A stretch of DNA of 64,000 nucleotides, taken from positions 1,488,001-1,552,000 of the forward strand of contig CANMVD010000001.1 in NCBI GenBank assembly GCA_947501275.1, read 5' to 3'. The position numbers and the translations under genes were made by a program. This document shows positions 1 to 64,000 of the stretch, one piece after another. Numbering within the stretch: position 1 is the stretch's first letter; each line of letters opens with the position of its first letter. The notes under the pieces are model-generated. The model searched no databases and was not told where the DNA came from. It saw nothing but the letters and a program-made list of their open reading frames with translations. The DNA is from an uncultured Tateyamaria sp. Its GTDB lineage: Bacteria; Pseudomonadota; Alphaproteobacteria; Rhodobacterales; Rhodobacteraceae.

Positions 1-132
1 GCCAATCACCTCAAGATCCTGTCTGATGGGTTGATTTTGGCGTCGCAGGCGACGTTGTGGCGTAGCCGAACGGCACCTTTGGACGAGGCGGATCGGGCGG
101 CGCTGCGCGCGTTATTGGCACAACTGGGCTGA
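1..132 (+). CDS. 3' end of an unidentified CDS, possibly DapA/N-acetylneuraminate lyase family
   Basis: The first base is already inside an open frame that runs 43 codons to a TGA at 130-132. The tail ends in a charged helix with the pattern PLDEADRAALRALLAQLG. That resembles the C-terminus of dihydrodipicolinate-synthase-family aldolases, but the resemblance is short and could be coincidence. The gene points towards rhaA, so the two are convergent. Its start and most of its sequence lie outside the window, so no function is claimed. Confidence 0.45.
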   Translation, partial: ANHLKILSDGLILASQATLWRSRTAPLDEADRAALRALLAQLG

Positions 133-274
133 GTGGATCTGTGCCCTGCACCTGACATTTCTCAGCAATTGCAGACATCTCGACGCGGCGCGTTTGCACC
201 ACACGCGCCGTGCGCAGCAATGGGCCGGAGGCTGACTTTGGAGCGGGTGCCAGCCCAAGTCTGATGGCGGACGC

Positions 275-1513
275 CTACCCGCGGTCAGCCACGCTGCTTT
301 GGTAGCGGTCAAGTTCCTTGATCAGCCTTTGCCCATTGGGCGTGCTCGACCGTGCCGTAAATTCATTCCAGACCGCGCCAAAAGGCATGTCCTTGAATTC
401 CTCGGTCACGGTAAGTCGTGTTGTAAAATCCAGAGCGGATTCAGCGGATCTGAGCGTGTCTAGCGGCATTAAGAGCGCGCGTAGCAGGGCCTTTTGCATG
501 TTGCGCGTGCCGATAACCCACGCGGCTGTCCGGCTGATCGTTGCGTCAAAGAAATCGAGCCCGATATGGGTGCGGCCAAGCAGGTCGGCGCTGACCAGTT
601 CCTGAGCCATTTGCAGGATGTCATCGCTGAGCAGGATCACGTGATCGCTGTCCCAACGCATCGGGCGCGAGACGTGCAGCAGGATTTCGTCCAGTGACAA
701 GGCTACAGCGCTGAGTTTGTCTGCGATGTTTTCTGTGGGATGGAAGTGGCCCATATCGAGGCACAGCAATGTCCCTTTGCGGATGGCGTAACCCATATAG
801 AATTCATGGCTGCCGACTGTGCAGGCCTCGACCCCGATGCCAAACAACTTGCTTTCAACCGCGTCCAGCATGTGCGCCTTGTTGTGCGGATCCGCAAGCA
901 TGGTGTCCAGAGATGCCTCAAGACGTGCGCGTGCAGCCATGCGGTCAATGGGGGTGTCCTTGTATCCGTCTGGTACCCAGATGTTGTTGATGCAGGATGT
1001 CCCCAGGGCTTCCCCCATTTGTGCGGCAATCTCGCGGCTGCGTTTGCCGTGCTCGATCCAGAAGTCGCGGATGCCTTGATCCGGGTGGCTAAGCGTCAGA
1101 TTGTCATCAGCCTTCGCGTGGGCAAAGAAGGTCGGGTTGAAGTCCAGCCCGATGCCCTGATCCTTGGCCCAGTCGATCCATGGCGTGAAATGCGCCACCT
1201 CGATTTCGTCACGGTCCGGCGTGGCGTTTGTGTCCAGATACATGGCGTGCAGGTTCAGCCGGTGCGTGCCGGGGATCATGCTGTAGGCAAATTCGAGATC
1301 AGCGCGCAATTCGTCGGGTGTACGCGCCCGCCCGGGGTGGTTGCCGGTGGCCTGAATGCCGCCGCCTGATGATCCGGAGCGGGTTTCAAACCCCACTACA
1401 TCATCGCCTTGCCAGCAGTGCATGGAGATTGGGATGCTGTTGAGCCGAGTCAGGGCGGTTTCTGTGTCTACGCCCCATTCGGCAAAGGCGGCGCGTGCGG
1501 AGTCATAGCTCAT
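275..1513 (-). CDS. rhaA: L-rhamnose isomerase, E. coli RhaA type
   Basis: This enzyme converts L-rhamnose to L-rhamnulose in the cytoplasm, the first catabolic step. The 412-residue protein aligns by eye over its full length with enterobacterial RhaA (about 419 residues). Segments such as SMHCWQGDD (30-38), RLNLHA and RPMRWDSDH are shared. Every metal ligand I could check is present at a constant offset of 14 from E. coli numbering: E220, D253, H256, H280, D288, D290 and D320. It follows rhaD at a 9-base gap on the same strand, so the two are probably co-transcribed from the 3.7 kb divergent promoter region. The type is notable because the rest of the locus is the rhizobial ABC-importer kind, which usually carries the unrelated RhaI isomerase. 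Confidence 0.95.
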   Translation of the reverse strand: MSYDSARAAFAEWGVDTETALTRLNSIPISMHCWQGDDVVGFETRSGSSGGGIQATGNHPGRARTPDELRADLEFAYSMIPGTHRLNLHAMYLDTNATPDRDEIEVAHFTPWIDWAKDQGIGLDFNPTFFAHAKADDNLTLSHPDQGIRDFWIEHGKRSREIAAQMGEALGTSCINNIWVPDGYKDTPIDRMAARARLEASLDTMLADPHNKAHMLDAVESKLFGIGVEACTVGSHEFYMGYAIRKGTLLCLDMGHFHPTENIADKLSAVALSLDEILLHVSRPMRWDSDHVILLSDDILQMAQELVSADLLGRTHIGLDFFDATISRTAAWVIGTRNMQKALLRALLMPLDTLRSAESALDFTTRLTVTEEFKDMPFGAVWNEFTARSSTPNGQRLIKELDRYQSSVADRG

Positions 1514-1522
1514 GATCTGCCC

Positions 1523-3625
1523 CTACCGTGTGAAGGCCTGGACGTTGCCAGCATCCACATTGATGATGTTGCCCGTCGATTTGGATGAAGTGTCAGCCGC
1601 GAAAAAGTAGCAGGCCTCGGCGATGTCTTCGGGCAGGACCGAGCGTTTGAGCATGGAGCGTTGGCGGTACATTTCTTCGAGCCCGTCCTTGTCGGTGCCA
1701 TAGGTGTCGGCGCGTTGCTCCAGCCAGTCGCCTTCCCAAATCTTGGAGCCGCGCAAAACGGCGTCTGGGTTGACGACGTTGACCCGTATTCCGGTCTCGG
1801 CCCCTTCGAGGGCAAGGCAGCGGGCAAGGTGGATCTCAGCGGCTTTGGCTGTGCAATAGGCGGCTGCGTTGGGCGAAGCGGCCAGCCCGTTCTTGGACGC
1901 CACAAAGACAACAGCGCCGCCGATATCCTGTATGCGCATCACGCGGAATGCCTCGCGGCTGACGAGGAAATAACCGGTCGACAGGATGTCCATGTTCTTG
2001 TTCCAGAGCGCCAGTGAAGTCTCCTCGATAGGGGCAGAGGAGGCGATGCCGGCGTTGGAGACCAGAATATCCACCCCCCCGAATGCCACGCAGGCCTGGG
2101 CAAAGGCGGATTTCACTGCATCCTCGCTCGTGACGTTCATCACCACGCTGTGCACCACGTCTGTACTATGCCGTTTGCTGAGGGTGTCGTAGGTGGCGGC
2201 GAGTGACTCTTCGTTGATGTCTGCCAGTACGACGCAGGCCCCTTCGCTGAGGTAGCGTTCGGCTGTGGCGGCCCCGATGCCACCCGCGCCACCCGTTACC
2301 AGCGCCACGCGCCCGGCGAGCGATTTGGGTTTTGGCATGCGTTGCAGCTTGGCCTCTTCCAGAAGCCAGTACTCGATGTCAAAGGCTTCTTGTTCAGGCA
2401 ACCCCTGATAGTCGCTGACTGCAGATGCGCCCCGCATCACGTTGATTGCGTTGACGTAGAATTCGCCGGAAATGCGGGCGGTGGCCTTGTCCTTGGCGAA
2501 AGTGATCATGCCGACACCCGGCACCAGATAGACGACCGCGTTGGGGTCGCGCAGTGCGGGGCTGTCATCGTGTTTGCAACGCTCGTAGTAGGCCGCATAA
2601 TCCCTGCGATAGGCTGCGATCTGATCGGCCAGCCCTGCCAGCACCTCGTCGATATTGCCTTTGGCGGGGTCAAAAGGCACGACAAGTGGTCGGATTTTCG
2701 TGCGCAGGAAGTGATCGGGGCAGGATGTGCCCATCGCGGCCAGAGCCTCCATATGCTTGGCGTTCACAAATTCCAGCACGGCGGGGCTGTCATTGAAATG
2801 CCCGACCATGTGCTGATTGCCCGATACAAAACCCCGGATGGCAGGCATAAGACGCGCTGCAATGTCTTGCCGTTCTGATGCTTGCAAGCTGTCATGAACA
2901 GCCCCGCCAAAGGGTGCCACGCCGTCGCTGCGTTCAGCCAGCCAGCGTGTTGCGACATTGATCACGTCGATCGTTTGGTCATAGCAGCCCTTGGCCGTGT
3001 CGGCCCATGTGAACAACCCATGGCTTTCCAGTACCACGCCGTCCGCGTCCGGGTTTTCAAGACAGAACTTCTCCAGCCACATGCCCAATTCGTATCCCGG
3101 TTTTTTCCATGGCAGCCAGCCGATGCGGTCGCCAAAGATCTGCTGTGTCAGTTCCTTGGAATTGCGCGAAGCGGCGATGGCGATAATGGCGTCGGCGTGC
3201 ACGTGATCGACATGCGTGCGCGGCACGTAAGCGTGCAGGGGTGTGTCGATAGAAGCGGCGCGGGGGTTCAGTTGGAACGTGCAGTGGGGCAGGTAGCCTA
3301 CCATTTCGTCCTCGAAATCGACCCCGCGATAGAGCGATTTGAGCGAGTGCAGCTTGTCCATGTAGAGCGTGGCAAACCCGTCCATCTTGATTGAGCCGAT
3401 GTCGCCGCCCGATCCCTTGACCCACAGCACCTCGACCTGTTCGCCCGTCAGGGGGTCGGTTTCCATCACTTTGGCCGATGTGTTGCCACCGCCGAAATTG
3501 GTCACGCGCTTGTCCGAGCCGAGGATGTTCGAGCGATAGAGCAGCAGTTCCGATTCGCTCATGGCGTGTACGGCACTGTCGTCCCAACGGCTTTCAAGAA
3601 GTTGACCTTCCAGTGATTTAAGCAT
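1523..3625 (-). CDS. rhaD: Bifunctional rhamnulose-1-phosphate aldolase / L-lactaldehyde dehydrogenase
   Basis: A 700-residue fusion. Residues about 1-430 are a class II aldolase/adducin-type domain with the zinc-type HVH (141-143) and SHG (about 201) motifs, cleaving rhamnulose-1-phosphate to DHAP and L-lactaldehyde. Residues about 435-700 are a short-chain dehydrogenase with TGGAGGIG (444-451), SNAG (523-526) and YCTAK (590-594), expected to oxidise lactaldehyde to lactate. The start at 3625 is chosen over an upstream in-frame ATG at 3655 because a strong GGGGGAGG ribosome site ends five bases upstream of it. It is the first gene of the minus-strand rhaD-rhaA transcript, opposite rhaR. Confidence 0.93.
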   Translation of the reverse strand: MLKSLEGQLLESRWDDSAVHAMSESELLLYRSNILGSDKRVTNFGGGNTSAKVMETDPLTGEQVEVLWVKGSGGDIGSIKMDGFATLYMDKLHSLKSLYRGVDFEDEMVGYLPHCTFQLNPRAASIDTPLHAYVPRTHVDHVHADAIIAIAASRNSKELTQQIFGDRIGWLPWKKPGYELGMWLEKFCLENPDADGVVLESHGLFTWADTAKGCYDQTIDVINVATRWLAERSDGVAPFGGAVHDSLQASERQDIAARLMPAIRGFVSGNQHMVGHFNDSPAVLEFVNAKHMEALAAMGTSCPDHFLRTKIRPLVVPFDPAKGNIDEVLAGLADQIAAYRRDYAAYYERCKHDDSPALRDPNAVVYLVPGVGMITFAKDKATARISGEFYVNAINVMRGASAVSDYQGLPEQEAFDIEYWLLEEAKLQRMPKPKSLAGRVALVTGGAGGIGAATAERYLSEGACVVLADINEESLAATYDTLSKRHSTDVVHSVVMNVTSEDAVKSAFAQACVAFGGVDILVSNAGIASSAPIEETSLALWNKNMDILSTGYFLVSREAFRVMRIQDIGGAVVFVASKNGLAASPNAAAYCTAKAAEIHLARCLALEGAETGIRVNVVNPDAVLRGSKIWEGDWLEQRADTYGTDKDGLEEMYRQRSMLKRSVLPEDIAEACYFFAADTSSKSTGNIINVDAGNVQAFTR

Positions 3626-3697
3626 GTTCCCTCCCCCTTGGCGCAGTGCACCCATCTATCGCTTTCGGGGTAGAGTTGATCGCGGCGCGGCACTTTG

Positions 3698-3768
3698 TCA
3701 ATCATTATCAGTCATAAACAATCATGAGAAATACTAATTTGATTGAACATGATTGTTAATGATTGACA
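3698..3768. promoter_or_regulatory. Divergent rha operator with inverted ATCAT-type repeats
   Basis: Between rhaD and rhaR, an AT-rich stretch carries CAATCATTA at 3699-3707 and ACAATCATG at 3718-3726. Their reverse complements follow as a block, CATGATTGTTAATGATTG, at 3748-3765. The two half-regions therefore mirror each other across a centre near 3735. DeoR-family sugar regulators commonly bind such repeats. By position this should be the RhaR operator controlling both transcripts; binding itself is inferred. Confidence 0.6.
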
Positions 3769-3812
3769 GATGCATCGAATCTCGACAGCTTGTGTGATCA
3801 GGGAGGCCAGAC

Positions 3813-4613
3813 ATGCACGAAAAGGAACGCCATACGATCATCCTGTCCGCGATCGAGGATCGCCCGGTGGTGACAGTGATCGACCTTTGCAACCTGACGG
3901 GTGCGTCAGAGGCCACTATCCGCCGGGACATTGCGACCCTTGATCAGGCGCAGTTGCTGCGCCGGGTGCGCGGCGGTGCAGAGGCGTTGAGTCCGCCGCA
4001 GTTTGTCGGTCTTGCGGGCCGTCCGTTTTCTGTCAACGAGACCATGCGCATTGAGGAAAAGCAGGCTATTGCGGCAGCGGCTGTCGACATGTGTGACGAT
4101 GGCGATGCCATCATCATCAATGGCGGGACGACCACCTTTCAGATGGTGCATCCTTTGGCGGGTCGTCGGATGCAGGTGTTCACGAACTCCTTTCCGATTG
4201 CCGAGCATCTTCTGAAGCATTCCAAGAATACAGTCATGTTGTCGGGCGGAACGATCTACCGCGAACAGAACATTATCCTGTCGCCGTTTGACAATGACGT
4301 CACCCGCAATTTTTGCGCTCGGCGGATGTTCATGGGCGCGCAGGGCCTTGGCCCGTTGGGGTTGATGGAGGCAGATCCGTTGCTGATCCAGGCCGAACAG
4401 AAGCTGATCGGGCAAGCGGATGAGCTGATCGTGTTGGCCGACAGCACCAAGTTCCAGCAGCGCTCCAGTCTTGTGCTGTGCCCGCTCAACCGGATCACAA
4501 CCGTCATCACTGACGATCAGATTTCAGACAAGGCGGCTGCCATGTTGGAGGCTGCAGAAGTGACGCTGATCGTGACCCAAACCGGGGGCGTTCAGAAAAA
4601 CGTGGCCTCGTAG
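3813..4613 (+). CDS. rhaR: DeoR-family transcriptional regulator of the rha locus
   Basis: A 266-residue cytoplasmic repressor. The N-terminal DeoR helix-turn-helix covers residues about 6-60, with the recognition segment GASEATIRRDIATLDQAQLLRRVRGGAE. A DeoRC sugar-phosphate-sensing domain follows, with the family motifs INGGTTTFQM, TNSFPIAEHL, LSGGTIYR and LADSTKF. The start has a GGGAGG ribosome site (3800-3805). It is the first gene of the plus-strand rha operon, only 41 bases before rhaS. The likely inducer is a rhamnose pathway phosphate such as rhamnulose-1-phosphate, inferred from the family. Confidence 0.88.
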   Translation: MHEKERHTIILSAIEDRPVVTVIDLCNLTGASEATIRRDIATLDQAQLLRRVRGGAEALSPPQFVGLAGRPFSVNETMRIEEKQAIAAAAVDMCDDGDAIIINGGTTTFQMVHPLAGRRMQVFTNSFPIAEHLLKHSKNTVMLSGGTIYREQNIILSPFDNDVTRNFCARRMFMGAQGLGPLGLMEADPLLIQAEQKLIGQADELIVLADSTKFQQRSSLVLCPLNRITTVITDDQISDKAAAMLEAAEVTLIVTQTGGVQKNVAS

Positions 4614-4654
4614 CGGGGCCTTATACCGCGCACGTACTTTAGGGAGGAAACCAA

Positions 4655-5656
4655 ATGAAACGTCGCACTTTTACCAAACTGACAGCGGGCCTCAGTCTCG
4701 CAGCCAGCCTGTTCGGCACCACGGCTATGGCACAGGACAACATGCGCATTGCACTTGTCGTGAAGGCGCTGGGTATCGGCTTTTTCGAGGCGGCTGCTGA
4801 GGGGGCCGAGGAAGCCGCCAAAGAACTGGGTGGCGTCGAGATCATCTATACCGGTCCGACGGACACGACGGCGGAGGGTCAGATCGAAGTCATCAATTCG
4901 CTGATCGCTCAAGGCGTCGATGCCATTGCGGTTTCTGCCAATGACACGGATGCCCTTGTCCCGACCCTGAAAAAGGCGATGCAGCGTGGTATCACGGTGA
5001 TTTCGTGGGACTCTGGCGTTGCCGAAGAGGGCCGTCAGATGCATCTGAACCCATCATCGAACGCGCTGATCGGCAATATGATCATCAAGCTGGCGGCCGA
5101 TCATCTGCCGGACGGTGGCGATGTAGCCGTGTTGTCGGCCACGACGACCTCGACCAATCAGAACATCTGGATCGAAGAGATGACGAAGGTGATGGGCAAC
5201 TATCCCGGCATCAATGTGGTTGGCACCGTCTATGGTGATGACCTTGCTGACAAATCCTATCGCGAGGCGACAGGGCTGATGCAATCCTATCCTGATCTGG
5301 ATGCCATCATTGCCCCCACATCCGTTGGCATCGTGGCCGCTGCACAGGCCGTTGTAGACGCGGGCAAGGTGGGTCAGGTCAACGTGACCGGCCTTGGTCT
5401 GCCGTCGGAAATGGCGGGTGCCATTGAAAACGGCGCATCGCAGTCCTTTGCGATCTGGAACCCGATTGATCTGGGATACTCTGCTGCGATGATTGCCCAT
5501 GCGTTGGCTTCGGGTGCGGCAACGGCCGAACCGGGTGCCGAGATTTCCATCGGCCGTGTTGGCACCATCACGCTGGACGAGTCCACGTCCGCCGCGATGG
5601 CGGATCCCTTTGTTTACGATGCATCCAACATCGAGCAGTTCAAGTCGATCTTCTGA
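4655..5656 (+). CDS. rhaS: Rhamnose ABC transporter, periplasmic substrate-binding protein
   Basis: A 333-residue type I periplasmic binding protein (ribose/rhamnose cluster, CUT2). A signal peptide is visible: positive MKRR, a hydrophobic stretch, and an AMA-QD cleavage site near residue 26. The mature part opens with MRIALVVKALGIGFFEAAAEGAEEAA, typical of sugar-binding proteins. A GGGAGGAAACC ribosome site precedes the ATG. It delivers rhamnose to RhaP/RhaQ. A strong stem-loop lies directly downstream (5672-5702), consistent with higher expression of this protein than of the membrane parts. Confidence 0.92.
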   Translation: MKRRTFTKLTAGLSLAASLFGTTAMAQDNMRIALVVKALGIGFFEAAAEGAEEAAKELGGVEIIYTGPTDTTAEGQIEVINSLIAQGVDAIAVSANDTDALVPTLKKAMQRGITVISWDSGVAEEGRQMHLNPSSNALIGNMIIKLAADHLPDGGDVAVLSATTTSTNQNIWIEEMTKVMGNYPGINVVGTVYGDDLADKSYREATGLMQSYPDLDAIIAPTSVGIVAAAQAVVDAGKVGQVNVTGLGLPSEMAGAIENGASQSFAIWNPIDLGYSAAMIAHALASGAATAEPGAEISIGRVGTITLDESTSAAMADPFVYDASNIEQFKSIF

Positions 5657-5671
5657 TCTACCTGAACCCAT

Positions 5672-5702
5672 CTCCGGCGCATCCCGTAGCGATGCGCCGG
5701 AG
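5672..5702 (+). promoter_or_regulatory. Intercistronic stem-loop between rhaS and rhaT
   Basis: CTCCGGCGCATC (5672-5683) and GATGCGCCGGAG (5691-5702) form a perfect 12 bp stem with a 7-base loop. No U-run follows, so it is more likely a processing or stabilising hairpin, or a weak attenuator, than a full terminator. The same design is found after the binding-protein genes at 23.7 and 45.2 kb. Confidence 0.75.
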
Positions 5703-5734
5703 TGCCCGTCCCTCCCTGAAAGCCGAGACCGTCG

Positions 5735-7285
5735 ATGCTGAAAGACCCCGATACACGCCCATCGGCGGATGGCATGGCCGATGAGGTTGCAGTCTTGGCA
5801 CTGGAGGGCATCACCAAGACATTTCCGGGTGTCAAAGCCCTGTCAAATGTGTCGCTGCGCCTGTTTCCGGGCAAGGTCACGGCCCTGATTGGAGAGAATG
5901 GTGCGGGCAAATCCACAGTCGTCAAGATCCTGACCGGGATCTATCAGCCCGACGGTGGTCATGTGTGCGTCAACGGACAACCAACCCGTTTCCCAGCCCC
6001 GCAGGCGGCGGCGGATCATGGGGTCACCGCGATCCATCAGGAAACCGTTCTGTTTGACGAATTGTCCGTGGCCGAGAACATATTTCTGGGCCACGCGCCG
6101 CGTGGTGCCTTTGGTCTGATTGATCGCAAGGCCATGGCGGCCCAGTCCAGTGATATCCTGGGCAGCATTGGCGCGCGCATTGATCCCGGTCACAAGCTGA
6201 AGGATCTGGGCATTGCCAACAAGCATCTGGTTGCCATCGCCCGCGCGCTGTCGATCGATGCCCGTGTGGTCATCATGGATGAACCCACGGCGGCTCTGTC
6301 CCACAAGGAAATCGAAGAGCTTTATGAACTGGTCGAGAGTCTGAAGGCGCAAGGCAAAGCCGTTTTGTTCATCAGTCACAAGTTCGACGAAATTTTCCGT
6401 ATTGCCGACAATTATACTGTCTTTCGCGATGGTCAGTTGATCGGAGAAGGCGCGATTGCGGATGTTACCGAGGCGGATCTGGTCAAGATGATGGTGGGCC
6501 GCGATGTCAGCCAGATCTTTCCGGCCCGCGACTCTGATCCCGGTGAAACCGTGTTGCGCGTTACAGGCTATTCCCATCCGACCGAATTCGAAGATATCGG
6601 GTTTGATCTGCGCACAGGCGAGATCCTCGGGTTTTATGGCTTGGTCGGGGCCGGTCGTTCCGAGTTCATGCAAGCCTTGTTTGGGATCACCAAACCATCG
6701 GCAGGTCGGGTCGAGGTGGACGGGAAGACCGTGCAGATCAAATCCCCGGCAGATGCGGTGGAAACCGGCATCGTCTATGTGCCCGAGGATCGAGGCAGTC
6801 AGGGCGCCATTCTGGATCTGCCGATTTTCCAGAATGTCACTTTGCCGTCTCTGGGCCGATTGTCGGCCAGGGGCTTTTTGAAGCTGGCGCAGGAATTCGA
6901 GCTGGCCCGTGAATATACCGAGCGTTTGGATTTGCGTGCGGCGTCTCTGGACACGCATGTGGGCAATCTGTCCGGTGGCAACCAGCAAAAGGTGGTGATT
7001 GCCAAGTGGCTTGCGACCCGGCCCAAGGTCATCATTCTCGATGAGCCCACCAAAGGCGTCGACATCGGATCCAAGGCGGCGGTCCATGCCTTCATGGCCG
7101 AGTTGGCGGCGCAGGGTCTGGCTGTGATCATGGTCAGTTCCGAAATTCCCGAAGTGCTGGGCATGTCAGACCGCGTGATTGTCATGCGCGAGGGGCGCAT
7201 TGCAGCAGAGTTGTCCAAGCCGGACCTAACTCCCGAAACGCTGGTGCGTCATGCCGCCGGAATAGAAGGGCCAACCCCATGCTGA
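5735..7285 (+). CDS. rhaT: Rhamnose ABC transporter, tandem ATP-binding protein
   Basis: A 516-residue double ATPase of the CUT2 (RbsA/AraG) family that powers rhamnose import. The first domain has a complete Walker A (GENGAGKST, about residue 50) and Walker B (VVIMDEPTAAL) but a degenerate signature, GIANKHLVAIARAL. The second lacks a usable Walker A (GLVGAGRSE) but has the full signature LSGGNQQK and Walker B VIILDEPTKGVD. This asymmetry is normal for the family. A second in-frame ATG at 5774 is a possible alternative start; neither has an obvious ribosome site. It overlaps rhaP by 7 bases. Confidence 0.92.
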   Translation: MLKDPDTRPSADGMADEVAVLALEGITKTFPGVKALSNVSLRLFPGKVTALIGENGAGKSTVVKILTGIYQPDGGHVCVNGQPTRFPAPQAAADHGVTAIHQETVLFDELSVAENIFLGHAPRGAFGLIDRKAMAAQSSDILGSIGARIDPGHKLKDLGIANKHLVAIARALSIDARVVIMDEPTAALSHKEIEELYELVESLKAQGKAVLFISHKFDEIFRIADNYTVFRDGQLIGEGAIADVTEADLVKMMVGRDVSQIFPARDSDPGETVLRVTGYSHPTEFEDIGFDLRTGEILGFYGLVGAGRSEFMQALFGITKPSAGRVEVDGKTVQIKSPADAVETGIVYVPEDRGSQGAILDLPIFQNVTLPSLGRLSARGFLKLAQEFELAREYTERLDLRAASLDTHVGNLSGGNQQKVVIAKWLATRPKVIILDEPTKGVDIGSKAAVHAFMAELAAQGLAVIMVSSEIPEVLGMSDRVIVMREGRIAAELSKPDLTPETLVRHAAGIEGPTPC

Positions 7286-8262
7286 AACGATTGCTGACCT
7301 CGCGCGAGGCCCTGCTGGTGGGGGCGATCGTGTTGTTGCTTGCGCTGATCGCCTCGCGTTTTCCGGCCTTTATCACGCCTGCCAATCTGGCGAATGTGTT
7401 CAATGACACGTCGCCTCTGATCCTGCTGGCCATTGGGCAGATGATTGTCATTCTGACCAAGTGCATTGATCTGAGTGTGGCGGCCAATCTGGCTTTGACG
7501 GGTATGGTCGTGTCTATGGTCAACGTCGCGGCACCGGATTTGCCCATTCTCGTCATCCTGGCCATTGCTGTGGGTCTGGGCACGTTACTGGGCATGATCA
7601 ACGGTGTTCTGGTGTGGAAGCTGGCCATTCCCCCGATTGTCGTGACCCTTGGCACGATGACCATTTTCCGCGGCATCATCTTTGTCATTTCGGATGGCAA
7701 GTGGGTCAACAGCCACGAGATGAGCGCCGCCTTCAAAGCGTTTCCCCGCACAGTTCTACTGGGCTTGCCGGTGCTGGGGTGGATCGCCATTCTGGCCGTG
7801 ATCCTGTTCACCATCGTGATGACCCGCACGACATTGGGGCGCGCGTTTTATGCAGCCGGGGGCAACCCGCATGCGGCAACCTACGCAGGCATCAATGTGG
7901 GCAAGACGCAGTTCTGGGCCTTTACCATTTCCGGCGCCCTGGCGGGGCTGACGGGTTATTTGTGGGTCTCTCGATTTGCGGTGTCCTACGTTGATATCGC
8001 CGGTGGCTTTGAGCTGGACGTGGTGGCGGCCTGCGTGATCGGGGGCGTGTCGATCATGGGAGGCATAGGCACGGTGGCGGGTGCGCTGCTGGGGGCTTTG
8101 TTCCTTGGTATCATCAAGAATGCGCTGCCGGTCGTTGATATCTCGCCTTTCTGGCAGATGGCGATTTCGGGTGGGGCGATCATCATCGCTGTTGCCCTCA
8201 ATGCCCAAGCCAACCGCAAGAAAGGCCGTATTATCCTCAAGCGCGCGGAGCAGGTCTCATGA
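7279..8262 (+). CDS. rhaP: Rhamnose ABC transporter, permease 1
   Basis: A 327-residue inner-membrane permease of the BPD_transp_2 (RbsC-like) family with about eight to ten hydrophobic helices. Family motifs include ILTKCIDLSVAANLAL, PPIVVTLGTMTIFRG, YAAGGNPHAATYAGI and VVAACVIGGVSIMGG. The coding sequence starts inside the last codons of rhaT and overlaps rhaQ by 4 bases, indicating tight translational coupling. Together with RhaQ it forms the transmembrane channel for rhamnose. Confidence 0.92.
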   Translation: MLKRLLTSREALLVGAIVLLLALIASRFPAFITPANLANVFNDTSPLILLAIGQMIVILTKCIDLSVAANLALTGMVVSMVNVAAPDLPILVILAIAVGLGTLLGMINGVLVWKLAIPPIVVTLGTMTIFRGIIFVISDGKWVNSHEMSAAFKAFPRTVLLGLPVLGWIAILAVILFTIVMTRTTLGRAFYAAGGNPHAATYAGINVGKTQFWAFTISGALAGLTGYLWVSRFAVSYVDIAGGFELDVVAACVIGGVSIMGGIGTVAGALLGALFLGIIKNALPVVDISPFWQMAISGGAIIIAVALNAQANRKKGRIILKRAEQVS

Positions 8263-9245
8263 GCAGTACAGATCGTTTCATCCCTGACCGGTTGCGGTCT
8301 CCGTTTGAACAGCGCCTGAAAAGCTGGGAGACGCTGTTGCTGGCCGTGGCAATTGCGATCTTTGTCGCCAACAGCTTTGCCTCGCCATATTTCCTGAACG
8401 CATGGAACCTGAGCGACGCGACCTTCAACTTTACCGAAAAGGCGATGATCGCCTTTGCCATGGCGCTTTTGATTATCTCGGGCGAGATTGATCTGTCGGT
8501 GGCGTCCATTATTGCACTTGCTTCAACGGCGATGGGGGCGGCAGTGCAAGTGGGGATCGGCACGCCGGGCCTTGTGTTGATCGGCCTTGGGGTCGGTCTG
8601 ATCTGCGGGGCCTTTAATGGCGTGCTTGTGACGCGCCTTGGCCTGCCTTCGATTGTTGTCACCATCGGCACCATGAGCTTGTTTCGTGGCATCAGTTCCA
8701 TTGTGCTCGGCGATCAGGCCTATCGCGGTTATCCCGACAGCTTTTCGTGGTTCGGGCAGGGCTATGTGTGGTGGGTCATTTCGTTTGAGTTTGTGCTGTT
8801 TGCCATCATTGCGCTGATCTATGCCGTGCTGCTGCACAAAACCAATTTTGGACGCGCTGTTTATGCCATTGGCAACAATGCGACGGGGGCAATGTTTTCG
8901 GGCATCCGGGTGCAGCGGGTCAAGTTCATCCTGTTTCTGCTGACCGGATTGATGTCCGGGGTGGCTGCGATCTGCCTGACGGCCCGGCTTGGCTCGACCC
9001 GCCCGTCCATTGCGACGGGGTGGGAGTTGGAGATCGTGACCATGGTTGTCTTGGGGGGCGTCAGCATTCTGGGCGGCTCCGGTACAATTGTGGGCGTGGT
9101 TATTGCGGCCTTTGTAATGGGTCTGGTTACCTTTGGCCTTGGATTGTTGAACGTACCGGGCATCGTGATGTCCATTGTGATCGGGGCGCTGTTGATCGGT
9201 GTCATCGCCTTGCCCCGCCTGTGGACCATGTGGCGAGGGCGGTGA
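8259..9245 (+). CDS. rhaQ: Rhamnose ABC transporter, permease 2
   Basis: A 328-residue permease paralogous to RhaP. It has the CUT2 motifs [52 protein letters not shown] and [19 protein letters not shown], and a hydrophilic N-terminus of about 28 residues. Its ATG overlaps the rhaP stop by 4 bases, and its own TGA overlaps the rhaM start codon by one base (TGATG). Confidence 0.92.
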
Positions 9246-9559
9246 TGGAAAAATATGCGTTCAAAATGCAGTTGCGGGCGGGGTGTCGCGCCGAGTACAT
9301 CAAACGCCATGACGAGATCTGGCCCGAGCTAGTAAAGTTGCTGAAAGCGGCCGGAGTGTCGGACTACTCCATTCATCTGGACGCGGAAACTGACATACTG
9401 TTCGGGGTTCTGTGGCGCTCGGATGGGCATGGTATGGATGACTTGCCCAGCCATCCTGTGATGAAAAAGTGGTGGGCCCATATGGCAGACATTATGGAGA
9501 CCCAACCGGACAATGCGCCGATTGCGGTCCCGCTTGAGACTGTTTTTCACATGCCATGA
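9245..9559 (+). CDS. rhaM: L-rhamnose mutarotase
   Basis: A 104-residue dimeric alpha/beta-barrel protein (also called RhaU) that interconverts the alpha and beta anomers of rhamnose after uptake. Its length equals E. coli RhaM. Family residues Y18, H22 and Y41 are in place, with the conserved KHPVMxKWW-like segment near residue 70 ([12 protein letters not shown]). The ATG at 9245 shares its A with the rhaQ stop, which fixes the start. It overlaps rhaK by 4 bases. Confidence 0.93.
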
Positions 9560-10941
9560 CGCATCACGTCGCCGTCATAGATATTGGCAAGACCAATGCG
9601 AAACTTGCCCTTGTGGACCGCGAAGCCTTGAGCGAGATCACGGTGATCACGCGCCCGAACAAGGTGCTGCCCGGCCCGCCGTGGCCGCATTTTGATGTTG
9701 AAGGGCATTGGGATTTTCTGTTGCAGGGCTTGCGCGATTTTCATGCCAAATATGGCGTCGATGCGATTTCCGTCACGACCCATGGGGCCAGCGCCGCGCT
9801 GCTGGATCGTGAGGGCAACCTTGCGGCTCCTATCCTTGATTACGAGCATGACGGCCCGGATGAGTTGGATGCAGACTATGCCCGCATAAGGCCCGCCTTT
9901 GCACAGACGGGCTCGGCGCGACTGGCGGGGGGGCTGAACATCGGGGCGCAGTTGTTTTGGCAATTCCACCGTGATCCAAGCCTGAAAGATCGGACGCATC
10001 AGATTGTCACCTACCCGCAGTTTTGGGGCGCGCGGCTGACCGGGGTGACTGCGATGGATGTCACGTCATTGGGCTGTCACACGGATCTATGGGCGCCGGA
10101 TGAGAGCGGGTTTTCCGAACTCGTGGATGCGCTGGGGGTCAGGGACAAACTCGCGCCCGTGCGAGCGCCATTTGATGTGTTGGGCCCTGTCTTGCCTGAG
10201 ATTGCCGCGCGCACCGGACTGGCGCCTGATACGCCCGTCTATTGCGGCATTCACGACTCCAACGCCTCGCTCTTGCCGTATGTTCTGGCAAGGGATCTGC
10301 CCTTTGGTGTCGTTTCGACAGGAACGTGGGTGATTGCGATGGCACTGGGCGGTCGGTCAGTGCCGCTTGATCCCGATCTGGATACGTTGATCAATGTCAC
10401 AGCACTTGGGGATCCGGCTCCGTCGGCCCGGTTTATGGGGGGACGCGAGCATGATTTGGCCACAGGTGGTTCCTATCCCGAACCCACACCCGGTGATCTG
10501 GCGGATGTGCTGACGGGCGAGGTCATGTTGTTGCCCGCGGTTGTGCCGGACACGGGCCCGTTCAAGGGATCGCACATGCGGTGGCTGGGCGCGGAACCTG
10601 CCAGTGGCACGGGCGCGCGCGGTGCCGCAGTGGCCTTGTATCTGGCGCTCGTGACCGCGCAGTGCCTGTACAACATCGGTCATGAAGGCGTGCTCATTGT
10701 CGAAGGGCCCTTCGCGGGCAATCGCCTTTATCTTGAGATGTTAAACGTGGCGAGCGGGGCGCAGGTGCACACGTCATCCGGGACAACCGGCACCAGCCTC
10801 GGAGCAGCGCTGTTGGTGCAAAGCGACAACGCGCCCAGTGTCGCGCTGGAGCCTGCCGTGCGCGTTGAAGCAGAGCGGGCTGCGGCACTGGCGTCTTATG
10901 CGTCTGCTTGGCGGGATGCAGTGCAGGCACACACTGCTTGA
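9556..10941 (+). CDS. rhaK: Rhamnulokinase, FGGY family
   Basis: A 461-residue sugar kinase phosphorylating L-rhamnulose to rhamnulose-1-phosphate. The N-terminal phosphate-binding loop is [11 protein letters not shown] (about residues 6-16). The second nucleotide-binding segment includes [13 protein letters not shown] and, near the C-terminus, [16 protein letters not shown]. It resembles the kinase of the rhizobial rha cluster rather than enterobacterial RhaB. It is the last gene of the rhaR-S-T-P-Q-M-K operon, with ATGA overlap to rhaM. No clear terminator is visible in the 50 bases before the convergent DUF1489 gene. Confidence 0.9.
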
Positions 10942-10991
10942 AGAAGGTGCAGGTGCTGATCCGGGTCAGTGGGGCAGGGACGCTTGGTCCG

Positions 10992-11423
10992 CTACAGCAC
11001 GCCAATCTCAGCCAAAGCGCGGTTTAATTCGACAGGCAACGGCTCTTCCTGTGCGCGGCCTTTGGGCAGGTCAGGCGGGCTGTCTTCGATCTTGAGGTAA
11101 CGCCAGCCCTGAAACGGGCGCTTTATCGCGCCCTGTACGCGGATCAATTCGGGATCTGACACGATGGCACAGCGCCGGATGCCGTCACTGCCGATCACCT
11201 CGTCCAGACGGATCACCCGCTGACGGCAGGTAACCACGCCTTTGACAACCCAATAGATAGACCCGCCATTCAAGATTTCCGCTTCTCGTTTGGGCCACAT
11301 GCGCGTGACATGGCGCGGATATCCATCCGCCGTTTGTGCCCGTTTCGTGGATTGCCACGCGACCAGATCGTCAAAGCTGTCACTGCCGACGGAGAGTTTG
11401 ACCAGATTGACGATTTTTTCCAC
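10992..11423 (-). CDS. DUF1489 family protein
   Basis: A conserved alphaproteobacterial protein of unknown function. Recognised from IVNLVKLSVGSDSFDDLVAW at the N-terminus, HVTRMWPKRE, GGSIYWVVKGVV and PFQGWRYLKIED. The open frame extends upstream to 11540, but family members begin at the VNLVK segment. I therefore place the start at the GTG at 11423, giving 143 residues. The extra 39 codons would overlap the promoter side of nrdJ. It is convergent with rhaK and divergent from nrdJ. Confidence 0.75.
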   Translation of the reverse strand: MEKIVNLVKLSVGSDSFDDLVAWQSTKRAQTADGYPRHVTRMWPKREAEILNGGSIYWVVKGVVTCRQRVIRLDEVIGSDGIRRCAIVSDPELIRVQGAIKRPFQGWRYLKIEDSPPDLPKGRAQEEPLPVELNRALAEIGVL

Positions 11424-11451
11424 AGACTTGCCCACAGACTCAAAAGACCCA

Positions 11452-11467
11452 ACACCAAATATTGTAG
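11452..11467. promoter_or_regulatory. Possible NrdR box upstream of nrdJ
   Basis: ACACCAAATATTGTAG matches most positions of the NrdR consensus ACACWATATATWGTGT. A second, weaker half-match (TAGTGT) lies at 11520-11525. The spacing of the two (58 bases) is not the usual helical spacing, so the call is tentative. If real, NrdR would repress nrdJ according to the dNTP/ATP state. Confidence 0.3.
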
Positions 11468-11627
11468 CGCAGTTGCGCCGGGCTGCAACCTGTTGTGCCT
11501 GAGGCGCCCCTAGATTTGGTAGTGTGGGTGTCAAGCGCATCTATTGGTTGTGGTTTGCATCAGAAATGGTACCTTAGTTCCCTGCACGGCGACTGACAGA
11601 ATCGGTGGCCATATTGGGGATGCTCTG

Positions 11628-14117
11628 ATGACACGTTTTGCCGCGCCGATTGCTGAACAGATCTGGGACATGAAGTACCGTTTCAAAGAGGCAGATGGCA
11701 CGCCCATTGATGTCACTGTCGAAGACAGCTGGCGCCGCATCGCCCGCGATCTGGCGAAAGTCGAGGCAGACCCGACAGCGTGGGAAGACACATTCTACGC
11801 CGCCCTTGAGGACTTCAAATTTCTGCCCGCAGGCCGCATTACGGCAGGGGCTGGCACAGCCCGGTCCGTGACCCTGTTCAACTGTTTTGTCATGGGCACG
11901 GTGCCCGACGACATGGGCGGCATTTTCGAGATGTTGAAAGAGGCGGCCCTGACCATGCAGCAGGGCGGCGGTATCGGATACGATTTCTCCACCATTCGCC
12001 CCAAGGGCGCGGATGTGAAAGGCGTGGCGGCGGATGCCTCGGGCCCCTTGTCCTTCATGGATGTGTGGGACGCGATGTGCCGCACCATCATGTCCGCAGG
12101 CTCGCGTCGCGGCGCGATGATGGCGACCATGCGCTGCGATCACCCGGATATCGAGGATTTCATCACCGCCAAATCGGACGCAGCCCGGTTGCGGATGTTC
12201 AACGTGTCCGTCCTGATCACCGATGCCTTCATGGACGCGGTCAAGGCGGACGAGGCGTGGGATCTGGTGTTTGACGGCAAGGTATACCGCACCGTGCGTG
12301 CGGTCGATCTGTGGAACGGCATCATGAAGTCGACCTATGACTATGCCGAACCCGGTGTTATTTTCATCGACCGGATCAACGCGGCCAACAACCTGAATTA
12401 CTGCGAGACGATTGCGGCCACGAACCCCTGTGGTGAGCAACCCCTGCCGCCATATGGTGCGTGTTTGTTGGGGTCGATCAATCTGGCGCGGTTGGTGTCG
12501 GCCCCGTTCGAAGAGGCCGCCGCATTGGATGAGGCCGCACTGAGCGAACTTGTCGCCACGGCCATTCGTATGATGGACAACGTGGTGGATGCGTCGCGCT
12601 TTCCGCTCGAGGCGCAAAAGCGTGAGGCGCAGGCAAAGCGCCGCATCGGGCTTGGTGTGACGGGCTTGGCGGATGCGCTGTTGATGGTGGGCCTGCGATA
12701 TGGCTCGGACGAGGCGGCGGCTCAGACCGAGGCGTGGTTGAAGGCAATCGCACGGGCGTCGTATTTGGCATCTGTGGATCTGGCCCGCGAAAAGGGCGCG
12801 TTTCCATTGTTTGATGCCGAAGGGTATCTGGCCAGCGGCACCATGCAGGCGATGGATGCGGATGTGCGTGACGCTGTGGCCGAACATGGCATCCGCAACG
12901 CGTTGCTGACCTCGATTGCGCCGACGGGGACAATTTCGCTTTATGCTGGCAACGTGTCGTCGGGCATCGAGCCTGTCTTTGCCTATGCTTACACCCGCAA
13001 GGTGTTGCAAAAGGATGGAACCCGCACCGAAGAAGAAGTCGTTGATTACGCGGTGCAAATGTGGCGTGACAAGATGGGTGAGGCAGAGCTGCCCGACTAT
13101 TTTGTGAACGCTCAAACCCTCGCACCGCAGGATCACGTCAAGATGCAGGCGGCCGCCCAGAAATGGGTGGATTCCTCGATCTCCAAGACCATCAACTGCC
13201 CCGAAGACATCAGCTTTGACGCGTTCAAGGACGTGTACATGCAGGCGTGGGATACCGGATGCAAAGGCTGCACGACCTACCGTCCGAATGCGGTGACGGG
13301 GTCGGTGTTGAGTGTGGCGGAAGAGAAGCCCGACTTGGTTGAATGGATCAAGTCGTCCATTGCGAATGCGGGAACCACCCAAGCCAAACTAGCAAAACGC
13401 CTCGATGAGGTTTTGGACCACGAGTTCAATGAATCCAAGTTGAGCAGGATTTTGAATGGTCATCGTAAAATTGCGGCGGATGAATTGACGGCGATATCAC
13501 GTTTATTGGAGGTCGCGGTTCCCGGTGGTGCTGGGTCAGCTCCAGTTGTTGCTATCAACGACGCCGAACCCCAGACACCCCATGGCGATGTCATCTATAT
13601 GGCAGAGCCTCTGGACCGCCCTAACGCATTGGAAGGCAACACATATAAGGTCAAATGGCCCGACAGCGAACATGCGCTTTATATCACCATCAACGATCTG
13701 GTCATTGGCGGGCATCGCCGTCCGTTCGAGGTGTTCATCAACTCCAAGAACATGGAGCATTTCGCCTGGACCGTTGCGTTGACCCGGATGATCTCTGCAG
13801 TGTTCCGGCGGGGTGGTGATGTGAGCTTTGTCGTGGAGGAACTCAAGGCTGTGTTTGATCCGCGCGGTGGTGCGTGGATGCAGGGCAAATACATCCCGTC
13901 GATCCTGGCTGCCATTGGTAGTGTGATCGAACAGCACATGATCCAGATCGGATTTATCGAGGGCGAGGGGATGGGCCTGAAGTCCGACCCGCAGGCGGAT
14001 GTGGTCGGCCTTGATGCACCCAAGGGCAAAGCCTGTTCCAGCTGTGGGAGCTACGAGATGCGCATGATCGAGGGGTGCATGACCTGCGCGTCCTGCGGTT
14101 TCTCAAAGTGTGGTTGA
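11628..14117 (+). CDS. nrdJ: Adenosylcobalamin-dependent (class II) ribonucleotide reductase with an inserted HTH-like segment
   Basis: Reduces ribonucleotides to deoxyribonucleotides using vitamin B12. The start at 11628 (MTRFAAPIAEQIWDMKYRF) is preferred to an in-frame ATG at 11544, because homologues begin there and GGGGA lies upstream. The catalytic motif NPCGE is at 266-270. The C-terminus (about 803-829) is Cys-rich, with CSSCGS and CMTCASCG, for thiol re-reduction. Residues about 572-630 look like an XRE-type helix-turn-helix: EWIKSSIANAGTTQAKLAKR, then ESKLSRILNGHRKIAADEL and AISRLLEV. It sits in the linker between the catalytic barrel and the segment starting GDVIYMAEPLDRP. The codons of this insert look more AT-rich than its flanks. 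The frame is intact throughout. Confidence 0.93.
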   Translation: MTRFAAPIAEQIWDMKYRFKEADGTPIDVTVEDSWRRIARDLAKVEADPTAWEDTFYAALEDFKFLPAGRITAGAGTARSVTLFNCFVMGTVPDDMGGIFEMLKEAALTMQQGGGIGYDFSTIRPKGADVKGVAADASGPLSFMDVWDAMCRTIMSAGSRRGAMMATMRCDHPDIEDFITAKSDAARLRMFNVSVLITDAFMDAVKADEAWDLVFDGKVYRTVRAVDLWNGIMKSTYDYAEPGVIFIDRINAANNLNYCETIAATNPCGEQPLPPYGACLLGSINLARLVSAPFEEAAALDEAALSELVATAIRMMDNVVDASRFPLEAQKREAQAKRRIGLGVTGLADALLMVGLRYGSDEAAAQTEAWLKAIARASYLASVDLAREKGAFPLFDAEGYLASGTMQAMDADVRDAVAEHGIRNALLTSIAPTGTISLYAGNVSSGIEPVFAYAYTRKVLQKDGTRTEEEVVDYAVQMWRDKMGEAELPDYFVNAQTLAPQDHVKMQAAAQKWVDSSISKTINCPEDISFDAFKDVYMQAWDTGCKGCTTYRPNAVTGSVLSVAEEKPDLVEWIKSSIANAGTTQAKLAKRLDEVLDHEFNESKLSRILNGHRKIAADELTAISRLLEVAVPGGAGSAPVVAINDAEPQTPHGDVIYMAEPLDRPNALEGNTYKVKWPDSEHALYITINDLVIGGHRRPFEVFINSKNMEHFAWTVALTRMISAVFRRGGDVSFVVEELKAVFDPRGGAWMQGKYIPSILAAIGSVIEQHMIQIGFIEGEGMGLKSDPQADVVGLDAPKGKACSSCGSYEMRMIEGCMTCASCGFSKCG

Positions 14118-14240
14118 CGTTAGTGAATTGTAGCTGTGTGAAACGCGTCTGCTGACATGGCCATTTGAGCGCATGCAACGGCTTCTGTTTCAAGTTCCAA
14201 TGGTCACGGAGTGTCAGTAAACTACATTAATATCAGTAGA

Positions 14241-14485
14241 TTATCTTGCGCGAACCAGATCTTCGATCTCGGAGATGAACGCTGTCATCGTGGTCTGGAG
14301 ACCTTCTCTGAGCCCATTTACCGTATCAAGCGTCGGTTGGTCTTTTGCGTCTCTAGAAGAGAGATGTAACGCATCCACACACCAGACCTGTGTGCAAGTT
14401 CCTCTTGGCTTAGCCCAAGCTCCGACCGGCGCCAACGCATCACAAATGCAAATGAATTGAGTAACTTATCCGATTGCTCTTCCAT
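14241..14485 (-). pseudogene. Frameshifted XRE-family transcriptional regulator
   Basis: The first part (14485 down to about 14345) encodes a typical XRE helix-turn-helix: SFAFVMRWRRSELGLSQEEL, AHRSGV, YISLLE. The frame then runs out of register. The expected continuation, DQPTLDTVNGLREGLQTTM, is found in the neighbouring frame and stops at 14241. Restoring one G after CAAAAG (near 14340-14345) would rejoin the two. The intact protein would have been about 80 residues. It lies in a patch of broken genes downstream of nrdJ. Confidence 0.7.
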
Positions 14486-14758
14486 GCACTCGGCTTCGCG
14501 GGTCTTTACGATTTTGCCCATGAAGTATGCTGTGAATTGCGGGAGTTGTTTGCCTAGCTGTCTTCTCTGTTGGTGCTCCGTCAAGGGTCTATCTGCGGCG
14601 GCTTTGGGAACAAGAAACAGTGAAAATTGGTAAATTTATGGGTCAGTATTCAACGCAGGCTTCTGAGGAGGAAGTCAACGACACAAAGCAATTTCGAGAC
14701 CAGGCTTGCCTCAGTATTTGCGCTGAAGGTAGCTGCTGGCTCTATTTCGCCCGAATAG

Positions 14759-14969
14759 AAGCCGCTGAACCTGAAAGAAAAGCCGCGAAACTGGAACGTA
14801 TTGATGGAGGCATTGCCATCTGAATTGTCAAAATGCTCCGGGATGGATTTGGACCCAGAGAATGCCGACCACCCTAACCCGCTAAGTCTTTGGAACTTCC
14901 TAAACGGTCGCGAGATGTTGATCAGTTCCAACAAGCAAGGTGGCTACGAGCTTAGTATCGACTACTGAT
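14759..14969 (+). pseudogene. Remnant of an unidentified coding sequence
   Basis: An open stretch ending at TGA 14967-14969, three bases before the metallophosphoesterase remnant. It reads protein-like (NADHPNPLSLWNFLNGREML, then SSNKQGGYELSIDY). In the same frame, a TAG at 14756-14758 separates it from further protein-like sequence upstream (about 14640-14755). The first available ATG is 14804 (54 residues). I do not recognise a family. It may be the tail of a gene once co-transcribed with the phosphoesterase. Confidence 0.35.
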
Positions 14970-14972
14970 CCA

Positions 14973-15362
14973 ATGACGATCCGGTATACTGTGGCGGCGC
15001 ATTTTGGTCATGAGAACATCATGGGCTTTTTTGATCGCCCCTGTTCCATACTGGATGAATTGGATGCTGCCTTGATCGCAAACAAGTGCGACAGAGTTTG
15101 CGAGGATGACGACCGGATTGTAGGCGAACTTGTTTTCGGCCTTAGGGCAAAGGATGCTGGCCACCTTAAGGCGATATTTGATCAACTGCCTGGCGCTCTA
15201 AAGTACCTGATCGCCGGGAATCATGATCGTGTGTTGACGCTAAATCTGCCTTAGAACACCGGGTAGCCGTTTTGCCGAACTGCGTGACGGCTCGCTCAGG
15301 CAATCGATCACTCTTTGCCACTACCTATGATCATATGGAACCACCCGAAACGCGGCGCATAG
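14973..15362 (+). pseudogene. Degraded calcineurin-like metallophosphoesterase
   Basis: The first 93 codons resemble small bacterial phosphoesterases: HFGHENIMGFFDRP, AKDAGHLKAIF, LPGALKYLIAGNHD. A stop falls at 15252-15254. Further pieces of the family appear later in other frames: AELRDGSLRQSITLCHY near 15274-15325, and MIIWNHPKRGA at 15327-15362. The N-terminal metal motif has become VAAHFGH where a D-x-H is expected, and the GD motif is replaced by GELVF. Both the frame and the active site are therefore lost. Confidence 0.7.
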
Positions 15363-15675
15363 CCTGAACACGCAGCGATCGATCCAACGTTTGCGGTGAG
15401 ACCAAAGTAACGGATGCTGCAGACGGCACGAACGTCTGCATTTGAGCGTTTGGCAAGTATTGTGCCTTGTGACGTTGGCCTGCAGCGAACCCTTGAAGCC
15501 ACGACACCACTATCCAATGGCGTTAATTGCAAGACACCACATTCGATTTCAGGACCAGATTGCGCAAAGTGGTTAGTTTGTCAGAAGCAGCCGGAAAACG
15601 ACATCTGGTCGCAAGTAAGAAAGACGTACCCGAAGCCGCGTGCACATTGGTCGCTGTCAAGACCGAGTACCCTTC
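15363..15675. other. 313-base stretch with no supported gene
   Basis: Short frames exist here, but none resembles a known protein. The stretch lies between the broken phosphoesterase and the MFS gene. It contains short CTGCAG/ATGCTGCAG motifs like those in the dispersed intergenic repeats, but no full copy. The MFS promoter is presumably in it. Confidence 0.4.
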
Positions 15676-16938
15676 ATGCACGAGCGTCGAATACCTGAAT
15701 GGTTACGCCATGCGCCCGCGCCAAGCGTGCGCGGTTTTGCCGTTCTTGCCGGTACAGAGGCCGTTGCCAGGGGCATTCTGATATCGGTCTTTCCGATCGT
15801 GATGTACTCTGCACTTGGCGACGCGCGGGTTGTTTCAGAAGTCTACTTCGTGGTTGGCGCGATTTCACTACTGATCGGGCTTTTTGTGCCCTATCTGATC
15901 CGGTACATCCCAAGGTGGTGGGTCTATGTGGTCGGTGTGTTGATGTTCGCCATCGGCGCAGGTGTGGCCATCATCGACAGCCCCATTGCCGCAGTTCTGG
16001 GGCTGGCGCTAACCACTTTCGCGGTGGTGACCACCTTTGTCTGTTTCAACGCCTACGTTCTTGATCATGTGGCCAAGATCGAACTTGGACAGTTCGAGAC
16101 ATCCCGGCTCTTCTATAGTGCGGCGGGATGGACGGCTGGCCCGGCGCTTGGCACGTTTCTTTATGACTGGTGGCGACCAGCGCCGTTTCTGATCGCGGCG
16201 ATTGCTGCGAGCGCCATGCTGTTGATCTTTCTGGTGATGCGCCTTGGAAACGGCAAGCTGATCACAAAAAGCCGCCGTCCTCCGGCCAATCCCCTGGCCT
16301 ATTTCCGAAGGTTTCTTGCACAGCCCCGACTTGTGACCGGATGGATCTTTGCGGTGGTGCGGTCCTGCGGTTGGTGGGTCTATGTGGTCTATTTGCCAAT
16401 TTTCGCCGTGGAAAACGGGTTTAGCAGCCAGCTTGGCGGGATCGCTCTTTCGCTGTCCAACGCGGCCCTGTTTCTGACCCCACTGATGCTGCGCTTCATG
16501 CAGCGTCGTTCGGTGCGAGCGGCTGTCCGGACCGGTTTTCTTGTGTCGGGGTTGCTGTTTGTTGCGGCCGGTGCGCAGCACGGTATCCCGGCATTGGCGG
16601 TTGCATGTCTGATGGCCGGGTCCGTCTTTCTGATCCTGCTTGATGTATCCGCGGGTCTGCCCTTTTTGCTTGCCGTCAAACCGTCAGAGCGCACCGAGAT
16701 GTCCGCCATTTATGCTAGTTTCCGCGATGTCTCGGGCATCGTCACCCCTGGGGCCGCCTGGCTGGTTCTTTTGGTCGCCCCACTTTCCGGCGTGTTCGTG
16801 GCGGGTGGTGCGGCTTTGGTGGCCACATGGGGCCTGGCAGGCAAACTGCATCCGCGGCTGGGTCGGGCGCGCATTTCTACCGAAACAGCACCGACGTCGC
16901 ACGCCAGCGTTGTCGCGGACACCGCGGCTATGCAATGA
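15676..16938 (+). CDS. MFS transporter
   Basis: A membrane protein of about 420 residues with some twelve hydrophobic helices, in two groups separated by a hydrophilic loop near the middle (NGKLITKSRRPPANPLAYFR). It opens with ERRIPEWLRHAPAPSVRGFA, a beginning I associate with a Rhodobacterales MFS group of unknown substrate. An ATG at 15640 is also in frame, but its extra residues look non-homologous and lie against the decayed region. No ribosome site decides between them. Substrate not predictable. Confidence 0.75.
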   Translation: MHERRIPEWLRHAPAPSVRGFAVLAGTEAVARGILISVFPIVMYSALGDARVVSEVYFVVGAISLLIGLFVPYLIRYIPRWWVYVVGVLMFAIGAGVAIIDSPIAAVLGLALTTFAVVTTFVCFNAYVLDHVAKIELGQFETSRLFYSAAGWTAGPALGTFLYDWWRPAPFLIAAIAASAMLLIFLVMRLGNGKLITKSRRPPANPLAYFRRFLAQPRLVTGWIFAVVRSCGWWVYVVYLPIFAVENGFSSQLGGIALSLSNAALFLTPLMLRFMQRRSVRAAVRTGFLVSGLLFVAAGAQHGIPALAVACLMAGSVFLILLDVSAGLPFLLAVKPSERTEMSAIYASFRDVSGIVTPGAAWLVLLVAPLSGVFVAGGAALVATWGLAGKLHPRLGRARISTETAPTSHASVVADTAAMQ

Positions 16939-16948
16939 CGTGGTGCGC

Positions 16949-18334
16949 CTATGTGGGCCCGCCCGTGTCGCCGATATCCCAGAAAAGACCGGTCATCAGT
17001 TTCAATGCGTCATGAGAGACGGATTTCAAGACATGCTCGTTCGGCGCGTGCTGTGAACAGCCGCGATAGGAATGCGGCACCCAGACGGTTGGAAGGCCAA
17101 GGATATCCGCGAAGACCTCGTTGGGAAGCGAGCCTGCGAGATTGGGAAGGATATGCGGCGCCTTGCCGGATGTTTGCTCAAGAGATTGCGCAACGAACGT
17201 CACCCAAGGGTGGTCCGGTGACAGCCGCGTGGCGCTGAAAAACGCGCGTTCGTGCGGGACGATCTGAATGTCGTTGAAGCCATGCGCATCGAGATGTCGA
17301 CGCAGCGCGGGCAGGATGTCGTCCAAATCCGTGCCGACGACAAATCGAAGCTGGCACGCGGCTTTGGCATGGCCCGAGATCGCATTGACCGGGGCTTCGG
17401 GGATGCCGCTTTTCATGGCAAGCACTGCGAAGCTGTTCCAGCCGAATACGCGCTCGGCTGGCGTCAGGCTTTCCTCACCCCAATTCACGTCGATTTCGGG
17501 TCCGCCGTCGCCCTTGAGGGGCAGGTCTTGCAGAGCGGCGCGGACATCCTTGGTCAGGCTGGTCGTGCGCCATTCGGGCACCTGAATTTGGCCGCGCGCA
17601 TCGGTGATTGTCGACAGGGCTTGCCCCAGGATCATCGCAGGGTCGGCGAGAAGCCCTCCCCAGTTTCCGGAATGGTGCGCGCCGTCTCGGAGGTTCACGA
17701 TCAGGTCGAATGAAATGCCGCCCCGCGCACCCATGAACATCGTGGGCGTGTCGGACTGTAGGCGGGGGCCATCGGATGCAATCAGGACGTCTGCGGCCAA
17801 AGCATCCTTGTGTGCGGCGCAGAACTCTGACAAGCCCGGCGAGCCCATTTCCTCGCCCATCTCGATCAGGATGCGGCTGTTGAAACCAAGCGATCCGCGG
17901 GTGTCGATGACGGCTTTCAGGGCCACTAAGTTGATCAGATGCTGTCCCTTGTTGTCGGCGGTGCCGCGTCCATAAAGTCGGTCGTCTTCATCGACCAGAC
18001 GAAACGGGTGCAAGCCGTCGCGCCATTGGTCGGTTTGCGCGCGGATCACATCACCATGGCCGTAGGTCAGGATGGTCGGCAGAGTGCCGCCTTCGATACG
18101 TTCGGCGATCAGAAAGGGGCCCGCATCCTTGGCCGGGTTCGGATGGACCTTGCAGGCAAAGCCCGCGGCCTTCAGGCGAGGGATCAACGCCTGTTCCAGG
18201 TATCTAGGAAGCTCTGCCGCTTTGTCGGGCGTTTGGCTTTCCGTTTCATGGGCGACCAGTTCGCCCAGATCGCGGGTGAAGCCGCCGGTTTCGAAATATT
18301 GCGTGGCGGTGTTTATGGCGAAAGCGCGTGTCAT
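16949..18334 (-). CDS. M20-family metallopeptidase (dipeptidase-like)
   Basis: A 461-residue cytoplasmic zinc hydrolase. Metal-site motifs of the M20 family are visible: [16 protein letters not shown] and [13 protein letters not shown] dimerisation-domain segment carries [13 protein letters not shown], and a late histidine lies in [15 protein letters not shown]. It is the last gene of the peptide-transport operon, 9 bases after the second M20 gene. It likely cleaves imported di- or small peptides; the exact substrate is not visible. Confidence 0.85.
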
Positions 18335-18343
18335 GGGATGCTG

Positions 18344-19774
18344 TCAGACCGGCGGCCGCGCATCGTCGGGGATCGGACAGGTATACGGCGTCTGCCCCAG
18401 GTGATCTTGGTGCGTTTCGCGCGCGGCGTCGATCAGGGATTGGTTTTCGACCAGTCGGCACGCCGTGGCGGCCATTGCCTTGGCCGCATAGATCATCCCT
18501 TTGTGGGCGGCCGGGGCTTTGCCTTGGGCCACGGTCTGCCAGGTGTGGAACGGCGTTCCAATGGCGCAAGTGGCCACCCGCGCTTGAACGGTCGGCACTG
18601 CCCAACTGACGTCACCCACATCGGTCGAGCCTTCGCCACCTTCGCTGTTGCGATCGAGCGGAGCGACAAAATCGCAAAGCGCGAGGCCCTTGACCGGTTT
18701 GGCACCGATCCGCTTGAAGGTCGTGTTGATGTCTGCTGCTGTCAGCGCGGTCTGGATTTCGCGTGCAAAGGCGTCATCGGCGTCGTCAAAGGCAACGGGA
18801 CCAAGCTTTTCAAGTTCGTGCTGCATGGTTTCTTCCAGGGGGCGGTTGCCAAGCAGGTTGGAAACGCCGGAGAACACCTGACTTGTAACTTCAGTTCCGG
18901 TCATCAGCGCCGCGCCGTCAGCAATTTTTCGTACCCGCGCGACAAGGTCGCTTAGCTCGGGCAATGTGCTGGCGCGGACAAGTTGCCGCACGGTGGCTTT
19001 CGCTTGCACCACGTTGGGGGCGACCCCGCCCGCGTCAAGGTAGGCGTAATGCACGCGCGCGCTGTCGGGCATGTGTTCGCGCAGATAGTTCACACCTATA
19101 TTCATCAACTCAACCGCATCAAGCGCAGAGCGGCCCAGTTCGGGTGCCCCAGCGGCATGTGCGGCTTTGCCATGGAAGGTGAAATCAATGCGGGTGTTCG
19201 CAAGCGATCTGGCCTCATTCACCCCGGTGAAGGTTGCGGGGTGCCAGGAAATGGCAGCGTCCACATCGTCGAACAATCCTTCGCGCACCATATAGGTTTT
19301 TGCCGCACCGCCTTCTTCTGCCGGACACCCATAGTAACGCACGCGACCCTTGATCCCATTCTCGACCAGCCAGTCTTTAACGGCGGTGGCTGCAAGCAGC
19401 GCGGCAGCGCCCAGAAGGTTGTGGCCGCACCCATGGCCATTGCCGCCCTCTTCAAGCGGCTGATGCTCGGCCACGCCGGGAGCCTGGCTGAGATAGGGCA
19501 GCGCGTCAAACTCGCCAAGGATCGCGATGACAGGTCCCTCGTTGCCGGCCTCACCCATCACGGCGGTCGGGATGCCGGCAGCATTCTCGGTGATCTTGAA
19601 TCCTTGCGCCTCAAGCATCCTCTTGTGTTCCGCGACCGACTCGAATTCGGAATAAAGGGTCTCAGGCGTGTCGAAAACGCGATCCGACAAGGCGATGAAG
19701 CTATCGCGGTGGCGGTCGACGTGGTCCCAGATTGGATCGGCGTTTTTCAAAGGGAACTCCAGCTTTACAATCAA
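18344..19774 (-). CDS. M20-family amidohydrolase, AbgB-like
   Basis: A 476-residue zinc amidohydrolase resembling the p-aminobenzoyl-glutamate hydrolase B-subunit group. It has GEFDALPYLSQAPG, the metal motif GHGCGHNLLGAAAL, PAEEGGAAKT and AISWHPATF, followed by FHGKAAHAAGAPELGRSALD of the lid domain. Its start codon overlaps the stop of the upstream ATPase gene by 4 bases. In this position it probably hydrolyses an N-acyl amino acid or aminoacyl-glutamate type product imported by the adjacent transporter. That role is inferred from context. Confidence 0.85.
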   Translation of the reverse strand: MIVKLEFPLKNADPIWDHVDRHRDSFIALSDRVFDTPETLYSEFESVAEHKRMLEAQGFKITENAAGIPTAVMGEAGNEGPVIAILGEFDALPYLSQAPGVAEHQPLEEGGNGHGCGHNLLGAAALLAATAVKDWLVENGIKGRVRYYGCPAEEGGAAKTYMVREGLFDDVDAAISWHPATFTGVNEARSLANTRIDFTFHGKAAHAAGAPELGRSALDAVELMNIGVNYLREHMPDSARVHYAYLDAGGVAPNVVQAKATVRQLVRASTLPELSDLVARVRKIADGAALMTGTEVTSQVFSGVSNLLGNRPLEETMQHELEKLGPVAFDDADDAFAREIQTALTAADINTTFKRIGAKPVKGLALCDFVAPLDRNSEGGEGSTDVGDVSWAVPTVQARVATCAIGTPFHTWQTVAQGKAPAAHKGMIYAAKAMAATACRLVENQSLIDAARETHQDHLGQTPYTCPIPDDARPPV

Positions 19775-20775
19775 ACGGTTTCGGCGTGTTCAAGAAGGCA
19801 GGCAGTTTCGCGCCCGTCGCGCCCGGGTTTCAGGTCGGGCACGGTGGAGCGGCATTCTGCGGTGGCAACAGCACAGCGCGGATGGAAAGTACATCCCGGC
19901 GGCGGATCAAGCGGCGAGGGAATTTCGCCCTTAATCGGCTCGAATGCCCGGCGGCGCTGATCAAGGCGCGGCGCTTCGGTCAGGAGTGCCTTGGTGTAAG
20001 GATGGCGCGGGTCGGAGAAAATCTCTTCGGTCGAAGCACTTTCGACAATCCGGCCCAGATACATGATCGCAACACGGTCGGCGATATGTTCGACCACGCT
20101 CAGATCATGGCTGATGAAGAGGTAGGTCAGGCCAAGTTCTTCGCGCAAGTCCATGAATAGGTTGATCACCTGCGCCTGTATCGAAACGTCCAGTGCGGCG
20201 ATGGCCTCGTCACATACCAGGAACTTTGGCTTCACAGCGAGTGCCCGCGCAATACCGATCCGCTGACGCTGGCCGCCGGAAAACTGGTGTGCATAGCGTT
20301 TCTTCAGTGAGGGGTCGAGCCCGACCTTGCGCATTACGTCATCCACATAATCGGGGATGTCCGCCTTTCCGATGATCCCGTGCATCCGGGGCGCCTCGCC
20401 GATGATATCCTCAACCCGCATCCTCGGGTTGAGGCTGGCGAACGGGTCTTGAAAGATCATCTGGATGGCCAGCGTGGCCGCGCGTTTGTCCGCGCCGGTC
20501 AGCGTGGCCACATCTTTGCCTTCGTAGAGCATCTGCCCGTCGCTGGCCGCATGAATGCCTGCGACGACGCGCCCCAAGGTGGATTTCCCGCACCCGGATT
20601 CGCCGACCAGCCCTAGAACCTCACCTTGTCCGATCGACAGGTTGACCTTATCGACCGCGTGGACCGTTTCTTCGCGGATGTTCGCGCCAAGGCGCTGAGC
20701 AATCTTGCCCGCCACGTCCAGCCGCTTGGTGAACCGTTTCGAGACGCCTCGAATTTCGACCAGCGGTTCCGTCAT
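19771..20775 (-). CDS. Peptide ABC transporter ATP-binding protein (DppF/OppF type)
   Basis: A 334-residue ATPase. Walker A is GESGCGKST, signature SGGQRQR, Walker B FLVCDEAIAALD (CDEA rather than CDEP). The C-terminal oligopeptide-transporter extension carries CTFHPRCAVATAEC. The start at 20775 ([15 protein letters not shown]) has GGAGGCGGTGA upstream; the open frame extends further, but that part is antisense-like noise. It overlaps the previous ATPase by 4 bases. Confidence 0.9.
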   Translation of the reverse strand: MTEPLVEIRGVSKRFTKRLDVAGKIAQRLGANIREETVHAVDKVNLSIGQGEVLGLVGESGCGKSTLGRVVAGIHAASDGQMLYEGKDVATLTGADKRAATLAIQMIFQDPFASLNPRMRVEDIIGEAPRMHGIIGKADIPDYVDDVMRKVGLDPSLKKRYAHQFSGGQRQRIGIARALAVKPKFLVCDEAIAALDVSIQAQVINLFMDLREELGLTYLFISHDLSVVEHIADRVAIMYLGRIVESASTEEIFSDPRHPYTKALLTEAPRLDQRRRAFEPIKGEIPSPLDPPPGCTFHPRCAVATAECRSTVPDLKPGRDGRETACLLEHAETV

Positions 20776-21749
20776 TTCACCGCCTCCGCCGCGCGCTGCG
20801 GGTTGAAGCACCGTAAACTTCGCTCGTCGATGTCTTTGATCAGTGGCTGTTCGCCACAGGCATCGGTGCGGGCATGGCAGCGCGGCCCGAATGCACATCC
20901 CCTTGGAAGGTCCAGCATATTCGGCGTCATCCCCTCGATCTGGAACAGACGCTTGCCGCGCCGGTTCGCCGTCGGCACTGATCCAAGAAGGCCAACGGTG
21001 TAGGGATGCAGGGGCCGGTCAATCACGTCGTCGATGCCGCCCTGTTCAACGATCCGACCGGCGTACATGACCGAGATCCGTTCGGCTAAACCGGCCACCA
21101 CGGCAAGATCATGGGTGATCCAGATCATGGCCGTGCCGGTCTGTTTCGTCAGCTTCTGGGCTTCATGGATGATCTGCGCCTGAATGGTGACATCAAGCGC
21201 GGTGGTCGGCTCATCGGCGATGATCAGGTCCGGCTTGTTCAGAAAGGCGGTCGCAATCGCCACGCGCTGCCGCATCCCGCCCGACAACTGATGTGGATAG
21301 GCCCGCAAGCGCTCTTCCGGAGAAGGAATACCGACCAGACCAAGCGCATCGCGGCTCCGTTCCCAGGCGGTCTGCTTTGACACGGATTCATGCGCCAGGA
21401 TCGCTTCGATCATCTGCGTATCGACCCGCAAGACCGGATTGAGGGTCATCATCGGGTCTTGAAAGATCATCGAAATGCGGTTGCCGCGGAGCCCTTGAAG
21501 GCGTTCCTCTTTGGCATTCGCGATCTCTTCGCCGTTGAACTTGATCGAGCCTTCGACAATGCGCCCCGGCGGATCAATCAGGCCGATGATGGAAAAACCG
21601 GTGATCGACTTGCCCGAACCGGATTCACCGACAAGGCCCATGATCTCGCCTTTGGACACCGTGAAATCCACGCCGTCCACCGCCTTGACCACACCGGCAT
21701 GGGTGAAGAAGTGGGTCTTCAGACCGCTGACCTCCAGAACCGCGCTCAT
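20772..21749 (-). CDS. Peptide ABC transporter ATP-binding protein (DppD/OppD type)
   Basis: A 325-residue ATPase with Walker A GESGSGKS, signature [12 protein letters not shown] and Walker [13 protein letters not shown], plus the C-terminal [14 protein letters not shown] segment of this family. The start at 21749 ([14 protein letters not shown]) overlaps the upstream permease stop by 4 bases; the longer open frame upstream is the shadow of the permease gene. It pairs with the DppF-type subunit to power peptide import. Confidence 0.9.
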
Positions 21750-22669
21750 TTCTTCAGCCTTGGGTTCAGGACATCGCGCAGGTGGTCGCCGACAAGGTTG
21801 ATCGAGACGACCGTGAGCAAAAGAGCGAGGCCCGGGAAGACGGATATCCAGTAGCGCCCGGACAGCATATATTCGAACCCGTTGGCGATCAGAACGCCAA
21901 TTGACGGTTCGGTCTGCGGCAGGCCAACGCCAAGGAAGGAAAGTGTTGCTTCCAGCGAGATTGCGCTGGCAGTCTGAACTGTGCCTACGACAATCAGGGG
22001 CGCCATGCAGTTGGGCAGGATGTGGCGGAAGACAATCCTGAACCGCGAAATGCCAAGGCACTGCGCCGCTTCGACATATTCCTTGCCGCGCTCGACCAGC
22101 GCGGTCGCGCGAACCGTGCGCGCGTAATAGGCCCATTGTGCAATCACCAGCGCAAGGATGATCTTGTCGACACCTTTGCCGAGTGCCGCGACCATCATCA
22201 GTGCAACCAGCGACGCGGGAAACGACAGTTGCAGGTCGACGATGCGCATGATGATCGCTTCAATTCGCCCGCCCGCGTAAGCCGCAACAAGGCCGATTGC
22301 CATACCGATCAAAAGCGCGATGACACCTGAGGCAAGACCGACCGTCAGTGAGATGCGCAGCCCATAGAGGATGGCCGAGTACAGGTCGCGCCCGGACCCG
22401 TCCGAGCCGAGCCACATAGTATAGCCATCAAAGGCCTCGGACCCCGGCGGCAAGCGGCCATCCATGACGCTGACCTGCGCCAAGTCATATGGGTTTTGCG
22501 GTGTGATCCAGGGGGCAAGCACCGCCAGCAGCACGATGATCAGGAACACCCCAAGTGCCACTGTCGCGATCTTGCTTTCGAAGAACTCGGCGCGGAACCG
22601 CTGGAACGGCGTTTCAACCTTGGTTGGCGGATCGGCGGCCAGTGTGGATTCGGCGGTTACATCGCTCAT
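21746..22669 (-). CDS. Peptide ABC transporter permease (DppC type)
   Basis: A 307-residue inner-membrane protein with about six hydrophobic helices and a long hydrophilic N-terminus. The EAA-type permease loop (EYVEAAQCLGISRFRIVFRH, then ILPNC) couples to the ATPases. It overlaps the DppB-type gene by 4 bases and the ATPase gene by 4 bases. Confidence 0.9.
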   Translation of the reverse strand: MSDVTAESTLAADPPTKVETPFQRFRAEFFESKIATVALGVFLIIVLLAVLAPWITPQNPYDLAQVSVMDGRLPPGSEAFDGYTMWLGSDGSGRDLYSAILYGLRISLTVGLASGVIALLIGMAIGLVAAYAGGRIEAIIMRIVDLQLSFPASLVALMMVAALGKGVDKIILALVIAQWAYYARTVRATALVERGKEYVEAAQCLGISRFRIVFRHILPNCMAPLIVVGTVQTASAISLEATLSFLGVGLPQTEPSIGVLIANGFEYMLSGRYWISVFPGLALLLTVVSINLVGDHLRDVLNPRLKK

Positions 22670-23643
22670 GCGCCTTGATCCTGAAGTCGGACCCGTGGGT
22701 CGAGGATGGAGTACAGGATATCGACGATCAGATTGATCAGGACGAAGAACAGAACAATGATCATCAGGTAGGCGACGACGACAGGCCGGTCGAGTTGCAG
22801 GATCGCGTCGATCAGCAATTTGCCCATACCGGGCCAGGCAAAGATCGTTTCGGTCACGACCGAAAACCCGATCAGGCTGCCGAATTCTAGCCCCATCACG
22901 GTAACGACCGGGATCAAGATGTTTTTCATCACATGCACAAAGATGATGCGCCGGGTCGACAGCCCTTTGGCGCGGGCGTATTTCACATAGTCCAGCCCCA
23001 TTGCCTCGCGCACACCGGCGCGTGTCAGCCGGATCGCGAGTGAGATTTTCAGAAGCGCAAGGTTGAGAGCGGGAAGAAAGATGTGGCTTAGCCCGTCCAG
23101 CGTGAACAGGCTGCTTTGGATGCCCAGAAAGCTCCCAAGATCACCGCGTCCTGTTGCCGGGACCCATTGAAGCTCGACGGCGAACAGCATGATCAACATA
23201 AGGCCGACCCAGAATGTGGGCAGTGAAAAGCCGAAGATCGAGGCAGCCATGATCCCCTTGGACAGCCTGCCGTCCGGATAAAGCCCGGCGTAGAGCCCCA
23301 GCGGTATGCCAATGACAATCGCCAGAAAGAGGGCCGAGAACGCCAACTCCATCGTGGCCGGCATATGGTGCAAGATCAGTTTCAGCGCGGGTTCGCCAAA
23401 GATGAAGCTGTTGCCGAGGTCGCCTTGTGCCGCTCCTTTTAAGAACAGCCCGTACTGTTCCCAGATGGGACGGTCCAAACCAAGTCTGCTGATCGCGGCT
23501 TCGATGTCGGCTTGATCCGCGTCGGGGCTGACCAGCATGTAAACCGGATCACCAACAATATTGACGCCGAAGAAAACGATCACCGACATCATGAAGACGA
23601 CAAGCAAGGCTTGCAGCAGTCTGCGGATGATGAAGACGGTCAT
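22666..23643 (-). CDS. Peptide ABC transporter permease (DppB type)
   Basis: A 325-residue permease starting MTVFIIRRLLQALLVVF, the usual DppB opening. The loop DYVKYARAKGLSTRRIIFVH is the ATPase-contact region. It lies 60 bases after the binding-protein gene, with a strong stem-loop in the gap (23668-23692). Confidence 0.9.
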   Translation of the reverse strand: MTVFIIRRLLQALLVVFMMSVIVFFGVNIVGDPVYMLVSPDADQADIEAAISRLGLDRPIWEQYGLFLKGAAQGDLGNSFIFGEPALKLILHHMPATMELAFSALFLAIVIGIPLGLYAGLYPDGRLSKGIMAASIFGFSLPTFWVGLMLIMLFAVELQWVPATGRGDLGSFLGIQSSLFTLDGLSHIFLPALNLALLKISLAIRLTRAGVREAMGLDYVKYARAKGLSTRRIIFVHVMKNILIPVVTVMGLEFGSLIGFSVVTETIFAWPGMGKLLIDAILQLDRPVVVAYLMIIVLFFVLINLIVDILYSILDPRVRLQDQGA

Positions 23644-23667
23644 AAGGGCGTTTCCCGGACAAGGGTT

Positions 23668-23692
23668 CCGGGCCGCTCACGGAGCGGCCCGG
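23668..23692 (-). promoter_or_regulatory. Intercistronic stem-loop after the peptide-binding-protein gene
   Basis: CCGGGCCGCTC (23668-23678) and GAGCGGCCCGG (23682-23692) form a perfect 11 bp GC-rich stem with a 3-base loop. It lies between the binding-protein stop and the first permease start. No T-run follows on the minus strand, so read-through to the permeases is expected. Confidence 0.75.
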
Positions 23693-23703
23693 ATGTTTTG
23701 CGA

Positions 23704-25284
23704 TTACTCTTTCACGACGCCTGTCGCGAGCGTGTACTCGTCGGTTCGTGCGACGTAGCTCAGACCTTTCTTGGCCGCCCAGGTGTTGACCTGGAAGTGC
23801 GTCGGAATAATCGCCACGTTCTCAATGGCCCGTTCCGTTGCTTGCGCCAGAAGGTCCTGACGCTTGGCATCGTCAACCGTGCGCAAAGCCTCTTCGATCA
23901 AGGCATCGGTCTCGGCGTCGGCATGGCGACCGCGGTTCGATGATCCGAAACCTGCATCCTTGTCGTAGGTGTGGATCAGGGATTTCAGCGGCGACGACGC
24001 TTCGCCAGAACCCGCGCCCCAACCGACAAGTATGAAGCTGAATTCTGGCAGGCCGTCAGGTGATCCCTTCGAAGCGCGCCCGAAGTATACGGATCGGGGC
24101 ATCGTTTCGACCGCTGTCTTGATGCCGACGCGCGTCAGCATCTGCGCAACCGCCTCGGCAATTTTCGCGTCGTTGATATAGCGGTCGTTCGGTCCGTGGA
24201 TCGTCAGTTCGAACCCATCGGGATACCCGGCCTCGGCCAGTAAGGCCTTGGCCCCGTCAGGATCGTAGGCGACGACATCAAGCTTGTCGGACACACCAAA
24301 AAACCCTTCGGGCAAAAGCTGACCGGCAGGAAGGGCGACACCTTCCATGACCCGGTCCACGATTGCGTCACGGCTGATCGCCATGCTGATGGCTTTGCGC
24401 ACGCGGACGTCCATCAGCGGGTTCTTTATATCGCCACCGCCATTGGCCTTCACGAAGGGCGAGTTCTCGCGGAACTGGTCCATGTGAAGGTAAATCACGC
24501 GGTTCGAAACACCCTGGCTAAGCTGGATGGCGTCGTTGCCTTTCAAGGTCGTGATATCGGTTGTCGGAACACCCGAGATCATGTCGACGTCACCGGCCAA
24601 AAGCGATGCGACGCGGCTTGGTCCCGATGTGATCGGACGGAACTCGACTTCGGACCAGATCGCCTTTTCGCCCCAATAGTCATCGTTCCGCGTTAGCACG
24701 ATGCTTTCACCTGGAGTGTAGCTTTGGAACTTGAAGGGGCCAGTGCCGATTGCGGCTGTGCCAGCGTTGAATTCCTCAGTAGTTGAGGTGCAGCCCTGTT
24801 CCGAGATCACGGGGATCGTCGAAATATCGTTGCCCATCAATGGGTAAGGTGCAGCAGTCTTGAAGTGGACGGTGTAGTCATCAATCTTGATGACTTCCTT
24901 GCCCTTGAGGTACGTGCCATAGCCCGAGGGCGAGTTCGGGACGTCTGGCGCGCGGGCCATGGTGCAGACCACGTCATCGGCGTTGAAATCGCTGCCGTCG
25001 TGGAACTTGACGCCTTCGCGGAGTTTGAATTCCCATGTCAGGTCGTCAATGGGCTCCCACGAGACAGCTAGACCCGGCGACAGACGCTGCTTTTCATCCT
25101 GAGCGATCAGACGGTCGAAGATGTGGACCGACATCGCGTTGTTGGGCCCAAGGTTGTGGAAATGCGGATCGAGCGACGTCGGCTCGGAGGCAAGACCAAT
25201 CGTCAGTTTCTCGGCAGATACGGCACCAGCACCCATGGCCAGAATGCCGAATGCGACTGCTGTCGCAGTTGTGAGTTTCCTCAT
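23704..25284 (-). CDS. Peptide ABC transporter substrate-binding protein (SBP_bac_5)
   Basis: A 526-residue periplasmic protein. The signal peptide is MRKLTTATAVAFGILAMGAG with an AVSA-EK cleavage site near residue 25. The mature protein begins LTIGLASEPTSLDPHFHN, the family hallmark. The ATG at 25284 has GGGAG nine bases upstream. It is the first gene of the seven-gene operon (binding protein, two permeases, two ATPases, two M20 hydrolases). The ligand is probably a short peptide or amino-acid conjugate. Confidence 0.9.
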   Translation of the reverse strand: MRKLTTATAVAFGILAMGAGAVSAEKLTIGLASEPTSLDPHFHNLGPNNAMSVHIFDRLIAQDEKQRLSPGLAVSWEPIDDLTWEFKLREGVKFHDGSDFNADDVVCTMARAPDVPNSPSGYGTYLKGKEVIKIDDYTVHFKTAAPYPLMGNDISTIPVISEQGCTSTTEEFNAGTAAIGTGPFKFQSYTPGESIVLTRNDDYWGEKAIWSEVEFRPITSGPSRVASLLAGDVDMISGVPTTDITTLKGNDAIQLSQGVSNRVIYLHMDQFRENSPFVKANGGGDIKNPLMDVRVRKAISMAISRDAIVDRVMEGVALPAGQLLPEGFFGVSDKLDVVAYDPDGAKALLAEAGYPDGFELTIHGPNDRYINDAKIAEAVAQMLTRVGIKTAVETMPRSVYFGRASKGSPDGLPEFSFILVGWGAGSGEASSPLKSLIHTYDKDAGFGSSNRGRHADAETDALIEEALRTVDDAKRQDLLAQATERAIENVAIIPTHFQVNTWAAKKGLSYVARTDEYTLATGVVKE

Positions 25285-25393
25285 CAAAAAGACTCCCTGT
25301 TCGTTTGGCGCTTGAGACGGTCCGAATCCATGTTCGACATCTGCGCCCTGAGAAAATGCTAGCTACCGCAAAAATCATTGCCAATACTCAATG

Positions 25394-25411
25394 CTATGCG
25401 ATTTTGCATAG
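25394..25411. promoter_or_regulatory. LysR-type operator candidate, CTATGC-N6-GCATAG
   Basis: A perfect 6 bp inverted repeat lies between the divergent peptide-ABC operon and the LysR gene, about 55 bases upstream of the LysR start. Position and symmetry fit a LysR binding site; the protein-DNA link is inferred. Confidence 0.45.
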
Positions 25412-25465
25412 AGCAATCCAAGTCCTTGATTGTTCGCCCGCCCTTACCAAAGAGAGGATGGCATC

Positions 25466-26377
25466 ATGACGGAACATCGGCACAGGTTGCGAGAATTTGA
25501 ATCCCTGAGAGCCGTCATCACAACGGGCACCACCATCGGAGCAGCCCGTCGGCTTGGGATCTCTCAGTCGGCCGTAAGCCGCGCCTTGTCGCAACTAGAG
25601 GCCCGGGTCGGGCGGTCTCTGTTCCTGCGGCGGTCAGGGCGTATTGATCCGACGGACGAGGCGTTGAGGTTGAACGAAAAGCTGGACCCCATTTTTGAAA
25701 CGCTGGCCGACATCGAAGGGGCGGAATGGGCCACCCCCGACGACGCTCCATTGCGGCTGATCGTGCCTCCCACTCTCGCCCATCACTTTGTCATTTCCCG
25801 CGTTGCGAGCTTTCTGAAAATGAACCCGGGCAAGCAACTTCAACTGGATATTCAAGCCACCGACGTGCTCGTGGCCGGCATCCTCGACCTGCGCTACGAT
25901 CTTGGCCTGACCAGCGCCATGATCCAACGAACTGGTGTGCATCTTGTGCCGTGGCGTCGCAGCCAGGTGGTGTGCGCCATGCCAACAGACCATCCGCTGT
26001 CCGAAAAGCGTATTGTGACGCCGCAAGATCTGGAGGGGGTCGCACTGGTTGAGTTCCTGCGAAGATTGGGAACGCGCGCGATCACCGAGCAGATCTTTGC
26101 GCGTGCGGGCGTTCATCCAAAGCAGGTGGCCGAGACGGCAACGAACATGGCGGCACTCGAACTTGTGCGCGAGGGCTTGGGTGTGACCCTTATCAACCCG
26201 TTCCCGTTGCTGTCGTCTGGTCTGGAAGGCATTGTTGTCCGCCCCTTTGACGCGGCCATCTTTTACGACACCAGCTTTGTTCTTCCGTCCGGGCGGCCGC
26301 CCTCACAACTTGCGCGTCAATTTATGCGGTTTGTGAAACTGACAACACCGAAAGACAAGTACTCCGAGCCAGTCTAG
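25466..26377 (+). CDS. LysR-family transcriptional regulator
   Basis: About 303 residues. The N-terminal helix-turn-helix has TTIGAARRLGISQSAVSRAL and SQLEARVGRSLFLRRSGR; a LysR substrate-binding domain follows from about residue 90. The ATG at 25466 is preferred over an in-frame upstream start because AGAGAGGATGG precedes it. It is divergent from the peptide transporter and convergent with the M81 gene, whose stop overlaps its own, so it likely regulates the transporter operon. Confidence 0.88.
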   Translation: MTEHRHRLREFESLRAVITTGTTIGAARRLGISQSAVSRALSQLEARVGRSLFLRRSGRIDPTDEALRLNEKLDPIFETLADIEGAEWATPDDAPLRLIVPPTLAHHFVISRVASFLKMNPGKQLQLDIQATDVLVAGILDLRYDLGLTSAMIQRTGVHLVPWRRSQVVCAMPTDHPLSEKRIVTPQDLEGVALVEFLRRLGTRAITEQIFARAGVHPKQVAETATNMAALELVREGLGVTLINPFPLLSSGLEGIVVRPFDAAIFYDTSFVLPSGRPPSQLARQFMRFVKLTTPKDKYSEPV

Positions 26378-27915
26378 CGCGGCGGATGTGCCGACCACTC
26401 GGCATCCTCATCCATGGGATAATTCGGGCGAGGCAAGTGTCCGAACGGCCAACGGTCGTGGACCGGCGATGTCAATCCTGCCGTGTCGACTTCGTAAACC
26501 TGGTTTGGCGCGAACCAGCCCGAGAACCCTGCGCGAAAGTGGCCCCGGGATTTCACTACGACGGTTCGGGCGGCTGCGATATCCAGACCGAACATGTGAA
26601 AGAACACCGGGTCAGCGGTTTGCGTGCGATCCGAAATCACCACAACCGTTATGCCCCCAATGCGAAGTGCCGCAGACGGTCCTAAGGCCATGCTTCGACC
26701 CGCCGTCATGCCTCTTTCCCCCACCACATCGCCGTCATGCAGCGCCAGAACCTCCGCGTCCGCCTCAAAGGGTACGTCCCATTTTGCCCATTGGACCGAG
26801 GTGTCGCATGACCTGTTAAAGCTGGCCATGAACTGGCTTCCGAGGCCGACCCCATGGGCCTCGCGCGCAAGCTCGGGATCACAGAACGATCCAATCAGGC
26901 AGTCGCTCACGTCCGCTTTGCAAAGCGCCGCCAACAGCTCGGTCGTGCGACCGCTTCCACCGCCGCCGGGATTGTCGCCCGCATCGGAAAAAATCACCGG
27001 CTTTCGCGTTTGCGTGGCTGCAATCGCCACCGCATCGCCTAGGGATGCCAATTGCCGCACGAAGTCCTTGCGCAAAGACCAGGCCATGTCCGCCAGCTCC
27101 ATCGCCAAAGCTTCGGCAGTGTCTGCGTCTTCGCGGGCCGTCACCACAATGCTGAGCCCGTTGTCGGGGGTGTCGGAGAACAGGAAATTACCGAAAACAG
27201 AGACGTTTATGATTTCGCTTCGGTACTCGGCCTGTCTGCGTTGCCCATAGTCGATCAACGAGCCGTAAGGGTGTTCGGCACTGAGAAGCGTGATTGAGGC
27301 GGGAACCAGCGGCAGTTTGATATGAGCGATTTTTGGTCGAATGTCAGTTGCCAATATACGCCGCAGAGAAAAGGCGGCTTCTTCGCCGCGTTCGATCTGA
27401 TCCACGTGCGGATTTGTGCGGTAACCCACGATCACGTCGCAGGCATCGACCATGCGCTGAGAGATATTCGCGTGCAAATCAAGTGTCGCAATGATCGGAA
27501 CCTCTGAGCCGACCACTCTGCGAATGCGCGACATCAGCAATCCGTCGGGGTCGTGATCGTGTTCGGCGACCATGGCACCGTGATTGCAGATATAGACAGC
27601 GTCCACGGGTTCGGCCGCGCGCAGGCTGTCTTCGCATGTTGCAATGATCTCTTCGATCACCGCCGCGCGCACTGGCCCTGCTGGATGACTGGCCGCTAGC
27701 ATACAGGGCACGGGCGTCCAGTTTCCTGTCGCATCCATGGTGCGAACAAAGGTGGCGAACTCGGTCGCCAGTTTCGGTGTAGGTGACCTGGCCTCATCCA
27801 TCAGGTCTTCGCCGGTGAGCCAAGTCAGCGATGTGAAATCGCTTTTCTCGGCGGGCGGCGCAAAGCGGTTGGATTCAAGAATTGCACCAAGCAGAGCGAC
27901 CCTAGGATTTGGCAT
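26374..27915 (-). CDS. M81-family metallopeptidase (MlrC/microcystinase C type)
   Basis: A 513-residue zinc peptidase. Its likely metal ligands are D146 and H148 (TLDLHANIS) and H170 (YRTNPHVDQ), the arrangement known for MlrC. A glycine-rich segment SDAGDNPGGGGSGRTTELL lies in the C-terminal half. AAAGGAC precedes the ATG. In cyanotoxin degraders MlrC cleaves linear peptides. Here, next to a peptide importer and M20 enzymes, it probably serves in small-peptide breakdown. There are no mlrA, mlrB or mlrD genes nearby. Confidence 0.85.
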   Translation of the reverse strand: MPNPRVALLGAILESNRFAPPAEKSDFTSLTWLTGEDLMDEARSPTPKLATEFATFVRTMDATGNWTPVPCMLAASHPAGPVRAAVIEEIIATCEDSLRAAEPVDAVYICNHGAMVAEHDHDPDGLLMSRIRRVVGSEVPIIATLDLHANISQRMVDACDVIVGYRTNPHVDQIERGEEAAFSLRRILATDIRPKIAHIKLPLVPASITLLSAEHPYGSLIDYGQRRQAEYRSEIINVSVFGNFLFSDTPDNGLSIVVTAREDADTAEALAMELADMAWSLRKDFVRQLASLGDAVAIAATQTRKPVIFSDAGDNPGGGGSGRTTELLAALCKADVSDCLIGSFCDPELAREAHGVGLGSQFMASFNRSCDTSVQWAKWDVPFEADAEVLALHDGDVVGERGMTAGRSMALGPSAALRIGGITVVVISDRTQTADPVFFHMFGLDIAAARTVVVKSRGHFRAGFSGWFAPNQVYEVDTAGLTSPVHDRWPFGHLPRPNYPMDEDAEWSAHPPR

Positions 27916-28023
27916 GCGTTTGTCCTTTCGACAACGGACACGCTGCGAGAAAACAGGAAGATCTGTGTTGGATCAATCCTTCCGGCCCCTTGCATCGGTT
28001 TCGCCATTGCGGAACGATTAGTC

Positions 28024-28524
28024 ATGCTTACCGATGTTTCGGGAGATTTCGTGAAGATCGTTTGGGCTGACGACCCCGACGTGCATCTGATGCGCGGTGC
28101 GCCTGTTCGCCCGCCTGCGCGCTTCAATCGGCGCGGTCAGGATGCCTTGTATCTTAGCCCAGATGTCGAAAGCGCCAGAGTGGCAATTGGTCAGGACGTC
28201 AGAGAAGGAGATCGACCTCGTGTCGCACTAACATTTCGCGTTGAGCGATGCGCGCTGTTCGATTTGCGAAGCCCCAAAGCCGCCGACATCTATGCAATAG
28301 CATCGCAACCCTGGCGGGCGTTGCTCGCTGCAGGCGGCACACCGCCATCCTGGCGCGTAGGTGACCAACTGAGGGAGAATGGGTATGTCGGATTGATAGA
28401 CCCTTCCCGGCGAAGACCTGGGCTTTGGCACATCACTCTTTTTTGCTGGAACGAGCCCGGCGCCCCCATCGTTACTCGACAAGGAAATGCGGTTTCTGTT
28501 TCAGTTTCGCCGGATTATCGATGA
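28024..28524 (+). CDS. RES-domain protein (possible orphan NAD-degrading toxin)
   Basis: A 166-residue protein with a RES-like pattern: HLMRGAPVRPPARFNRRGQD then ALYLSPDVESARVAIGQ, FDLRS, PPSWRVGDQLRENGYVGLID and RRPGLWHITLFCWN. RES toxins of the Xre-RES type deplete NAD and normally sit right after a small Xre antitoxin gene. Here the upstream gene is the M81 peptidase on the other strand, and no antitoxin frame is visible within 110 bases. The acidic residue usual after the Y-S segment appears as Q (AIGQ), so activity is uncertain. It may be a housekeeping RES relative rather than a toxin. Confidence 0.6.
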   Translation: MLTDVSGDFVKIVWADDPDVHLMRGAPVRPPARFNRRGQDALYLSPDVESARVAIGQDVREGDRPRVALTFRVERCALFDLRSPKAADIYAIASQPWRALLAAGGTPPSWRVGDQLRENGYVGLIDPSRRRPGLWHITLFCWNEPGAPIVTRQGNAVSVSVSPDYR

Positions 28525-29036
28525 GGTCAATTATTTGGTCACGACCGCATTCCAAGAAACTGCCGCATCAGGGAGCGAGGATGTCTTTCCTCCTGAAAAA
28601 AAAGTCGTCGGGCGAGCCCGTGACCAGCTTTAACCTCGTACCGAATGAGACGTTCCCCTTAGTTGCAGGCCGTTCGAAGTGGTTATTCAAAGTATTGGCG
28701 ACAACGACCCTTTTGCCCCGCGTAGTGTGAGTTCAATTGAGTTTGGATTTGGCGGCCGCAGCGAATGGCGGCCAAGCGGGCTGCGATCTTAGCATCTCGA
28801 CCAGTTGGTGAACGGCAGGAATGGGCCGCCCGAGACGGCGACCTAAAAATTGTAAGGTTTCTATGGCGTCAACGATTGCTAGTACCTCCTCGAGTTCGAC
28901 CCTTAGCTACTGCTTTGACTATCCATCTTGGTGTGCCCAAACAAAAGCTGAACCGCCCGACAGTTTACTGTATTCTCGTATGCCTGCGTCACTGTTTGAC
29001 ATCAGGACCACAGGTGCTGATGTCAGACAGTTCTGT
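28525..29036. other. 512-base stretch without a supported gene
   Basis: Short frames in this stretch show no family resemblance. It holds one copy of the dispersed 71 bp repeat (28758-28828) and otherwise nothing I can identify. It separates the RES gene from the end of the merR gene. Confidence 0.5.
28758..28828 (+). repeat. Dispersed intergenic repeat, copy 1
   Basis: A 71-base unit beginning GCAGCGAATGGCGG and ending GGGCCG. By hand alignment it matches the copy at 48237-48307 at 54 of 71 positions without gaps, and shares the same ends and length with the copy at 30023-30093. Confidence 0.6.
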
Positions 29037-29840
29037 TCAGGCGAGGCGCTTCATGAACGACCAGAGGTGACCTTCAAGATCGCGTGCGCTGTACTCGCGA
29101 TAGCCATAGGGTTGGTCGACAGGTTCATACACAATCGATGCCCCATATTCACGCGCGTGCTGAAAATGAGCATCCACGTCCGCGACCATGACAGCGATCG
29201 TTGAACTGGTGCCGCCAAGCGCCCTTGGCGATGACAGGCCAAATTCTCCCGATTCCGGATGGAGCCAGATGACACCGTTCCCGGCCTCGATCTCGCCATG
29301 CTCCACGGTTCCGTCTGCGTCGCGCCTCAGCTCTCCCGGACCCAGTGCGAATGCGTCTTGAAGGAAGCGAAACGCCTGCTCAAGATCCTCATAAACCAGT
29401 ATCGAAACCCGGTTCTCAACGGTTTGTTCAATCATTGCCATGTCCTCCAAAAGCGAAAGCATATCAGCGCTGTTGTTGGCCAAGTTGAAGTCTTCGGACG
29501 ACAGCAATCGCTTGATCCGCGCTCTCAACCGGCTCTCAACGGCGATCCGCCGCTCAAGCTCTGCAAGTTGCGATGTCATCGTGCCCTTTAAGTCCCACGC
29601 CGGATCGTCAAGTGCATGAACAATCTCGGACAGCGGAAGCCCAAAGCCGCGCAGCATCTTGATGCGATAGAGCCGCGCTACATCGGCTTCTGTATAGATG
29701 CGGTGTCCTGCCTCCGTTCGCTTTGAGGCACACAGCAAGCCAATTTCCTCGTAGTAGTGCAAAGTGCGGATTGTCAGACCCGCTGCGGAAGCGATTTCGC
29801 CAATCGCCCGATCTTCGTTCGCTGTGTGTTTTTTGCTCAT
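29037..29840 (-). CDS. MerR-family regulator fused to a VOC (glyoxalase/bleomycin-resistance-like) domain
   Basis: A 267-residue protein. Residues about 10-80 are a MerR helix-turn-helix: IGEIASAAGLTIRTLHYYEE, GLLCASKRTEAGHRIYTEAD, VARLYRIKMLRGFGLPLSEI. A coiled linker follows (LAELERRIAVESRLRARIKR). Residues about 145-267 form a VOC-type fold: VSILVYEDLEQAFRFLQDAF, VIWLHPESGEFGLSSPRAL, REYSARDLEGHLWSF. The C-terminal part is a plausible ligand-binding or catalytic domain. An in-frame start four codons upstream (29852) is possible. No obvious target operon is adjacent, so it may be autoregulatory. Confidence 0.8.
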   Translation of the reverse strand: MSKKHTANEDRAIGEIASAAGLTIRTLHYYEEIGLLCASKRTEAGHRIYTEADVARLYRIKMLRGFGLPLSEIVHALDDPAWDLKGTMTSQLAELERRIAVESRLRARIKRLLSSEDFNLANNSADMLSLLEDMAMIEQTVENRVSILVYEDLEQAFRFLQDAFALGPGELRRDADGTVEHGEIEAGNGVIWLHPESGEFGLSSPRALGGTSSTIAVMVADVDAHFQHAREYGASIVYEPVDQPYGYREYSARDLEGHLWSFMKRLA

Positions 29841-29894
29841 GGGATTGAGCATACGGCCTCACGCGGCGTTAGGTGCAAGGGAATTTTTTGACAA

Positions 29895-29910
29895 GTTTTC
29901 GACCGAAAAC
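29895..29910. promoter_or_regulatory. Palindrome GTTTTCG-AC-CGAAAAC upstream of merR
   Basis: A perfect 7 bp inverted repeat with a two-base centre lies 55-70 bases upstream of the MerR-VOC start. Its size suits a dimeric regulator's operator. Whether MerR-VOC binds it is unknown. Confidence 0.4.
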
Positions 29911-30022
29911 ACGGCAATTTTTTTTGATGAGACGAAGGCAACAAAGGCTTTGGCTGGGACGGGTGGATCGAAGAGTTAATCAATGGCGGTGAAGACATTT
30001 TCCTCCATCCAATGGAGCAGAC

Positions 30023-30093
30023 GCAGCGAATGTCGGTAATGCGGGCCGCGTCTGCAGCATCTGGGTCGCCAAGTGGCCAGCAGCTTTGGGCCG
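30023..30093 (+). repeat. Dispersed intergenic repeat, copy 2
   Basis: A 71-base unit starting GCAGCGAATGTCGG, with CTGCAGCATCTGG in the middle and ending TTTGGGCCG. It has the same ends and length as the copies at 28758 and 48237 but is more diverged. It lies just beyond the stop of the AraC gene. Confidence 0.5.
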
Positions 30094-30115
30094 GACTATT
30101 CCTGTCAACGTCGCA

Positions 30116-31006
30116 TCAGTTGGCCGCTTGTAACTCGCGGTCTTGCCTGGGTGCTTTGCCGAACTTGCGCGAGTATTCTCGCGAGAACTGTGCGGAGCTT
30201 TCATAGCCCACGGCAAATGCAACTTCGGATATCTTGGCACGGCTTGTCCGCAGGTCGTCTCTGGCCTTCAGCAAGCGCAAGTCCTTTTGGTATTGGAGCG
30301 GCGACGTTCCGGTCACGGCTTTGAATTGCTCGAAGAACGCGGAATTACTCATTCCAATCCGCGCGGCCAGCTCCCCGACGACGATGGTTTGCGACAGGTT
30401 CGCTTGAATGTCCCGCGTCGCAAGAAAAATCCGGCTCGCGGCACTTTCATGCCAGAGAAGTCTTTGCAGGGTCTGCGCATGTTCCCCTATCAGAAGTCTT
30501 GCATGGATTTCGCGGGACGTGATCGGTGCCAACAGTTGCCTTGCCTCCTCGTCCTCACACTGAAGGAAGTAGCGGAGAATTGCGTCTGTCAGATTTGGAT
30601 CGGTGTCACACAAGCAGATCGAGAATGGATCAGTAGACTGTGTTTTCAACGCGGGTGGCACCGCAGGGGCCAACGACCTGAGAAGATCGAGGTCAAGTGG
30701 AAAGACCAAAGCCGTGTAGGGGGCATCGGAAGACGCCTCAATAATCCGCGAAATGACCGGGAGTGTATGGCTTACGACGAGGGATTGCCCGGCGCCGACC
30801 GTCAGTGTTCGGGCGCTGGATCCGACTTGCTTCGCACCCTGCAGGATCAGACAAAGAAGAGGTCGATAGACTGTCGCATTCAGTTCGGTCGTTGCGTGAT
30901 GCCGGAGCAGGTGGGTGCCGCTGTGCGCATGAAGGATTGCGCCCTCAGCGACGCCTGCCTTATCGAGCAGCGCGGTAACATGTGACAACAGGATTTGGCT
31001 GTTCAT
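30116..31006 (-). CDS. AraC-family transcriptional regulator
   Basis: A 296-residue regulator. The N-terminal half is the AraC_N (cupin-like) type: HSGTHLLRHH, RPLLCLILQGAKQV, GAGQSLVVSHTLPVISRI. The C-terminal half has two helix-turn-helix units, including VVGELAARIGMSNSAFFEQF and ISEVAFAVGYESSAQFSREY with RKFGKAP. The start at 31006 (MNSQILLSHV) is preferred over long upstream frames because GGGAGG lies ten bases before it. It is divergent from two short-chain dehydrogenase genes and probably induces them. Confidence 0.88.
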   Translation of the reverse strand: MNSQILLSHVTALLDKAGVAEGAILHAHSGTHLLRHHATTELNATVYRPLLCLILQGAKQVGSSARTLTVGAGQSLVVSHTLPVISRIIEASSDAPYTALVFPLDLDLLRSLAPAVPPALKTQSTDPFSICLCDTDPNLTDAILRYFLQCEDEEARQLLAPITSREIHARLLIGEHAQTLQRLLWHESAASRIFLATRDIQANLSQTIVVGELAARIGMSNSAFFEQFKAVTGTSPLQYQKDLRLLKARDDLRTSRAKISEVAFAVGYESSAQFSREYSRKFGKAPRQDRELQAAN

Positions 31007-31168
31007 GTCGTTGGCCTCCCATTTGACGCCTATCGATAGCATCACCACCCGTTCGACCATAACAGAAATCGTCACTTCTGGAGGAACGAGCAAGTATTTT
31101 GGCCAAACAGGAAAGATTGAAGCCCACGTTACGACTAACGTGATCATGCCACAGCAATGGAGATCGAC

Positions 31169-32038
31169 ATGCAGAAGGTCATGATCACCGGTATCGCAGG
31201 CGGGTTTGGAAAGCCGACTGCGCTCACGCTCCTTGAACAAGGCTATCAGGTTGCAGGAAGTGTCCGACGCCGCGCGGGAAAGAGCGCCGAGACAGTTGCA
31301 GAGCTTGAAGCTGCGGGGGCGTTCATCGTCGAAATGGATGTGACCGACTCGGCCGGTACCGAGCGTGGGATGGCCGAAGCCATTGTACATCTCGATGGCC
31401 TTGACGTCCTGTTCAACAATGCCGGGATCGGCTCATACGGTATACAAGAGTTGATGTCGCCCGAGGATATGGCGCGTGTCTTTGAAGTGAATGTCATGGG
31501 CGTGCAGCGTGTGATGCGTGCGGCGCTGCCCCATATGCGGGCGCAGGGGCGGGGGACGGTTCTATACACTTCCAGCCTGATCGGCCGGATCGCCACGCCG
31601 TTCTACGGGACCTATTCGGCCTCGAAATGGGCGCTGGAAGCGATTGTCGAATGCTATCGGACGGAGTTGTCAGGCTTCGGGATTGAGTCTTGCATCATCG
31701 AACCGGGCGCCATGCCGACTGCCTTCTTTGACGGAATGGTTACGCCCAAAGACCCGGACCGCGAGGCAGGATACGGGGAGTTTGCAGCGGTGCCCGCAAT
31801 GTCAGCCTCCGGTTTGGCCCAGATGCTGGAGGCGACCCCCGATCAACGCCCCGAACGGATTGCTGAAGCAGTCGTCGCGCTTCTGGAAAAGCCATTCGGG
31901 CAAAAGCCGTTCCGTACCGTTGTCGATCATGTGGGCGTTGGCCCGCAGATTGAGCGGTACAACAACGTGCTGCACGACGTGACGCGCAACGTCATGATCA
32001 GCTTTGGTATCGAAGACATGTTGAAACTCAACGCCTGA
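31169..32038 (+). CDS. Short-chain dehydrogenase/reductase (SDR)
   Basis: A 289-residue NAD(P)-dependent oxidoreductase. The cofactor loop reads TGIAGGFG (a variant of TGxxxGxG). NNAG and the catalytic YSASK are present, and YTSS supplies the serine. The ATG at 31169 has GGAGAT upstream; another in-frame ATG at 31157 lies before that site. It is 12 bases before a second SDR gene, and both probably answer to the divergent AraC regulator. Substrate unknown. Confidence 0.85.
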   Translation: MQKVMITGIAGGFGKPTALTLLEQGYQVAGSVRRRAGKSAETVAELEAAGAFIVEMDVTDSAGTERGMAEAIVHLDGLDVLFNNAGIGSYGIQELMSPEDMARVFEVNVMGVQRVMRAALPHMRAQGRGTVLYTSSLIGRIATPFYGTYSASKWALEAIVECYRTELSGFGIESCIIEPGAMPTAFFDGMVTPKDPDREAGYGEFAAVPAMSASGLAQMLEATPDQRPERIAEAVVALLEKPFGQKPFRTVVDHVGVGPQIERYNNVLHDVTRNVMISFGIEDMLKLNA

Positions 32039-32050
32039 AGGAGAATTCCT

Positions 32051-32863
32051 ATGAAGACCATTCTTATCACCGGCGCCTCCTCGGGCATCGGCGAGGCCAC
32101 GGCGAAACACTTTCATGCCCGCGGATGGAACATCGTCGCTACCATGCGAAGCCCTGACAGCGCGGGTTATCTTGCCGATTTGGGCAACGTCCATGTGGCG
32201 CGTCTCGATGTCACCGATCCCGTTTCAATCGCCGAAGCCGTTGCCGCCGGTATCGACCGGTTTGGCCAGATCGACGTCCTTCTCAATAATGCGGGCTACG
32301 GGGCTTATGGCGCGCTGGAAGCCTTCTCGATGGAGCGCATCCGCCGCCAGTTCGACACCAATGTCATAGGCTTGATGGAAGTCACGAAGGCCGTGTTGCC
32401 GCATATGCGCGCAAACCGTGCAGGCACAATCATTAATATCTCGTCGATCGGCGGCCAGATTACCTTCCCGCTCGGCACGCTCTACCATGGCACAAAGTTC
32501 GCCGTCGAAGGCCTGTCGGAAGCGCTTCACTATGAACTTGAATCGCTTGGGATCCATGTCCGCATCGTCGAACCCGGAATGATCAAAACCAACTTCGGCG
32601 GAAGCTCTTTCGACTTCGCTATGGATGAGGACCTTGCGGACTACGCGCCGATGGCCGAAGCCATGGGACGGGTGTTTGGAAAACTGGCGTGCAACCCATC
32701 AGCGCCCGAGACTGTTGCAGAGGTGGTCTGGGACGCGGCCAATGAGATCGGTCATCGCCTCCGTTACCGGGCGGGTGCCGATGCAGGTGAGCTGTTGGAC
32801 AATCGCAAGGCACAGGACGACGCTACCTTTATCGGCGGGATCAAGGAGTTGATGAAGGCGTAA
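32051..32863 (+). CDS. Short-chain dehydrogenase/reductase (SDR)
   Basis: A 270-residue classical SDR: TGASSGIG at residues 7-14, NNAG, ISSIGG with the catalytic serine, and YHGTK. GAAGGAGAATTCCT precedes the start. It resembles the group with a C-terminal extension often annotated as retinol-dehydrogenase-like or oxidoreductase. It forms a two-gene operon with the SDR upstream; substrate unknown. Confidence 0.88.
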   Translation: MKTILITGASSGIGEATAKHFHARGWNIVATMRSPDSAGYLADLGNVHVARLDVTDPVSIAEAVAAGIDRFGQIDVLLNNAGYGAYGALEAFSMERIRRQFDTNVIGLMEVTKAVLPHMRANRAGTIINISSIGGQITFPLGTLYHGTKFAVEGLSEALHYELESLGIHVRIVEPGMIKTNFGGSSFDFAMDEDLADYAPMAEAMGRVFGKLACNPSAPETVAEVVWDAANEIGHRLRYRAGADAGELLDNRKAQDDATFIGGIKELMKA

Positions 32864-33254
32864 TGATTTGCGGAACCGCAGCGACAGCAAGGTCCGCTTT
32901 CAGGAATTTGCGCTGCGGCATCGCTTGCCACGACGAGAGCCCGATAAGGGCAGTCCCTGAGAGAATTGACCAGGCATCTTATCGAGGATGCTGCAGCGGC
33001 CCGAATGAATGGCAAGAGCCCAAACTTCTCTATGCTGATGCAGGAAAGAAAATCCTTTGACGCAGAATACTGCCTTGCACACGATTTGGACGCGTTGCTC
33101 TCCTTTGGTACTTCGACAGAAAGAAAAAAATGACGTAAACAGCACGGGACTTGCACAAAAGCTAACGTGCCGAGAGGAAGGGTTGGGCTAAATCAACCCT
33201 TCAATCGCTCAGGAGGCTGAATCCAAGATGCATCCCTTATGGGTTGACGGATTT
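32864..33254. other. 391-base convergent intergenic region, no gene seen
   Basis: It lies between the SDR pair and xylA, which converge. It contains fragments reminiscent of the dispersed repeat (GTCCGCTTTC near 32891 and GATGCTGCAGC near 32988) and a hairpin at 33178-33201. No frame here resembles a protein. Confidence 0.5.
33178..33201. terminator. Hairpin between the SDR operon and the sugar cluster
   Basis: AAGGGTTG (33178-33185) and CAACCCTT (33194-33201) form a perfect 8 bp stem with loop GGCTAAAT. It lies 53 bases past the xylA stop on the minus strand, where it could end the long catabolic transcript. It lacks a long T-run, so efficiency is uncertain. Confidence 0.45.
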
Positions 33255-34556
33255 TCAGACAAATCGATTCACAATGTTTTCGAGCCGTTCTTGCCTACCG
33301 GAATTTGGTTCGGGGTTAATAAGGTTCTTGCGGGTCAAGGACTCTATTTCTGTCAGATCTGAGTTCATCAACTTCTTGCCAAATTCGGTCTCCCAACCCG
33401 AATATCGTGCGGTACGCTGTTTCTCCAAAGCGCTGCTTTCATACAGAGCTGCTGCCGCTTTCAATCCCGCCGCACAGGTGTCCATTCCGCCAATGTGGCC
33501 CAGAATCAAGTCTTCAGGGTCAATTGACTGTCGGCGCAGCTTGGCGTCGAAGTTTGTACCGCCAGTTTTGAACCCACCAGCACGCAGCACTTCGTAGTAG
33601 GCCAGTGCTACTTCGGGAACGTTGTTGGGAAATTGATCCGTATCCCAACCGGATTGATAGTCATTTCGGTTCATGTCGATTGAACCAAAGATGCCCAACT
33701 CGCGCGCAAGAGCCAGCTCGTGTTCGAAGCTGTGCCCTGCCAAGATCGCGTGGCCTTGCTCAATGTTTACCTGCACCTCGCCTTCCAACCCGAATTCCTT
33801 TAGAAATCCATAGACCGTGGCGACGTCGTAATCGTATTGGTGCTTGGTCGGCTCTTGCGGTTTTGGTTCGATCAGGATCGCGCCTTTGAAGCCCGTCTTG
33901 TGCTTGTAGTCCACGACCATTTGCAGCATTCGGCCCGCTTGCTGACGTTCGCGCCCCAAGTCTGTGTTCAAAAGCGTCTCATAGCCTTCGCGCCCGCCCC
34001 ACAGTACATAGTTTTCTCCGCCGAGCTTCATCGTTGCGTCCATGCAGGTCTTGATGGTCGCGGCGGAAAAGGCGAACACCTCTGGATCGGGATTGGTCGC
34101 GGCACCAGCCATAAAACGACGATGCGAAAACAGATTTGCTGTACCCCACAGCAGTTTGACGCCTGTCTCGTCCATCTTTTCGGCGAAGTAATCGACAATT
34201 TCTTCAAGATTGCGCGTGTTTTCGGCGAAGTCCCGACCTTCGGGACGGACATCTGCATCGTGAAAACAAAAGAACGGGATGCCCAGTTTTTGGAACATGT
34301 CAAAAGCCACATCGGCCTTTACTTTGGCCAGTTCCATTGTGTCGCCAAACCAAGGACGCTCGAAGGTTTGTGCGCCGAATGGATCGCCGCCAGGCCAAGC
34401 AAAAGAGTGCCAATATGCTGCGGAAAAGCGTAGATGTTCTTTGAGCGATTTGCCCATCACAATCTCTTCGGGATTGTAGTGGCGAAAAGCAAACTCGTTT
34501 GCGCTGTCAGGCCCTTCAAATGGGATTGTGGGGATGTCTTTGAAGAAGTCGGTCAT
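33255..34556 (-). CDS. xylA: Xylose isomerase
   Basis: A 433-residue TIM-barrel isomerase (D-xylose to D-xylulose; the family also acts on glucose and other aldoses). Signature segments are visible: [12 protein letters not shown] with the catalytic histidine, [32 protein letters not shown] and [20 protein letters not shown]. The start at MTDFFKDIP (34556) is preferred to an in-frame ATG four codons upstream. It is the last gene of the minus-strand cluster. No xylulokinase gene is adjacent, so its product may be used by the cluster's own enzymes or by a distant kinase. Confidence 0.95.
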
Positions 34557-34587
34557 GTTTGGCTCCATGCTTGGGGCTATCAGCGGC

Positions 34588-35799
34588 TTAACGCTGTCTC
34601 AGAATGGTTTTCAGAGGTGTTTTTGGGTCCGCCAGTGCCGCAGGATCAGGCGTAACGCCGGCTTCCATGAGTTTCTGGATGATCTTGATGTCGCGTCCGA
34701 CTGCGTTCCCGTGGGCGAAGCCTGCCGCATAAGTAATGTGTCCGTTAGAGTCGGTTTCGAGTGCAATTGCGCCACCGCCTGCCAGGGGGCGCAGAATGTG
34801 AGATGCCTGTCCCATGCGCGTACCAACAACTTGCAGCGTGTGATCAAACTGGTCTGACCAAAACCAAGGCGGAGGGGCAGGATCTGGTGTGATGCCAGCC
34901 ATGGCTTGTCCGGCGCGAAAGCCCTGATCGGCTGCGACTTGCCAGGATTCGAACCTTGCCCGCGCCTCACCCGCGACTGGTACGTTGCAACAGTCACCTG
35001 CGGCGAAGATATTTGGTTCTTGAGTGGCGAAGCGTTCGTCGACAACGATCCCGTTCTCGACTTTCAAACCCGCCTGATCGGCAAGGTAGGTGATGGGCGC
35101 AGACCCAATGCCGATAATCACATGTTCGGCCCGGACGCCTTGCTCTGATGACAGGAAAGCTACATTGTCTTCAATCGTGGTGACGGACGTGGCGGTGTGT
35201 ATCGATACACCGCGATCTGCATGCAGCTGCTGCACCATTTGTGAAATTTCGAGTGGAACGGCACGGGCCAAAATCCGGTCATGCGCCTCGACCACATGCA
35301 CGAAAGCCTTCCGCGCAGAGAGGCACGCGGCCAGCTCCAAGCCGATGAAACCACCACCGATGATCAGCACATCCGCCCCTGCGGAGATGTTCCGAGCCAA
35401 AGTCAGTGCGTCGGAATAGCTGCGCAAGTAGCGCGGTTGTGCGTCATTCAATGCATCGGCAGGCAACCGTCGTGGGGCTGCGCCTGTTGCAAGCAGCAGC
35501 TTTGCATACGGTAGTGTTTCGTTGGTGCTGAGCGTCACCAATTGGGTGTTGCGGTCGATGCTGGTGACTTGGGTTGCGCGTCTGAGGTCTATGTCGTGAG
35601 ATTGATACCAATCATCTGGAAATATCGGCCGTAGCGGTGGTCCATCAGCGTCCCACTTGGACAGGGGAGGGCGTTCATAGGGTAACTGTGTGTCGTCCCC
35701 AATCAGTGTGATCCGACCCCGATATCCTGCCATGCGGGCACCGTGGGCCGCACTCACACCGCAGTGGCCGGCCCCAACAATGACAATTCCCTCTGTCAT
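34588..35799 (-). CDS. FAD-dependent ferredoxin reductase (MocF-like)
   Basis: A 403-residue NAD(P)H:ferredoxin/rubredoxin reductase. The FAD loop is [12 protein letters not shown] (6-17), the NAD loop [15 protein letters not shown], and the second FAD motif is [14 protein letters not shown]-terminal reductase extension holds [15 protein letters not shown]. It should pass electrons from NAD(P)H to the Rieske ferredoxin encoded three genes upstream. It overlaps the DUF4432 gene by 4 bases. MocF is a functional analogy to the rhizopine oxygenase system, not a verified orthology. Confidence 0.85.
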
Positions 35800-36971
35800 C
35801 CCCGACCCGAAAGTGTGCGAAACTTCCCAGACGGAATTGGAAATGGATCGTCCGGCTGCTTCTGCGTAGCTGTGATCGCGGCGTCGCTCTGTGCAATGTC
35901 GTTGGCGCTTGTCAGTACCTTCAAATTGACGCTGTATTGCCGCGTGTCACCATGTTCGAGCCAGATCATTTCGTCGCGCTCACGGGCGAAGCCGTTCCCC
36001 AAAACGTGATGGGTCGAAGGTTCGATGCCGAACGCGTAGCCGCCCGATTGCAGGTGTTGCCATTCGTATGTGCAGGGCAGTTCAGATTTGCTGGTCGTGA
36101 CTTCCAGACCCAGTGACAAGGCGTCGTTGACCAGTGCGATGGCGACTTTGCCGTTTGCATCAGGCGTCATTTCATGCTGCCAGACCTGTTCGCGGAACGT
36201 GTCTGCGGGGCCAGACGGACGCGCGTATCCAACGCCCTGATCTTCGTACGTGTCGGCATGGGCCGCCCAAACCACGTCTTCGATTGGGGCCACGTAGCGG
36301 GCACCATCGGACAGAACCGGGTAGCCCACGTTGATGTGGTAACACAGCATATGCGGTGTACGGTTGAAGCCGCGATTGCGGACCTCATCGTTGAGGTGAA
36401 TGTCGTTGGTGCCAACCTCGATTTCAATCCGGCGAGTCAACTCAAGGTCTTCGGCGAAGACCGCGGATTGGCGGACAACGCCTTCAGCCCACAAGAAGCA
36501 GCGGTCGCCCTCCCAGCGTTCGCCGTAGCTGGTCAGGCGCGCGGGCAGCATGCTGACGCGACCATGAATGCCGTAAGACGCAGTCGGTCGGCCGGGATAA
36601 TTGTATTCCAACACATCCGCCTGATATCCGCCAAGGATGTGATCCAGCCCGCAGGTCATCAAAAGCCCGGAGAAGGAACGCATGAACCCAAGTCCGTTTT
36701 CGCCTTCGGCATCATGGAGCGCCGGCGAGCGGAAACCTGCGGCAGAATTCCAGCCAATGGCCATGCCGTTGTAGTCACAACTGCCGATATCAAGGCAGCG
36801 GTCCACCATAAGGGTGAAGCGCAAGCCCGTACCGGTGCGAAACTCCAGCACCCTTTGCCCCGCTTCGGCGCCATCTGCCAGCGTCATGAGCCGCACCCCA
36901 GCGAATTGCGACAGGTCACCGGAGAGTGCGGCGACTTCGCGCCGGGACAGGTCTTGGCCGTAGAGTTTCAT
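35796..36971 (-). CDS. DUF4432 family protein (aldose-epimerase-like fold)
   Basis: A 391-residue protein of a family related to aldose 1-epimerases: GVRLMTLADGAEAGQRVLEF, DRCLDIGSCDYNGMAIGW, LLMTCGLDHILGG and HMLCYHINVGYPVLSDGA. Members are common in sugar catabolic operons; the reaction is not established. It is translationally coupled on both sides (4-base overlaps with the PanB-like gene and the reductase). It may open or epimerise the sugar handled by this cluster. Confidence 0.75.
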   Translation of the reverse strand: MKLYGQDLSRREVAALSGDLSQFAGVRLMTLADGAEAGQRVLEFRTGTGLRFTLMVDRCLDIGSCDYNGMAIGWNSAAGFRSPALHDAEGENGLGFMRSFSGLLMTCGLDHILGGYQADVLEYNYPGRPTASYGIHGRVSMLPARLTSYGERWEGDRCFLWAEGVVRQSAVFAEDLELTRRIEIEVGTNDIHLNDEVRNRGFNRTPHMLCYHINVGYPVLSDGARYVAPIEDVVWAAHADTYEDQGVGYARPSGPADTFREQVWQHEMTPDANGKVAIALVNDALSLGLEVTTSKSELPCTYEWQHLQSGGYAFGIEPSTHHVLGNGFARERDEMIWLEHGDTRQYSVNLKVLTSANDIAQSDAAITATQKQPDDPFPIPSGKFRTLSGRG

Positions 36972-37771
36972 TTGGCGGCATCCAGCTGCGACATGAATTC
37001 ATCCATCTCAGCCGGATCCATTCTTACGATGTGCCGGTCCTCTGGATACGCGAGGCTATCCACGTCAGCCTTGAATTCGCTGAAAGCGGCGATGCGTTCG
37101 TTTTGAAGCCGGGCATATTCGCCGTTGAAGTCGCGGTAGGTCTTGCCGTGGCGCGGCATCTTGCCTTGCGTCTGGCCTAGAATGTCATCTGCAAACAGGT
37201 ATTGCGCATCGCATCCGGTGCCTGCGCCCATGGAGATCAGGAAAAGCGAAGTGCGTTTGCAAATTTCCTCGGCGACCTCAACGGGCACAACTTCGATCTC
37301 TGCGCCAAATGCGCCGGCGGCCTCGTATTTGCGCACGGCGTCCATAATTTCCAATGCTGATTGCGCGGTCTTGCCAACTGCTTTGAAGCCGCCGGTCCAT
37401 GTGGCGCGGGATGGGATCAGACCCACATGACCGATTACGGGAATCGCTTCGTCGGCCATTTTCTTGACCGTTCCGAAACCGGCACTGCAGTAGACGGCGT
37501 CCGCACCTGCGCGGTACATCTGGAAGGACCATTTGAGGAAATCATCGGGGCCACCAATCTCATAAAAATTGTCGCCGGGCATGGAAAAGAGGCTGGGCGC
37601 TGCGTCGCGGTACTCAGGGTCGAGCAGCAGGGCAGGAGGGATCGATACGATGTCGATGCCCGCACGTTCTGCCGCTTCTGCTTCTTGCAGGGTGAGCACG
37701 CGCAACATGGACAATTGCCGTGTTCCGCGCATGGCGCGCAAGTCTGCGATGGTCGGTCTTTGACGGGGCAT
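36968..37771 (-). CDS. Divergent PanB (ketopantoate hydroxymethyltransferase) homologue
   Basis: A 267-residue TIM-barrel enzyme. The second half matches PanB well: PVIGHVGLIP, GGFKAVGKT, EIEVVPVEVAEEI with the catalytic glutamate, and SMGAGTGCDAQYLFADDILG. The first half does not. The metal-binding GDS motif of true PanB, expected after AGIDIV, is replaced by SIPPALLLD. It is embedded in a sugar cluster, not a pantothenate operon, and panC is absent. It probably catalyses a different C-C lyase, aldol or one-carbon reaction. Confidence 0.7.
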   Translation of the reverse strand: MPRQRPTIADLRAMRGTRQLSMLRVLTLQEAEAAERAGIDIVSIPPALLLDPEYRDAAPSLFSMPGDNFYEIGGPDDFLKWSFQMYRAGADAVYCSAGFGTVKKMADEAIPVIGHVGLIPSRATWTGGFKAVGKTAQSALEIMDAVRKYEAAGAFGAEIEVVPVEVAEEICKRTSLFLISMGAGTGCDAQYLFADDILGQTQGKMPRHGKTYRDFNGEYARLQNERIAAFSEFKADVDSLAYPEDRHIVRMDPAEMDEFMSQLDAAK

Positions 37772-37776
37772 TGCGC

Positions 37777-38094
37777 TTACTCGCTCAGTTGGATTTGGAT
37801 ATGACCATCGACAATGCGCACAGGGTATGTGCCCAGATGGTTGCAGGCGGGCAGGCGCGTGGCCTGTCCGGTTTTATAGTTGAACTGGCCGTTGTGTTTT
37901 GGGCATTCGATGATGTGATCCATCACCAGCCCATCAGCCAGATGCACCTGTTCGTGTGTGCATAGCCCGTCGGTTGCAAAGAACTCACCTTCGGGCGAAT
38001 GGTAGATGGCATAGCTGCGCGTGCCGTGGTCAAAACGGATGACATCCTCTTCTTCGATGTCATCGGTTACGCATACATCAATCCAGTCAGACAT
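37777..38094 (-). CDS. Rieske-type [2Fe-2S] ferredoxin (MocE-like)
   Basis: A 105-residue soluble electron carrier. The cluster ligands are C45, H47, C64 and H67 (CTHEQVHLADG, then CPKHNGQF), the Rieske pattern. The ATG at 38094 has GAGAGG upstream and lies 8 bases after the oxygenase stop. It should receive electrons from the FAD reductase and feed the membrane oxygenase, as MocE is proposed to do in rhizobial rhizopine breakdown. Confidence 0.9.
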   Translation of the reverse strand: MSDWIDVCVTDDIEEEDVIRFDHGTRSYAIYHSPEGEFFATDGLCTHEQVHLADGLVMDHIIECPKHNGQFNYKTGQATRLPACNHLGTYPVRIVDGHIQIQLSE

Positions 38095-38102
38095 GAGGCC
38101 TC

Positions 38103-39182
38103 TCAAATTTCGTGAAGGTCTTCGCGATAGGGTTTCGCGGTGGGCGGCAACGCGCGGCGGACATAGTAGTCTTCGTTGCGCAACTGGCGCAGGAACGCGG
38201 GGACCATTTCGCGGTAGCCATGCCAGATTGACGGGTTTGCCGCGGGCAGATCGTGTTTGATCAGATCATGCAGTTCGGGCAGGGCGTGGAACGGCACCAT
38301 CGGGAACATGTGGTGTTCGACGTGGTAGTTCATGTTCCAGTAAATAAAGCGGCTGACAGGGTTCATGAGAACGGTGCGGGAATTGAGCCGGTGGTCGGTG
38401 ACGTTGTCGGCCAGCCCGCCATGTTGCAAGAGCCCGGTCATCAGCATGTGCCAGCAGCCATACAGGCGCGGCCCGCCTATCAGGGCAAGCGGCAGCCAAG
38501 ATCCGATGGCGAAAGCGCTCGCAAGCGTTGCGGCATAGATCACCACATGTACGCGAGCGGCGGTAATGGCTTTGCTGCGTTCGGCGCTTGGCACAAAGCT
38601 TTCTTCGTGTTCCTGAAACACGCCGCCGGCGTTCAACAACAGGGCTTTTAGGGAATACCAAACGTCAAAGATGCCGACGAAATTCAGGATGACCTTCAGC
38701 AAATCAGGCGGACGCATCACTGCAATCTCCGCATCGCGCCCAACGATTACCGTATCAGTGTGGTGGCGCGCGTGGCTCCAGCGCCAGGTGACCGGGTTGC
38801 GCATCACCAGAAAGCTGGCGAACTGGTAAACCGCGTCATTCATCCAAGCGGTCTTGAACGCAGTCCCGTGGCCACATTCATGCCAGCGTGCATCACAGGC
38901 CGAGCCATAGAGTACGCCGTAGATCAGCATGACCGGCAGCACCCACCACGACCCCCAGAGCGCGACAACACCTGCACCGGACGCAAAGAGAAGGCCAATC
39001 CAGATCGCAGTGTCGCGGATCGCAGGGCCATCGCTGCGCTTCATCAGCGCCTTCATCGCCTTGCGGTCCACATCCGTGTGGTACCAGTCGGCAGATGCAA
39101 GGCCACGCTCAAAGGCTTGCTGCGCGTTCTGTTCAGACAGTCGATAATCGCGTGGCGGAATGTCGGTTGTCGTTGAAGTCAC
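38103..39182 (-). CDS. Membrane di-iron oxygenase, fatty-acid-desaturase superfamily (MocD-like)
   Basis: A 359-residue integral-membrane protein with helices around residues 58-98 and 208-250. The histidine boxes of the desaturase/hydroxylase superfamily are complete: HECGH (101-105), HARHH (137-141), HVEHH (287-291), with extra histidines at 254 and 264. Next to a Rieske ferredoxin and a ferredoxin reductase it forms a full three-component monooxygenase. The nearest functional analogue I know is MocD of rhizopine catabolism, thought to demethylate O-methyl-scyllo-inosamine. The substrate here is unknown. Confidence 0.85.
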   Translation of the reverse strand: MTSTTTDIPPRDYRLSEQNAQQAFERGLASADWYHTDVDRKAMKALMKRSDGPAIRDTAIWIGLLFASGAGVVALWGSWWVLPVMLIYGVLYGSACDARWHECGHGTAFKTAWMNDAVYQFASFLVMRNPVTWRWSHARHHTDTVIVGRDAEIAVMRPPDLLKVILNFVGIFDVWYSLKALLLNAGGVFQEHEESFVPSAERSKAITAARVHVVIYAATLASAFAIGSWLPLALIGGPRLYGCWHMLMTGLLQHGGLADNVTDHRLNSRTVLMNPVSRFIYWNMNYHVEHHMFPMVPFHALPELHDLIKHDLPAANPSIWHGYREMVPAFLRQLRNEDYYVRRALPPTAKPYREDLHEI

Positions 39183-39214
39183 GATTGGCTCCTGTGCTTT
39201 GACGTTTTGGGAGG

Positions 39215-39238
39215 CCCCGAACCGATGCGGGTCCGGGG
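39215..39238 (-). promoter_or_regulatory. Intercistronic hairpin upstream of the mocD-like gene
   Basis: CCCCGAACC (39215-39223) pairs with GGTCCGGGG (39230-39238) with one mismatch and a 6-base loop. It lies in the 63-base gap between the isomerase/epimerase and oxygenase genes and may tune relative expression within the operon. Confidence 0.45.
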
Positions 39239-39245
39239 GAGTGAA

Positions 39246-40160
39246 TTACAGACCGTTTTCCAGTAGCTTTTGGTCCAGGAAGGCTTTGGCGCGTGGCACG
39301 TCGCTTTCATCCAGATGCTCAATGATCATCGAGATGTTCGGGTGCTTCTTGGCCAATCGCTGAAGGTAGAGGTCATAATTCAGCACACCCAGACCCGGGG
39401 CAGGCAGTTCAATGGCACCGACACCGCGGAATGTGTGGCTTTCGGCGGCGTCATCATCGCCGATATCGGCATGCTTTTCCGCGCCATCATCTTCGGCGCG
39501 CGCGACATCCTTGGCGTGGGCCAGATAGATCTTGTCGGACAGGGCATCAAAGACTTGGTTCAGTGTCTCGTCCATCTTGTCGATGTTATGGTCCTCGAAG
39601 TAGTTCGTAGGATCCATGATCAGCCCCAGTCCGGGGTGATCCACCTCAGCAAACATGCGCAACGTTTCCTCGACAGAACCGACGACGTTGTTCACATAGG
39701 TTTCCAGCAGGAACACCGCGCCATGGTCGTAGGCGTATTGGGCCAGTTCCGCGATCACTGTGCGGCAATCGTCCCAGCCCTCTTCGGTTTTGTTCTTAGG
39801 GTGGTGGACCCAGTCACTTTCAGTGTCGAACGTGCCCGTTTCCGAACAGACAAAGGGTGAGCCGAGGTACTGTGCGTGGCGCAAGATCTCCTTGAACCGG
39901 TCGAGCAGTACTTTGCGCTTGTCGGGGTCGGGATTGATGATGTTCGTATAACACGAGATGGCCGAGACCGGCAGGTGATGACGCCGAAATGTCTCGCGGA
40001 CCTGAATGCACTTGTCCTTGGTGATCTGTCCGTCGGATACGTCCAAATCTTTGAAATGCATATCAAGTTGGACGCAGTTGAAGTCATGCGCCCGGATGAC
40101 CTTGGCGGTCTCTTCCAGCGTGTAGGGGAAATACCCTGAGAATATCCCTGTTTGCATCAT
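39246..40160 (-). CDS. Sugar phosphate isomerase/epimerase (AP-endonuclease-2 fold, MocC/IolE-like)
   Basis: A 304-residue TIM-barrel protein of the xylose-isomerase-like superfamily. It begins TGIFSGYFPYTLEETAKVIR and has metal-site segments FVCSETGTFD, FLLETYVNNVVG, GLGLIMDPTNYFED and IYLAHAKDVARAEDDG. MocC and IolE belong to the same superfamily. The following gene pair (Gfo/Idh upstream, oxygenase downstream) matches the gene content of rhizopine/inositol loci. It probably isomerises, epimerises or dehydrates the oxidised sugar; the reaction is inferred. Confidence 0.85.
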   Translation of the reverse strand: MMQTGIFSGYFPYTLEETAKVIRAHDFNCVQLDMHFKDLDVSDGQITKDKCIQVRETFRRHHLPVSAISCYTNIINPDPDKRKVLLDRFKEILRHAQYLGSPFVCSETGTFDTESDWVHHPKNKTEEGWDDCRTVIAELAQYAYDHGAVFLLETYVNNVVGSVEETLRMFAEVDHPGLGLIMDPTNYFEDHNIDKMDETLNQVFDALSDKIYLAHAKDVARAEDDGAEKHADIGDDDAAESHTFRGVGAIELPAPGLGVLNYDLYLQRLAKKHPNISMIIEHLDESDVPRAKAFLDQKLLENGL

Positions 40161-40178
40161 TGTTCCGTTCCTCCCGTT

Positions 40179-41264
40179 TTAGTGTTTGATGTCGTTCATG
40201 TTCACGGTTTTTCCGTGTTCGATTGATTGATACGCGGCCTCGACCAATGCCATTGTGCGGACGTTGTCGGCCACGTTCAGTACCGGTTCCGTCCCGGTCT
40301 CGACCGCGTATTGCAGCTGTTCCATCACGCCGATGAATGCATGCGGGAACCACATGGTGTCCCACTCCGGCGTGACCCATTTCCCGTCCGAATGGGTGGC
40401 ACTTGCATAGCTAAGCGTGGACGGCGCGCCTGTCGGCCAGCCGATGCTGCCTTTGGCGACACCTTTGGTGCCTTCGACGCGCCACGTGATGGTTTGGTCA
40501 TCTTCGAACCCCTCTTCACGGGGCCCGGCCCAGACATCTTCGAGCGAGAGTGCCAGAACGCCAGAGGCAAAGCGCAGTGTTGTGGCGACAATGCCGTCAT
40601 CATGTGAAAAGGCAGTGCGCGGATCTTGGCGCGTGACTGATGTAACCTCGGTCACTTCGCCAAAGAGGAAGCGTAGAGCGTCCAGGTGATGAACACTCAT
40701 GTTCGCCAGAGTCAGACGATCATAGTCTTCCAAGAAACCCTGCCAATGGGGGATTGCGTTCATGTTGATCTGAGCAAATACGGGATCACCAAGCGCGCCC
40801 ATGTCCAAAAGCTGCTTGAGCACTTGCATGGATTGGTCAAAACGCATGTTCTGGTTGACCGATAGTATTTTGCCGGCGGCTGCGGCTTCGTCCCTAAGGG
40901 CAATCGCCTCATCCAAGGTCAGCGCCAGCGGCTTTTGCGCAAGGATCGCTTGGACGTTTGGTGCGGCCAGCGCCGCGCGGATCAACGCGGGCTGTTGGTC
41001 GGGGGGATAGGCGATATCGACAATCTCAACGTCCTGATCGGCGATGAGGGATTCCGGTGTGTCATGGACAATTGGGATCGACCAGCGATCCGCTACCGTC
41101 TTGGCGCGGGATTTGGTGCGCGATGCAATGGCCACAACGTCAAACCCGGCCTCAGCGTAGGCCGCGAGGTGGCACTCGGCCATGATCATACCAGCGCCGA
41201 TACAGCCGATTTTGTATGTCTTCACCCGGATGGCCGGGTCGGGTTGCAGGACCAGTTTTGTCAT
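40179..41264 (-). CDS. Gfo/Idh/MocA-family oxidoreductase
   Basis: A 361-residue NAD(P)-dependent sugar or cyclitol dehydrogenase. The Rossmann loop is IGCIGAGMIMAECHL (about residues 18-32). The family catalytic motif appears as AILAQKPLALTLDEAI. A C-terminal alpha/beta domain follows. The start at 41264 is preferred because the upstream extension is antisense noise. It lies between the transporter ATPase and the isomerase and likely performs the first oxidation of the imported compound. Confidence 0.88.
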   Translation of the reverse strand: MTKLVLQPDPAIRVKTYKIGCIGAGMIMAECHLAAYAEAGFDVVAIASRTKSRAKTVADRWSIPIVHDTPESLIADQDVEIVDIAYPPDQQPALIRAALAAPNVQAILAQKPLALTLDEAIALRDEAAAAGKILSVNQNMRFDQSMQVLKQLLDMGALGDPVFAQINMNAIPHWQGFLEDYDRLTLANMSVHHLDALRFLFGEVTEVTSVTRQDPRTAFSHDDGIVATTLRFASGVLALSLEDVWAGPREEGFEDDQTITWRVEGTKGVAKGSIGWPTGAPSTLSYASATHSDGKWVTPEWDTMWFPHAFIGVMEQLQYAVETGTEPVLNVADNVRTMALVEAAYQSIEHGKTVNMNDIKH

Positions 41265-41280
41265 TTTCAGTTGCCTTTCT

Positions 41281-42306
41281 TCATGCCGCGGGCAGTGCGT
41301 TGCCGCGCGCGTCAAAACAATGCAGGCTACCGGCATCCACGCTAAGCTGCACGGGCGCGCCGATCTCATGGGCTGGCTGGCCCCGTAGCGCGGCTTTCCA
41401 CGTGATGCCCGCAGTTTCCACCGAAAGCACAGTGGTTGCGCCAAGCGGTTCGATCGCTGTGACACGCCCGGGACCATCCTTGCGCGCCACCTTCAGGTTT
41501 TCAGGTCGTATGCCGACCGTTTTGGCGTTTCGGTTCATCCTTGGTGTATGCGAGAGCACTTGCACAGCCTCCGAGGCATCCGCCATGTTCATTGCAGGAG
41601 CGCCCAGCATAGACGCGACATAAGCGCTGTTTGGTGCATCATAGAGGTCATGCGGCGCGCCGATCTGGCGGACGCGGCCCTGTTCGAGAATGAGCATTTG
41701 GTCAGAAACCGACATCGCCTCTTCCTGATCGTGGGTCACGTAGATCAGCGTTTTGGCCATATCCTGCTGCATCCGTCGCAGTTCAACGCGTGTTTCTTCG
41801 CGCAAACGCGCATCAAGAGCTGAAATGGGATCGTCCATCAGATAAGCGACGGGATCGCGCACCAGCGCTCGGGCAATCGCCACGCGCTGCCGTTCGCCGC
41901 CGGACAATTGGGCAGGCGGTTTGTGCAAAATATGCGCCATATGCAGCTTTTCAGTTACCTCTGCGACGCGCGCTTGGATCGTGGCCTCGTCGATTTTGCG
42001 TTCCACCAATGGGAAACGCACGTTGTCCAAAGCGCTCATATGCGGAAACAAGGCTAGGTTTTGGAAAACCATGGCCACATTCCGGTCCGACGGTCCGACA
42101 TTGCGCATCGGGCGATCATCAAAGAAGATCTCGCCGCTATCAGGTGTCTCAAGTCCGAGGATCAGTTTCAGGATTGTGGACTTTCCCGACAGGGGAGGAC
42201 CAAAAAAGCAGAAGAACGCGTTGTCAGGCACTTCAAAGCTGACCCGGTCCACCGCGCGCAGATCGCCATAGGATTTGGAGACGTTTTCAAACCGAATAGA
42301 AGCCAT
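41281..42306 (-). CDS. Sugar/polyol ABC transporter ATP-binding protein 1 (MalK-like, DD-type Walker B)
   Basis: A 341-residue CUT1-type ATPase with a C-terminal TOBE region. Walker A is GPPLSGKST (36-44) and the signature LSGGE (134-138) is canonical. Walker B reads LMDDP (156-160), so the catalytic glutamate is replaced by D159. The partner ATPase has the reverse pattern. Its ATG shares a base with the partner's TGA (TGATG). Two unlike ATPases in one operon also occur in the rhizobial glycerol importer (GlpS/GlpT). Confidence 0.9.
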   Translation of the reverse strand: MASIRFENVSKSYGDLRAVDRVSFEVPDNAFFCFFGPPLSGKSTILKLILGLETPDSGEIFFDDRPMRNVGPSDRNVAMVFQNLALFPHMSALDNVRFPLVERKIDEATIQARVAEVTEKLHMAHILHKPPAQLSGGERQRVAIARALVRDPVAYLMDDPISALDARLREETRVELRRMQQDMAKTLIYVTHDQEEAMSVSDQMLILEQGRVRQIGAPHDLYDAPNSAYVASMLGAPAMNMADASEAVQVLSHTPRMNRNAKTVGIRPENLKVARKDGPGRVTAIEPLGATTVLSVETAGITWKAALRGQPAHEIGAPVQLSVDAGSLHCFDARGNALPAA

Positions 42307-43400
42307 CAGTGCGCCCTCCCTTTCAGTGCTTGGCCCGAGGTGGGATCAAACAGTCGAATGGCCTCATCGGAGGCCGAAAAGGTCCAGTCGCTTCCCGCAA
42401 GTGGCGGTGTTGCGTCAGATGGTAGAACCGCTTTTGCAGTTGAGCCGCTATGTTCCAGATGCACGATCGTGCGCGCACCAATCCGCTCAACAAACCCAAC
42501 ATGCATGGTGAGGCCGGATTGAGATGCGTTCACCTGTTCGGGACGAAACCCAATCTGAATGTTTGGCGCTTTCTTGTCTTTTGCGGCAGCTTGCAGCGTT
42601 GGCGGCACATCAAGCGTGCCCAGACCGGGGACTTCCACCGCGACCACACCTGCATTTTCAACAAAGCGACCGTTCAGGATGTTCATCCCCGGCGCGCCAA
42701 TGAACTTGGCCACGAACGTGTCTGCAGGCGCGTTGTAGATGTCCAGCGGTGTGCCGACCTGCAACAACTTGCCGTGGTCCATAACCGCAATCCGGTCAGC
42801 CATTGTCATGGCTTCCAATTGGTCATGGGTTACATAGACCATGGTTTGATCGAACTCGCCTTGTAGGCTTTTCAGCTCGGACCGCATGACCGCACGAAAT
42901 GCGGCATCGACATTGGACAGCGGCTCGTCCAGCAAGAAAATTGAAGGTTCCAGAATAGCCGACCGACCAATGGCGAGACGTTGCAGGATGTTAACGGAAA
43001 GGCCGGCGGCGCGGCGGTCCAACATGGTGTCGAGTTGCAAAAGCTCCGCGAACGCTTGAACCCGCTTGTTGATCTCTGCCGCTGGGGTGCCTTGTGCCCG
43101 CAATCCGTAAGCCAGATTTTCACGCACCGACATATGGGTGAAGATCGCGTAGTTTTGGAAAACGAAGCCGACGCCGCGCTTGGCCATTGGTACGTCAACC
43201 ACATCTCGACCGTTGAAACGAATGGCACCTGAGGACGGGCGCAACATGCCTGCGATCATGTTCATGGTTGTCGATTTCCCGCAGCCCGACGGACCCAGCA
43301 ATGCCATGAATTCGCCGTTGGCAATCGTCAGGTTCATCTCCGCCAATGCGGTGAAATCGCCAAAGGTTTTGCCGAGGTTTTCGAGTGCAATCTCGCTCAT
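42306..43400 (-). CDS. Sugar/polyol ABC transporter ATP-binding protein 2 (degenerate signature motif)
   Basis: A 364-residue ATPase with canonical Walker A GPSGCGKST (36-44) and Walker B LLDEP (156-160). The ABC signature is LSVNI (134-138) instead of LSGGQ. A TOBE-type C-terminus follows. The start at 43400 ([14 protein letters not shown]) overlaps the permease stop by 4 bases. Combined with ATPase 1 it would make one competent ATP site (its own Walker motifs plus LSGGE of subunit 1) and one degenerate site. Confidence 0.9.
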   Translation of the reverse strand: MSEIALENLGKTFGDFTALAEMNLTIANGEFMALLGPSGCGKSTTMNMIAGMLRPSSGAIRFNGRDVVDVPMAKRGVGFVFQNYAIFTHMSVRENLAYGLRAQGTPAAEINKRVQAFAELLQLDTMLDRRAAGLSVNILQRLAIGRSAILEPSIFLLDEPLSNVDAAFRAVMRSELKSLQGEFDQTMVYVTHDQLEAMTMADRIAVMDHGKLLQVGTPLDIYNAPADTFVAKFIGAPGMNILNGRFVENAGVVAVEVPGLGTLDVPPTLQAAAKDKKAPNIQIGFRPEQVNASQSGLTMHVGFVERIGARTIVHLEHSGSTAKAVLPSDATPPLAGSDWTFSASDEAIRLFDPTSGQALKGRAH

Positions 43401-44335
43401 GGTTTTTGCCCCCGCTGCATGCGCTTGATGGCAAACACTGACACGACGGACAGCACGATCAGGATCGCAAGGGCAATGGCCGCGACGTAGCTCCAGATGA
43501 GTTCCTGCTGTGTCACCTTGTAGATGTAAACAGAGATAGTTTCGGTTGCGACGCCGGGGCCACCACCTGTCATGATGAACAGCGTGTCGAAGATTTTGAA
43601 TATCTCGATGACGCGAATGGCCAGTGCAATGATGATGATCGATTTCATGCGCGGCAGGACGATGGTGAAGAAGCGTCGCCACCATGATGCGCCTAGCAGG
43701 ATGGCCGCCATTTGCTGGTCTTGTGGCACGCTGATCATGCCAGCCAACAGGATCAGGAACATCAGCGGCGTCCACTGCCAGATGTCGGCGATCATCACGG
43801 CGATCAGGGCAAGATCAGGATCTGACAGCCAAGCGATGCGCACGGGATCACTGGTGAAAAAAGACAGGAGGTCATTCACAGGACCGCCTGACTGGAACAG
43901 CATGAAGAACATGTATCCCGCCACCGCAGGCACAACCATCATCGGCACCAGAAGCGTGGAATAAAGCACGCGCTTTCCGCGAAAGTCGTCGACAAAAAGG
44001 ACCGCCAGTCCGAGACCCAGCAGGAACTGGACCGGCACACAAATGGCCATCACAAACATGGTCCGCCATAAGGCGCCCCAAAAGCGGTTATCCGCCATCA
44101 GGTCAGCGTAGTTGAGCAGCCCAATCCAAAGCTCATGCGCCTTCCACCACGGGATGCCGTCCAGTGGCGACCAGTCGGTCAGCGAGATGTAGACCTGCAT
44201 CAAAATCGGGAACAGCGCGATAAACAGGACAAGCAGTTGCGCGGGCAATGTCAGCCAAAGACCCAGACGTGCGCTTTGCGTTGCGGGCGCGTCGATCTTT
44301 TCAACAGCAGGTGCCATGGCGGAGACGTTGGTCAT
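43397..44335 (-). CDS. Sugar/polyol ABC transporter permease 1 (MalF/UgpA type)
   Basis: A 312-residue inner-membrane permease with about six hydrophobic helices and the CUT1 EAA-type loop ([20 protein letters not shown], then LPRM). It starts 4 bases inside the end of permease 2 and overlaps the ATPase gene by 4 bases. It forms the translocation channel with permease 2. Confidence 0.9.
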
Positions 44336-45192
44336 TCTTTTAAGGCTCCGAAGGTCAGGCCGCGCACGAGATGCTTTTGAATGGCGATGCCCATGATAAT
44401 CGGGGGCACAGCCGCGATCACGCCTAAGGCAGCTTTGGCACCATAGAGTTGTCCGGTCATCGAGGATGATAGTGATGCCATGTAGACAGGGATCGTTGCC
44501 CAGTCGCGTGTCGTCAGCAAAAGCGCGATCAGGTAGTCAGACCAATTCAGGATAAAAACAAACAGCGCAGATGAGGCGAGCGCGGGGCGCATCATGGGCA
44601 ATGTAATCCGCACAAAGACGCGCCAGCGTGTGCAGCCTTCAACCAGTGCCGCGTCTTCGATCTCGCGTGGCATGTCGTCAAAGAAGGTTTTCATCAGCCA
44701 GAAAGCAAAGGGCAGTGTGACGATGCCGTAGATGAGCGACAATCCGAACCAGTTGTCGATCAGGCCCAGAAAGGACCACATGATCATGACGGGGATCATT
44801 ACCGCCATCGGTGGGAATAGCCGCAACTGGATCAGAGCCAATGGCAGGTTGCCACCCTGGCCGAAGCGGGAAAGACCGTATGCTGCCGACGTTCCCGCCG
44901 TCATCGCAATCAGTGTGCCACAGGTTGCCGTGAGCAATGACGCAAAGATTGGGCGTCCTGCCGTGCGTTCTAATGCGACGATCAGATCAGTAGAGGATTG
45001 ACCAAAGATGAACCGGAAATTGTCCAGCGTCGGGTTGCGTGGCCACCACGTCAGATCGGCACCCGCTGCAGACCATTCGGCAATCGGCTTGAATGCCATA
45101 GAGATCATCCAAAGCGTCGGCACGAGCGAAACGGCGACAATACCAAGGATCACGGCGTATCGGAAAATCTCGAAAGGGATCGAGCGTTGCAT
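44332..45192 (-). CDS. Sugar/polyol ABC transporter permease 2 (MalG/UgpE type)
   Basis: A 286-residue permease with helices typical of MalG-type proteins, the segment [16 protein letters not shown], and the ATPase-contact loop [20 protein letters not shown] then TLPMM. It follows the binding-protein gene after a 73-base gap that contains a perfect stem-loop. Confidence 0.9.
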
Positions 45193-45221
45193 CGGTCATC
45201 CAAATTCAAATGAGCAGTTTA

Positions 45222-45252
45222 GAAGAGGCAGGCGGGAGGCACCTGCCTCTTC
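45222..45252 (-). promoter_or_regulatory. Intercistronic stem-loop after the sugar-binding-protein gene
   Basis: GAAGAGGCAGG (45222-45232) and CCTGCCTCTTC (45242-45252) form a perfect 11 bp stem with a 9-base loop. It lies between the binding protein stop and the first permease. No long T-run follows on the minus strand. It is the third instance of this arrangement in the window. Confidence 0.75.
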
Positions 45253-45265
45253 TCGTCGGCGGCAA

Positions 45266-46867
45266 TCAGACGGGATCAACCAAGTCTGGCCATGCTGCTT
45301 TATTGGCGCGCACCGCTTCGACAAGCTTGTCTTCGCCAACTCTGCGCGCAATGCGCTTCCATTGGCGTTCGGTGTTTGCCATGGCGTCTGCGGCTGACAT
45401 CGAACCGGTCAGGGCTGCTGTCAGGTTTTCGTCCAGCGCGTTGTGGAAGGCTGTGGCGCCCGGATAGTTGATGGTTGGCACCGTGCGGCGTACGGACTCG
45501 CGGACAATGTCCATGTGGTAATCATGGTAGGTTTCGCGCACCAACGGGTCTGCGAAGTTGGCCAGTTGGAACGGATCAAAGAAGCCGCCCGGGTTTGCCG
45601 TCATCCATGAATAGATGCGTGATGAGCCAAGCCATTGCAGGAACAGATAGCACAGCTCAGGATGTTCTGACTGGGTCGATACGGAGGCCGAGAGGTTGAA
45701 CCAAAGCACGGTCCGGCTGATGCGCCCATCTGCATGGTCTCGACCCGGTGGCAGGTGTGATCCGACTTTGCCCGTGACGCTAGAGCCGTCGTTGGCCGGA
45801 TTGTCTAGGAATTTCGGTAGGTTGGAGAACGCGCAGGTCATTGCTGCCCCACCGGTGGCAAAGTTGCCGTATTGCTCTGGCCAGCCCCATGAGATCGCAT
45901 CGGCCGAATGATGCGACAGCGATGCAACGTATTCTTCCGTGGCCAATACGCCTTGTTCGGAATTGATCAGTGCGGTGCCGTCATCGGCAAACAGGAACTG
46001 ATTGGGTGATGCCATCGTTACATAGCGTTGATACCAGTTGGTATAGCCCCAGCCTTGATTGCGAAGATCACTACAGCCGATCAAACCATCGTCGGGGCGG
46101 TGGAAAAAGGCTGCGATCTCATCATGTTCTTTCCACGTTTTCGGTGGTGCCAATGCGTAGCCGTGTTTGTCTGCAAAGGCGGCTTGCTCAGCAGCGTCTC
46201 CAAAGAGGTCCGTGCGGTGGTTCCAGGTTTGGAAATCGCCATCAAGGCAAACCCCATAGGTGGAGCCGCGGTACCCGTTGAGCAGGCTTACACCCTGTTC
46301 ACCGCCCACATAGCCGCGCTCTGGCGCTTCCCATTCAGGTTTGTGGGTCTCGACATATTCGTCGAGGTTCACGATGCCGCCGGATTCAGCCAGATCGCCC
46401 AGACGGTTCCATTCCACGGCGTAGATATCAAATCCGCCGCCCTTGGTTGAAATGTCTTGCATCACTTTGGTGAACTCTTGGCCGTTGGGCACACCAACGA
46501 TGTCCAATGTGATGCCGGTCTCCTGTTCCCACAGCTCTTTGATCGACGGCGCCCCGGCAGGGAATGGCTGCGTGATCTGACCGATGGAGCCATCTGACAA
46601 CCCCAAAACGATGCGTTCAGGTGCTGATCCTGCGTCTTTCATGCTGCGCACAGCTTCGATAGCGCGGCCCTCTGGCGTATCGGCCCCGTATTGATAGCGC
46701 TCAGCGCCATCAAAGCCGGTGGGGCCGCCGATCATACCATCGGCCAACCCAGAGGCGGCGCGCGCGCGATCAGGCCGCAGATAGAGTGGTGTCGCAACCG
46801 CGAGGGCCGCAGCACCTGATGAAGACGCCAGAAACGAACGTCGTGACAGTTTCGATTGAATAGGCAT
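45266..46867 (-). CDS. ABC transporter extracellular solute-binding protein, Tat-type signal
   Basis: A 533-residue periplasmic protein of the CUT1 solute-binding type. The N-terminus KLSRRSFLASSSGAAALAVA is a twin-arginine signal. The mature chain carries TGITLDIVGVPNGQEFTKVM and GGFDIYAVEWNRLGDLAESG. The start at 46867 has GGGAGGG five bases upstream; a longer frame to 46942 has no such site. It is the first gene of the 12-gene cluster and is divergent from the LacI regulator. Its length (over 500 residues) fits the GlpV-like group better than typical sugar-binding proteins. Confidence 0.88.
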   Translation of the reverse strand: MPIQSKLSRRSFLASSSGAAALAVATPLYLRPDRARAASGLADGMIGGPTGFDGAERYQYGADTPEGRAIEAVRSMKDAGSAPERIVLGLSDGSIGQITQPFPAGAPSIKELWEQETGITLDIVGVPNGQEFTKVMQDISTKGGGFDIYAVEWNRLGDLAESGGIVNLDEYVETHKPEWEAPERGYVGGEQGVSLLNGYRGSTYGVCLDGDFQTWNHRTDLFGDAAEQAAFADKHGYALAPPKTWKEHDEIAAFFHRPDDGLIGCSDLRNQGWGYTNWYQRYVTMASPNQFLFADDGTALINSEQGVLATEEYVASLSHHSADAISWGWPEQYGNFATGGAAMTCAFSNLPKFLDNPANDGSSVTGKVGSHLPPGRDHADGRISRTVLWFNLSASVSTQSEHPELCYLFLQWLGSSRIYSWMTANPGGFFDPFQLANFADPLVRETYHDYHMDIVRESVRRTVPTINYPGATAFHNALDENLTAALTGSMSAADAMANTERQWKRIARRVGEDKLVEAVRANKAAWPDLVDPV

Positions 46868-46933
46868 TTTTCCCTCCCAAGGGATCTGAACGTCCCCACT
46901 GCATGCAGAGTTGATTGGAAATGATCCTTTCGC

Positions 46934-47032
46934 AAACATCATTGGCCTTCATTTCAGACCATTTTCCACCTATTAGCTTGGTGAAGCTCTGAAATGACGG
47001 AAAAACTCTTTTCTTTCGTAGAAATGATGTTT
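46934..47032. promoter_or_regulatory. Nested inverted repeats between the sugar cluster and its LacI-type regulator
   Basis: Inner arms CATTTCAGA (46950-46958) and TCTGAAATG (46988-46996) are perfect 9 bp repeats. Outer arms AAACATCATT (46934-46943) and AATGATGTTT (47023-47032) are perfect 10 bp repeats. Both pairs fall in the divergent promoter region. They are candidate operators of the LacI-family regulator; which pair it uses is not visible. Confidence 0.5.
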
Positions 47033-47069
47033 TTTGATGGGCAAAGATGGTTCCAATCGAGGCACAGCC

Positions 47070-48071
47070 GTGAAAGTCACTTTGGCAGAAATCGCACAGG
47101 AGGCCGGAGTTTCGGTCACGACTGTGGATCGTGTCCTGAACGACCGCACAGGCGTACGCGAGCGCACACGCAACATCGTGTTGGAAATCGCACGGCGACG
47201 CGGCTGGTTTGGCCCGGTTGAAGAAGAAAGTGCGATCCGGATGGATTTCGTCCTGCCTGCCGGCAGCAATTCGTTCATGGGCTTGTTGCATCAATACCTG
47301 CTGGAAGAGGCGCGCAACTATGGCGGTATTCAACCAATGGTACATGTGGTCGACGGCCTTGATCCCGATCATATGGCTTTGCGTCTGAACTCATTGGTGG
47401 GCAAAACGGATGCGGTCGGGCTAGTGACTTTGGACCACCCGTCAGTACGTGCCGCCATCGAGAATCTGTCGGAAAATGGAGTGCCTGTCGCATCATTGGT
47501 GTCAGACCTGCCGTCTTTGCAAAAGGCGGGTTACATTGGGATCGACAACCGTTCTGCTGGGCGTTTGGCCGGATTATTGATGGGGCGGTTCTTGCATCCA
47601 GACAAAGACCATAACGTTGTTATCGTCATTGGTTCCTTGAGCTATCGAGGCCATGAAGAGCGTGAAATGGGTTTCAAGTCCATTCTTGCGCAGGACTACC
47701 GCAATCTGACGATCTCGGAAATCGTGGAGGTTAGCGACGATCGCGACCGCGCATATGATGAAATGCGCCGTATTCTCGCAGGCAACCCGCCGTCTGCAAT
47801 ATACAGCATCGGTTCCGGGAACCAAGGAATCGGACAAGCCTTAAGTGAAGCACGGATTCATAAGGAAACAGTATTTATTGCCCATGATTTGACGAGCGCG
47901 ACGAAACGGATGCTTTTGGATGGAACGCTGGACGCCGTGATCGATCAAAATCCAAGGGTGGAGGCGCGCGAAGTGGTGAAATTGCTTGCTTCTGCAGTTC
48001 GTGGTGCCGCCGAGCCTCAATACTTGCCACGCTTGCAAGTGGTGTTTGCCGAGAACATTCCTGAATTGTGA
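47070..48071 (+). CDS. LacI-family transcriptional regulator
   Basis: A regulator of about 333 residues. The N-terminal helix-turn-helix (VTLAEIAQEAGVSVTTVDRV, then LNDRTGVRERT) is followed by a periplasmic-binding-protein-like sensor (MDFVLPAGSNSFMGLLHQYL, IGIDNRSAGRLAGLLMGRF). The GTG at 47070 has a GAGG site seven bases upstream and puts the HTH right at the N-terminus. An in-frame ATG at 47037 without such a site would add 11 residues and start only 4 bases past the outer inverted repeat. It is divergent from the 12-gene sugar cluster and presumably represses it until the sugar or an intermediate binds. Confidence 0.85.
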   Translation: MKVTLAEIAQEAGVSVTTVDRVLNDRTGVRERTRNIVLEIARRRGWFGPVEEESAIRMDFVLPAGSNSFMGLLHQYLLEEARNYGGIQPMVHVVDGLDPDHMALRLNSLVGKTDAVGLVTLDHPSVRAAIENLSENGVPVASLVSDLPSLQKAGYIGIDNRSAGRLAGLLMGRFLHPDKDHNVVIVIGSLSYRGHEEREMGFKSILAQDYRNLTISEIVEVSDDRDRAYDEMRRILAGNPPSAIYSIGSGNQGIGQALSEARIHKETVFIAHDLTSATKRMLLDGTLDAVIDQNPRVEAREVVKLLASAVRGAAEPQYLPRLQVVFAENIPEL

Positions 48072-48236
48072 ACTACTATCCGTTTGAGGCGTAGCGAAAT
48101 TCAAAGTCTGAGAGTGTTCGAGAGTTGTTCATTGTTTGGCTGGTCAAAATGCAAGGAAGCCAGCAGTTTAAGAGGCCATCCGAACGATTGCATTGCCTTG
48201 ACCTTTCAAATTCGAAGTACTCTAGGTTTCTCAATC

Positions 48237-48307
48237 GCAGCGAATGGCGGTTAGGCGGGGTGCGGCTGCAGCATTTCGATCAGCAGATGAACGGCGGCAA
48301 AGGGCCG
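48237..48307 (+). repeat. Dispersed intergenic repeat, copy 3
   Basis: A 71-base unit starting GCAGCGAATGGCGG with GGCTGCAGCATTTCG in the middle and ending AAAGGGCCG. It aligns without gaps to the copy at 28758-28828 (54 of 71 identical by hand count). It lies in the 280-base gap between the LacI gene and the LysR gene, which holds nothing else recognisable. Confidence 0.6.
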
Positions 48308-48351
48308 TTTCAATCATTACCGTCGTGTGATGAGTTTCAGCAAGATAGACC

Positions 48352-49263
48352 TTACTGAATGGTTTTTCCTTCTTTCGCCAAGTTCACAAAAGCTCTGAGA
48401 CGTTGGGTCATATGACGTTTGCTTTGGTAGTTCAGTGAGTAGCGCGGTAGCGGTGACAAATGTTTATCTAGCACAGAAACGAGACGACCGTTTGTCACAT
48501 ACGGCGCGGCAATCTCGGCGTAGACATATGCCAGACCCAATCCGTGGCTGGCATAGTGCAATAGGGACCGCATGTCGTTTGCGACGAGACGTGGTTTCGG
48601 TTGCATAGTAAACGGCCCATCGGCTCCGACGAAGCCCCATGGGGCGTGGTTGCCGCCTACGCCAAAGGCATAGCAGATTGCATCATGGTCCAAGATATCG
48701 CGTGGTTCTTTGGGTATACCTTTGGCCGCGAGATAGTCCTGTGACGCAACGATCGCCATTGAAAGCTCGGGGCCCACGGCAACCGCATGCGTGTCAGGGC
48801 CAAGCAATGTGTTGGATCGAATGGCAGCATCAATGCCCGAGGTCAGTAGATCAACTTTCTTATCATCGTAAATCAATTCGACATCGACGGCGGGGTAGGC
48901 GGCTGCAAACCGGGCGACAAGATCATCCAGAAAAAACGGCCCGGCGCTGTAGGGGGCAGACAGGCGCAGCGTGCCAGTGACTTCATCCTTTTGATCATCA
49001 AGGTCGTTCATCGCACCTTCGAGTTCAGCAATGGCTGGAAGGCTACGGGCATAAAACTGTTCCCCTATCGGTGTCAGTGCCACAGAGCGGGTTGAACGCT
49101 CAAACAGGCGCACACCAAGCCTATCCTCAAAACGCTGGATGGCTTCGCTTACCGATGCAGGTGCCTGGTGCAGATGTTCTGCTGCAGCACGAAAGCCACC
49201 GCGCCGGGCGACTTCGACAAAGACGCGGATATCTCCAAAACTGCTTCTGCTCATTGTTCGCAT
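48352..49263 (-). CDS. LysR-family transcriptional regulator
   Basis: A 303-residue regulator. The HTH region is FGDIRVFVEVARRGGFRAAA, then EHLHQAPASVSEAIQRFEDR and LGVRLFERSTRSVALTPIG. The effector domain follows from about residue 92 (GTLRLSAPYSAGPFFLDDLV). An ATG three codons in (49254) is an alternative start. It is divergent from the small-protein operon beginning at 49354 and likely controls it. Confidence 0.88.
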   Translation of the reverse strand: MRTMSRSSFGDIRVFVEVARRGGFRAAAEHLHQAPASVSEAIQRFEDRLGVRLFERSTRSVALTPIGEQFYARSLPAIAELEGAMNDLDDQKDEVTGTLRLSAPYSAGPFFLDDLVARFAAAYPAVDVELIYDDKKVDLLTSGIDAAIRSNTLLGPDTHAVAVGPELSMAIVASQDYLAAKGIPKEPRDILDHDAICYAFGVGGNHAPWGFVGADGPFTMQPKPRLVANDMRSLLHYASHGLGLAYVYAEIAAPYVTNGRLVSVLDKHLSPLPRYSLNYQSKRHMTQRLRAFVNLAKEGKTIQ

Positions 49264-49353
49264 TTTCGATCACTGTGTTAGGCAACGGCCGGGTTATCCT
49301 TACGATAGCAATCGCTTAGTTTTGTAACAAGCCGCAATCACAAGGAAAACGAA

Positions 49354-49662
49354 ATGTCCAAGATCACCGAGATTTTCATCCTGAAGATGAAAGAGGGCGA
49401 TGACGTTGATGCCATCCGCGAGGCAGCACGGGCAGACTTTGTCGCACTTGACGGCGTCACATCTTGGGAGACGTTGATCACAACCGACCAGTCGCGTGAC
49501 ACGCTTTACGCTGACATTTTCACCTTCCCTGATCATGAAACTGCCAAGCGCGTGACGCCGCAGTTTGCGGAGCGCCTGGCGACGAAGGCCTTCCTTGGCC
49601 AGATCGACGAAATGATTGTCGGTCAGTTTTTCACAGCCCACCAACCTAAAGCATCGGAGTAA
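49354..49662 (+). CDS. Small ABM-like (dimeric alpha/beta barrel) protein
   Basis: A 102-residue protein beginning SKITEIFILKMKEGDDVDAI. The pattern of an edge strand followed by a long helix, then SWETLITTDQ and YADIFTFPDHETAKRV, suggests an antibiotic-biosynthesis-monooxygenase-like or stress-response barrel. AAGGAAAACG precedes the ATG. It is first in an operon with three NTF2-like genes. Function unknown. Confidence 0.65.
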   Translation: MSKITEIFILKMKEGDDVDAIREAARADFVALDGVTSWETLITTDQSRDTLYADIFTFPDHETAKRVTPQFAERLATKAFLGQIDEMIVGQFFTAHQPKASE

Positions 49663-49666
49663 GATC

Positions 49667-50053
49667 ATGACCGAACGGGAAGAAATTGAGGCCGCCATCA
49701 ATGAATGGAACAGCGGCTTGGATGGCGGTGACATCGAACGGATGGTTGCCTCATGCCACCCCGACGTTATGACCGTAAACGAGCGTCAGCCTGTAACTGT
49801 CGGCACCCAAGCCATCCGCGACAAGTACAGCCCACGCATTGCTGCCGCCGACATCACCTCCGGATATGACATCGAAGACCTGCAATTCTACGGCGACACC
49901 GCAATCGTATCCGGCCGTTTCTACGGCACTATGAAAATGCGCGACACCGGCGAAGTCAGAAAGCCAGAAGGCCGTTTGGTGCTTGGCTACAAACGCGACG
50001 AGAGCGGCGCGTGGAAGATGTTCCTTGATCTGGACAACAACGGTCCTGCCTAA
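49667..50053 (+). CDS. NTF2-like (DUF4440/SnoaL-type) protein 1
   Basis: A 128-residue cone-shaped barrel protein: EEIEAAINEWNSGLDGGDIE, VASCHPDVMTVNE, FYGDTAIVSGRFYGTM and AWKMFLDLDNN are the usual features. The ATG at 49667 is chosen over an upstream in-frame start inside the previous gene. Such proteins act as small-molecule isomerases, cyclases or binding proteins; the substrate is not visible. It lies 4 bases after the ABM-like gene. Confidence 0.7.
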   Translation: MTEREEIEAAINEWNSGLDGGDIERMVASCHPDVMTVNERQPVTVGTQAIRDKYSPRIAAADITSGYDIEDLQFYGDTAIVSGRFYGTMKMRDTGEVRKPEGRLVLGYKRDESGAWKMFLDLDNNGPA

Positions 50054-50118
50054 AACCTCCCTTGATCGCGCTGTTATAGCGCGGTGGGAATTTTCACGCC
50101 TTACCCGGAGCTGTACTG

Positions 50119-50553
50119 ATGACAACTTTGGAAATCGTCACAAAAGAGATCGTCGACCTGCATGATTTCTTCACCGATTGGTTCAACGGCACTGCAGATC
50201 GTGACCATCTTGAACCGCGCTTTCTGTCGCGCCTGCATGAGGACGTGCACTTCATTCCGCCGGAAGGCCAGGTGATGACCGGGGCCGTTCTGAAAGAGGG
50301 TTTTGCACGCGGCTACGGATCGAACTCCGAATTCCGCATTCAGATCCGCGACGTGGATGTGCGCTATGAGCGCGAGAACCTCGTGTTGGCAACTTACACC
50401 GAGTGGCAAACCGGCGCGACCCTCTCCGCCCAGGCCAACAACGCCCGCATCACCACTGTTCTCATGGAAATGACAACGCCGGTGACTTGGCTCCACATCC
50501 AAGAAACCTGGTTGCCAGAGACCCTCAGAGCCGCTGGCTCCTTTGATTTCTGA
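50119..50553 (+). CDS. NTF2-like protein 2
   Basis: A 144-residue protein. The opening TTLEIVTKEIVDLHDFFTDW, then HEDVHFIPPEGQVMTGAVLK and VLATYTEWQTG, fit a DUF4440-type NTF2 fold. It begins 65 bases after NTF2-like protein 1 and overlaps the leader of protein 3. Function unknown. Confidence 0.65.
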   Translation: MTTLEIVTKEIVDLHDFFTDWFNGTADRDHLEPRFLSRLHEDVHFIPPEGQVMTGAVLKEGFARGYGSNSEFRIQIRDVDVRYERENLVLATYTEWQTGATLSAQANNARITTVLMEMTTPVTWLHIQETWLPETLRAAGSFDF

Positions 50554-50593
50554 TTTTGCCATCCTTCACACACACCAAATGAACGTGAACCCC

Positions 50594-50980
50594 ATGTCCA
50601 AACGTATTGCTCACCAACCCCGCGAGATTGCCAATTGCGTCAGTGCTTATCTGCAAGAAGGTGACCTCGACGGTATCGCCTCCATGTTCCACCCAGACTG
50701 TCAGGTGTTCTTTCCACCTGATCAGCCGCCAGCCACTGGCATTGCCGGTGCGCGCGCCGCGTTTGAGGGTTTCATGGAGCTGCGGCCCGAAATCAAAAGC
50801 GACGTATTCAGCGAAGTCATCATCGGCGATATCGCCTTGCTCCGCGCCAATTGGAGCGTCGTCGCACCGGACGGCAATGTTATGGCGGAAGGCCAATCCA
50901 CGGAAGTGGCCAAGAAGCTGGAAAACGGCGGCTGGGGCTATCTGATCGATTGCCCGAACGGCCCGCCAAACCTCGCTTAA
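50594..50980 (+). CDS. NTF2-like (SnoaL-type) protein 3
   Basis: A 128-residue SnoaL-like protein: IANCVSAYLQEGDLDGIASM, FHPDCQVFFPPDQPPATGIA, ARAAFEGFMEL, ALLRANWSVVAPDG. I place the start at 50594 (MSKRIAHQPRE); in-frame starts at 50543 and 50579 exist and no ribosome site decides. Third NTF2-like gene in tandem in this operon. Confidence 0.65.
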   Translation: MSKRIAHQPREIANCVSAYLQEGDLDGIASMFHPDCQVFFPPDQPPATGIAGARAAFEGFMELRPEIKSDVFSEVIIGDIALLRANWSVVAPDGNVMAEGQSTEVAKKLENGGWGYLIDCPNGPPNLA

Positions 50981-51003
50981 CCCCTCACCGAACGGAGGCT
51001 CTC

Positions 51004-51948
51004 ATGACACTTCAGCATTTTAACGAAGGCGAACTGCATTTGCAGGAGCAAACCGGGGATCGCGAGAAAATCGCGGTGATGACCCGCCACTTGATGCACG
51101 ACTTCATGCCGGACCAGCACCGGGAGTTCTTTGAGGGGCTTGAATACATCTTTCTGGGCACAGTGGATGCGCAAGGTTTGCCCCATGCGTCTATCGCGAC
51201 CGGTCCTGTGGGGTTCGCTTCATCGCCTGATCCCAAAACGTTGGTGATCCAAATGGGCGATCGTGCCGGAAACTCCGCATTCGAGGCGCTGGATTTGGGG
51301 CAGGCGGTCGGTGTCGTTGGGCTGGATCTGTCCAATCGGCGGCGCAACCGCATGCATGGCAAAATCACTGCGATGGATGCCGCTTCGGTCACGATTACTG
51401 TGGTGCAAAGCTACGGCAATTGCCCGAAGTATATCAACGTGCGCGAGATATCCGAGCGTGGGCAACCCATCGCCGGGGGCGAAGTCGAAGAGCGTGATGT
51501 ACTCAACGCCGACGATACAGCCCTCATCAAAGCAGCAGACACATTCCTGATCGCGTCCTACGTGCAGGATGGATCAGGCGCCCCCTATGAAGGGGTCGAC
51601 GTCAATCATCGCGGCGGGCAGCCGGGATTTGTCTTGGTCGACGGGTCGTCGCAGATCACCATACCTGATTACCGGGGCAACAACCTGTTCAACACCTTCG
51701 GCAACCTACTTTTGAACCCTGATGCAGGTCTGCTGTTCATAGACTTTGAAACCGGTGACCAGCTGCATCTTCACGGTAAGGCCTCGCTGATCGAAGACGC
51801 TGACGAGGTTGCCCAAACCTCCGGTGCTCTGCGCCTATTGCGTATCCAAATCAGCGGTGTTCGCCGCACCGCCAAGGCCACACCGCTTCGGTGGTGCTTG
51901 GTTGAGCACTCTCCTGTCAATCCAGACCTTGCTCCAGAAAAGGAATGA
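51004..51948 (+). CDS. Pyridoxamine 5'-phosphate oxidase-family (FMN split-barrel) protein
   Basis: A 314-residue protein with two split-barrel-like halves: FLGTVDAQGLPHASIATGP with VIQMGDRAGNS, and NNLFNTFGNLLLNPDAGLLF with LHLHGKASLI. In other bacteria this module is often fused to a ferredoxin-reductase domain; here it stands alone. The ATG at 51004 starts 23 bases after NTF2-like protein 3, with GGAGG upstream. Probably flavin-binding and redox-active; substrate unknown. Confidence 0.75.
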   Translation: MTLQHFNEGELHLQEQTGDREKIAVMTRHLMHDFMPDQHREFFEGLEYIFLGTVDAQGLPHASIATGPVGFASSPDPKTLVIQMGDRAGNSAFEALDLGQAVGVVGLDLSNRRRNRMHGKITAMDAASVTITVVQSYGNCPKYINVREISERGQPIAGGEVEERDVLNADDTALIKAADTFLIASYVQDGSGAPYEGVDVNHRGGQPGFVLVDGSSQITIPDYRGNNLFNTFGNLLLNPDAGLLFIDFETGDQLHLHGKASLIEDADEVAQTSGALRLLRIQISGVRRTAKATPLRWCLVEHSPVNPDLAPEKE

Positions 51949-51952
51949 TCTC

Positions 51953-52843
51953 ATGACCCTAAAAATTCTTGCATATGGCGCCAACGGTGCGCAGATGGCG
52001 GCAGGAACGCAGGCGCTGGTCGATGCCGGGCATGACGTGCGTGTCTTCACACGCTCCGAGGCCGGAGCCGAGCGATGGAGAGCCGCTGGCGTTGAAGCCA
52101 TTACTGGTGACATGGCGGATCAGGACGCGCTGATTGCCGCGAGTGATAAGCGCGATGCGCTATTTCTTCATGTGCCGCTGATCACTAATCCTGATGATGA
52201 CCGGAATGCCTATGGGTTGAATGCGCTCAGCGCCGCCCAGACAACGGGCGTTAAGAAAATCGTCTGGAACACAGGCGGTCCGATCATGGACCCCGCTTCG
52301 ACGACTGATCCAGGAGCTGTGTTGCTACGGGCATTGCAGGAGGACGGGTTTTCGTTCCTTGGCCTGACCCCGGTCACTTACATGGAAAACCTGCTTGGTC
52401 CCTGGACCACCGCCGGTCTTGCGCAAGGCAAATTGCCTTATCCAACACCAGCCACTTTCAAGATGCAGTGGGGCGCTGCGGCCGATTTCGGGCGGGTGGC
52501 AGATAAGGCTCTTCAGGGCGAGCTGCCCAATGAGGTGCTGACACTTGGCGGCCCTCAGGCCCTTGATGGCGACGATCTGGCTCGGATCATGGGGGATATG
52601 CTTGGCACCGAGCTGGCATTTGAAACGATGCCAGCATCTGAATTTGAAACACATCTGGCCAAGATGGGGAGCCCTCACGTCGCCAGTATGATCGCGGGCA
52701 TGTACGGCGGCATTCAAGCCAATCCCGATCAGTTCCAGCCGGGCTTTGTGACCGATGCCGGCGCCTTCGAGGACCGCTTCAACATCAAACTGACATCCTT
52801 CTCTCAATGGGTGTCGGATCACTCCACAGCTTTCAAATCCTAA
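51953..52843 (+). CDS. NmrA-like NAD(P)-binding reductase (atypical SDR)
   Basis: A 296-residue protein. The N-terminal cofactor loop is ILAYGANGAQMAAG, a variant of GxxGxxG. RVFTRSEAGAERWRAAGVEA is the NmrA/TIM-like segment. The absence of a clear YxxxK fits the NmrA or quinone-reductase-2-like group. It begins 4 bases after the split-barrel gene and lies 10 bases before a GST gene. Likely a reductase for a quinone or other electrophile, inferred from neighbours. Confidence 0.75.
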   Translation: MTLKILAYGANGAQMAAGTQALVDAGHDVRVFTRSEAGAERWRAAGVEAITGDMADQDALIAASDKRDALFLHVPLITNPDDDRNAYGLNALSAAQTTGVKKIVWNTGGPIMDPASTTDPGAVLLRALQEDGFSFLGLTPVTYMENLLGPWTTAGLAQGKLPYPTPATFKMQWGAAADFGRVADKALQGELPNEVLTLGGPQALDGDDLARIMGDMLGTELAFETMPASEFETHLAKMGSPHVASMIAGMYGGIQANPDQFQPGFVTDAGAFEDRFNIKLTSFSQWVSDHSTAFKS

Positions 52844-52853
52844 GGATAAAGAC

Positions 52854-53483
52854 ATGAAACTCTATGATCATCCCGTGTCTGGTCACGCACATCGAGCGAG
52901 CGCGATGCTGTCGCTACTGGGCTTGGACTATGAAAACGTCATCGTTGATTTGCAAAGCGGGGCGCACAAGCAACCTGAGTATTTGAAACTCAACCCGCTG
53001 GGGCAAGTGCCCACGCTTCAGGATGGCGATGTGGTCTTGCGCGATTCAACCGCGATCCTGACTTATCTTGCACTGCAATATGATCCTGCCCGGTCCTGGC
53101 TTCCCAATGATCCTGAGCTTGCTGCCAAGGTTCAGGAATGGCTTGCAACCAGTGTAAAGGAGATCTTTGAGGGACCCTGTGGCGCACGGATCTCTAAGTT
53201 CTTTGGGGCCCCCATCGACTTTGAAGGGGCAGTTGAGAAAACGCACGCTCTGATGAAGACGCTCTTTGAGCCGCATCTGGCAAAGAACGATTGGCTTGTC
53301 GGCACGGCCCCTACAATCGCTGATATTGCCAGTTACGGCTACATCGCAGCGACCACCGAGACCGGGATTTCGCTGGATGATTATCCGAACGTGCGCGCTT
53401 GGCTTGCACGGATAGAGGCACTGAATGGCTTTCCTAGAATCAAGACTGTGGCCGAGGTCATGAATGGCAGCCCTCAGGGCTGA
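52854..53483 (+). CDS. Glutathione S-transferase
   Basis: A 209-residue enzyme. The thioredoxin-like N-domain has SGHAHRASAMLSLLGLDYE, NPLGQVPTLQDGDVVLRDST and the cis-proline segment QVPTL. The helical C-domain has NDWLVGTAPTIADIASYGYI and VRAWLARIEALNGF. AAGGATAAAGAC precedes the ATG. It is the last gene of the LysR-linked operon and would conjugate an electrophile to glutathione. Confidence 0.88.
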   Translation: MKLYDHPVSGHAHRASAMLSLLGLDYENVIVDLQSGAHKQPEYLKLNPLGQVPTLQDGDVVLRDSTAILTYLALQYDPARSWLPNDPELAAKVQEWLATSVKEIFEGPCGARISKFFGAPIDFEGAVEKTHALMKTLFEPHLAKNDWLVGTAPTIADIASYGYIAATTETGISLDDYPNVRAWLARIEALNGFPRIKTVAEVMNGSPQG

Positions 53484-53620
53484 AAAAACCGGATATCGGC
53501 AGCGTACAAATTGGCTTGCAATTCACATGCGTACTACGTTTTGCACAGGCGTCACTCACGTCCGCTTTGGGAATGTTCGCCGTGGCGCGCAACGAAATGC
53601 TGAACGTCGGTTTTGGGCCG

Positions 53621-54499
53621 TCAATTGAAGCAGCCAGAAACAAAACGGCCAAAAAGCTCTGTCTTTGATGCAGATCGTCCTTCGGGCGGATAGACAAACC
53701 AGATGGGTGCTTCCGCTTGCCACAGCGACCCCGTTGCAACTTCAACAATCGCGCCTGCATCAAGTTCTGCTTGCACGGCCAATCGAGACTTGATGGACAA
53801 GCCAAGTCCCTGTGTTACGGCCTCAGTCAATGTATCGGAGTTTGAGACGAGCACCGTAGCCTGGACAGTTGCGTCCTGCCGCTTGCCCTTTGCGTCGGTA
53901 AAAGACAAGCGGGTTTGCCAAGGCAAGCAAATCCACGGCAGGTCAAGTGCGTCTTGCCAAGTGGCTGGCGTGCCATAGCGTGCGAGAAAGTCGGGGGAGG
54001 CGCATATTATGCGGTCATTGTCGCTCAGCTTGCGAGCGACTAGCGCGCTATCGGAGAGCTTGCCTACGCGGATGGCGCAGTCTTGTCCCTCTCCGGACAG
54101 TGATACAAACCGATCCACCGCGAGAAATTCGATCCGCATTTGAGGATGCGACTGCAGAAAATCGGGTAAACGGGGCAGAATGAACCGGGATAAGATCCAA
54201 GGCGACATCGTCGCACGCACCAAGCCACGAAGTTCTGCCGCTCCGCTACCTGCATCGCGCTCGGCTTGCGCAAGATCGGCAAGGATTGCTTCTGTTCGCT
54301 CAAAGAAGATCTGCCCTTCATCAGATAGTTTCAGTGCCCGACTGTTCCGGTGAAAAAGTGTAAGTTTCAGGGCCGCTTCCAGCTTGGCAAGCCGATGGCT
54401 GGCCGTAGCCGGAGAGATACCTACACGTCGCGCCCCCGCAGTGACCCCTTCCGCGTCCGCAATGGCAACAAATGTCTTTAGGTCATCGATCGAGTACAT
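53621..54499 (-). CDS. LysR-family transcriptional regulator
   Basis: A 292-residue regulator: DLKTFVAIADAEGVTAGARR, VGISPATASHRLAKLEAALK, LTLFHRNSRALKLSDEG, then an effector domain opening GLVRATMSPWILSRFILPRL. It is divergent from the secreted Yellow-type gene at 54593 and separated by 93 bases, so it likely controls that set. It is convergent with the GST gene. Confidence 0.88.
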   Translation of the reverse strand: MYSIDDLKTFVAIADAEGVTAGARRVGISPATASHRLAKLEAALKLTLFHRNSRALKLSDEGQIFFERTEAILADLAQAERDAGSGAAELRGLVRATMSPWILSRFILPRLPDFLQSHPQMRIEFLAVDRFVSLSGEGQDCAIRVGKLSDSALVARKLSDNDRIICASPDFLARYGTPATWQDALDLPWICLPWQTRLSFTDAKGKRQDATVQATVLVSNSDTLTEAVTQGLGLSIKSRLAVQAELDAGAIVEVATGSLWQAEAPIWFVYPPEGRSASKTELFGRFVSGCFN

Positions 54500-54592
54500 T
54501 CGAAATCTTCAAATGGTGGTTTCTGTTTCGAGCGTCTTCCTCTGAGTATTTCAGGCGCGTTACTGAGATGTCAAATCAATGGAGGAGAATTT

Positions 54593-55672
54593 ATGAAACG
54601 TCTGTTGTCTGCTGCTAGCACCATCGCTGTCTTGGCCAGTCCCGGGTTTGCGGCCGGGTTGGAAACCTACCTTGAATTCCCGAAGGACATGCCGCCGGGC
54701 AATCTGGCGATCGGACCGGATGGGCGCATGTTCATGTCTGTTCATGAGTTCTACGGCCCCGAACTGCGTGTAGTCGAAGTGATGCCGGACGGCAGCACCA
54801 AGCCCTATCCGACCGATGAGTGGGCGCGTGCGCCGCAGGATGATGGGAATGGGCTGCGAGGAGTCCTTGGGTTGCGCGCCGATCGCACCGGTATTCTTTG
54901 GATGCTGGATGGACAGGGCGAGGGCCAAACCGGGCGGATCGTCGGGTGGAACACCAACACCGAAGAGTTGCAAGCCATCTATTATGTGGGCCAGCCTGCG
55001 GCGCGCCCAACTTCTTTCCTGAACGACCTCGCAGTCGATCTGGAAAACAATGCGATCTACATTTCAGACACAGGTGACGGCATGAATTCCGCCATCATCG
55101 TGATTGATATGGATACCGGGCGCGCACGACGCGTTCTCGAAGGAAGCACCTTCACCGTGCCTGAAGACAGGCCCATGATCATCGATGGACGCGAAATCAT
55201 GCTTGGCGGTAACCCGGCCAAGATCGGGATCAATCCGATCACTATCGATCCGACGAACACATGGGTCTACTTCGCACCCATGACGGCGGCTTCGATGTAC
55301 CGTGTGCGCACTACGGATCTCTTGGACGACAGCCTGAGTGATGAAGATCTCGCCGCCAAAGTCGAACGCTACGGTGACAAGGTGATCTCCGACGGCTCAA
55401 CAGTAGATGCGGCTGGGAACGTTTACATCACGGCCATGACTGACAATGCGATTGGCGTGACTAAACCGGATGGAACCTATGAGGTGCTATACCAATCCAA
55501 CGAAGACCTGCCATGGCCAGACGGCTTTGCGATGGGGGGTGATGGCTTCGTCTACGCGACGATCAACGAACTCCATCGCTCCCCGGTTCTGAATGGCGGT
55601 GAAGATGCATCACTCGGCACCTATCGTATCGTGCGGTTTCCGGCCCTTGGGACGGCAGTGAGCGGGAGATAA
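54593..55672 (+). CDS. Secreted major-royal-jelly/Yellow-family beta-propeller protein
   Basis: A 359-residue protein with signal peptide MKRLLSAASTIAVLASPGFA. The mature part shows propeller repeats: LAIGPDGRMFMSVHEFYGPE, LRADRTGILWMLDGQGEGQ, FLNDLAVDLENNAIYISDTG, YRVRTTDLLDD and TMTDNAIGVTKPDGTYEVL-like strands. This fits the MRJP/Yellow family (bacterial members related to SMP-30 lactonases). GGAGGAGAA precedes the start. Likely periplasmic; reaction unknown, perhaps lactone or quinone-type chemistry. Confidence 0.8.
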   Translation: MKRLLSAASTIAVLASPGFAAGLETYLEFPKDMPPGNLAIGPDGRMFMSVHEFYGPELRVVEVMPDGSTKPYPTDEWARAPQDDGNGLRGVLGLRADRTGILWMLDGQGEGQTGRIVGWNTNTEELQAIYYVGQPAARPTSFLNDLAVDLENNAIYISDTGDGMNSAIIVIDMDTGRARRVLEGSTFTVPEDRPMIIDGREIMLGGNPAKIGINPITIDPTNTWVYFAPMTAASMYRVRTTDLLDDSLSDEDLAAKVERYGDKVISDGSTVDAAGNVYITAMTDNAIGVTKPDGTYEVLYQSNEDLPWPDGFAMGGDGFVYATINELHRSPVLNGGEDASLGTYRIVRFPALGTAVSGR

Positions 55673-55676
55673 CGCA

Positions 55677-55991
55677 ATGCTTTATCGTTTGGATTTCACC
55701 GTGGAATACGATTCCACCATGCAGCAACAAGGTCTGCTTGGCGTTTGGGCTGAGGAGGCCGAGGCCGCTCTCGGCGCCAAGTCGGCAGGCGTTGTAAAGG
55801 ACCTTTGGAAAGTGGTCGGTGAACGCAAAGTCCTTGCCATCGTCGAAGTTGAAACACCTGATGCGCTGGACCAGATACATTTTGATCTGCCGATCATGCA
55901 GAAGATGGGGCATCACGTGCAGGTCGATGTGAAGTCACTGCGGCGCTACGAGGACTTCGCGGCCGACGTCAAAGACCGTATTGGCCGCTGA
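55677..55991 (+). CDS. Muconolactone delta-isomerase-like small protein
   Basis: A 104-residue ferredoxin-like-fold protein: MLYRLDFTVEYDSTMQQQ, GVVKDLWKVVGERKVLAIVE, FDLPIMQKMGHHVQVDVKSL. The LPIMQKM segment and length match the muconolactone isomerase family, though catechol pathway genes are absent. It lies 4 bases after the Yellow-type gene. Confidence 0.75.
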   Translation: MLYRLDFTVEYDSTMQQQGLLGVWAEEAEAALGAKSAGVVKDLWKVVGERKVLAIVEVETPDALDQIHFDLPIMQKMGHHVQVDVKSLRRYEDFAADVKDRIGR

Positions 55992-56007
55992 GTTAAAGGC
56001 ATCCACC

Positions 56008-56402
56008 ATGACAAAAATGGTTCATTCCTGCATCCGCGTACTTAACGGCGATAGATCCGTCGCCAGGTACAAGGACGCCTTTGATCTCGATGTTGTCGAC
56101 CAACTTGACTGTGAGAGTTTCCTTCTGACCTATCTTAGGAACGCAGCAAGCGGGTTCGAGCTTGAACTGACGCTCAACAAGGCACGCCAGGAGGAATATG
56201 ATCTTGGTGACGGCTATGCGCACCTCGCCTTTGTTGTGGAGGATGCCGGTGCGCATCAGGCCGCCCTGACCTCAAAAGGCATCGAAGTTGATGACCTTGT
56301 GGATTTTCCTCTGGCGGTGATCTAGTTGCGCGGTTCTTTTTCGCGACTGACCCTGGTGGCTACAAGATCGAAGTCATTCAAAAAGGTGGGCGCTTTTACC
56401 AA
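56008..56402 (+). pseudogene. Frameshifted glyoxalase I-like (VOC) gene
   Basis: Codons from 56008 encode a lactoylglutathione-lyase-like N-part (HSCIRVLNGDRSVARYKDAF, FELELTLNKARQEEYDLGDG, YAHLAFVVEDAGAHQAAL) and then hit TAG at 56323. The missing C-terminus, GGDLVARFFFATDPGGYKIE then VIQKGGRFYQ, reads in the minus-one frame from about 56313. One extra T in the TTTT run at 56304-56307 would restore it. The restored frame has no stop before the peroxiredoxin gene. This may be a true mutation, a sequencing error in a homopolymer, or recoding. Confidence 0.7.
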
Positions 56403-56413
56403 CGCCCACCTTT
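56382..56413. promoter_or_regulatory. Stem-loop between the glyoxalase remnant and the peroxiredoxin gene
   Basis: AAAGGTGGGCG (56382-56392) and CGCCCACCTTT (56403-56413) form a perfect 11 bp stem with a 10-base loop, 31 bases before the peroxiredoxin start. It could terminate or attenuate the upstream message or act in the leader of the downstream one. Confidence 0.55.
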
Positions 56414-56444
56414 CCAAAAACGACCTACCTACAAGGAAAGAAGT

Positions 56445-56981
56445 ATGCTCCTCCCTCGTCAAAAAACACCCCAACTGAGCTTGCCGACCCTCGATGGCGA
56501 AACCTTTGATCTTGCCAAGGAGACGTCGGAGCGCGGCACCGTCATCTGCTTTTATCGAGGGCTTCATTGCCCGATCTGCGCCACTTATCTGTCTGAACTT
56601 GAAAAGCGCGTACCCGACTTTGCCGAACGCGGTGTTGGGACCATTGCCATCAGCAGTGACGGTATAGAGCGTACCCGAGCGATGTCTGATAAGATCGAGA
56701 ACGAAAGTTTGCGCTTTGCATACGATTTATCATTGGCCAAAGCGCGCGAGTGGGGCCTGTATATTTCGACATCGCGCGGCAAGACATCCATCGGCATCGA
56801 GGAACCGGCGCTCTTTTCGGAACCCGGTCTGTTTATGGTGACGCCCGAGCAAACCCTTTACTACGGATCGGTTCAGACCATGCCGTTCGTGCGGCCACAC
56901 TTCTCCGAACTCGTCAGTGCTTTGGATTTCGCGATCGCGAAGAATTATCCAGCGCGCGGGGAATACACTGGGGCTGTTTGA
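56445..56981 (+). CDS. Peroxiredoxin-like (AhpC/TSA) protein
   Basis: A 178-residue thioredoxin-fold protein. The active segment is CFYRGLHCPICATYLSELEK with a CxxC pair. LFMVTPEQTLYYGSVQTMPF is typical of the peroxiredoxin-like group. AAGGAAAGAAG precedes the ATG. The open frame continues upstream without a stop to 56295, in register with the C-terminal piece of the glyoxalase remnant. Likely reduces peroxides or disulfides; partner unknown. Confidence 0.85.
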   Translation: MLLPRQKTPQLSLPTLDGETFDLAKETSERGTVICFYRGLHCPICATYLSELEKRVPDFAERGVGTIAISSDGIERTRAMSDKIENESLRFAYDLSLAKAREWGLYISTSRGKTSIGIEEPALFSEPGLFMVTPEQTLYYGSVQTMPFVRPHFSELVSALDFAIAKNYPARGEYTGAV

Positions 56982-57029
56982 TTGATCCGCTTTCCATTCA
57001 TTGTCTCAAGTGAATTTTTTCAGATGTTT

Positions 57030-57100
57030 CTGAATGTCGGCTTTGCGGGCTGCAGCTGCAGCAGCCAAGCACAACGCTGACAGTTCGCTTAGGGGCGGAA
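57030..57100 (+). repeat. Diverged relative of the dispersed intergenic repeat
   Basis: GAATGTCGGCTTTGCGGGCTGC followed by AGCTGCAGCAGCC resembles the core of the copies at 30023 and 48237 (GAATGTCGG, GCGGGC, CTGCAGCA), but the right half is poorly matched. It sits in the convergent gap between the peroxiredoxin and flavin-reductase genes. Boundaries are approximate. Confidence 0.35.
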
Positions 57101-57116
57101 GAGACAGCAAGTGGTG

Positions 57117-58265
57117 TCAGTACCCGCTGAACTGCTCGAGTCGGATGTCTTCTTTCCTGACTCCCGCCTTGGTCAGCGCGTCAGCCATCGCTGAAACGAA
57201 TGCTCCAGGTCCGACGCAATAGTAGATCGGGCCTGTGAGGTTTTCCAGATGCCTGCGCAGCATGGCCTCGTCGATCCAACCCGTCTCGCCCGACCAGTCA
57301 TCGCTGTCGCCAACATCCGACATCGTGGCAACCAGTTGAAAACCAGAGTTTGCCGCGTCCAGATCCTGCAGCTCATTCAACATCGCTGAATCGGCAGGGG
57401 TGCGGTTGGAATAAAACAGGGACGTCTTGGTTAACTGGCCAGAGTGATCAGCGTCGCGGATCATCGACAGGAAGGGGGTGATGCCGATCCCACCCGCGAG
57501 GAACACTGTCGGGCGATCTTGGGTTTCATCCTTCGTAAAGTTCCCCAATGGCCCCGCGATTTCCAATTCCTTGCCCTCCGGCATCCCTTTCAGGGCCTGT
57601 TTGAAATCGCTGGCATCGCGCAGACGCGTTATGACTGTAATGCCCGGCTCATGAGGGGCACTTGCGATTGAAAGTACACGTGCCTCGCCCGTTGCTTTCT
57701 CCGAACCAGGGGCGATTGTCAGCCGGATTGCCTGACCTGGCGTGAACGTGAACCCAGCAGGTTTCGAGAGACGTAGGGCAAGTGTGCCATGCGCAACCAT
57801 TTCGCGTCCCAAGAGTGTCGTAGAGGTTGCCTGGCTGCTGCGTCCTGTGAGGCGGATTCCATCGCGCATGTTCAGTCCCATCAGGGTAAGGTTGGTCGCC
57901 CCGGCGATCAGCTCTACGCCCTGCAGTGCGTAGAATATCGTGTCGAAGTTGCCAGCAGATGCTTTGGACTCCAGTAAGAATGCCATCGGCAGCAAGATCA
58001 GAATCCCGTTGGCCGCGATGATCGGCATCCGCTTTTTCTTTGCAGACACCAGCGACTCCGAACGGCCTGCACCCAATGACATCCCGGATCCGCCAACAAT
58101 GGCCATCGCGGGGATGAGGATGAACATCCCATAGAGAATCCAGCCCTTTACGGCGGCGACGGTTTCATACGATCCGAATAGCTCTGAAAGAACCGTTGAG
58201 GTCCAGAACAAAAAAATCATGAACAGACCGATAGCGCCTGCGATGGCGTGAATGCGGGTTTTCAT
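57117..58265 (-). CDS. Membrane-anchored flavin/ferredoxin-NADP reductase-like protein
   Basis: A 382-residue fusion. Residues about 1-135 hold four predicted membrane helices (AIAGAIGLFMIFLFWTSTVL; WILYGMFILIPAMAIVGGSG; IIAANGILILLPMAFLL). Residues about 150-382 are an FNR-type module with an FAD-binding barrel (GQAIRLTI, ARVLSIASAPHEPG), an NAD-binding part (VFLAGGIGITPFLSMIRDAD) and the terminal CVGPGAFVSAMADAL. No 2Fe-2S domain is present. It heads a minus-strand run towards the MarR side and may donate electrons from NAD(P)H to membrane or periplasmic partners such as the cytochrome b561. Confidence 0.8.
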   Translation of the reverse strand: MKTRIHAIAGAIGLFMIFLFWTSTVLSELFGSYETVAAVKGWILYGMFILIPAMAIVGGSGMSLGAGRSESLVSAKKKRMPIIAANGILILLPMAFLLESKASAGNFDTIFYALQGVELIAGATNLTLMGLNMRDGIRLTGRSSQATSTTLLGREMVAHGTLALRLSKPAGFTFTPGQAIRLTIAPGSEKATGEARVLSIASAPHEPGITVITRLRDASDFKQALKGMPEGKELEIAGPLGNFTKDETQDRPTVFLAGGIGITPFLSMIRDADHSGQLTKTSLFYSNRTPADSAMLNELQDLDAANSGFQLVATMSDVGDSDDWSGETGWIDEAMLRRHLENLTGPIYYCVGPGAFVSAMADALTKAGVRKEDIRLEQFSGY

Positions 58266-58302
58266 GTGACTATCCTTGTTGGAATACAGTTTACGTGAGT
58301 CA

Positions 58303-58749
58303 TCAGGCCATTATCGCGATGCAGCCAAAAACGGCCGAAGCAAAACCGAACCCAATGCGGAAGTAGTGGATCGTCAGCCATTGGCTCAGCTTTGCAGCAG
58401 CAGTTGCCTCATCCATCGTGCCACTGGCGAAGGCCGTGTTGGTTGGCACGAAGAACGCGAATGTCAGGACAGCGACGACGAGGATACAGGCAGCGCTGAG
58501 TAGCCAGTACCTCAACTCTGGTTGGCCCCATGACAGCCAGACCGATCCGATGAGAGCAATAAACGTTGGCATGAAGACAATTGGGATCGAGCGCGAGACG
58601 AATTGATCGTTGGCCGCGAACCAACCGAGGAAGTCTTGTATTGGCAGGCTACGCCAGTACCCGCCAAACGTCACGCCGATGCTGAGCATAACACCTGCAA
58701 ACCCGGCTGCGCCGCAAATCGTCAGTATGTTCAAAACTGCCTTGAGCAT
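58303..58749 (-). CDS. DUF1772 (anthrone-oxygenase-like) membrane protein
   Basis: A 148-residue protein with four hydrophobic helices (VLNILTICGAAGFAGVMLSI; VFMPTFIALIGSVWLSWG; YWLLSAACILVVAVLTFAFF; IGFGFASAVFGCIAIMA). It carries the segment FVPTNTAFASG, a DUF1772 hallmark. The start at 58749 is 2 bases after the cytochrome b561 stop. The family is linked to anthrone oxygenases and noncatalytic membrane proteins; function here is unknown. Confidence 0.75.
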   Translation of the reverse strand: MLKAVLNILTICGAAGFAGVMLSIGVTFGGYWRSLPIQDFLGWFAANDQFVSRSIPIVFMPTFIALIGSVWLSWGQPELRYWLLSAACILVVAVLTFAFFVPTNTAFASGTMDEATAAAKLSQWLTIHYFRIGFGFASAVFGCIAIMA

Positions 58750-58751
58750 GA

Positions 58752-59297
58752 TCAGGCCCCTCTGTTCTTTGAGCTGAACCACATGCGCCAGATCAGCCCG
58801 TCTTTTTTTATGAAGTGGTGGTAAAGAGCGGCAGATCCGTGGAGCAACAGGAGTGCTAGCAAAAGCCGTGCGCCAAGCCCGTGCGGAATGCGCGGCAGTA
58901 CCTGGGAAAATTCGGGCAATGGGCCTTCAGATGTTCCGGACAGGATGTCACCCGCGCCTGAAAGCAAGACGGTACTGATCCCGCTGACTACCATGCTTAG
59001 TATGACAACGTAGAAAGCTACGTGGATAGCTTCGGCGGACAGTGTTTGCCAAGCTGGATCGTCGGACACAGGGGCGGGCTTTTGATCAACACGCCAGCAC
59101 CAAAACAAGCAAAAAAATGTGAGCAGTAAGGCTAAGACACTCAGCGGCACATGAAACATCAAGATTGCTTTTTTGGTGGCACTATCCGTCAGTGATGTTG
59201 CCCGGAAACCAGAACCAAGCATCGCAAGGATGACGATTGCGCTCAGCCAATGAATTGTGACAGCGACCGATCCGTATTCGGTGGGGGAGCTTTTCAT
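58752..59297 (-). CDS. Cytochrome b561 family protein
   Basis: A 181-residue four-helix membrane haem protein. Likely haem-ligand histidines are H16 (VAVTIHWLSA), H49 (LMFHVPLSVL), H92 (AIHVAFYVV) and H153 or nearby (LLLLHGSAALYHHF). These fit diheme b561 proteins that oxidise ubiquinol and reduce superoxide or periplasmic acceptors. It lies between the exported 137-residue protein and the DUF1772 gene. Confidence 0.88.
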   Translation of the reverse strand: MKSSPTEYGSVAVTIHWLSAIVILAMLGSGFRATSLTDSATKKAILMFHVPLSVLALLLTFFCLFWCWRVDQKPAPVSDDPAWQTLSAEAIHVAFYVVILSMVVSGISTVLLSGAGDILSGTSEGPLPEFSQVLPRIPHGLGARLLLALLLLHGSAALYHHFIKKDGLIWRMWFSSKNRGA

Positions 59298-59329
59298 ATG
59301 ACCTGCCTCCTGATCCAGAGTGACCGGGA

Positions 59330-59743
59330 CTACTGTCCCGTGATCGCTGCGCGGTAGGCGATGTTGATCACGTAGCCGTTGTGAAACGCGTCTCGTGTGA
59401 ACAACGCATCGTCGCTGGTGTCAGCGCGGCGGAAATCTGCAACCACAGATTTGTGATATTCGGTTAGACTGTTCTCGCTATTCGCGTGACGACTCCAGAA
59501 CGCAAAGACGACCTTTTGCGCCGTCTGGCAGGCACTTTGCCGTCCTTCGTCTTCAGCAATGAAGTTGAAGCCGAAATCCCATTCTGTGAACTCACCAATG
59601 TCGGCGGCGCGTTCGGGGCTGTCTTCGATGGACACGTAGATCAGGTTTGCGAGATCGCGCCCTGGTGCCACCTCGTCGGATTGAGCTGATGCTGCGCCCG
59701 GAAGAGCCAGAAGAAGCAAGCAACTTACTGTCAGCGTTTTCAT
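59330..59743 (-). CDS. Exported protein of unknown function
   Basis: A 137-residue protein with signal peptide MKTLTVSCLLLLALPGAASA followed by QSDEVAPG. The mature part has two regions rich in aromatic residues (DLANLIYVSIEDSPERA; EFTEWDFGFNFIAEDEG) and a single cysteine. I do not recognise a family. It is the first gene of the b561/DUF1772/flavin-reductase set, divergent from marR across the palindromic operator, so it is probably MarR-controlled. Confidence 0.75.
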   Translation of the reverse strand: MKTLTVSCLLLLALPGAASAQSDEVAPGRDLANLIYVSIEDSPERAADIGEFTEWDFGFNFIAEDEGRQSACQTAQKVVFAFWSRHANSENSLTEYHKSVVADFRRADTSDDALFTRDAFHNGYVINIAYRAAITGQ

Positions 59744-59766
59744 CTCGTTATCCCCCCTGATTCGAA

Positions 59767-59808
59767 TTGCATAGCAAGCTATATACTATTACATAGTAAG
59801 CTATGCAA
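59767..59808. promoter_or_regulatory. Large palindromic MarR operator candidate
   Basis: The left arm TTGCATAGCAAGCTAT (from 59767) and the right arm, whose complement reads TTGCATAGCTTACTATG (ending 59808), form a near-perfect 42-base palindrome. It lies exactly between marR and the divergent secreted-protein gene. Size and symmetry fit a MarR dimer, or two dimers, binding and repressing both directions. Confidence 0.65.
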
Positions 59809-59823
59809 TGTTAGTTGTCGTCT

Positions 59824-60267
59824 ATGGAATTTGATCGAATGAACTCGGCGGGATACCTCGTGAACAACTTGGCCCGATTGCTTGTAGAAGTCCTTCGTAA
59901 ACGGATCGCGCCACTTGGGATCGTCCCGGGGCAATTCCCGACGCTATTGGCTTTGTGGGAGAAAGACGGCCTAACCCAGAAAGAGCTTCTGGCTCTCGTC
60001 GATATAGAACAGGCGACTCTTGCCAATACGCTTACCAGAATGGAGCGAGACGGCCTCATTGTTCGCAAGGAGCATCCCGCTGATGCCAGGGCGCGCACGA
60101 TCCATCTGACCGCGCAAGGACGCTCTATACGGGACTCGGCCTATCAAACTGCAATGCAGATCAACGAAGAAGTGCTCGCCGATCTTTCCGATAAAGAAAC
60201 ACAGGCGTTTCTGGACTATACGCGGCGGATCATTGGTAAGATCAAGGACGTTGAGAGCGCTTCCTAG
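59824..60267 (+). CDS. MarR-family transcriptional regulator
   Basis: A 147-residue winged-helix regulator: RIAPLGIVPGQFPTLLALWE, LTQKELLALVDIEQATLANT, LTRMERDGLIVRKEHPADAR, RARTIHLTAQG. The ATG at 59824 is used; a TTG three codons upstream is possible. It is divergent from the membrane redox operon across the palindrome and probably senses an oxidant, phenolic or drug-like ligand. Confidence 0.88.
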   Translation: MEFDRMNSAGYLVNNLARLLVEVLRKRIAPLGIVPGQFPTLLALWEKDGLTQKELLALVDIEQATLANTLTRMERDGLIVRKEHPADARARTIHLTAQGRSIRDSAYQTAMQINEEVLADLSDKETQAFLDYTRRIIGKIKDVESAS

Positions 60268-60750
60268 CGGATGCAGCAAGGCCAGAAGGTTGACATGGTC
60301 TGGGCTTACTTCTTGGCCCGCCTTGAACGATTATACTGCGAGTTAGGCGAGACCCGTCCAGTCGCAGCCACAGCGCGTGTCCGGTTTTTTGAAGCTGCGT
60401 TGCCGAATAGCCTGGCGCGACGAATGCCTGGAATGAGCCGACGTAGCGGCCACCAAGGATGCTGTAACACTGGGCTGTTTCGAAGGTCTGGAAGGAGCTC
60501 AGTCTGTAAGTCTGTTTTTCTGGCTGCGCGCGCTCGCAGAAAGGATAACGCTGCAACGGCATAAATTTCGGTACTGCCGCGCAGCAGGAATAGTTGTCAT
60601 TCAAACAGATCACAGCGGAGATAAAAGGCGAAAGGATCAAGTCTGGTTTGTTGTGGCGTGATGCAGGCTTAGAAATGCCGCCTGAGCCACGGACCCAGTG
60701 TTACAAAACCTTCACTTCGCTTCGATCTATATTTCAATTATTCATGAATT
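60268..60750. other. 483-base intergenic region without a supported gene
   Basis: The only longer frame (60271-60564) is Arg/Ala-rich and shows no family likeness. The region includes short CTGCAACGG and GGCTGCG motifs of the sort found in the other intergenic repeats. At its end lies an AT-rich promoter-like stretch with the palindrome TTCATGAA at 60741-60748, directly before the ars start codon, a possible ArsR site. Confidence 0.4.
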
Positions 60751-61590
60751 ATGGACAAAACGATTCCCGATCGACTTTCAACGCTTGGACATCCGCAACG
60801 GCTTGCCGTGTTCCGGCTGCTCATGCGTCGCTACCCTGATCGCGTCCCTGCGACCGAATTGGCTAATGCTCTCGACCTAAAGCCCAATACGCTTTCCACC
60901 TATGTCAGCGCGCTCATGCAGACCGGCCTGATCTCGCAAGAGCGGGTCGGCACATCGCTGCGCTACGCGGTGGATATTGAGGTGACGCAGGCGACCATTG
61001 GGTTCCTTCTTCACGACTGCTGTCGGGGGCGACCCGAAATCTGTCTTCCTTTTGATCATGATGCCACAAACAAGAGTGCTGAATTGACGGGTCAAAAGTT
61101 CAATGTCTTGTTCATCTGCACCGGCAATTCGGCCCGGTCGATCTTTGCCGAAGCTATCCTACGCGACCTCACACCGGATCGATTCAACGTCTATTCCGCG
61201 GGCACCAAGCCGAAATCGGAGCTAAACCCATTCGCGTTGGAAGTGTTGGAGCACAACGGCCATGACGTGTCTCTTTTGCGCGCCAAGAACATCGGAGAGT
61301 TTCAGACCAAGGATGCCCCCACCTTAGATTTTGTGTTCACTGTTTGTGACCAGGCCGCTAACGAGGAGTGCCCTGCGTGGCAGGGACAGACGATCAGTGC
61401 CCACTGGGGGCTGCCTGATCCGGTCAAGGTTGATGGCACAGACGCGGAAAAAAGCCTCGCGTTCCGACAGACTTATGGCGCGTTGCGCAACCGCATGACG
61501 GGGTTTGCTGCGCTGCCGATTGCGTTGCTTGACCGTGTTTCCCTGCAAAGGGCCGTGGATGACATCGGCCAAATCAAAGACAAAGGATAG
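60751..61590 (+). CDS. ArsR repressor fused to LMW-PTP-type arsenate reductase (ArsC)
   Basis: A 279-residue fusion. Residues 1-100 are an ArsR winged helix ([40 protein letters not shown]). A cysteine cluster at C90, C91 and C97 ([11 protein letters not shown]) is a plausible As(III) sensor. Residues 115-279 are a low-molecular-weight phosphatase-like ArsC: the P-loop is CTGNSAR (C123-R129), and the resolving pair C199 and C207 sits in [17 protein letters not shown]. It would thus both regulate the locus and reduce arsenate to arsenite. No ribosome site is obvious. Confidence 0.88.
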
Positions 61591-61594
61591 ACCA

Positions 61595-62593
61595 ATGACT
61601 GTCTATGCCCTCAACGGCCTTGGCCGTATTGGCAAACTTGCCCTGAAACCGCTGCTGGCGCGGGGTGCGCAGATTGCGTGGATCAATGATGCGGTTGGCG
61701 ATCCCGAGATGCACGCGCATCTGTTGCAGTTTGACACGGTGCACGGTCGTTGGGATGCGGAGTTTGCCCATGACGATGACAGCGTGACCATTGACGGAAC
61801 ACGCCTACCGTTCGTTGGCACCCGAGACATTGCCGACCTGCCGCTGGACGGCGTCGATGTGGTGATCGACTGCACAGGGGTGTTCAAGACCGAAGCCAAG
61901 ATCGCGCCCTTCTTCGCGGCTGGTGCAAAAAAAGTCGTCGTGTCGGCCCCTGTGAAGGACGGCGATGCCGCGAATATAGTCTATGGGGTGAACCACGATA
62001 TCTACGATCCGGCGGCGCACCGTATCGTCACTGCCGCCAGTTGCACAACGAACTGTCTCGCGCCGGTGGTGAAGGTGCTCCATGAAAACCTACGGATCAA
62101 GCATGGGTCAATCACCACGATCCATGATGTGACGAACACACAGACCATCGTAGATCGCCCCGCCAAAGACCTGCGCCGCGCGCGTTCAGCGCTCAACTCT
62201 CTGATCCCGACGACGACGGGAAGTGCGACGGCAATTACGTTGATCTACCCCGAGCTAAATGGGCGGTTGAATGGTCATGCGGTACGGGTGCCGCTGCTCA
62301 ACGCCTCACTGACCGATTGTGTGTTTGAGGTTGAGCGAGAGACAACAGCAGAAGAGGTGAACGCCTTGTTCCAAGCGGCTTCACAAGGCCCATTGAAAGG
62401 CATTCTGGGCTATGAGGAACGTCCGCTGGTCTCAACCGATTACACCAATGACGAACGATCCAGTATCGTCGATGCGCTGTCCACGATGGTGATCAACGGC
62501 ACGCAGGTGAAAATTTATGCGTGGTATGACAACGAAATGGGTTATGCCCATCGTCTTGTCGATGTGGCGTTGATGGTCGGGGACAGCTTGTGA
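61595..62593 (+). CDS. ArsJ-associated glyceraldehyde-3-phosphate dehydrogenase
   Basis: A 332-residue GAPDH. The NAD loop is [13 protein letters not shown]; catalytic C150 lies in [10 protein letters not shown] and H177 in TTIHDVTN. In ars operons with arsJ this enzyme makes 1-arseno-3-phosphoglycerate from glyceraldehyde-3-phosphate and arsenate, the export substrate of ArsJ. The start is 4 bases after the arsR-arsC stop, and the stop overlaps the arsJ GTG start. Context, rather than sequence alone, marks it as the arsenic-specific copy. Confidence 0.9.
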
Positions 62594-63861
62594 ACGACAG
62601 CGCGACGCGTGCGGAGGGGCTTTCGGCCTATATTGCCGTCACGGCGGCCTATTGGGCGTTCATGCTGACCGACGGCGCGCTGCGGATGCTGGTTCTGTTG
62701 CATTTTCATACGCTGGGGTTCAGCCCTGTGCAGCTGGCCTATCTGTTTGTGCTGTACGAGATCGCAGGAATCGTGACGAATCTGTGTGCAGGCTGGATCG
62801 CTGCGCGGTTCGGTTTGACGTCGACGCTTTATGCGGGCCTTGGGTTGCAGATTGTCGCTCTCTTGGCGTTGGCGCAGCTTGATCCTGCATGGGCCGTTGG
62901 GGCATCGGTGGTGTTTGTGATGCTGGTGCAGGGCGCGAGCGGGGTCGCCAAGGACCTTGCCAAGATGTCGTCCAAATCTGCGGTCAAATTGCTTGCCCCG
63001 ACGAGTGATGCGGGATTGTTCCGATGGGTTGCGTTGCTGACCGGATCCAAGAATATGGTCAAAGGTGTGGGATTTCTGCTGGGTGCCGCGCTCCTGTCGA
63101 CAGTGGGCTTTGTTGGTGCTGTGCTGGGGATGGCGGCGGTTCTAGCGATGATCCTGTTCGCTGTGTTGGCTTTCATGCCAGCGGGTCTTCCCAAAGGCCG
63201 CAAGGACGCAAAATTTTCCGAGATCTTTTCCAAATCGCCAAACGTCAATTGGCTCAGCGCGGCGAGGGTTGTCCTCTTCGGCGCGCGGGATGTGTGGTTC
63301 GTTGTCGGTATCCCGATTTACTTCTACGCGGTCTTGTCGGATGGAACGGCGCAAGGCAATCGCACGGCGTTCTTCTTGATCGGGACGTTCATGGCCGTGT
63401 GGGTCATTCTATACGGGGTGGTCCAAGCAAACGCCCCAAGCATCCTGCGTGCCAAAACGCGCCCCGCGGCTGAATTGCTTGCCGCGGCGCGCAGATGGGC
63501 GTGGGCGCTTGCAATAGTGCCCGCGGTTCTGGCAGTGGCCGCTCTGGTCGCAGATGGTCCGCAAAATTGGCTAACGTTCAGCGTGGTCGCGGGCCTATTG
63601 GTGTTCGGGGCACTGTTTGCCGTGAATTCCTCGCTCCATTCCTTTCTGATCCTGTCATTCACGAAGGCAGAACGCGTTACGATGGATGTGGGGTTCTACT
63701 ACATGGCAAACGCTGCGGGGCGGTTGATTGGGACGCTCGCATCAGGGCTGAGCTATCAGGTCGGGGGGCTCCCCATGATGCTAGGGGTCTCGGCGGGCAT
63801 GGTCGCACTCTCCGCCGTCGCGGTGAGTTTTCTAACAACAGAAGACGGGCAAACGGCATGA
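62590..63861 (+). CDS. arsJ: ArsJ organoarsenical efflux MFS transporter
   Basis: A 423-residue MFS protein with about twelve helices. The opening [20 protein letters not shown], then [20 protein letters not shown], are typical of ArsJ. It exports 1-arseno-3-phosphoglycerate, which breaks down outside the cell, giving arsenate resistance without reduction. It uses a GTG start overlapping the gapdh TGA by 4 bases and overlaps the next gene's ATG by 4 bases. Confidence 0.93.
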
Positions 63862-64000
63862 CAACCTTCAAGACAATTGGCGAGGCGCTATTGTCTCCCT
63901 TGTGTTTTGGCACCATGCAATTTGGCGGCACAGCCGATGAGGGGGCGAGCCCCATTGTTAGTGCTCGAGTAGTTGAACAGCTACGACCATCATTGGCTGC
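63858..64000 (+). CDS. Aldo/keto reductase, 5' part (cut by window end, possibly disrupted)
   Basis: The first 31 codons ([30 protein letters not shown]) match the start of aldo/keto reductases found next to arsJ. After about 63950 the translation (PIVSARVVEQLRPSLA) no longer resembles the family, which should continue towards an F-DTA motif. The frame stays open to the window end. A junction with inserted or rearranged DNA is possible but cannot be judged from 50 bases. Confidence 0.6.
   Translation, partial: MTTFKTIGEALLSPLCFGTMQFGGTADEGASPIVSARVVEQLRPSLA

Follow-up and report, generated by a model that had tools for sequence, protein, structure and literature searches.

A rhizopine-type oxygenase and a conserved PanB-like protein, its proposed partner, in a putative sugar-demethylation operon of Tateyamaria

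Algae and plants commonly contain methylated sugars and cyclitols, and to our knowledge the bacterial removal of their methyl groups is understood in few cases. A cytochrome P450 of marine bacteria reportedly O-demethylates 6-O-methyl-D-galactose; like the route proposed here, this reaction takes an O-methyl group off a sugar by oxidation, with a P450 in place of a di-iron membrane enzyme, and no PanB-like gene is known to us in that system. We also know of no folate enzyme that loads a demethylation-derived C1 unit onto tetrahydrofolate (THF). Rhizopine, which bears an O-methyl group according to passages of PMC3538637, is catabolized in Sinorhizobium, Rhizobium and Phyllobacterium through mocDEF, mocR, mocBA and mocC, and the oxygenase, ferredoxin and reductase of this system are 40-68% identical to those described below. 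Sarcosine oxidation, whose operon contains purU, releases the methyl carbon as 5,10-methylene-THF (PMC3691474), and according to PMC7073904 formaldehyde and folate combine too slowly on their own for this to be a usable route.

ORF and domain annotation of the window, the whole 64,000-nucleotide stretch analyzed, revealed a minus-strand cluster of 13 genes at 33255-46867 accompanied by a divergent LacI gene. All genes named in the original prediction were present there on that strand, the count being 13 and not 12. The features are as follows.

33255..34568, minus strand: XylA, xylose isomerase, accessory (TIGR02630, 664.7 bits against a cut-off of 533.25)
34588..35799, minus strand: MocF-type FAD-dependent ferredoxin reductase (PF07992 and PF14759)
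35796..36971, minus strand: DUF4432, probable aldose mutarotase-like enzyme (PF14486, 308.3 bits)
36968..37771, minus strand: PanB-like protein, proposed C1 acceptor (formaldehyde/hydroxymethyl) partnering the oxygenase (PF02548, 128.7 bits)
37777..38094, minus strand: MocE-type Rieske [2Fe-2S] ferredoxin (TIGR02377; ATG start at 38094)
38103..39182, minus strand: MocD-type di-iron membrane oxygenase, proposed O-demethylase (PF00487, 122.6 bits; GTG start)
39246..40160, minus strand: sugar isomerase/epimerase, SIE (AP_endonuc_2, PF01261)
40179..41264, minus strand: Gfo/Idh/MocA sugar dehydrogenase (PF01408 and C-terminal domains; start set from the frame)
41281..42306, minus strand: ABC importer ATPase 1 (PF00005 and TOBE_2)
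42306..43400, minus strand: ABC importer ATPase 2 (PF00005 and OB_MalK; trimmed from an ORF that extends to 43775 and into the permease gene)
43397..44335, minus strand: ABC importer permease 1 (PF00528)
44332..45192, minus strand: ABC importer permease 2 (PF00528)
45266..46867, minus strand: solute-binding protein, 533 aa (PF01547; RRSFL twin-arginine-like N-terminus)
46868..47033, no strand: divergent intergenic region between the binding-protein and LacI genes
47034..48071, plus strand: LacI-family regulator, divergent (PF00356 and PF13407)

The solute-binding protein has one PDB relative, a weak one, and the LacI regulator shares 27% identity with the one encoded next to MocDEF in R. rosettiformans (L099). 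The region 46868..47033 is likely the operator/promoter; neither a sigma-70-like site nor an inverted repeat was detected in it, and its one terminator-like site is about the number found in shuffled sequence.

As predicted, the oxygenase genes encode a three-component monooxygenase. The PF00487 membrane protein carries the histidine boxes HECGH (residue 101), HARHH (137) and HVEHH (287), the ferredoxin has the Rieske motif CTH-x17-CPKH and exceeds the cut-off of the NCBIfam 'MocE family' model TIGR02377 (163.8 against 136.15 bits), and the FAD ferredoxin reductase is encoded within the same operon (34588-35799). The predicted likeness to MocDEF was borne out by comparison with two clusters of rhizopine gene content, to whose copies the MocD-type protein is 67.5-68% identical (68% to L096) and the MocE-type ferredoxin 62-65%, making the oxygenase one of the rhizopine type; the reductase is 40-42% identical to those of L096 and L098. 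Identity of the Gfo/Idh protein to its counterparts in the rhizopine-content clusters is 27-29%, over about half of its length, and this contrast implies that the oxygenase unit is common while the sugar genes differ. A sequence search of the PDB gave no relative of the MocD-type protein at E <= 0.001.

Genome neighborhoods were searched for co-occurrence, as the original prediction had proposed, and the oxygenase and the PanB-like gene proved to be a conserved unit. Among 46 close loci retrieved with the PanB-like protein from several genera, some of them truncated by contig ends, MocD was at most 3 kb from the PanB-like gene in every case; DUF4432 was present in 43 (within 8 kb), SIE and Gfo/Idh in 42 each (within 9 kb and 10 kb, respectively) and XylA in 3 (within 6 kb). 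Because MocD, DUF4432, SIE and Gfo/Idh recur across these loci, the arrangement is not due to chance. The PanB-like gene, previously grouped with the sugar genes, is indeed present but belongs with the oxygenase. In a sample of 385 genomes, MocD-like proteins were encoded in 10 of the 20 with a PanB-like protein, the window's own genome included, versus 14 of 365 others (p = 1.5e-8, uncorrected for phylogeny).

The PanB-like gene is also associated with different oxygenases. A labelled oxygenase lay within 1.5 kb of it at 12 of 22 places in a first sample and within 3.5 kb at 13, the latter count being partly circular because the oxygenase references were drawn partly from that sample. The corresponding counts in a second sample, rich in one family (f174), were 11 and 18 of 22, the 18 including a locus (L147) with a Rieske oxygenase 3.3 kb off on the opposite strand, and near canonical PanB there were none in 15 loci, each reaching about 1.5 kb on either side. 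With part of the neighbors Pfam-scanned, no labelled oxygenase was found within 3.5 kb at nine places of the first sample (L059, which ends at a contig end; L062, which has a Rieske ferredoxin and purU; and the distant members L070, L071, L072, L074, L083, L088 and L090) or, likewise partly scanned, at four of the second (L149, L150, L154 and L155). A sterol-desaturase family oxygenase and a Rieske ferredoxin accompany the PanB-like gene in two Bradyrhizobium plasmids, relatives of this oxygenase stand beside it in L151 and L152, a PF04116 protein lies beside MocD in L066, and PhyH and Rieske oxygenases were found near some PanB-like genes as well.

The PanB-like protein has the PanB fold, its fold neighbors being PanB first and then C-C lyases and mutases, and it scores below the PanB equivalog cut-off (TIGR00222, 94.3 bits against 207.55). 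A role in pantothenate synthesis was ruled out, as a true PanB is encoded elsewhere in the genome. Residues were compared between 27 PanB-like and 12 PanB proteins, with numbering from 84 to 181 matching the alignment to 1m3u. Of Asp45, Asp84, Lys112 and Glu114, which we take to be the Mg/keto-acid site residues of PanB, Asp84 is kept in 1/27 PanB-like versus 11/12 PanB proteins, Lys112 in 0/27 versus 12/12 and Glu114 in 0/27 versus 11/12. Asp45, found in 2/27 versus 12/12 where the alignment is uncertain and the loop shortened, with an Asp one column away in 10/27, is probably lost too, less surely than the other three. Judged by this alignment, the keto-acid site of PanB is lost. His136 and Glu181 of PanB are retained, and Thr124, Glu158, Phe193 and His208 are invariant in 27/27 PanB-like proteins and present in 0-1 of the 12 PanB proteins. 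The family comprises 6210 proteins at E <= 1e-25, and among the best 120 of these matches every one named by its source is called 3-methyl-2-oxobutanoate hydroxymethyltransferase.

Altogether, these sequence comparisons suggest that the operon probably demethylates a sugar by its rhizopine-type oxygenase, and that the PanB-like protein is an overlooked fourth partner of the three-component enzyme that may hand a C1 unit to folate. The individual reactions of the route, the nature of the substrate as a methyl sugar and the use of folate to accept the C1 unit are all inferred. The ABC importer would take up an O-methylated sugar, the MocD/MocE/MocF-type monooxygenase would hydroxylate its O-methyl group to O-CH2OH, and the PanB-like protein would move the C1 unit, from the hemiacetal or as free formaldehyde, onto THF to give 5,10-methylene-THF. 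FolD, followed by formate-THF ligase in Tateyamaria or PurU in relatives, would then yield formate, while DUF4432, Gfo/Idh and SIE, with XylA in the Tateyamaria lineage, would convert the freed sugar to a ketose for central metabolism. We rate this combination of sugar catabolism, demethylation by MocDEF and C1 transfer to THF as somewhat favored over its negation. The broader proposal, that the PanB-like family consists of folate-dependent formaldehyde-capturing enzymes, a folate counterpart of Fae serving MocDEF, sterol-desaturase-type, PhyH and Rieske demethylases with no release of formaldehyde, is tentative and somewhat short of an even chance.

The gene purU lies directly downstream in 16/45 close loci, 15 of these in Mesorhizobium, and occurs in 4/16 opened plasmid regions, once with folD; release of a one-carbon unit fits, since these genes adjoin the oxygenase unit in relatives. 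Formate-THF ligase (FTHFS), common overall (179/385 genomes), scored above its cut-off in 19/20 PanB-like genomes versus 160/365 others (p = 3e-6, uncorrected for phylogeny), and the twentieth has PurU. The window's genome gave no PurU match at E <= 1e-20 and encodes a glutathione-dependent formaldehyde dehydrogenase, which leaves no strict need for a folate route there. This glutathione route and the distant family members with no visible oxygenase nearby weigh against the folate proposal.

The same dehydrogenase favors a different account, in which the sugar is demethylated, formaldehyde is freed and oxidized via glutathione, and the PanB-like protein is an aldolase or lyase of the PanB/isocitrate-lyase fold acting on the sugar skeleton, as its nearest folds after PanB, C-C lyases and mutases, would allow. 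We consider this unlikely, as the PanB-like gene tracks the oxygenase across differing sugar gene sets, unexpected for a skeleton-specific lyase, and accompanies other oxygenase types; residues of the PanB Mg/keto-acid site are lost, and lyases of this fold are also known to need a metal site. Alternatively, the oxygenase might hydroxylate or desaturate the sugar directly, or some other small polar compound, with no methyl group involved. The two NCBIfam matches of the MocD-type protein, both weak, are to an arginine hydroxylase and a fatty-acid desaturase, so related enzymes can hydroxylate small molecules. The 68% identity to MocD of rhizopine-content clusters, the O-methyl group of rhizopine (given in part of PMC3538637) and the purU/folD linkage make this quite improbable. 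A lipid or alkane enzyme merely neighboring the sugar genes, as the Pfam name FA_desaturase and five further PF00487 genes in the genome might suggest, is very hard to reconcile with a neighborhood common to 46 loci from several genera and a dedicated MocE-family ferredoxin.

For the putative demethylating operon, an O-methyl sugar is the best available candidate substrate. The original prediction of O-methyl-sugar demethylation gains from the rhizopine-type oxygenase and from purU/folD in relatives, and is weakened in its argument from xylose isomerase as a pointer to an O-methyl pentose: XylA is a Tateyamaria addition, confined to the three Tateyamaria loci among the 46, and a second xylA adjoins xylB elsewhere in the genome, so it is weak evidence for such a substrate. 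Xylose catabolism as the purpose of the operon was ruled out on the same two observations. Inositol genes are absent from the cluster, as predicted, and an inositol route in the window's genome was likewise ruled out, the best IolE match (177.6 bits) lying below the family cut-off of 290. The sole PDB relative of DUF4432 at E <= 0.001 is 3ty1, a hypothetical aldose 1-epimerase (E 1.1e-27). SIE has no PDB relative by sequence at E <= 0.001, and its model, a weak one (pLDDT 67), resembles ketose 3-epimerases and YcjR at the level of fold.

If the PanB-like protein enzymatically joins formaldehyde and folate, a gap in one-carbon metabolism would be filled, rhizopine catabolism would gain a missing step, the annotation of a large protein family would be corrected and the gene would become a sequence marker for undiscovered demethylation pathways. 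Among the open-access matches listed, outside which lies Bahar et al. 1998 (mocDEF), no PanB-like protein was proposed as a demethylation partner. The nearest parallel in the literature, by annotation, is a gene labelled PanB ('C1-moiety transfer') that PMC4433239 lists together with gcvT for the Filomicrobium region encoding the methanesulfonate monooxygenase.

Rhizopine catabolism is close to the Tateyamaria cluster in its oxygenase, and in three presumed rhizopine clusters a PanB-like gene and then purU come after; the main text of PMC3538637 makes no mention of panB, pantothenate, hydroxymethyl or purU. The Tateyamaria cluster is not itself a rhizopine system: it has LacI in place of MocR, an SBP_bac_1 importer in place of a MocB-type binding protein and no inositol genes, adds DUF4432 and XylA, and shares little in Gfo/Idh. 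LacI-MocDEF-PanB-like clusters on rhizobial plasmids, comparable with the fixV-homologue clusters described in parts of PMC3538637, have the same order MocD-MocE-(MocF)-PanB-like; they differ in the ribose-type importers that adjoin four of them, in iolG after three, and in having no XylA in the gene tables examined. The glyA-soxBDAG-purU sarcosine oxidase operon likewise combines oxidative demethylation with a PurU that recycles folate, as described in part of PMC3691474. Sarcosine oxidase makes methylene-THF itself, whereas in the Tateyamaria operon a separate protein would do so.

The Pfam and NCBIfam scans bore out the gene list of the original prediction for the cluster, with 13 genes found where 12 had been counted:

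33255-46867, minus strand: 13 closely packed genes
36968-37771, minus strand: PanB-like gene within this cluster
47034-48071, divergent from the cluster: LacI-family gene

The encoded enzymes were XylA (xylose isomerase), an FAD ferredoxin reductase (MocF), a DUF4432 protein, the PanB-like protein, a sugar isomerase/epimerase (SIE, AP_endonuc_2) and a Gfo/Idh dehydrogenase, together with a MocE-family Rieske ferredoxin and an FA_desaturase-type oxygenase with three histidine boxes (MocD). The ABC importer, made up of paired ATPases and permeases with a binding protein of 533 residues, has the domains of a CUT1-type sugar importer. Three uncultured Tateyamaria contigs showed an identical gene order, with PanB-like proteins 90-94% identical to that of the window, which makes a roseobacter of this type the most likely source.

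Neighbors of the PanB-like gene were compared in 46 loci from named genomes, chiefly Mesorhizobium and Rhizobium, some of which end at contig edges. MocD was found within 3 kb in 46/46, DUF4432 within 8 kb in 43, and SIE and Gfo/Idh in 42 each (within 9 and 10 kb, respectively). MocF lay within 3 kb in eight loci; just three, all from Tateyamaria, had xylose isomerase at a distance of up to 6 kb. Based on these counts, the conserved core consists of Gfo/Idh, SIE, DUF4432, MocD, MocE and the PanB-like protein, and XylA is an add-on; a second xylA, adjoining xylB, is located elsewhere in the window's genome.

The PanB-like partner, a protein classed outside PanB, is a more interesting finding than the original observation. 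Its gene accompanies oxygenases and not any single sugar. Two genome samples each supplied 22 PanB-like places (23 minus the window; 25 minus the window and two places shared with the first). An oxygenase was located within 1.5 kb in 12/22 and within 3.5 kb in 13/22 places of the first sample, and in 11/22 and 18/22 of the second, the 18 including one place (L147) with the oxygenase 3.3 kb off on the opposite strand. The second sample is the fairer, since the oxygenase references were drawn in part from the first, and has many of its places in one family (f174). Canonical PanB had no oxygenase nearby in any of 15 loci, examined over about 1.5 kb on each side. Of the 20 genomes with a PanB-like protein, among them that of the window, 10 also encoded MocD-like proteins, versus 14/365 others (p = 1.5e-8, uncorrected for relatedness; the 20 genomes fall in 12 families).

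The oxygenases themselves varied. PhyH adjoined the PanB-like gene at L067, L073 and L087, a Rieske oxygenase at L089, and relatives of a sterol-desaturase-type enzyme at L151 and L152. In two Bradyrhizobium plasmids lacking MocD, neighbors of the PanB-like gene encode an enzyme annotated to the sterol-desaturase family, along with a Rieske ferredoxin, a reductase and a TIM-barrel protein. Nine of the 22 first-sample places had no oxygenase within 3.5 kb. Of these, L059 ends at a contig edge, and L062 has purU together with genes for a Rieske ferredoxin and a protein of SIE type. The other seven are distant members (L070, L071, L072, L074, L083, L088 and L090), with no oxygenase seen among the subset of neighbors scanned; at L074 and L088, the PanB-like protein (39% identity) is near a threonine dehydratase. 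In the second sample, L154 and L155 had no oxygenase within 3.5 kb, and L149 and L150 had a Rieske ferredoxin, with the nearest sterol-desaturase-type relative 7.4 kb off.

Some small genomes also carried the pair. In three of 1.4 Mb (94-99% complete; L063, L064, L065), a MocD-like gene directly adjoins the PanB-like gene without labeled sugar genes, followed at L063 by DUF1800 and DUF1501 genes. One 1.6 Mb genome (G161; L066-L069, L086) has MocD-like genes at five places and PanB-like genes at four, where the neighbors include PhyH, FA_hydroxylase and a dehydratase of sugar-acid type; this suggests a demethylation specialist. In Filomicrobium sp. Y, a PanB-annotated gene (3640-4548 of the fragment) and gcvT lie in a methanesulfonate monooxygenase region (PMC4433239), this monooxygenase being a further formaldehyde-yielding oxygenase.

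The O-demethylation interpretation of the original prediction was supported in part, and the cluster on which it was built was confirmed. The comparisons establish the genetics, from which we infer every reaction of the pathway. After import of the sugar, MocD would hydroxylate the O-CH3 group with electrons passed from MocF through MocE; the PanB-like protein would move the C1 unit onto folate, and FolD, followed by either the ligase or PurU, would convert it to formate. DUF4432, Gfo/Idh, SIE and XylA would then reshape the freed sugar. An enzyme for C1 transfer to folate would matter here because formaldehyde and folate, left to react spontaneously, are judged to do so too slowly for the reaction to count, and Fae, the formaldehyde-activating enzyme, works with tetrahydromethanopterin (PMC7073904).

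In 45 of the close loci the sequence extended far enough for purU to be scored, and it was directly 3' of the PanB-like gene in 16 (15 Mesorhizobium, one Rhizobium). The same arrangement occurred in four of 16 annotated plasmid regions, in one of which folD comes after purU; a fifth, from R. lentis, has the PanB-like gene, a reductase and, two annotated genes beyond the PanB-like gene, purU, without MocD. This position of purU matches that in the sarcosine oxidase operon, where the methyl carbon exits as 5,10-methylene-THF (PMC3691474). Formate-THF ligase was above cut-off in 19/20 PanB-like genomes versus 160/365 others (p = 3e-6, uncorrected for relatedness; class background 179/385), the twentieth having PurU, which was detected at E <= 1e-20 in only 3/20. 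The window's genome has the ligase, with no PurU found at E <= 1e-20, and a glutathione-dependent formaldehyde dehydrogenase; thus, a second formaldehyde route exists.

Our best guess for the substrate is a methylated aldose. DUF4432 resembles an aldose epimerase, and the SIE fold, in a weak model, appears to resemble ketose 3-epimerases and the 3-keto-glucoside 4-epimerase YcjR. Judged from the non-conserved XylA, xylose or glucose would fit as the freed sugar. Elsewhere in the window, an L-rhamnose catabolic cluster (275-10941) encodes RhaA isomerase, an aldolase/SDR fusion, a DeoR regulator, a ribose-type ABC importer and an FGGY kinase; with rhamnose among the main sugars of the algal polysaccharide ulvan, this would fit living on algal sugars. 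A further region (16949-27915) encodes a peptide-type ABC importer, two M20 peptidases, a LysR regulator and an M81/MlrC-type metallopeptidase.

The MocD-type oxygenase unit is modular. Three of the 16 plasmid regions match the gene content of the rhizopine units described in PMC10107442 and are probably rhizopine clusters: adjoining MocD-E-F are a MocR of the PLP-aminotransferase type, a sugar-binding protein and Gfo/Idh. All three have the reductase, the PanB-like gene and purU in that order; at one (L057), MocD is unannotated and its match falls in two pieces. Ten others carry MocD-MocE and the PanB-like gene beside different genes, including LacI/TIM-barrel clusters and, in three, iolG; MocD is absent from the remaining three. 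The window's MocD is 67.5-71% identical to the four copies compared, and its MocE, PanB-like protein and reductase are 62-65%, 58-60% and 40-42% identical, respectively, to those of plasmid loci L096 and L098. Identities were 27-29% for Gfo/Idh (three relatives) and 27% for LacI (one relative). The window's oxygenase is classed by sequence as a MocDEF-type member, and the operon as a new variant distinct from rhizopine systems.
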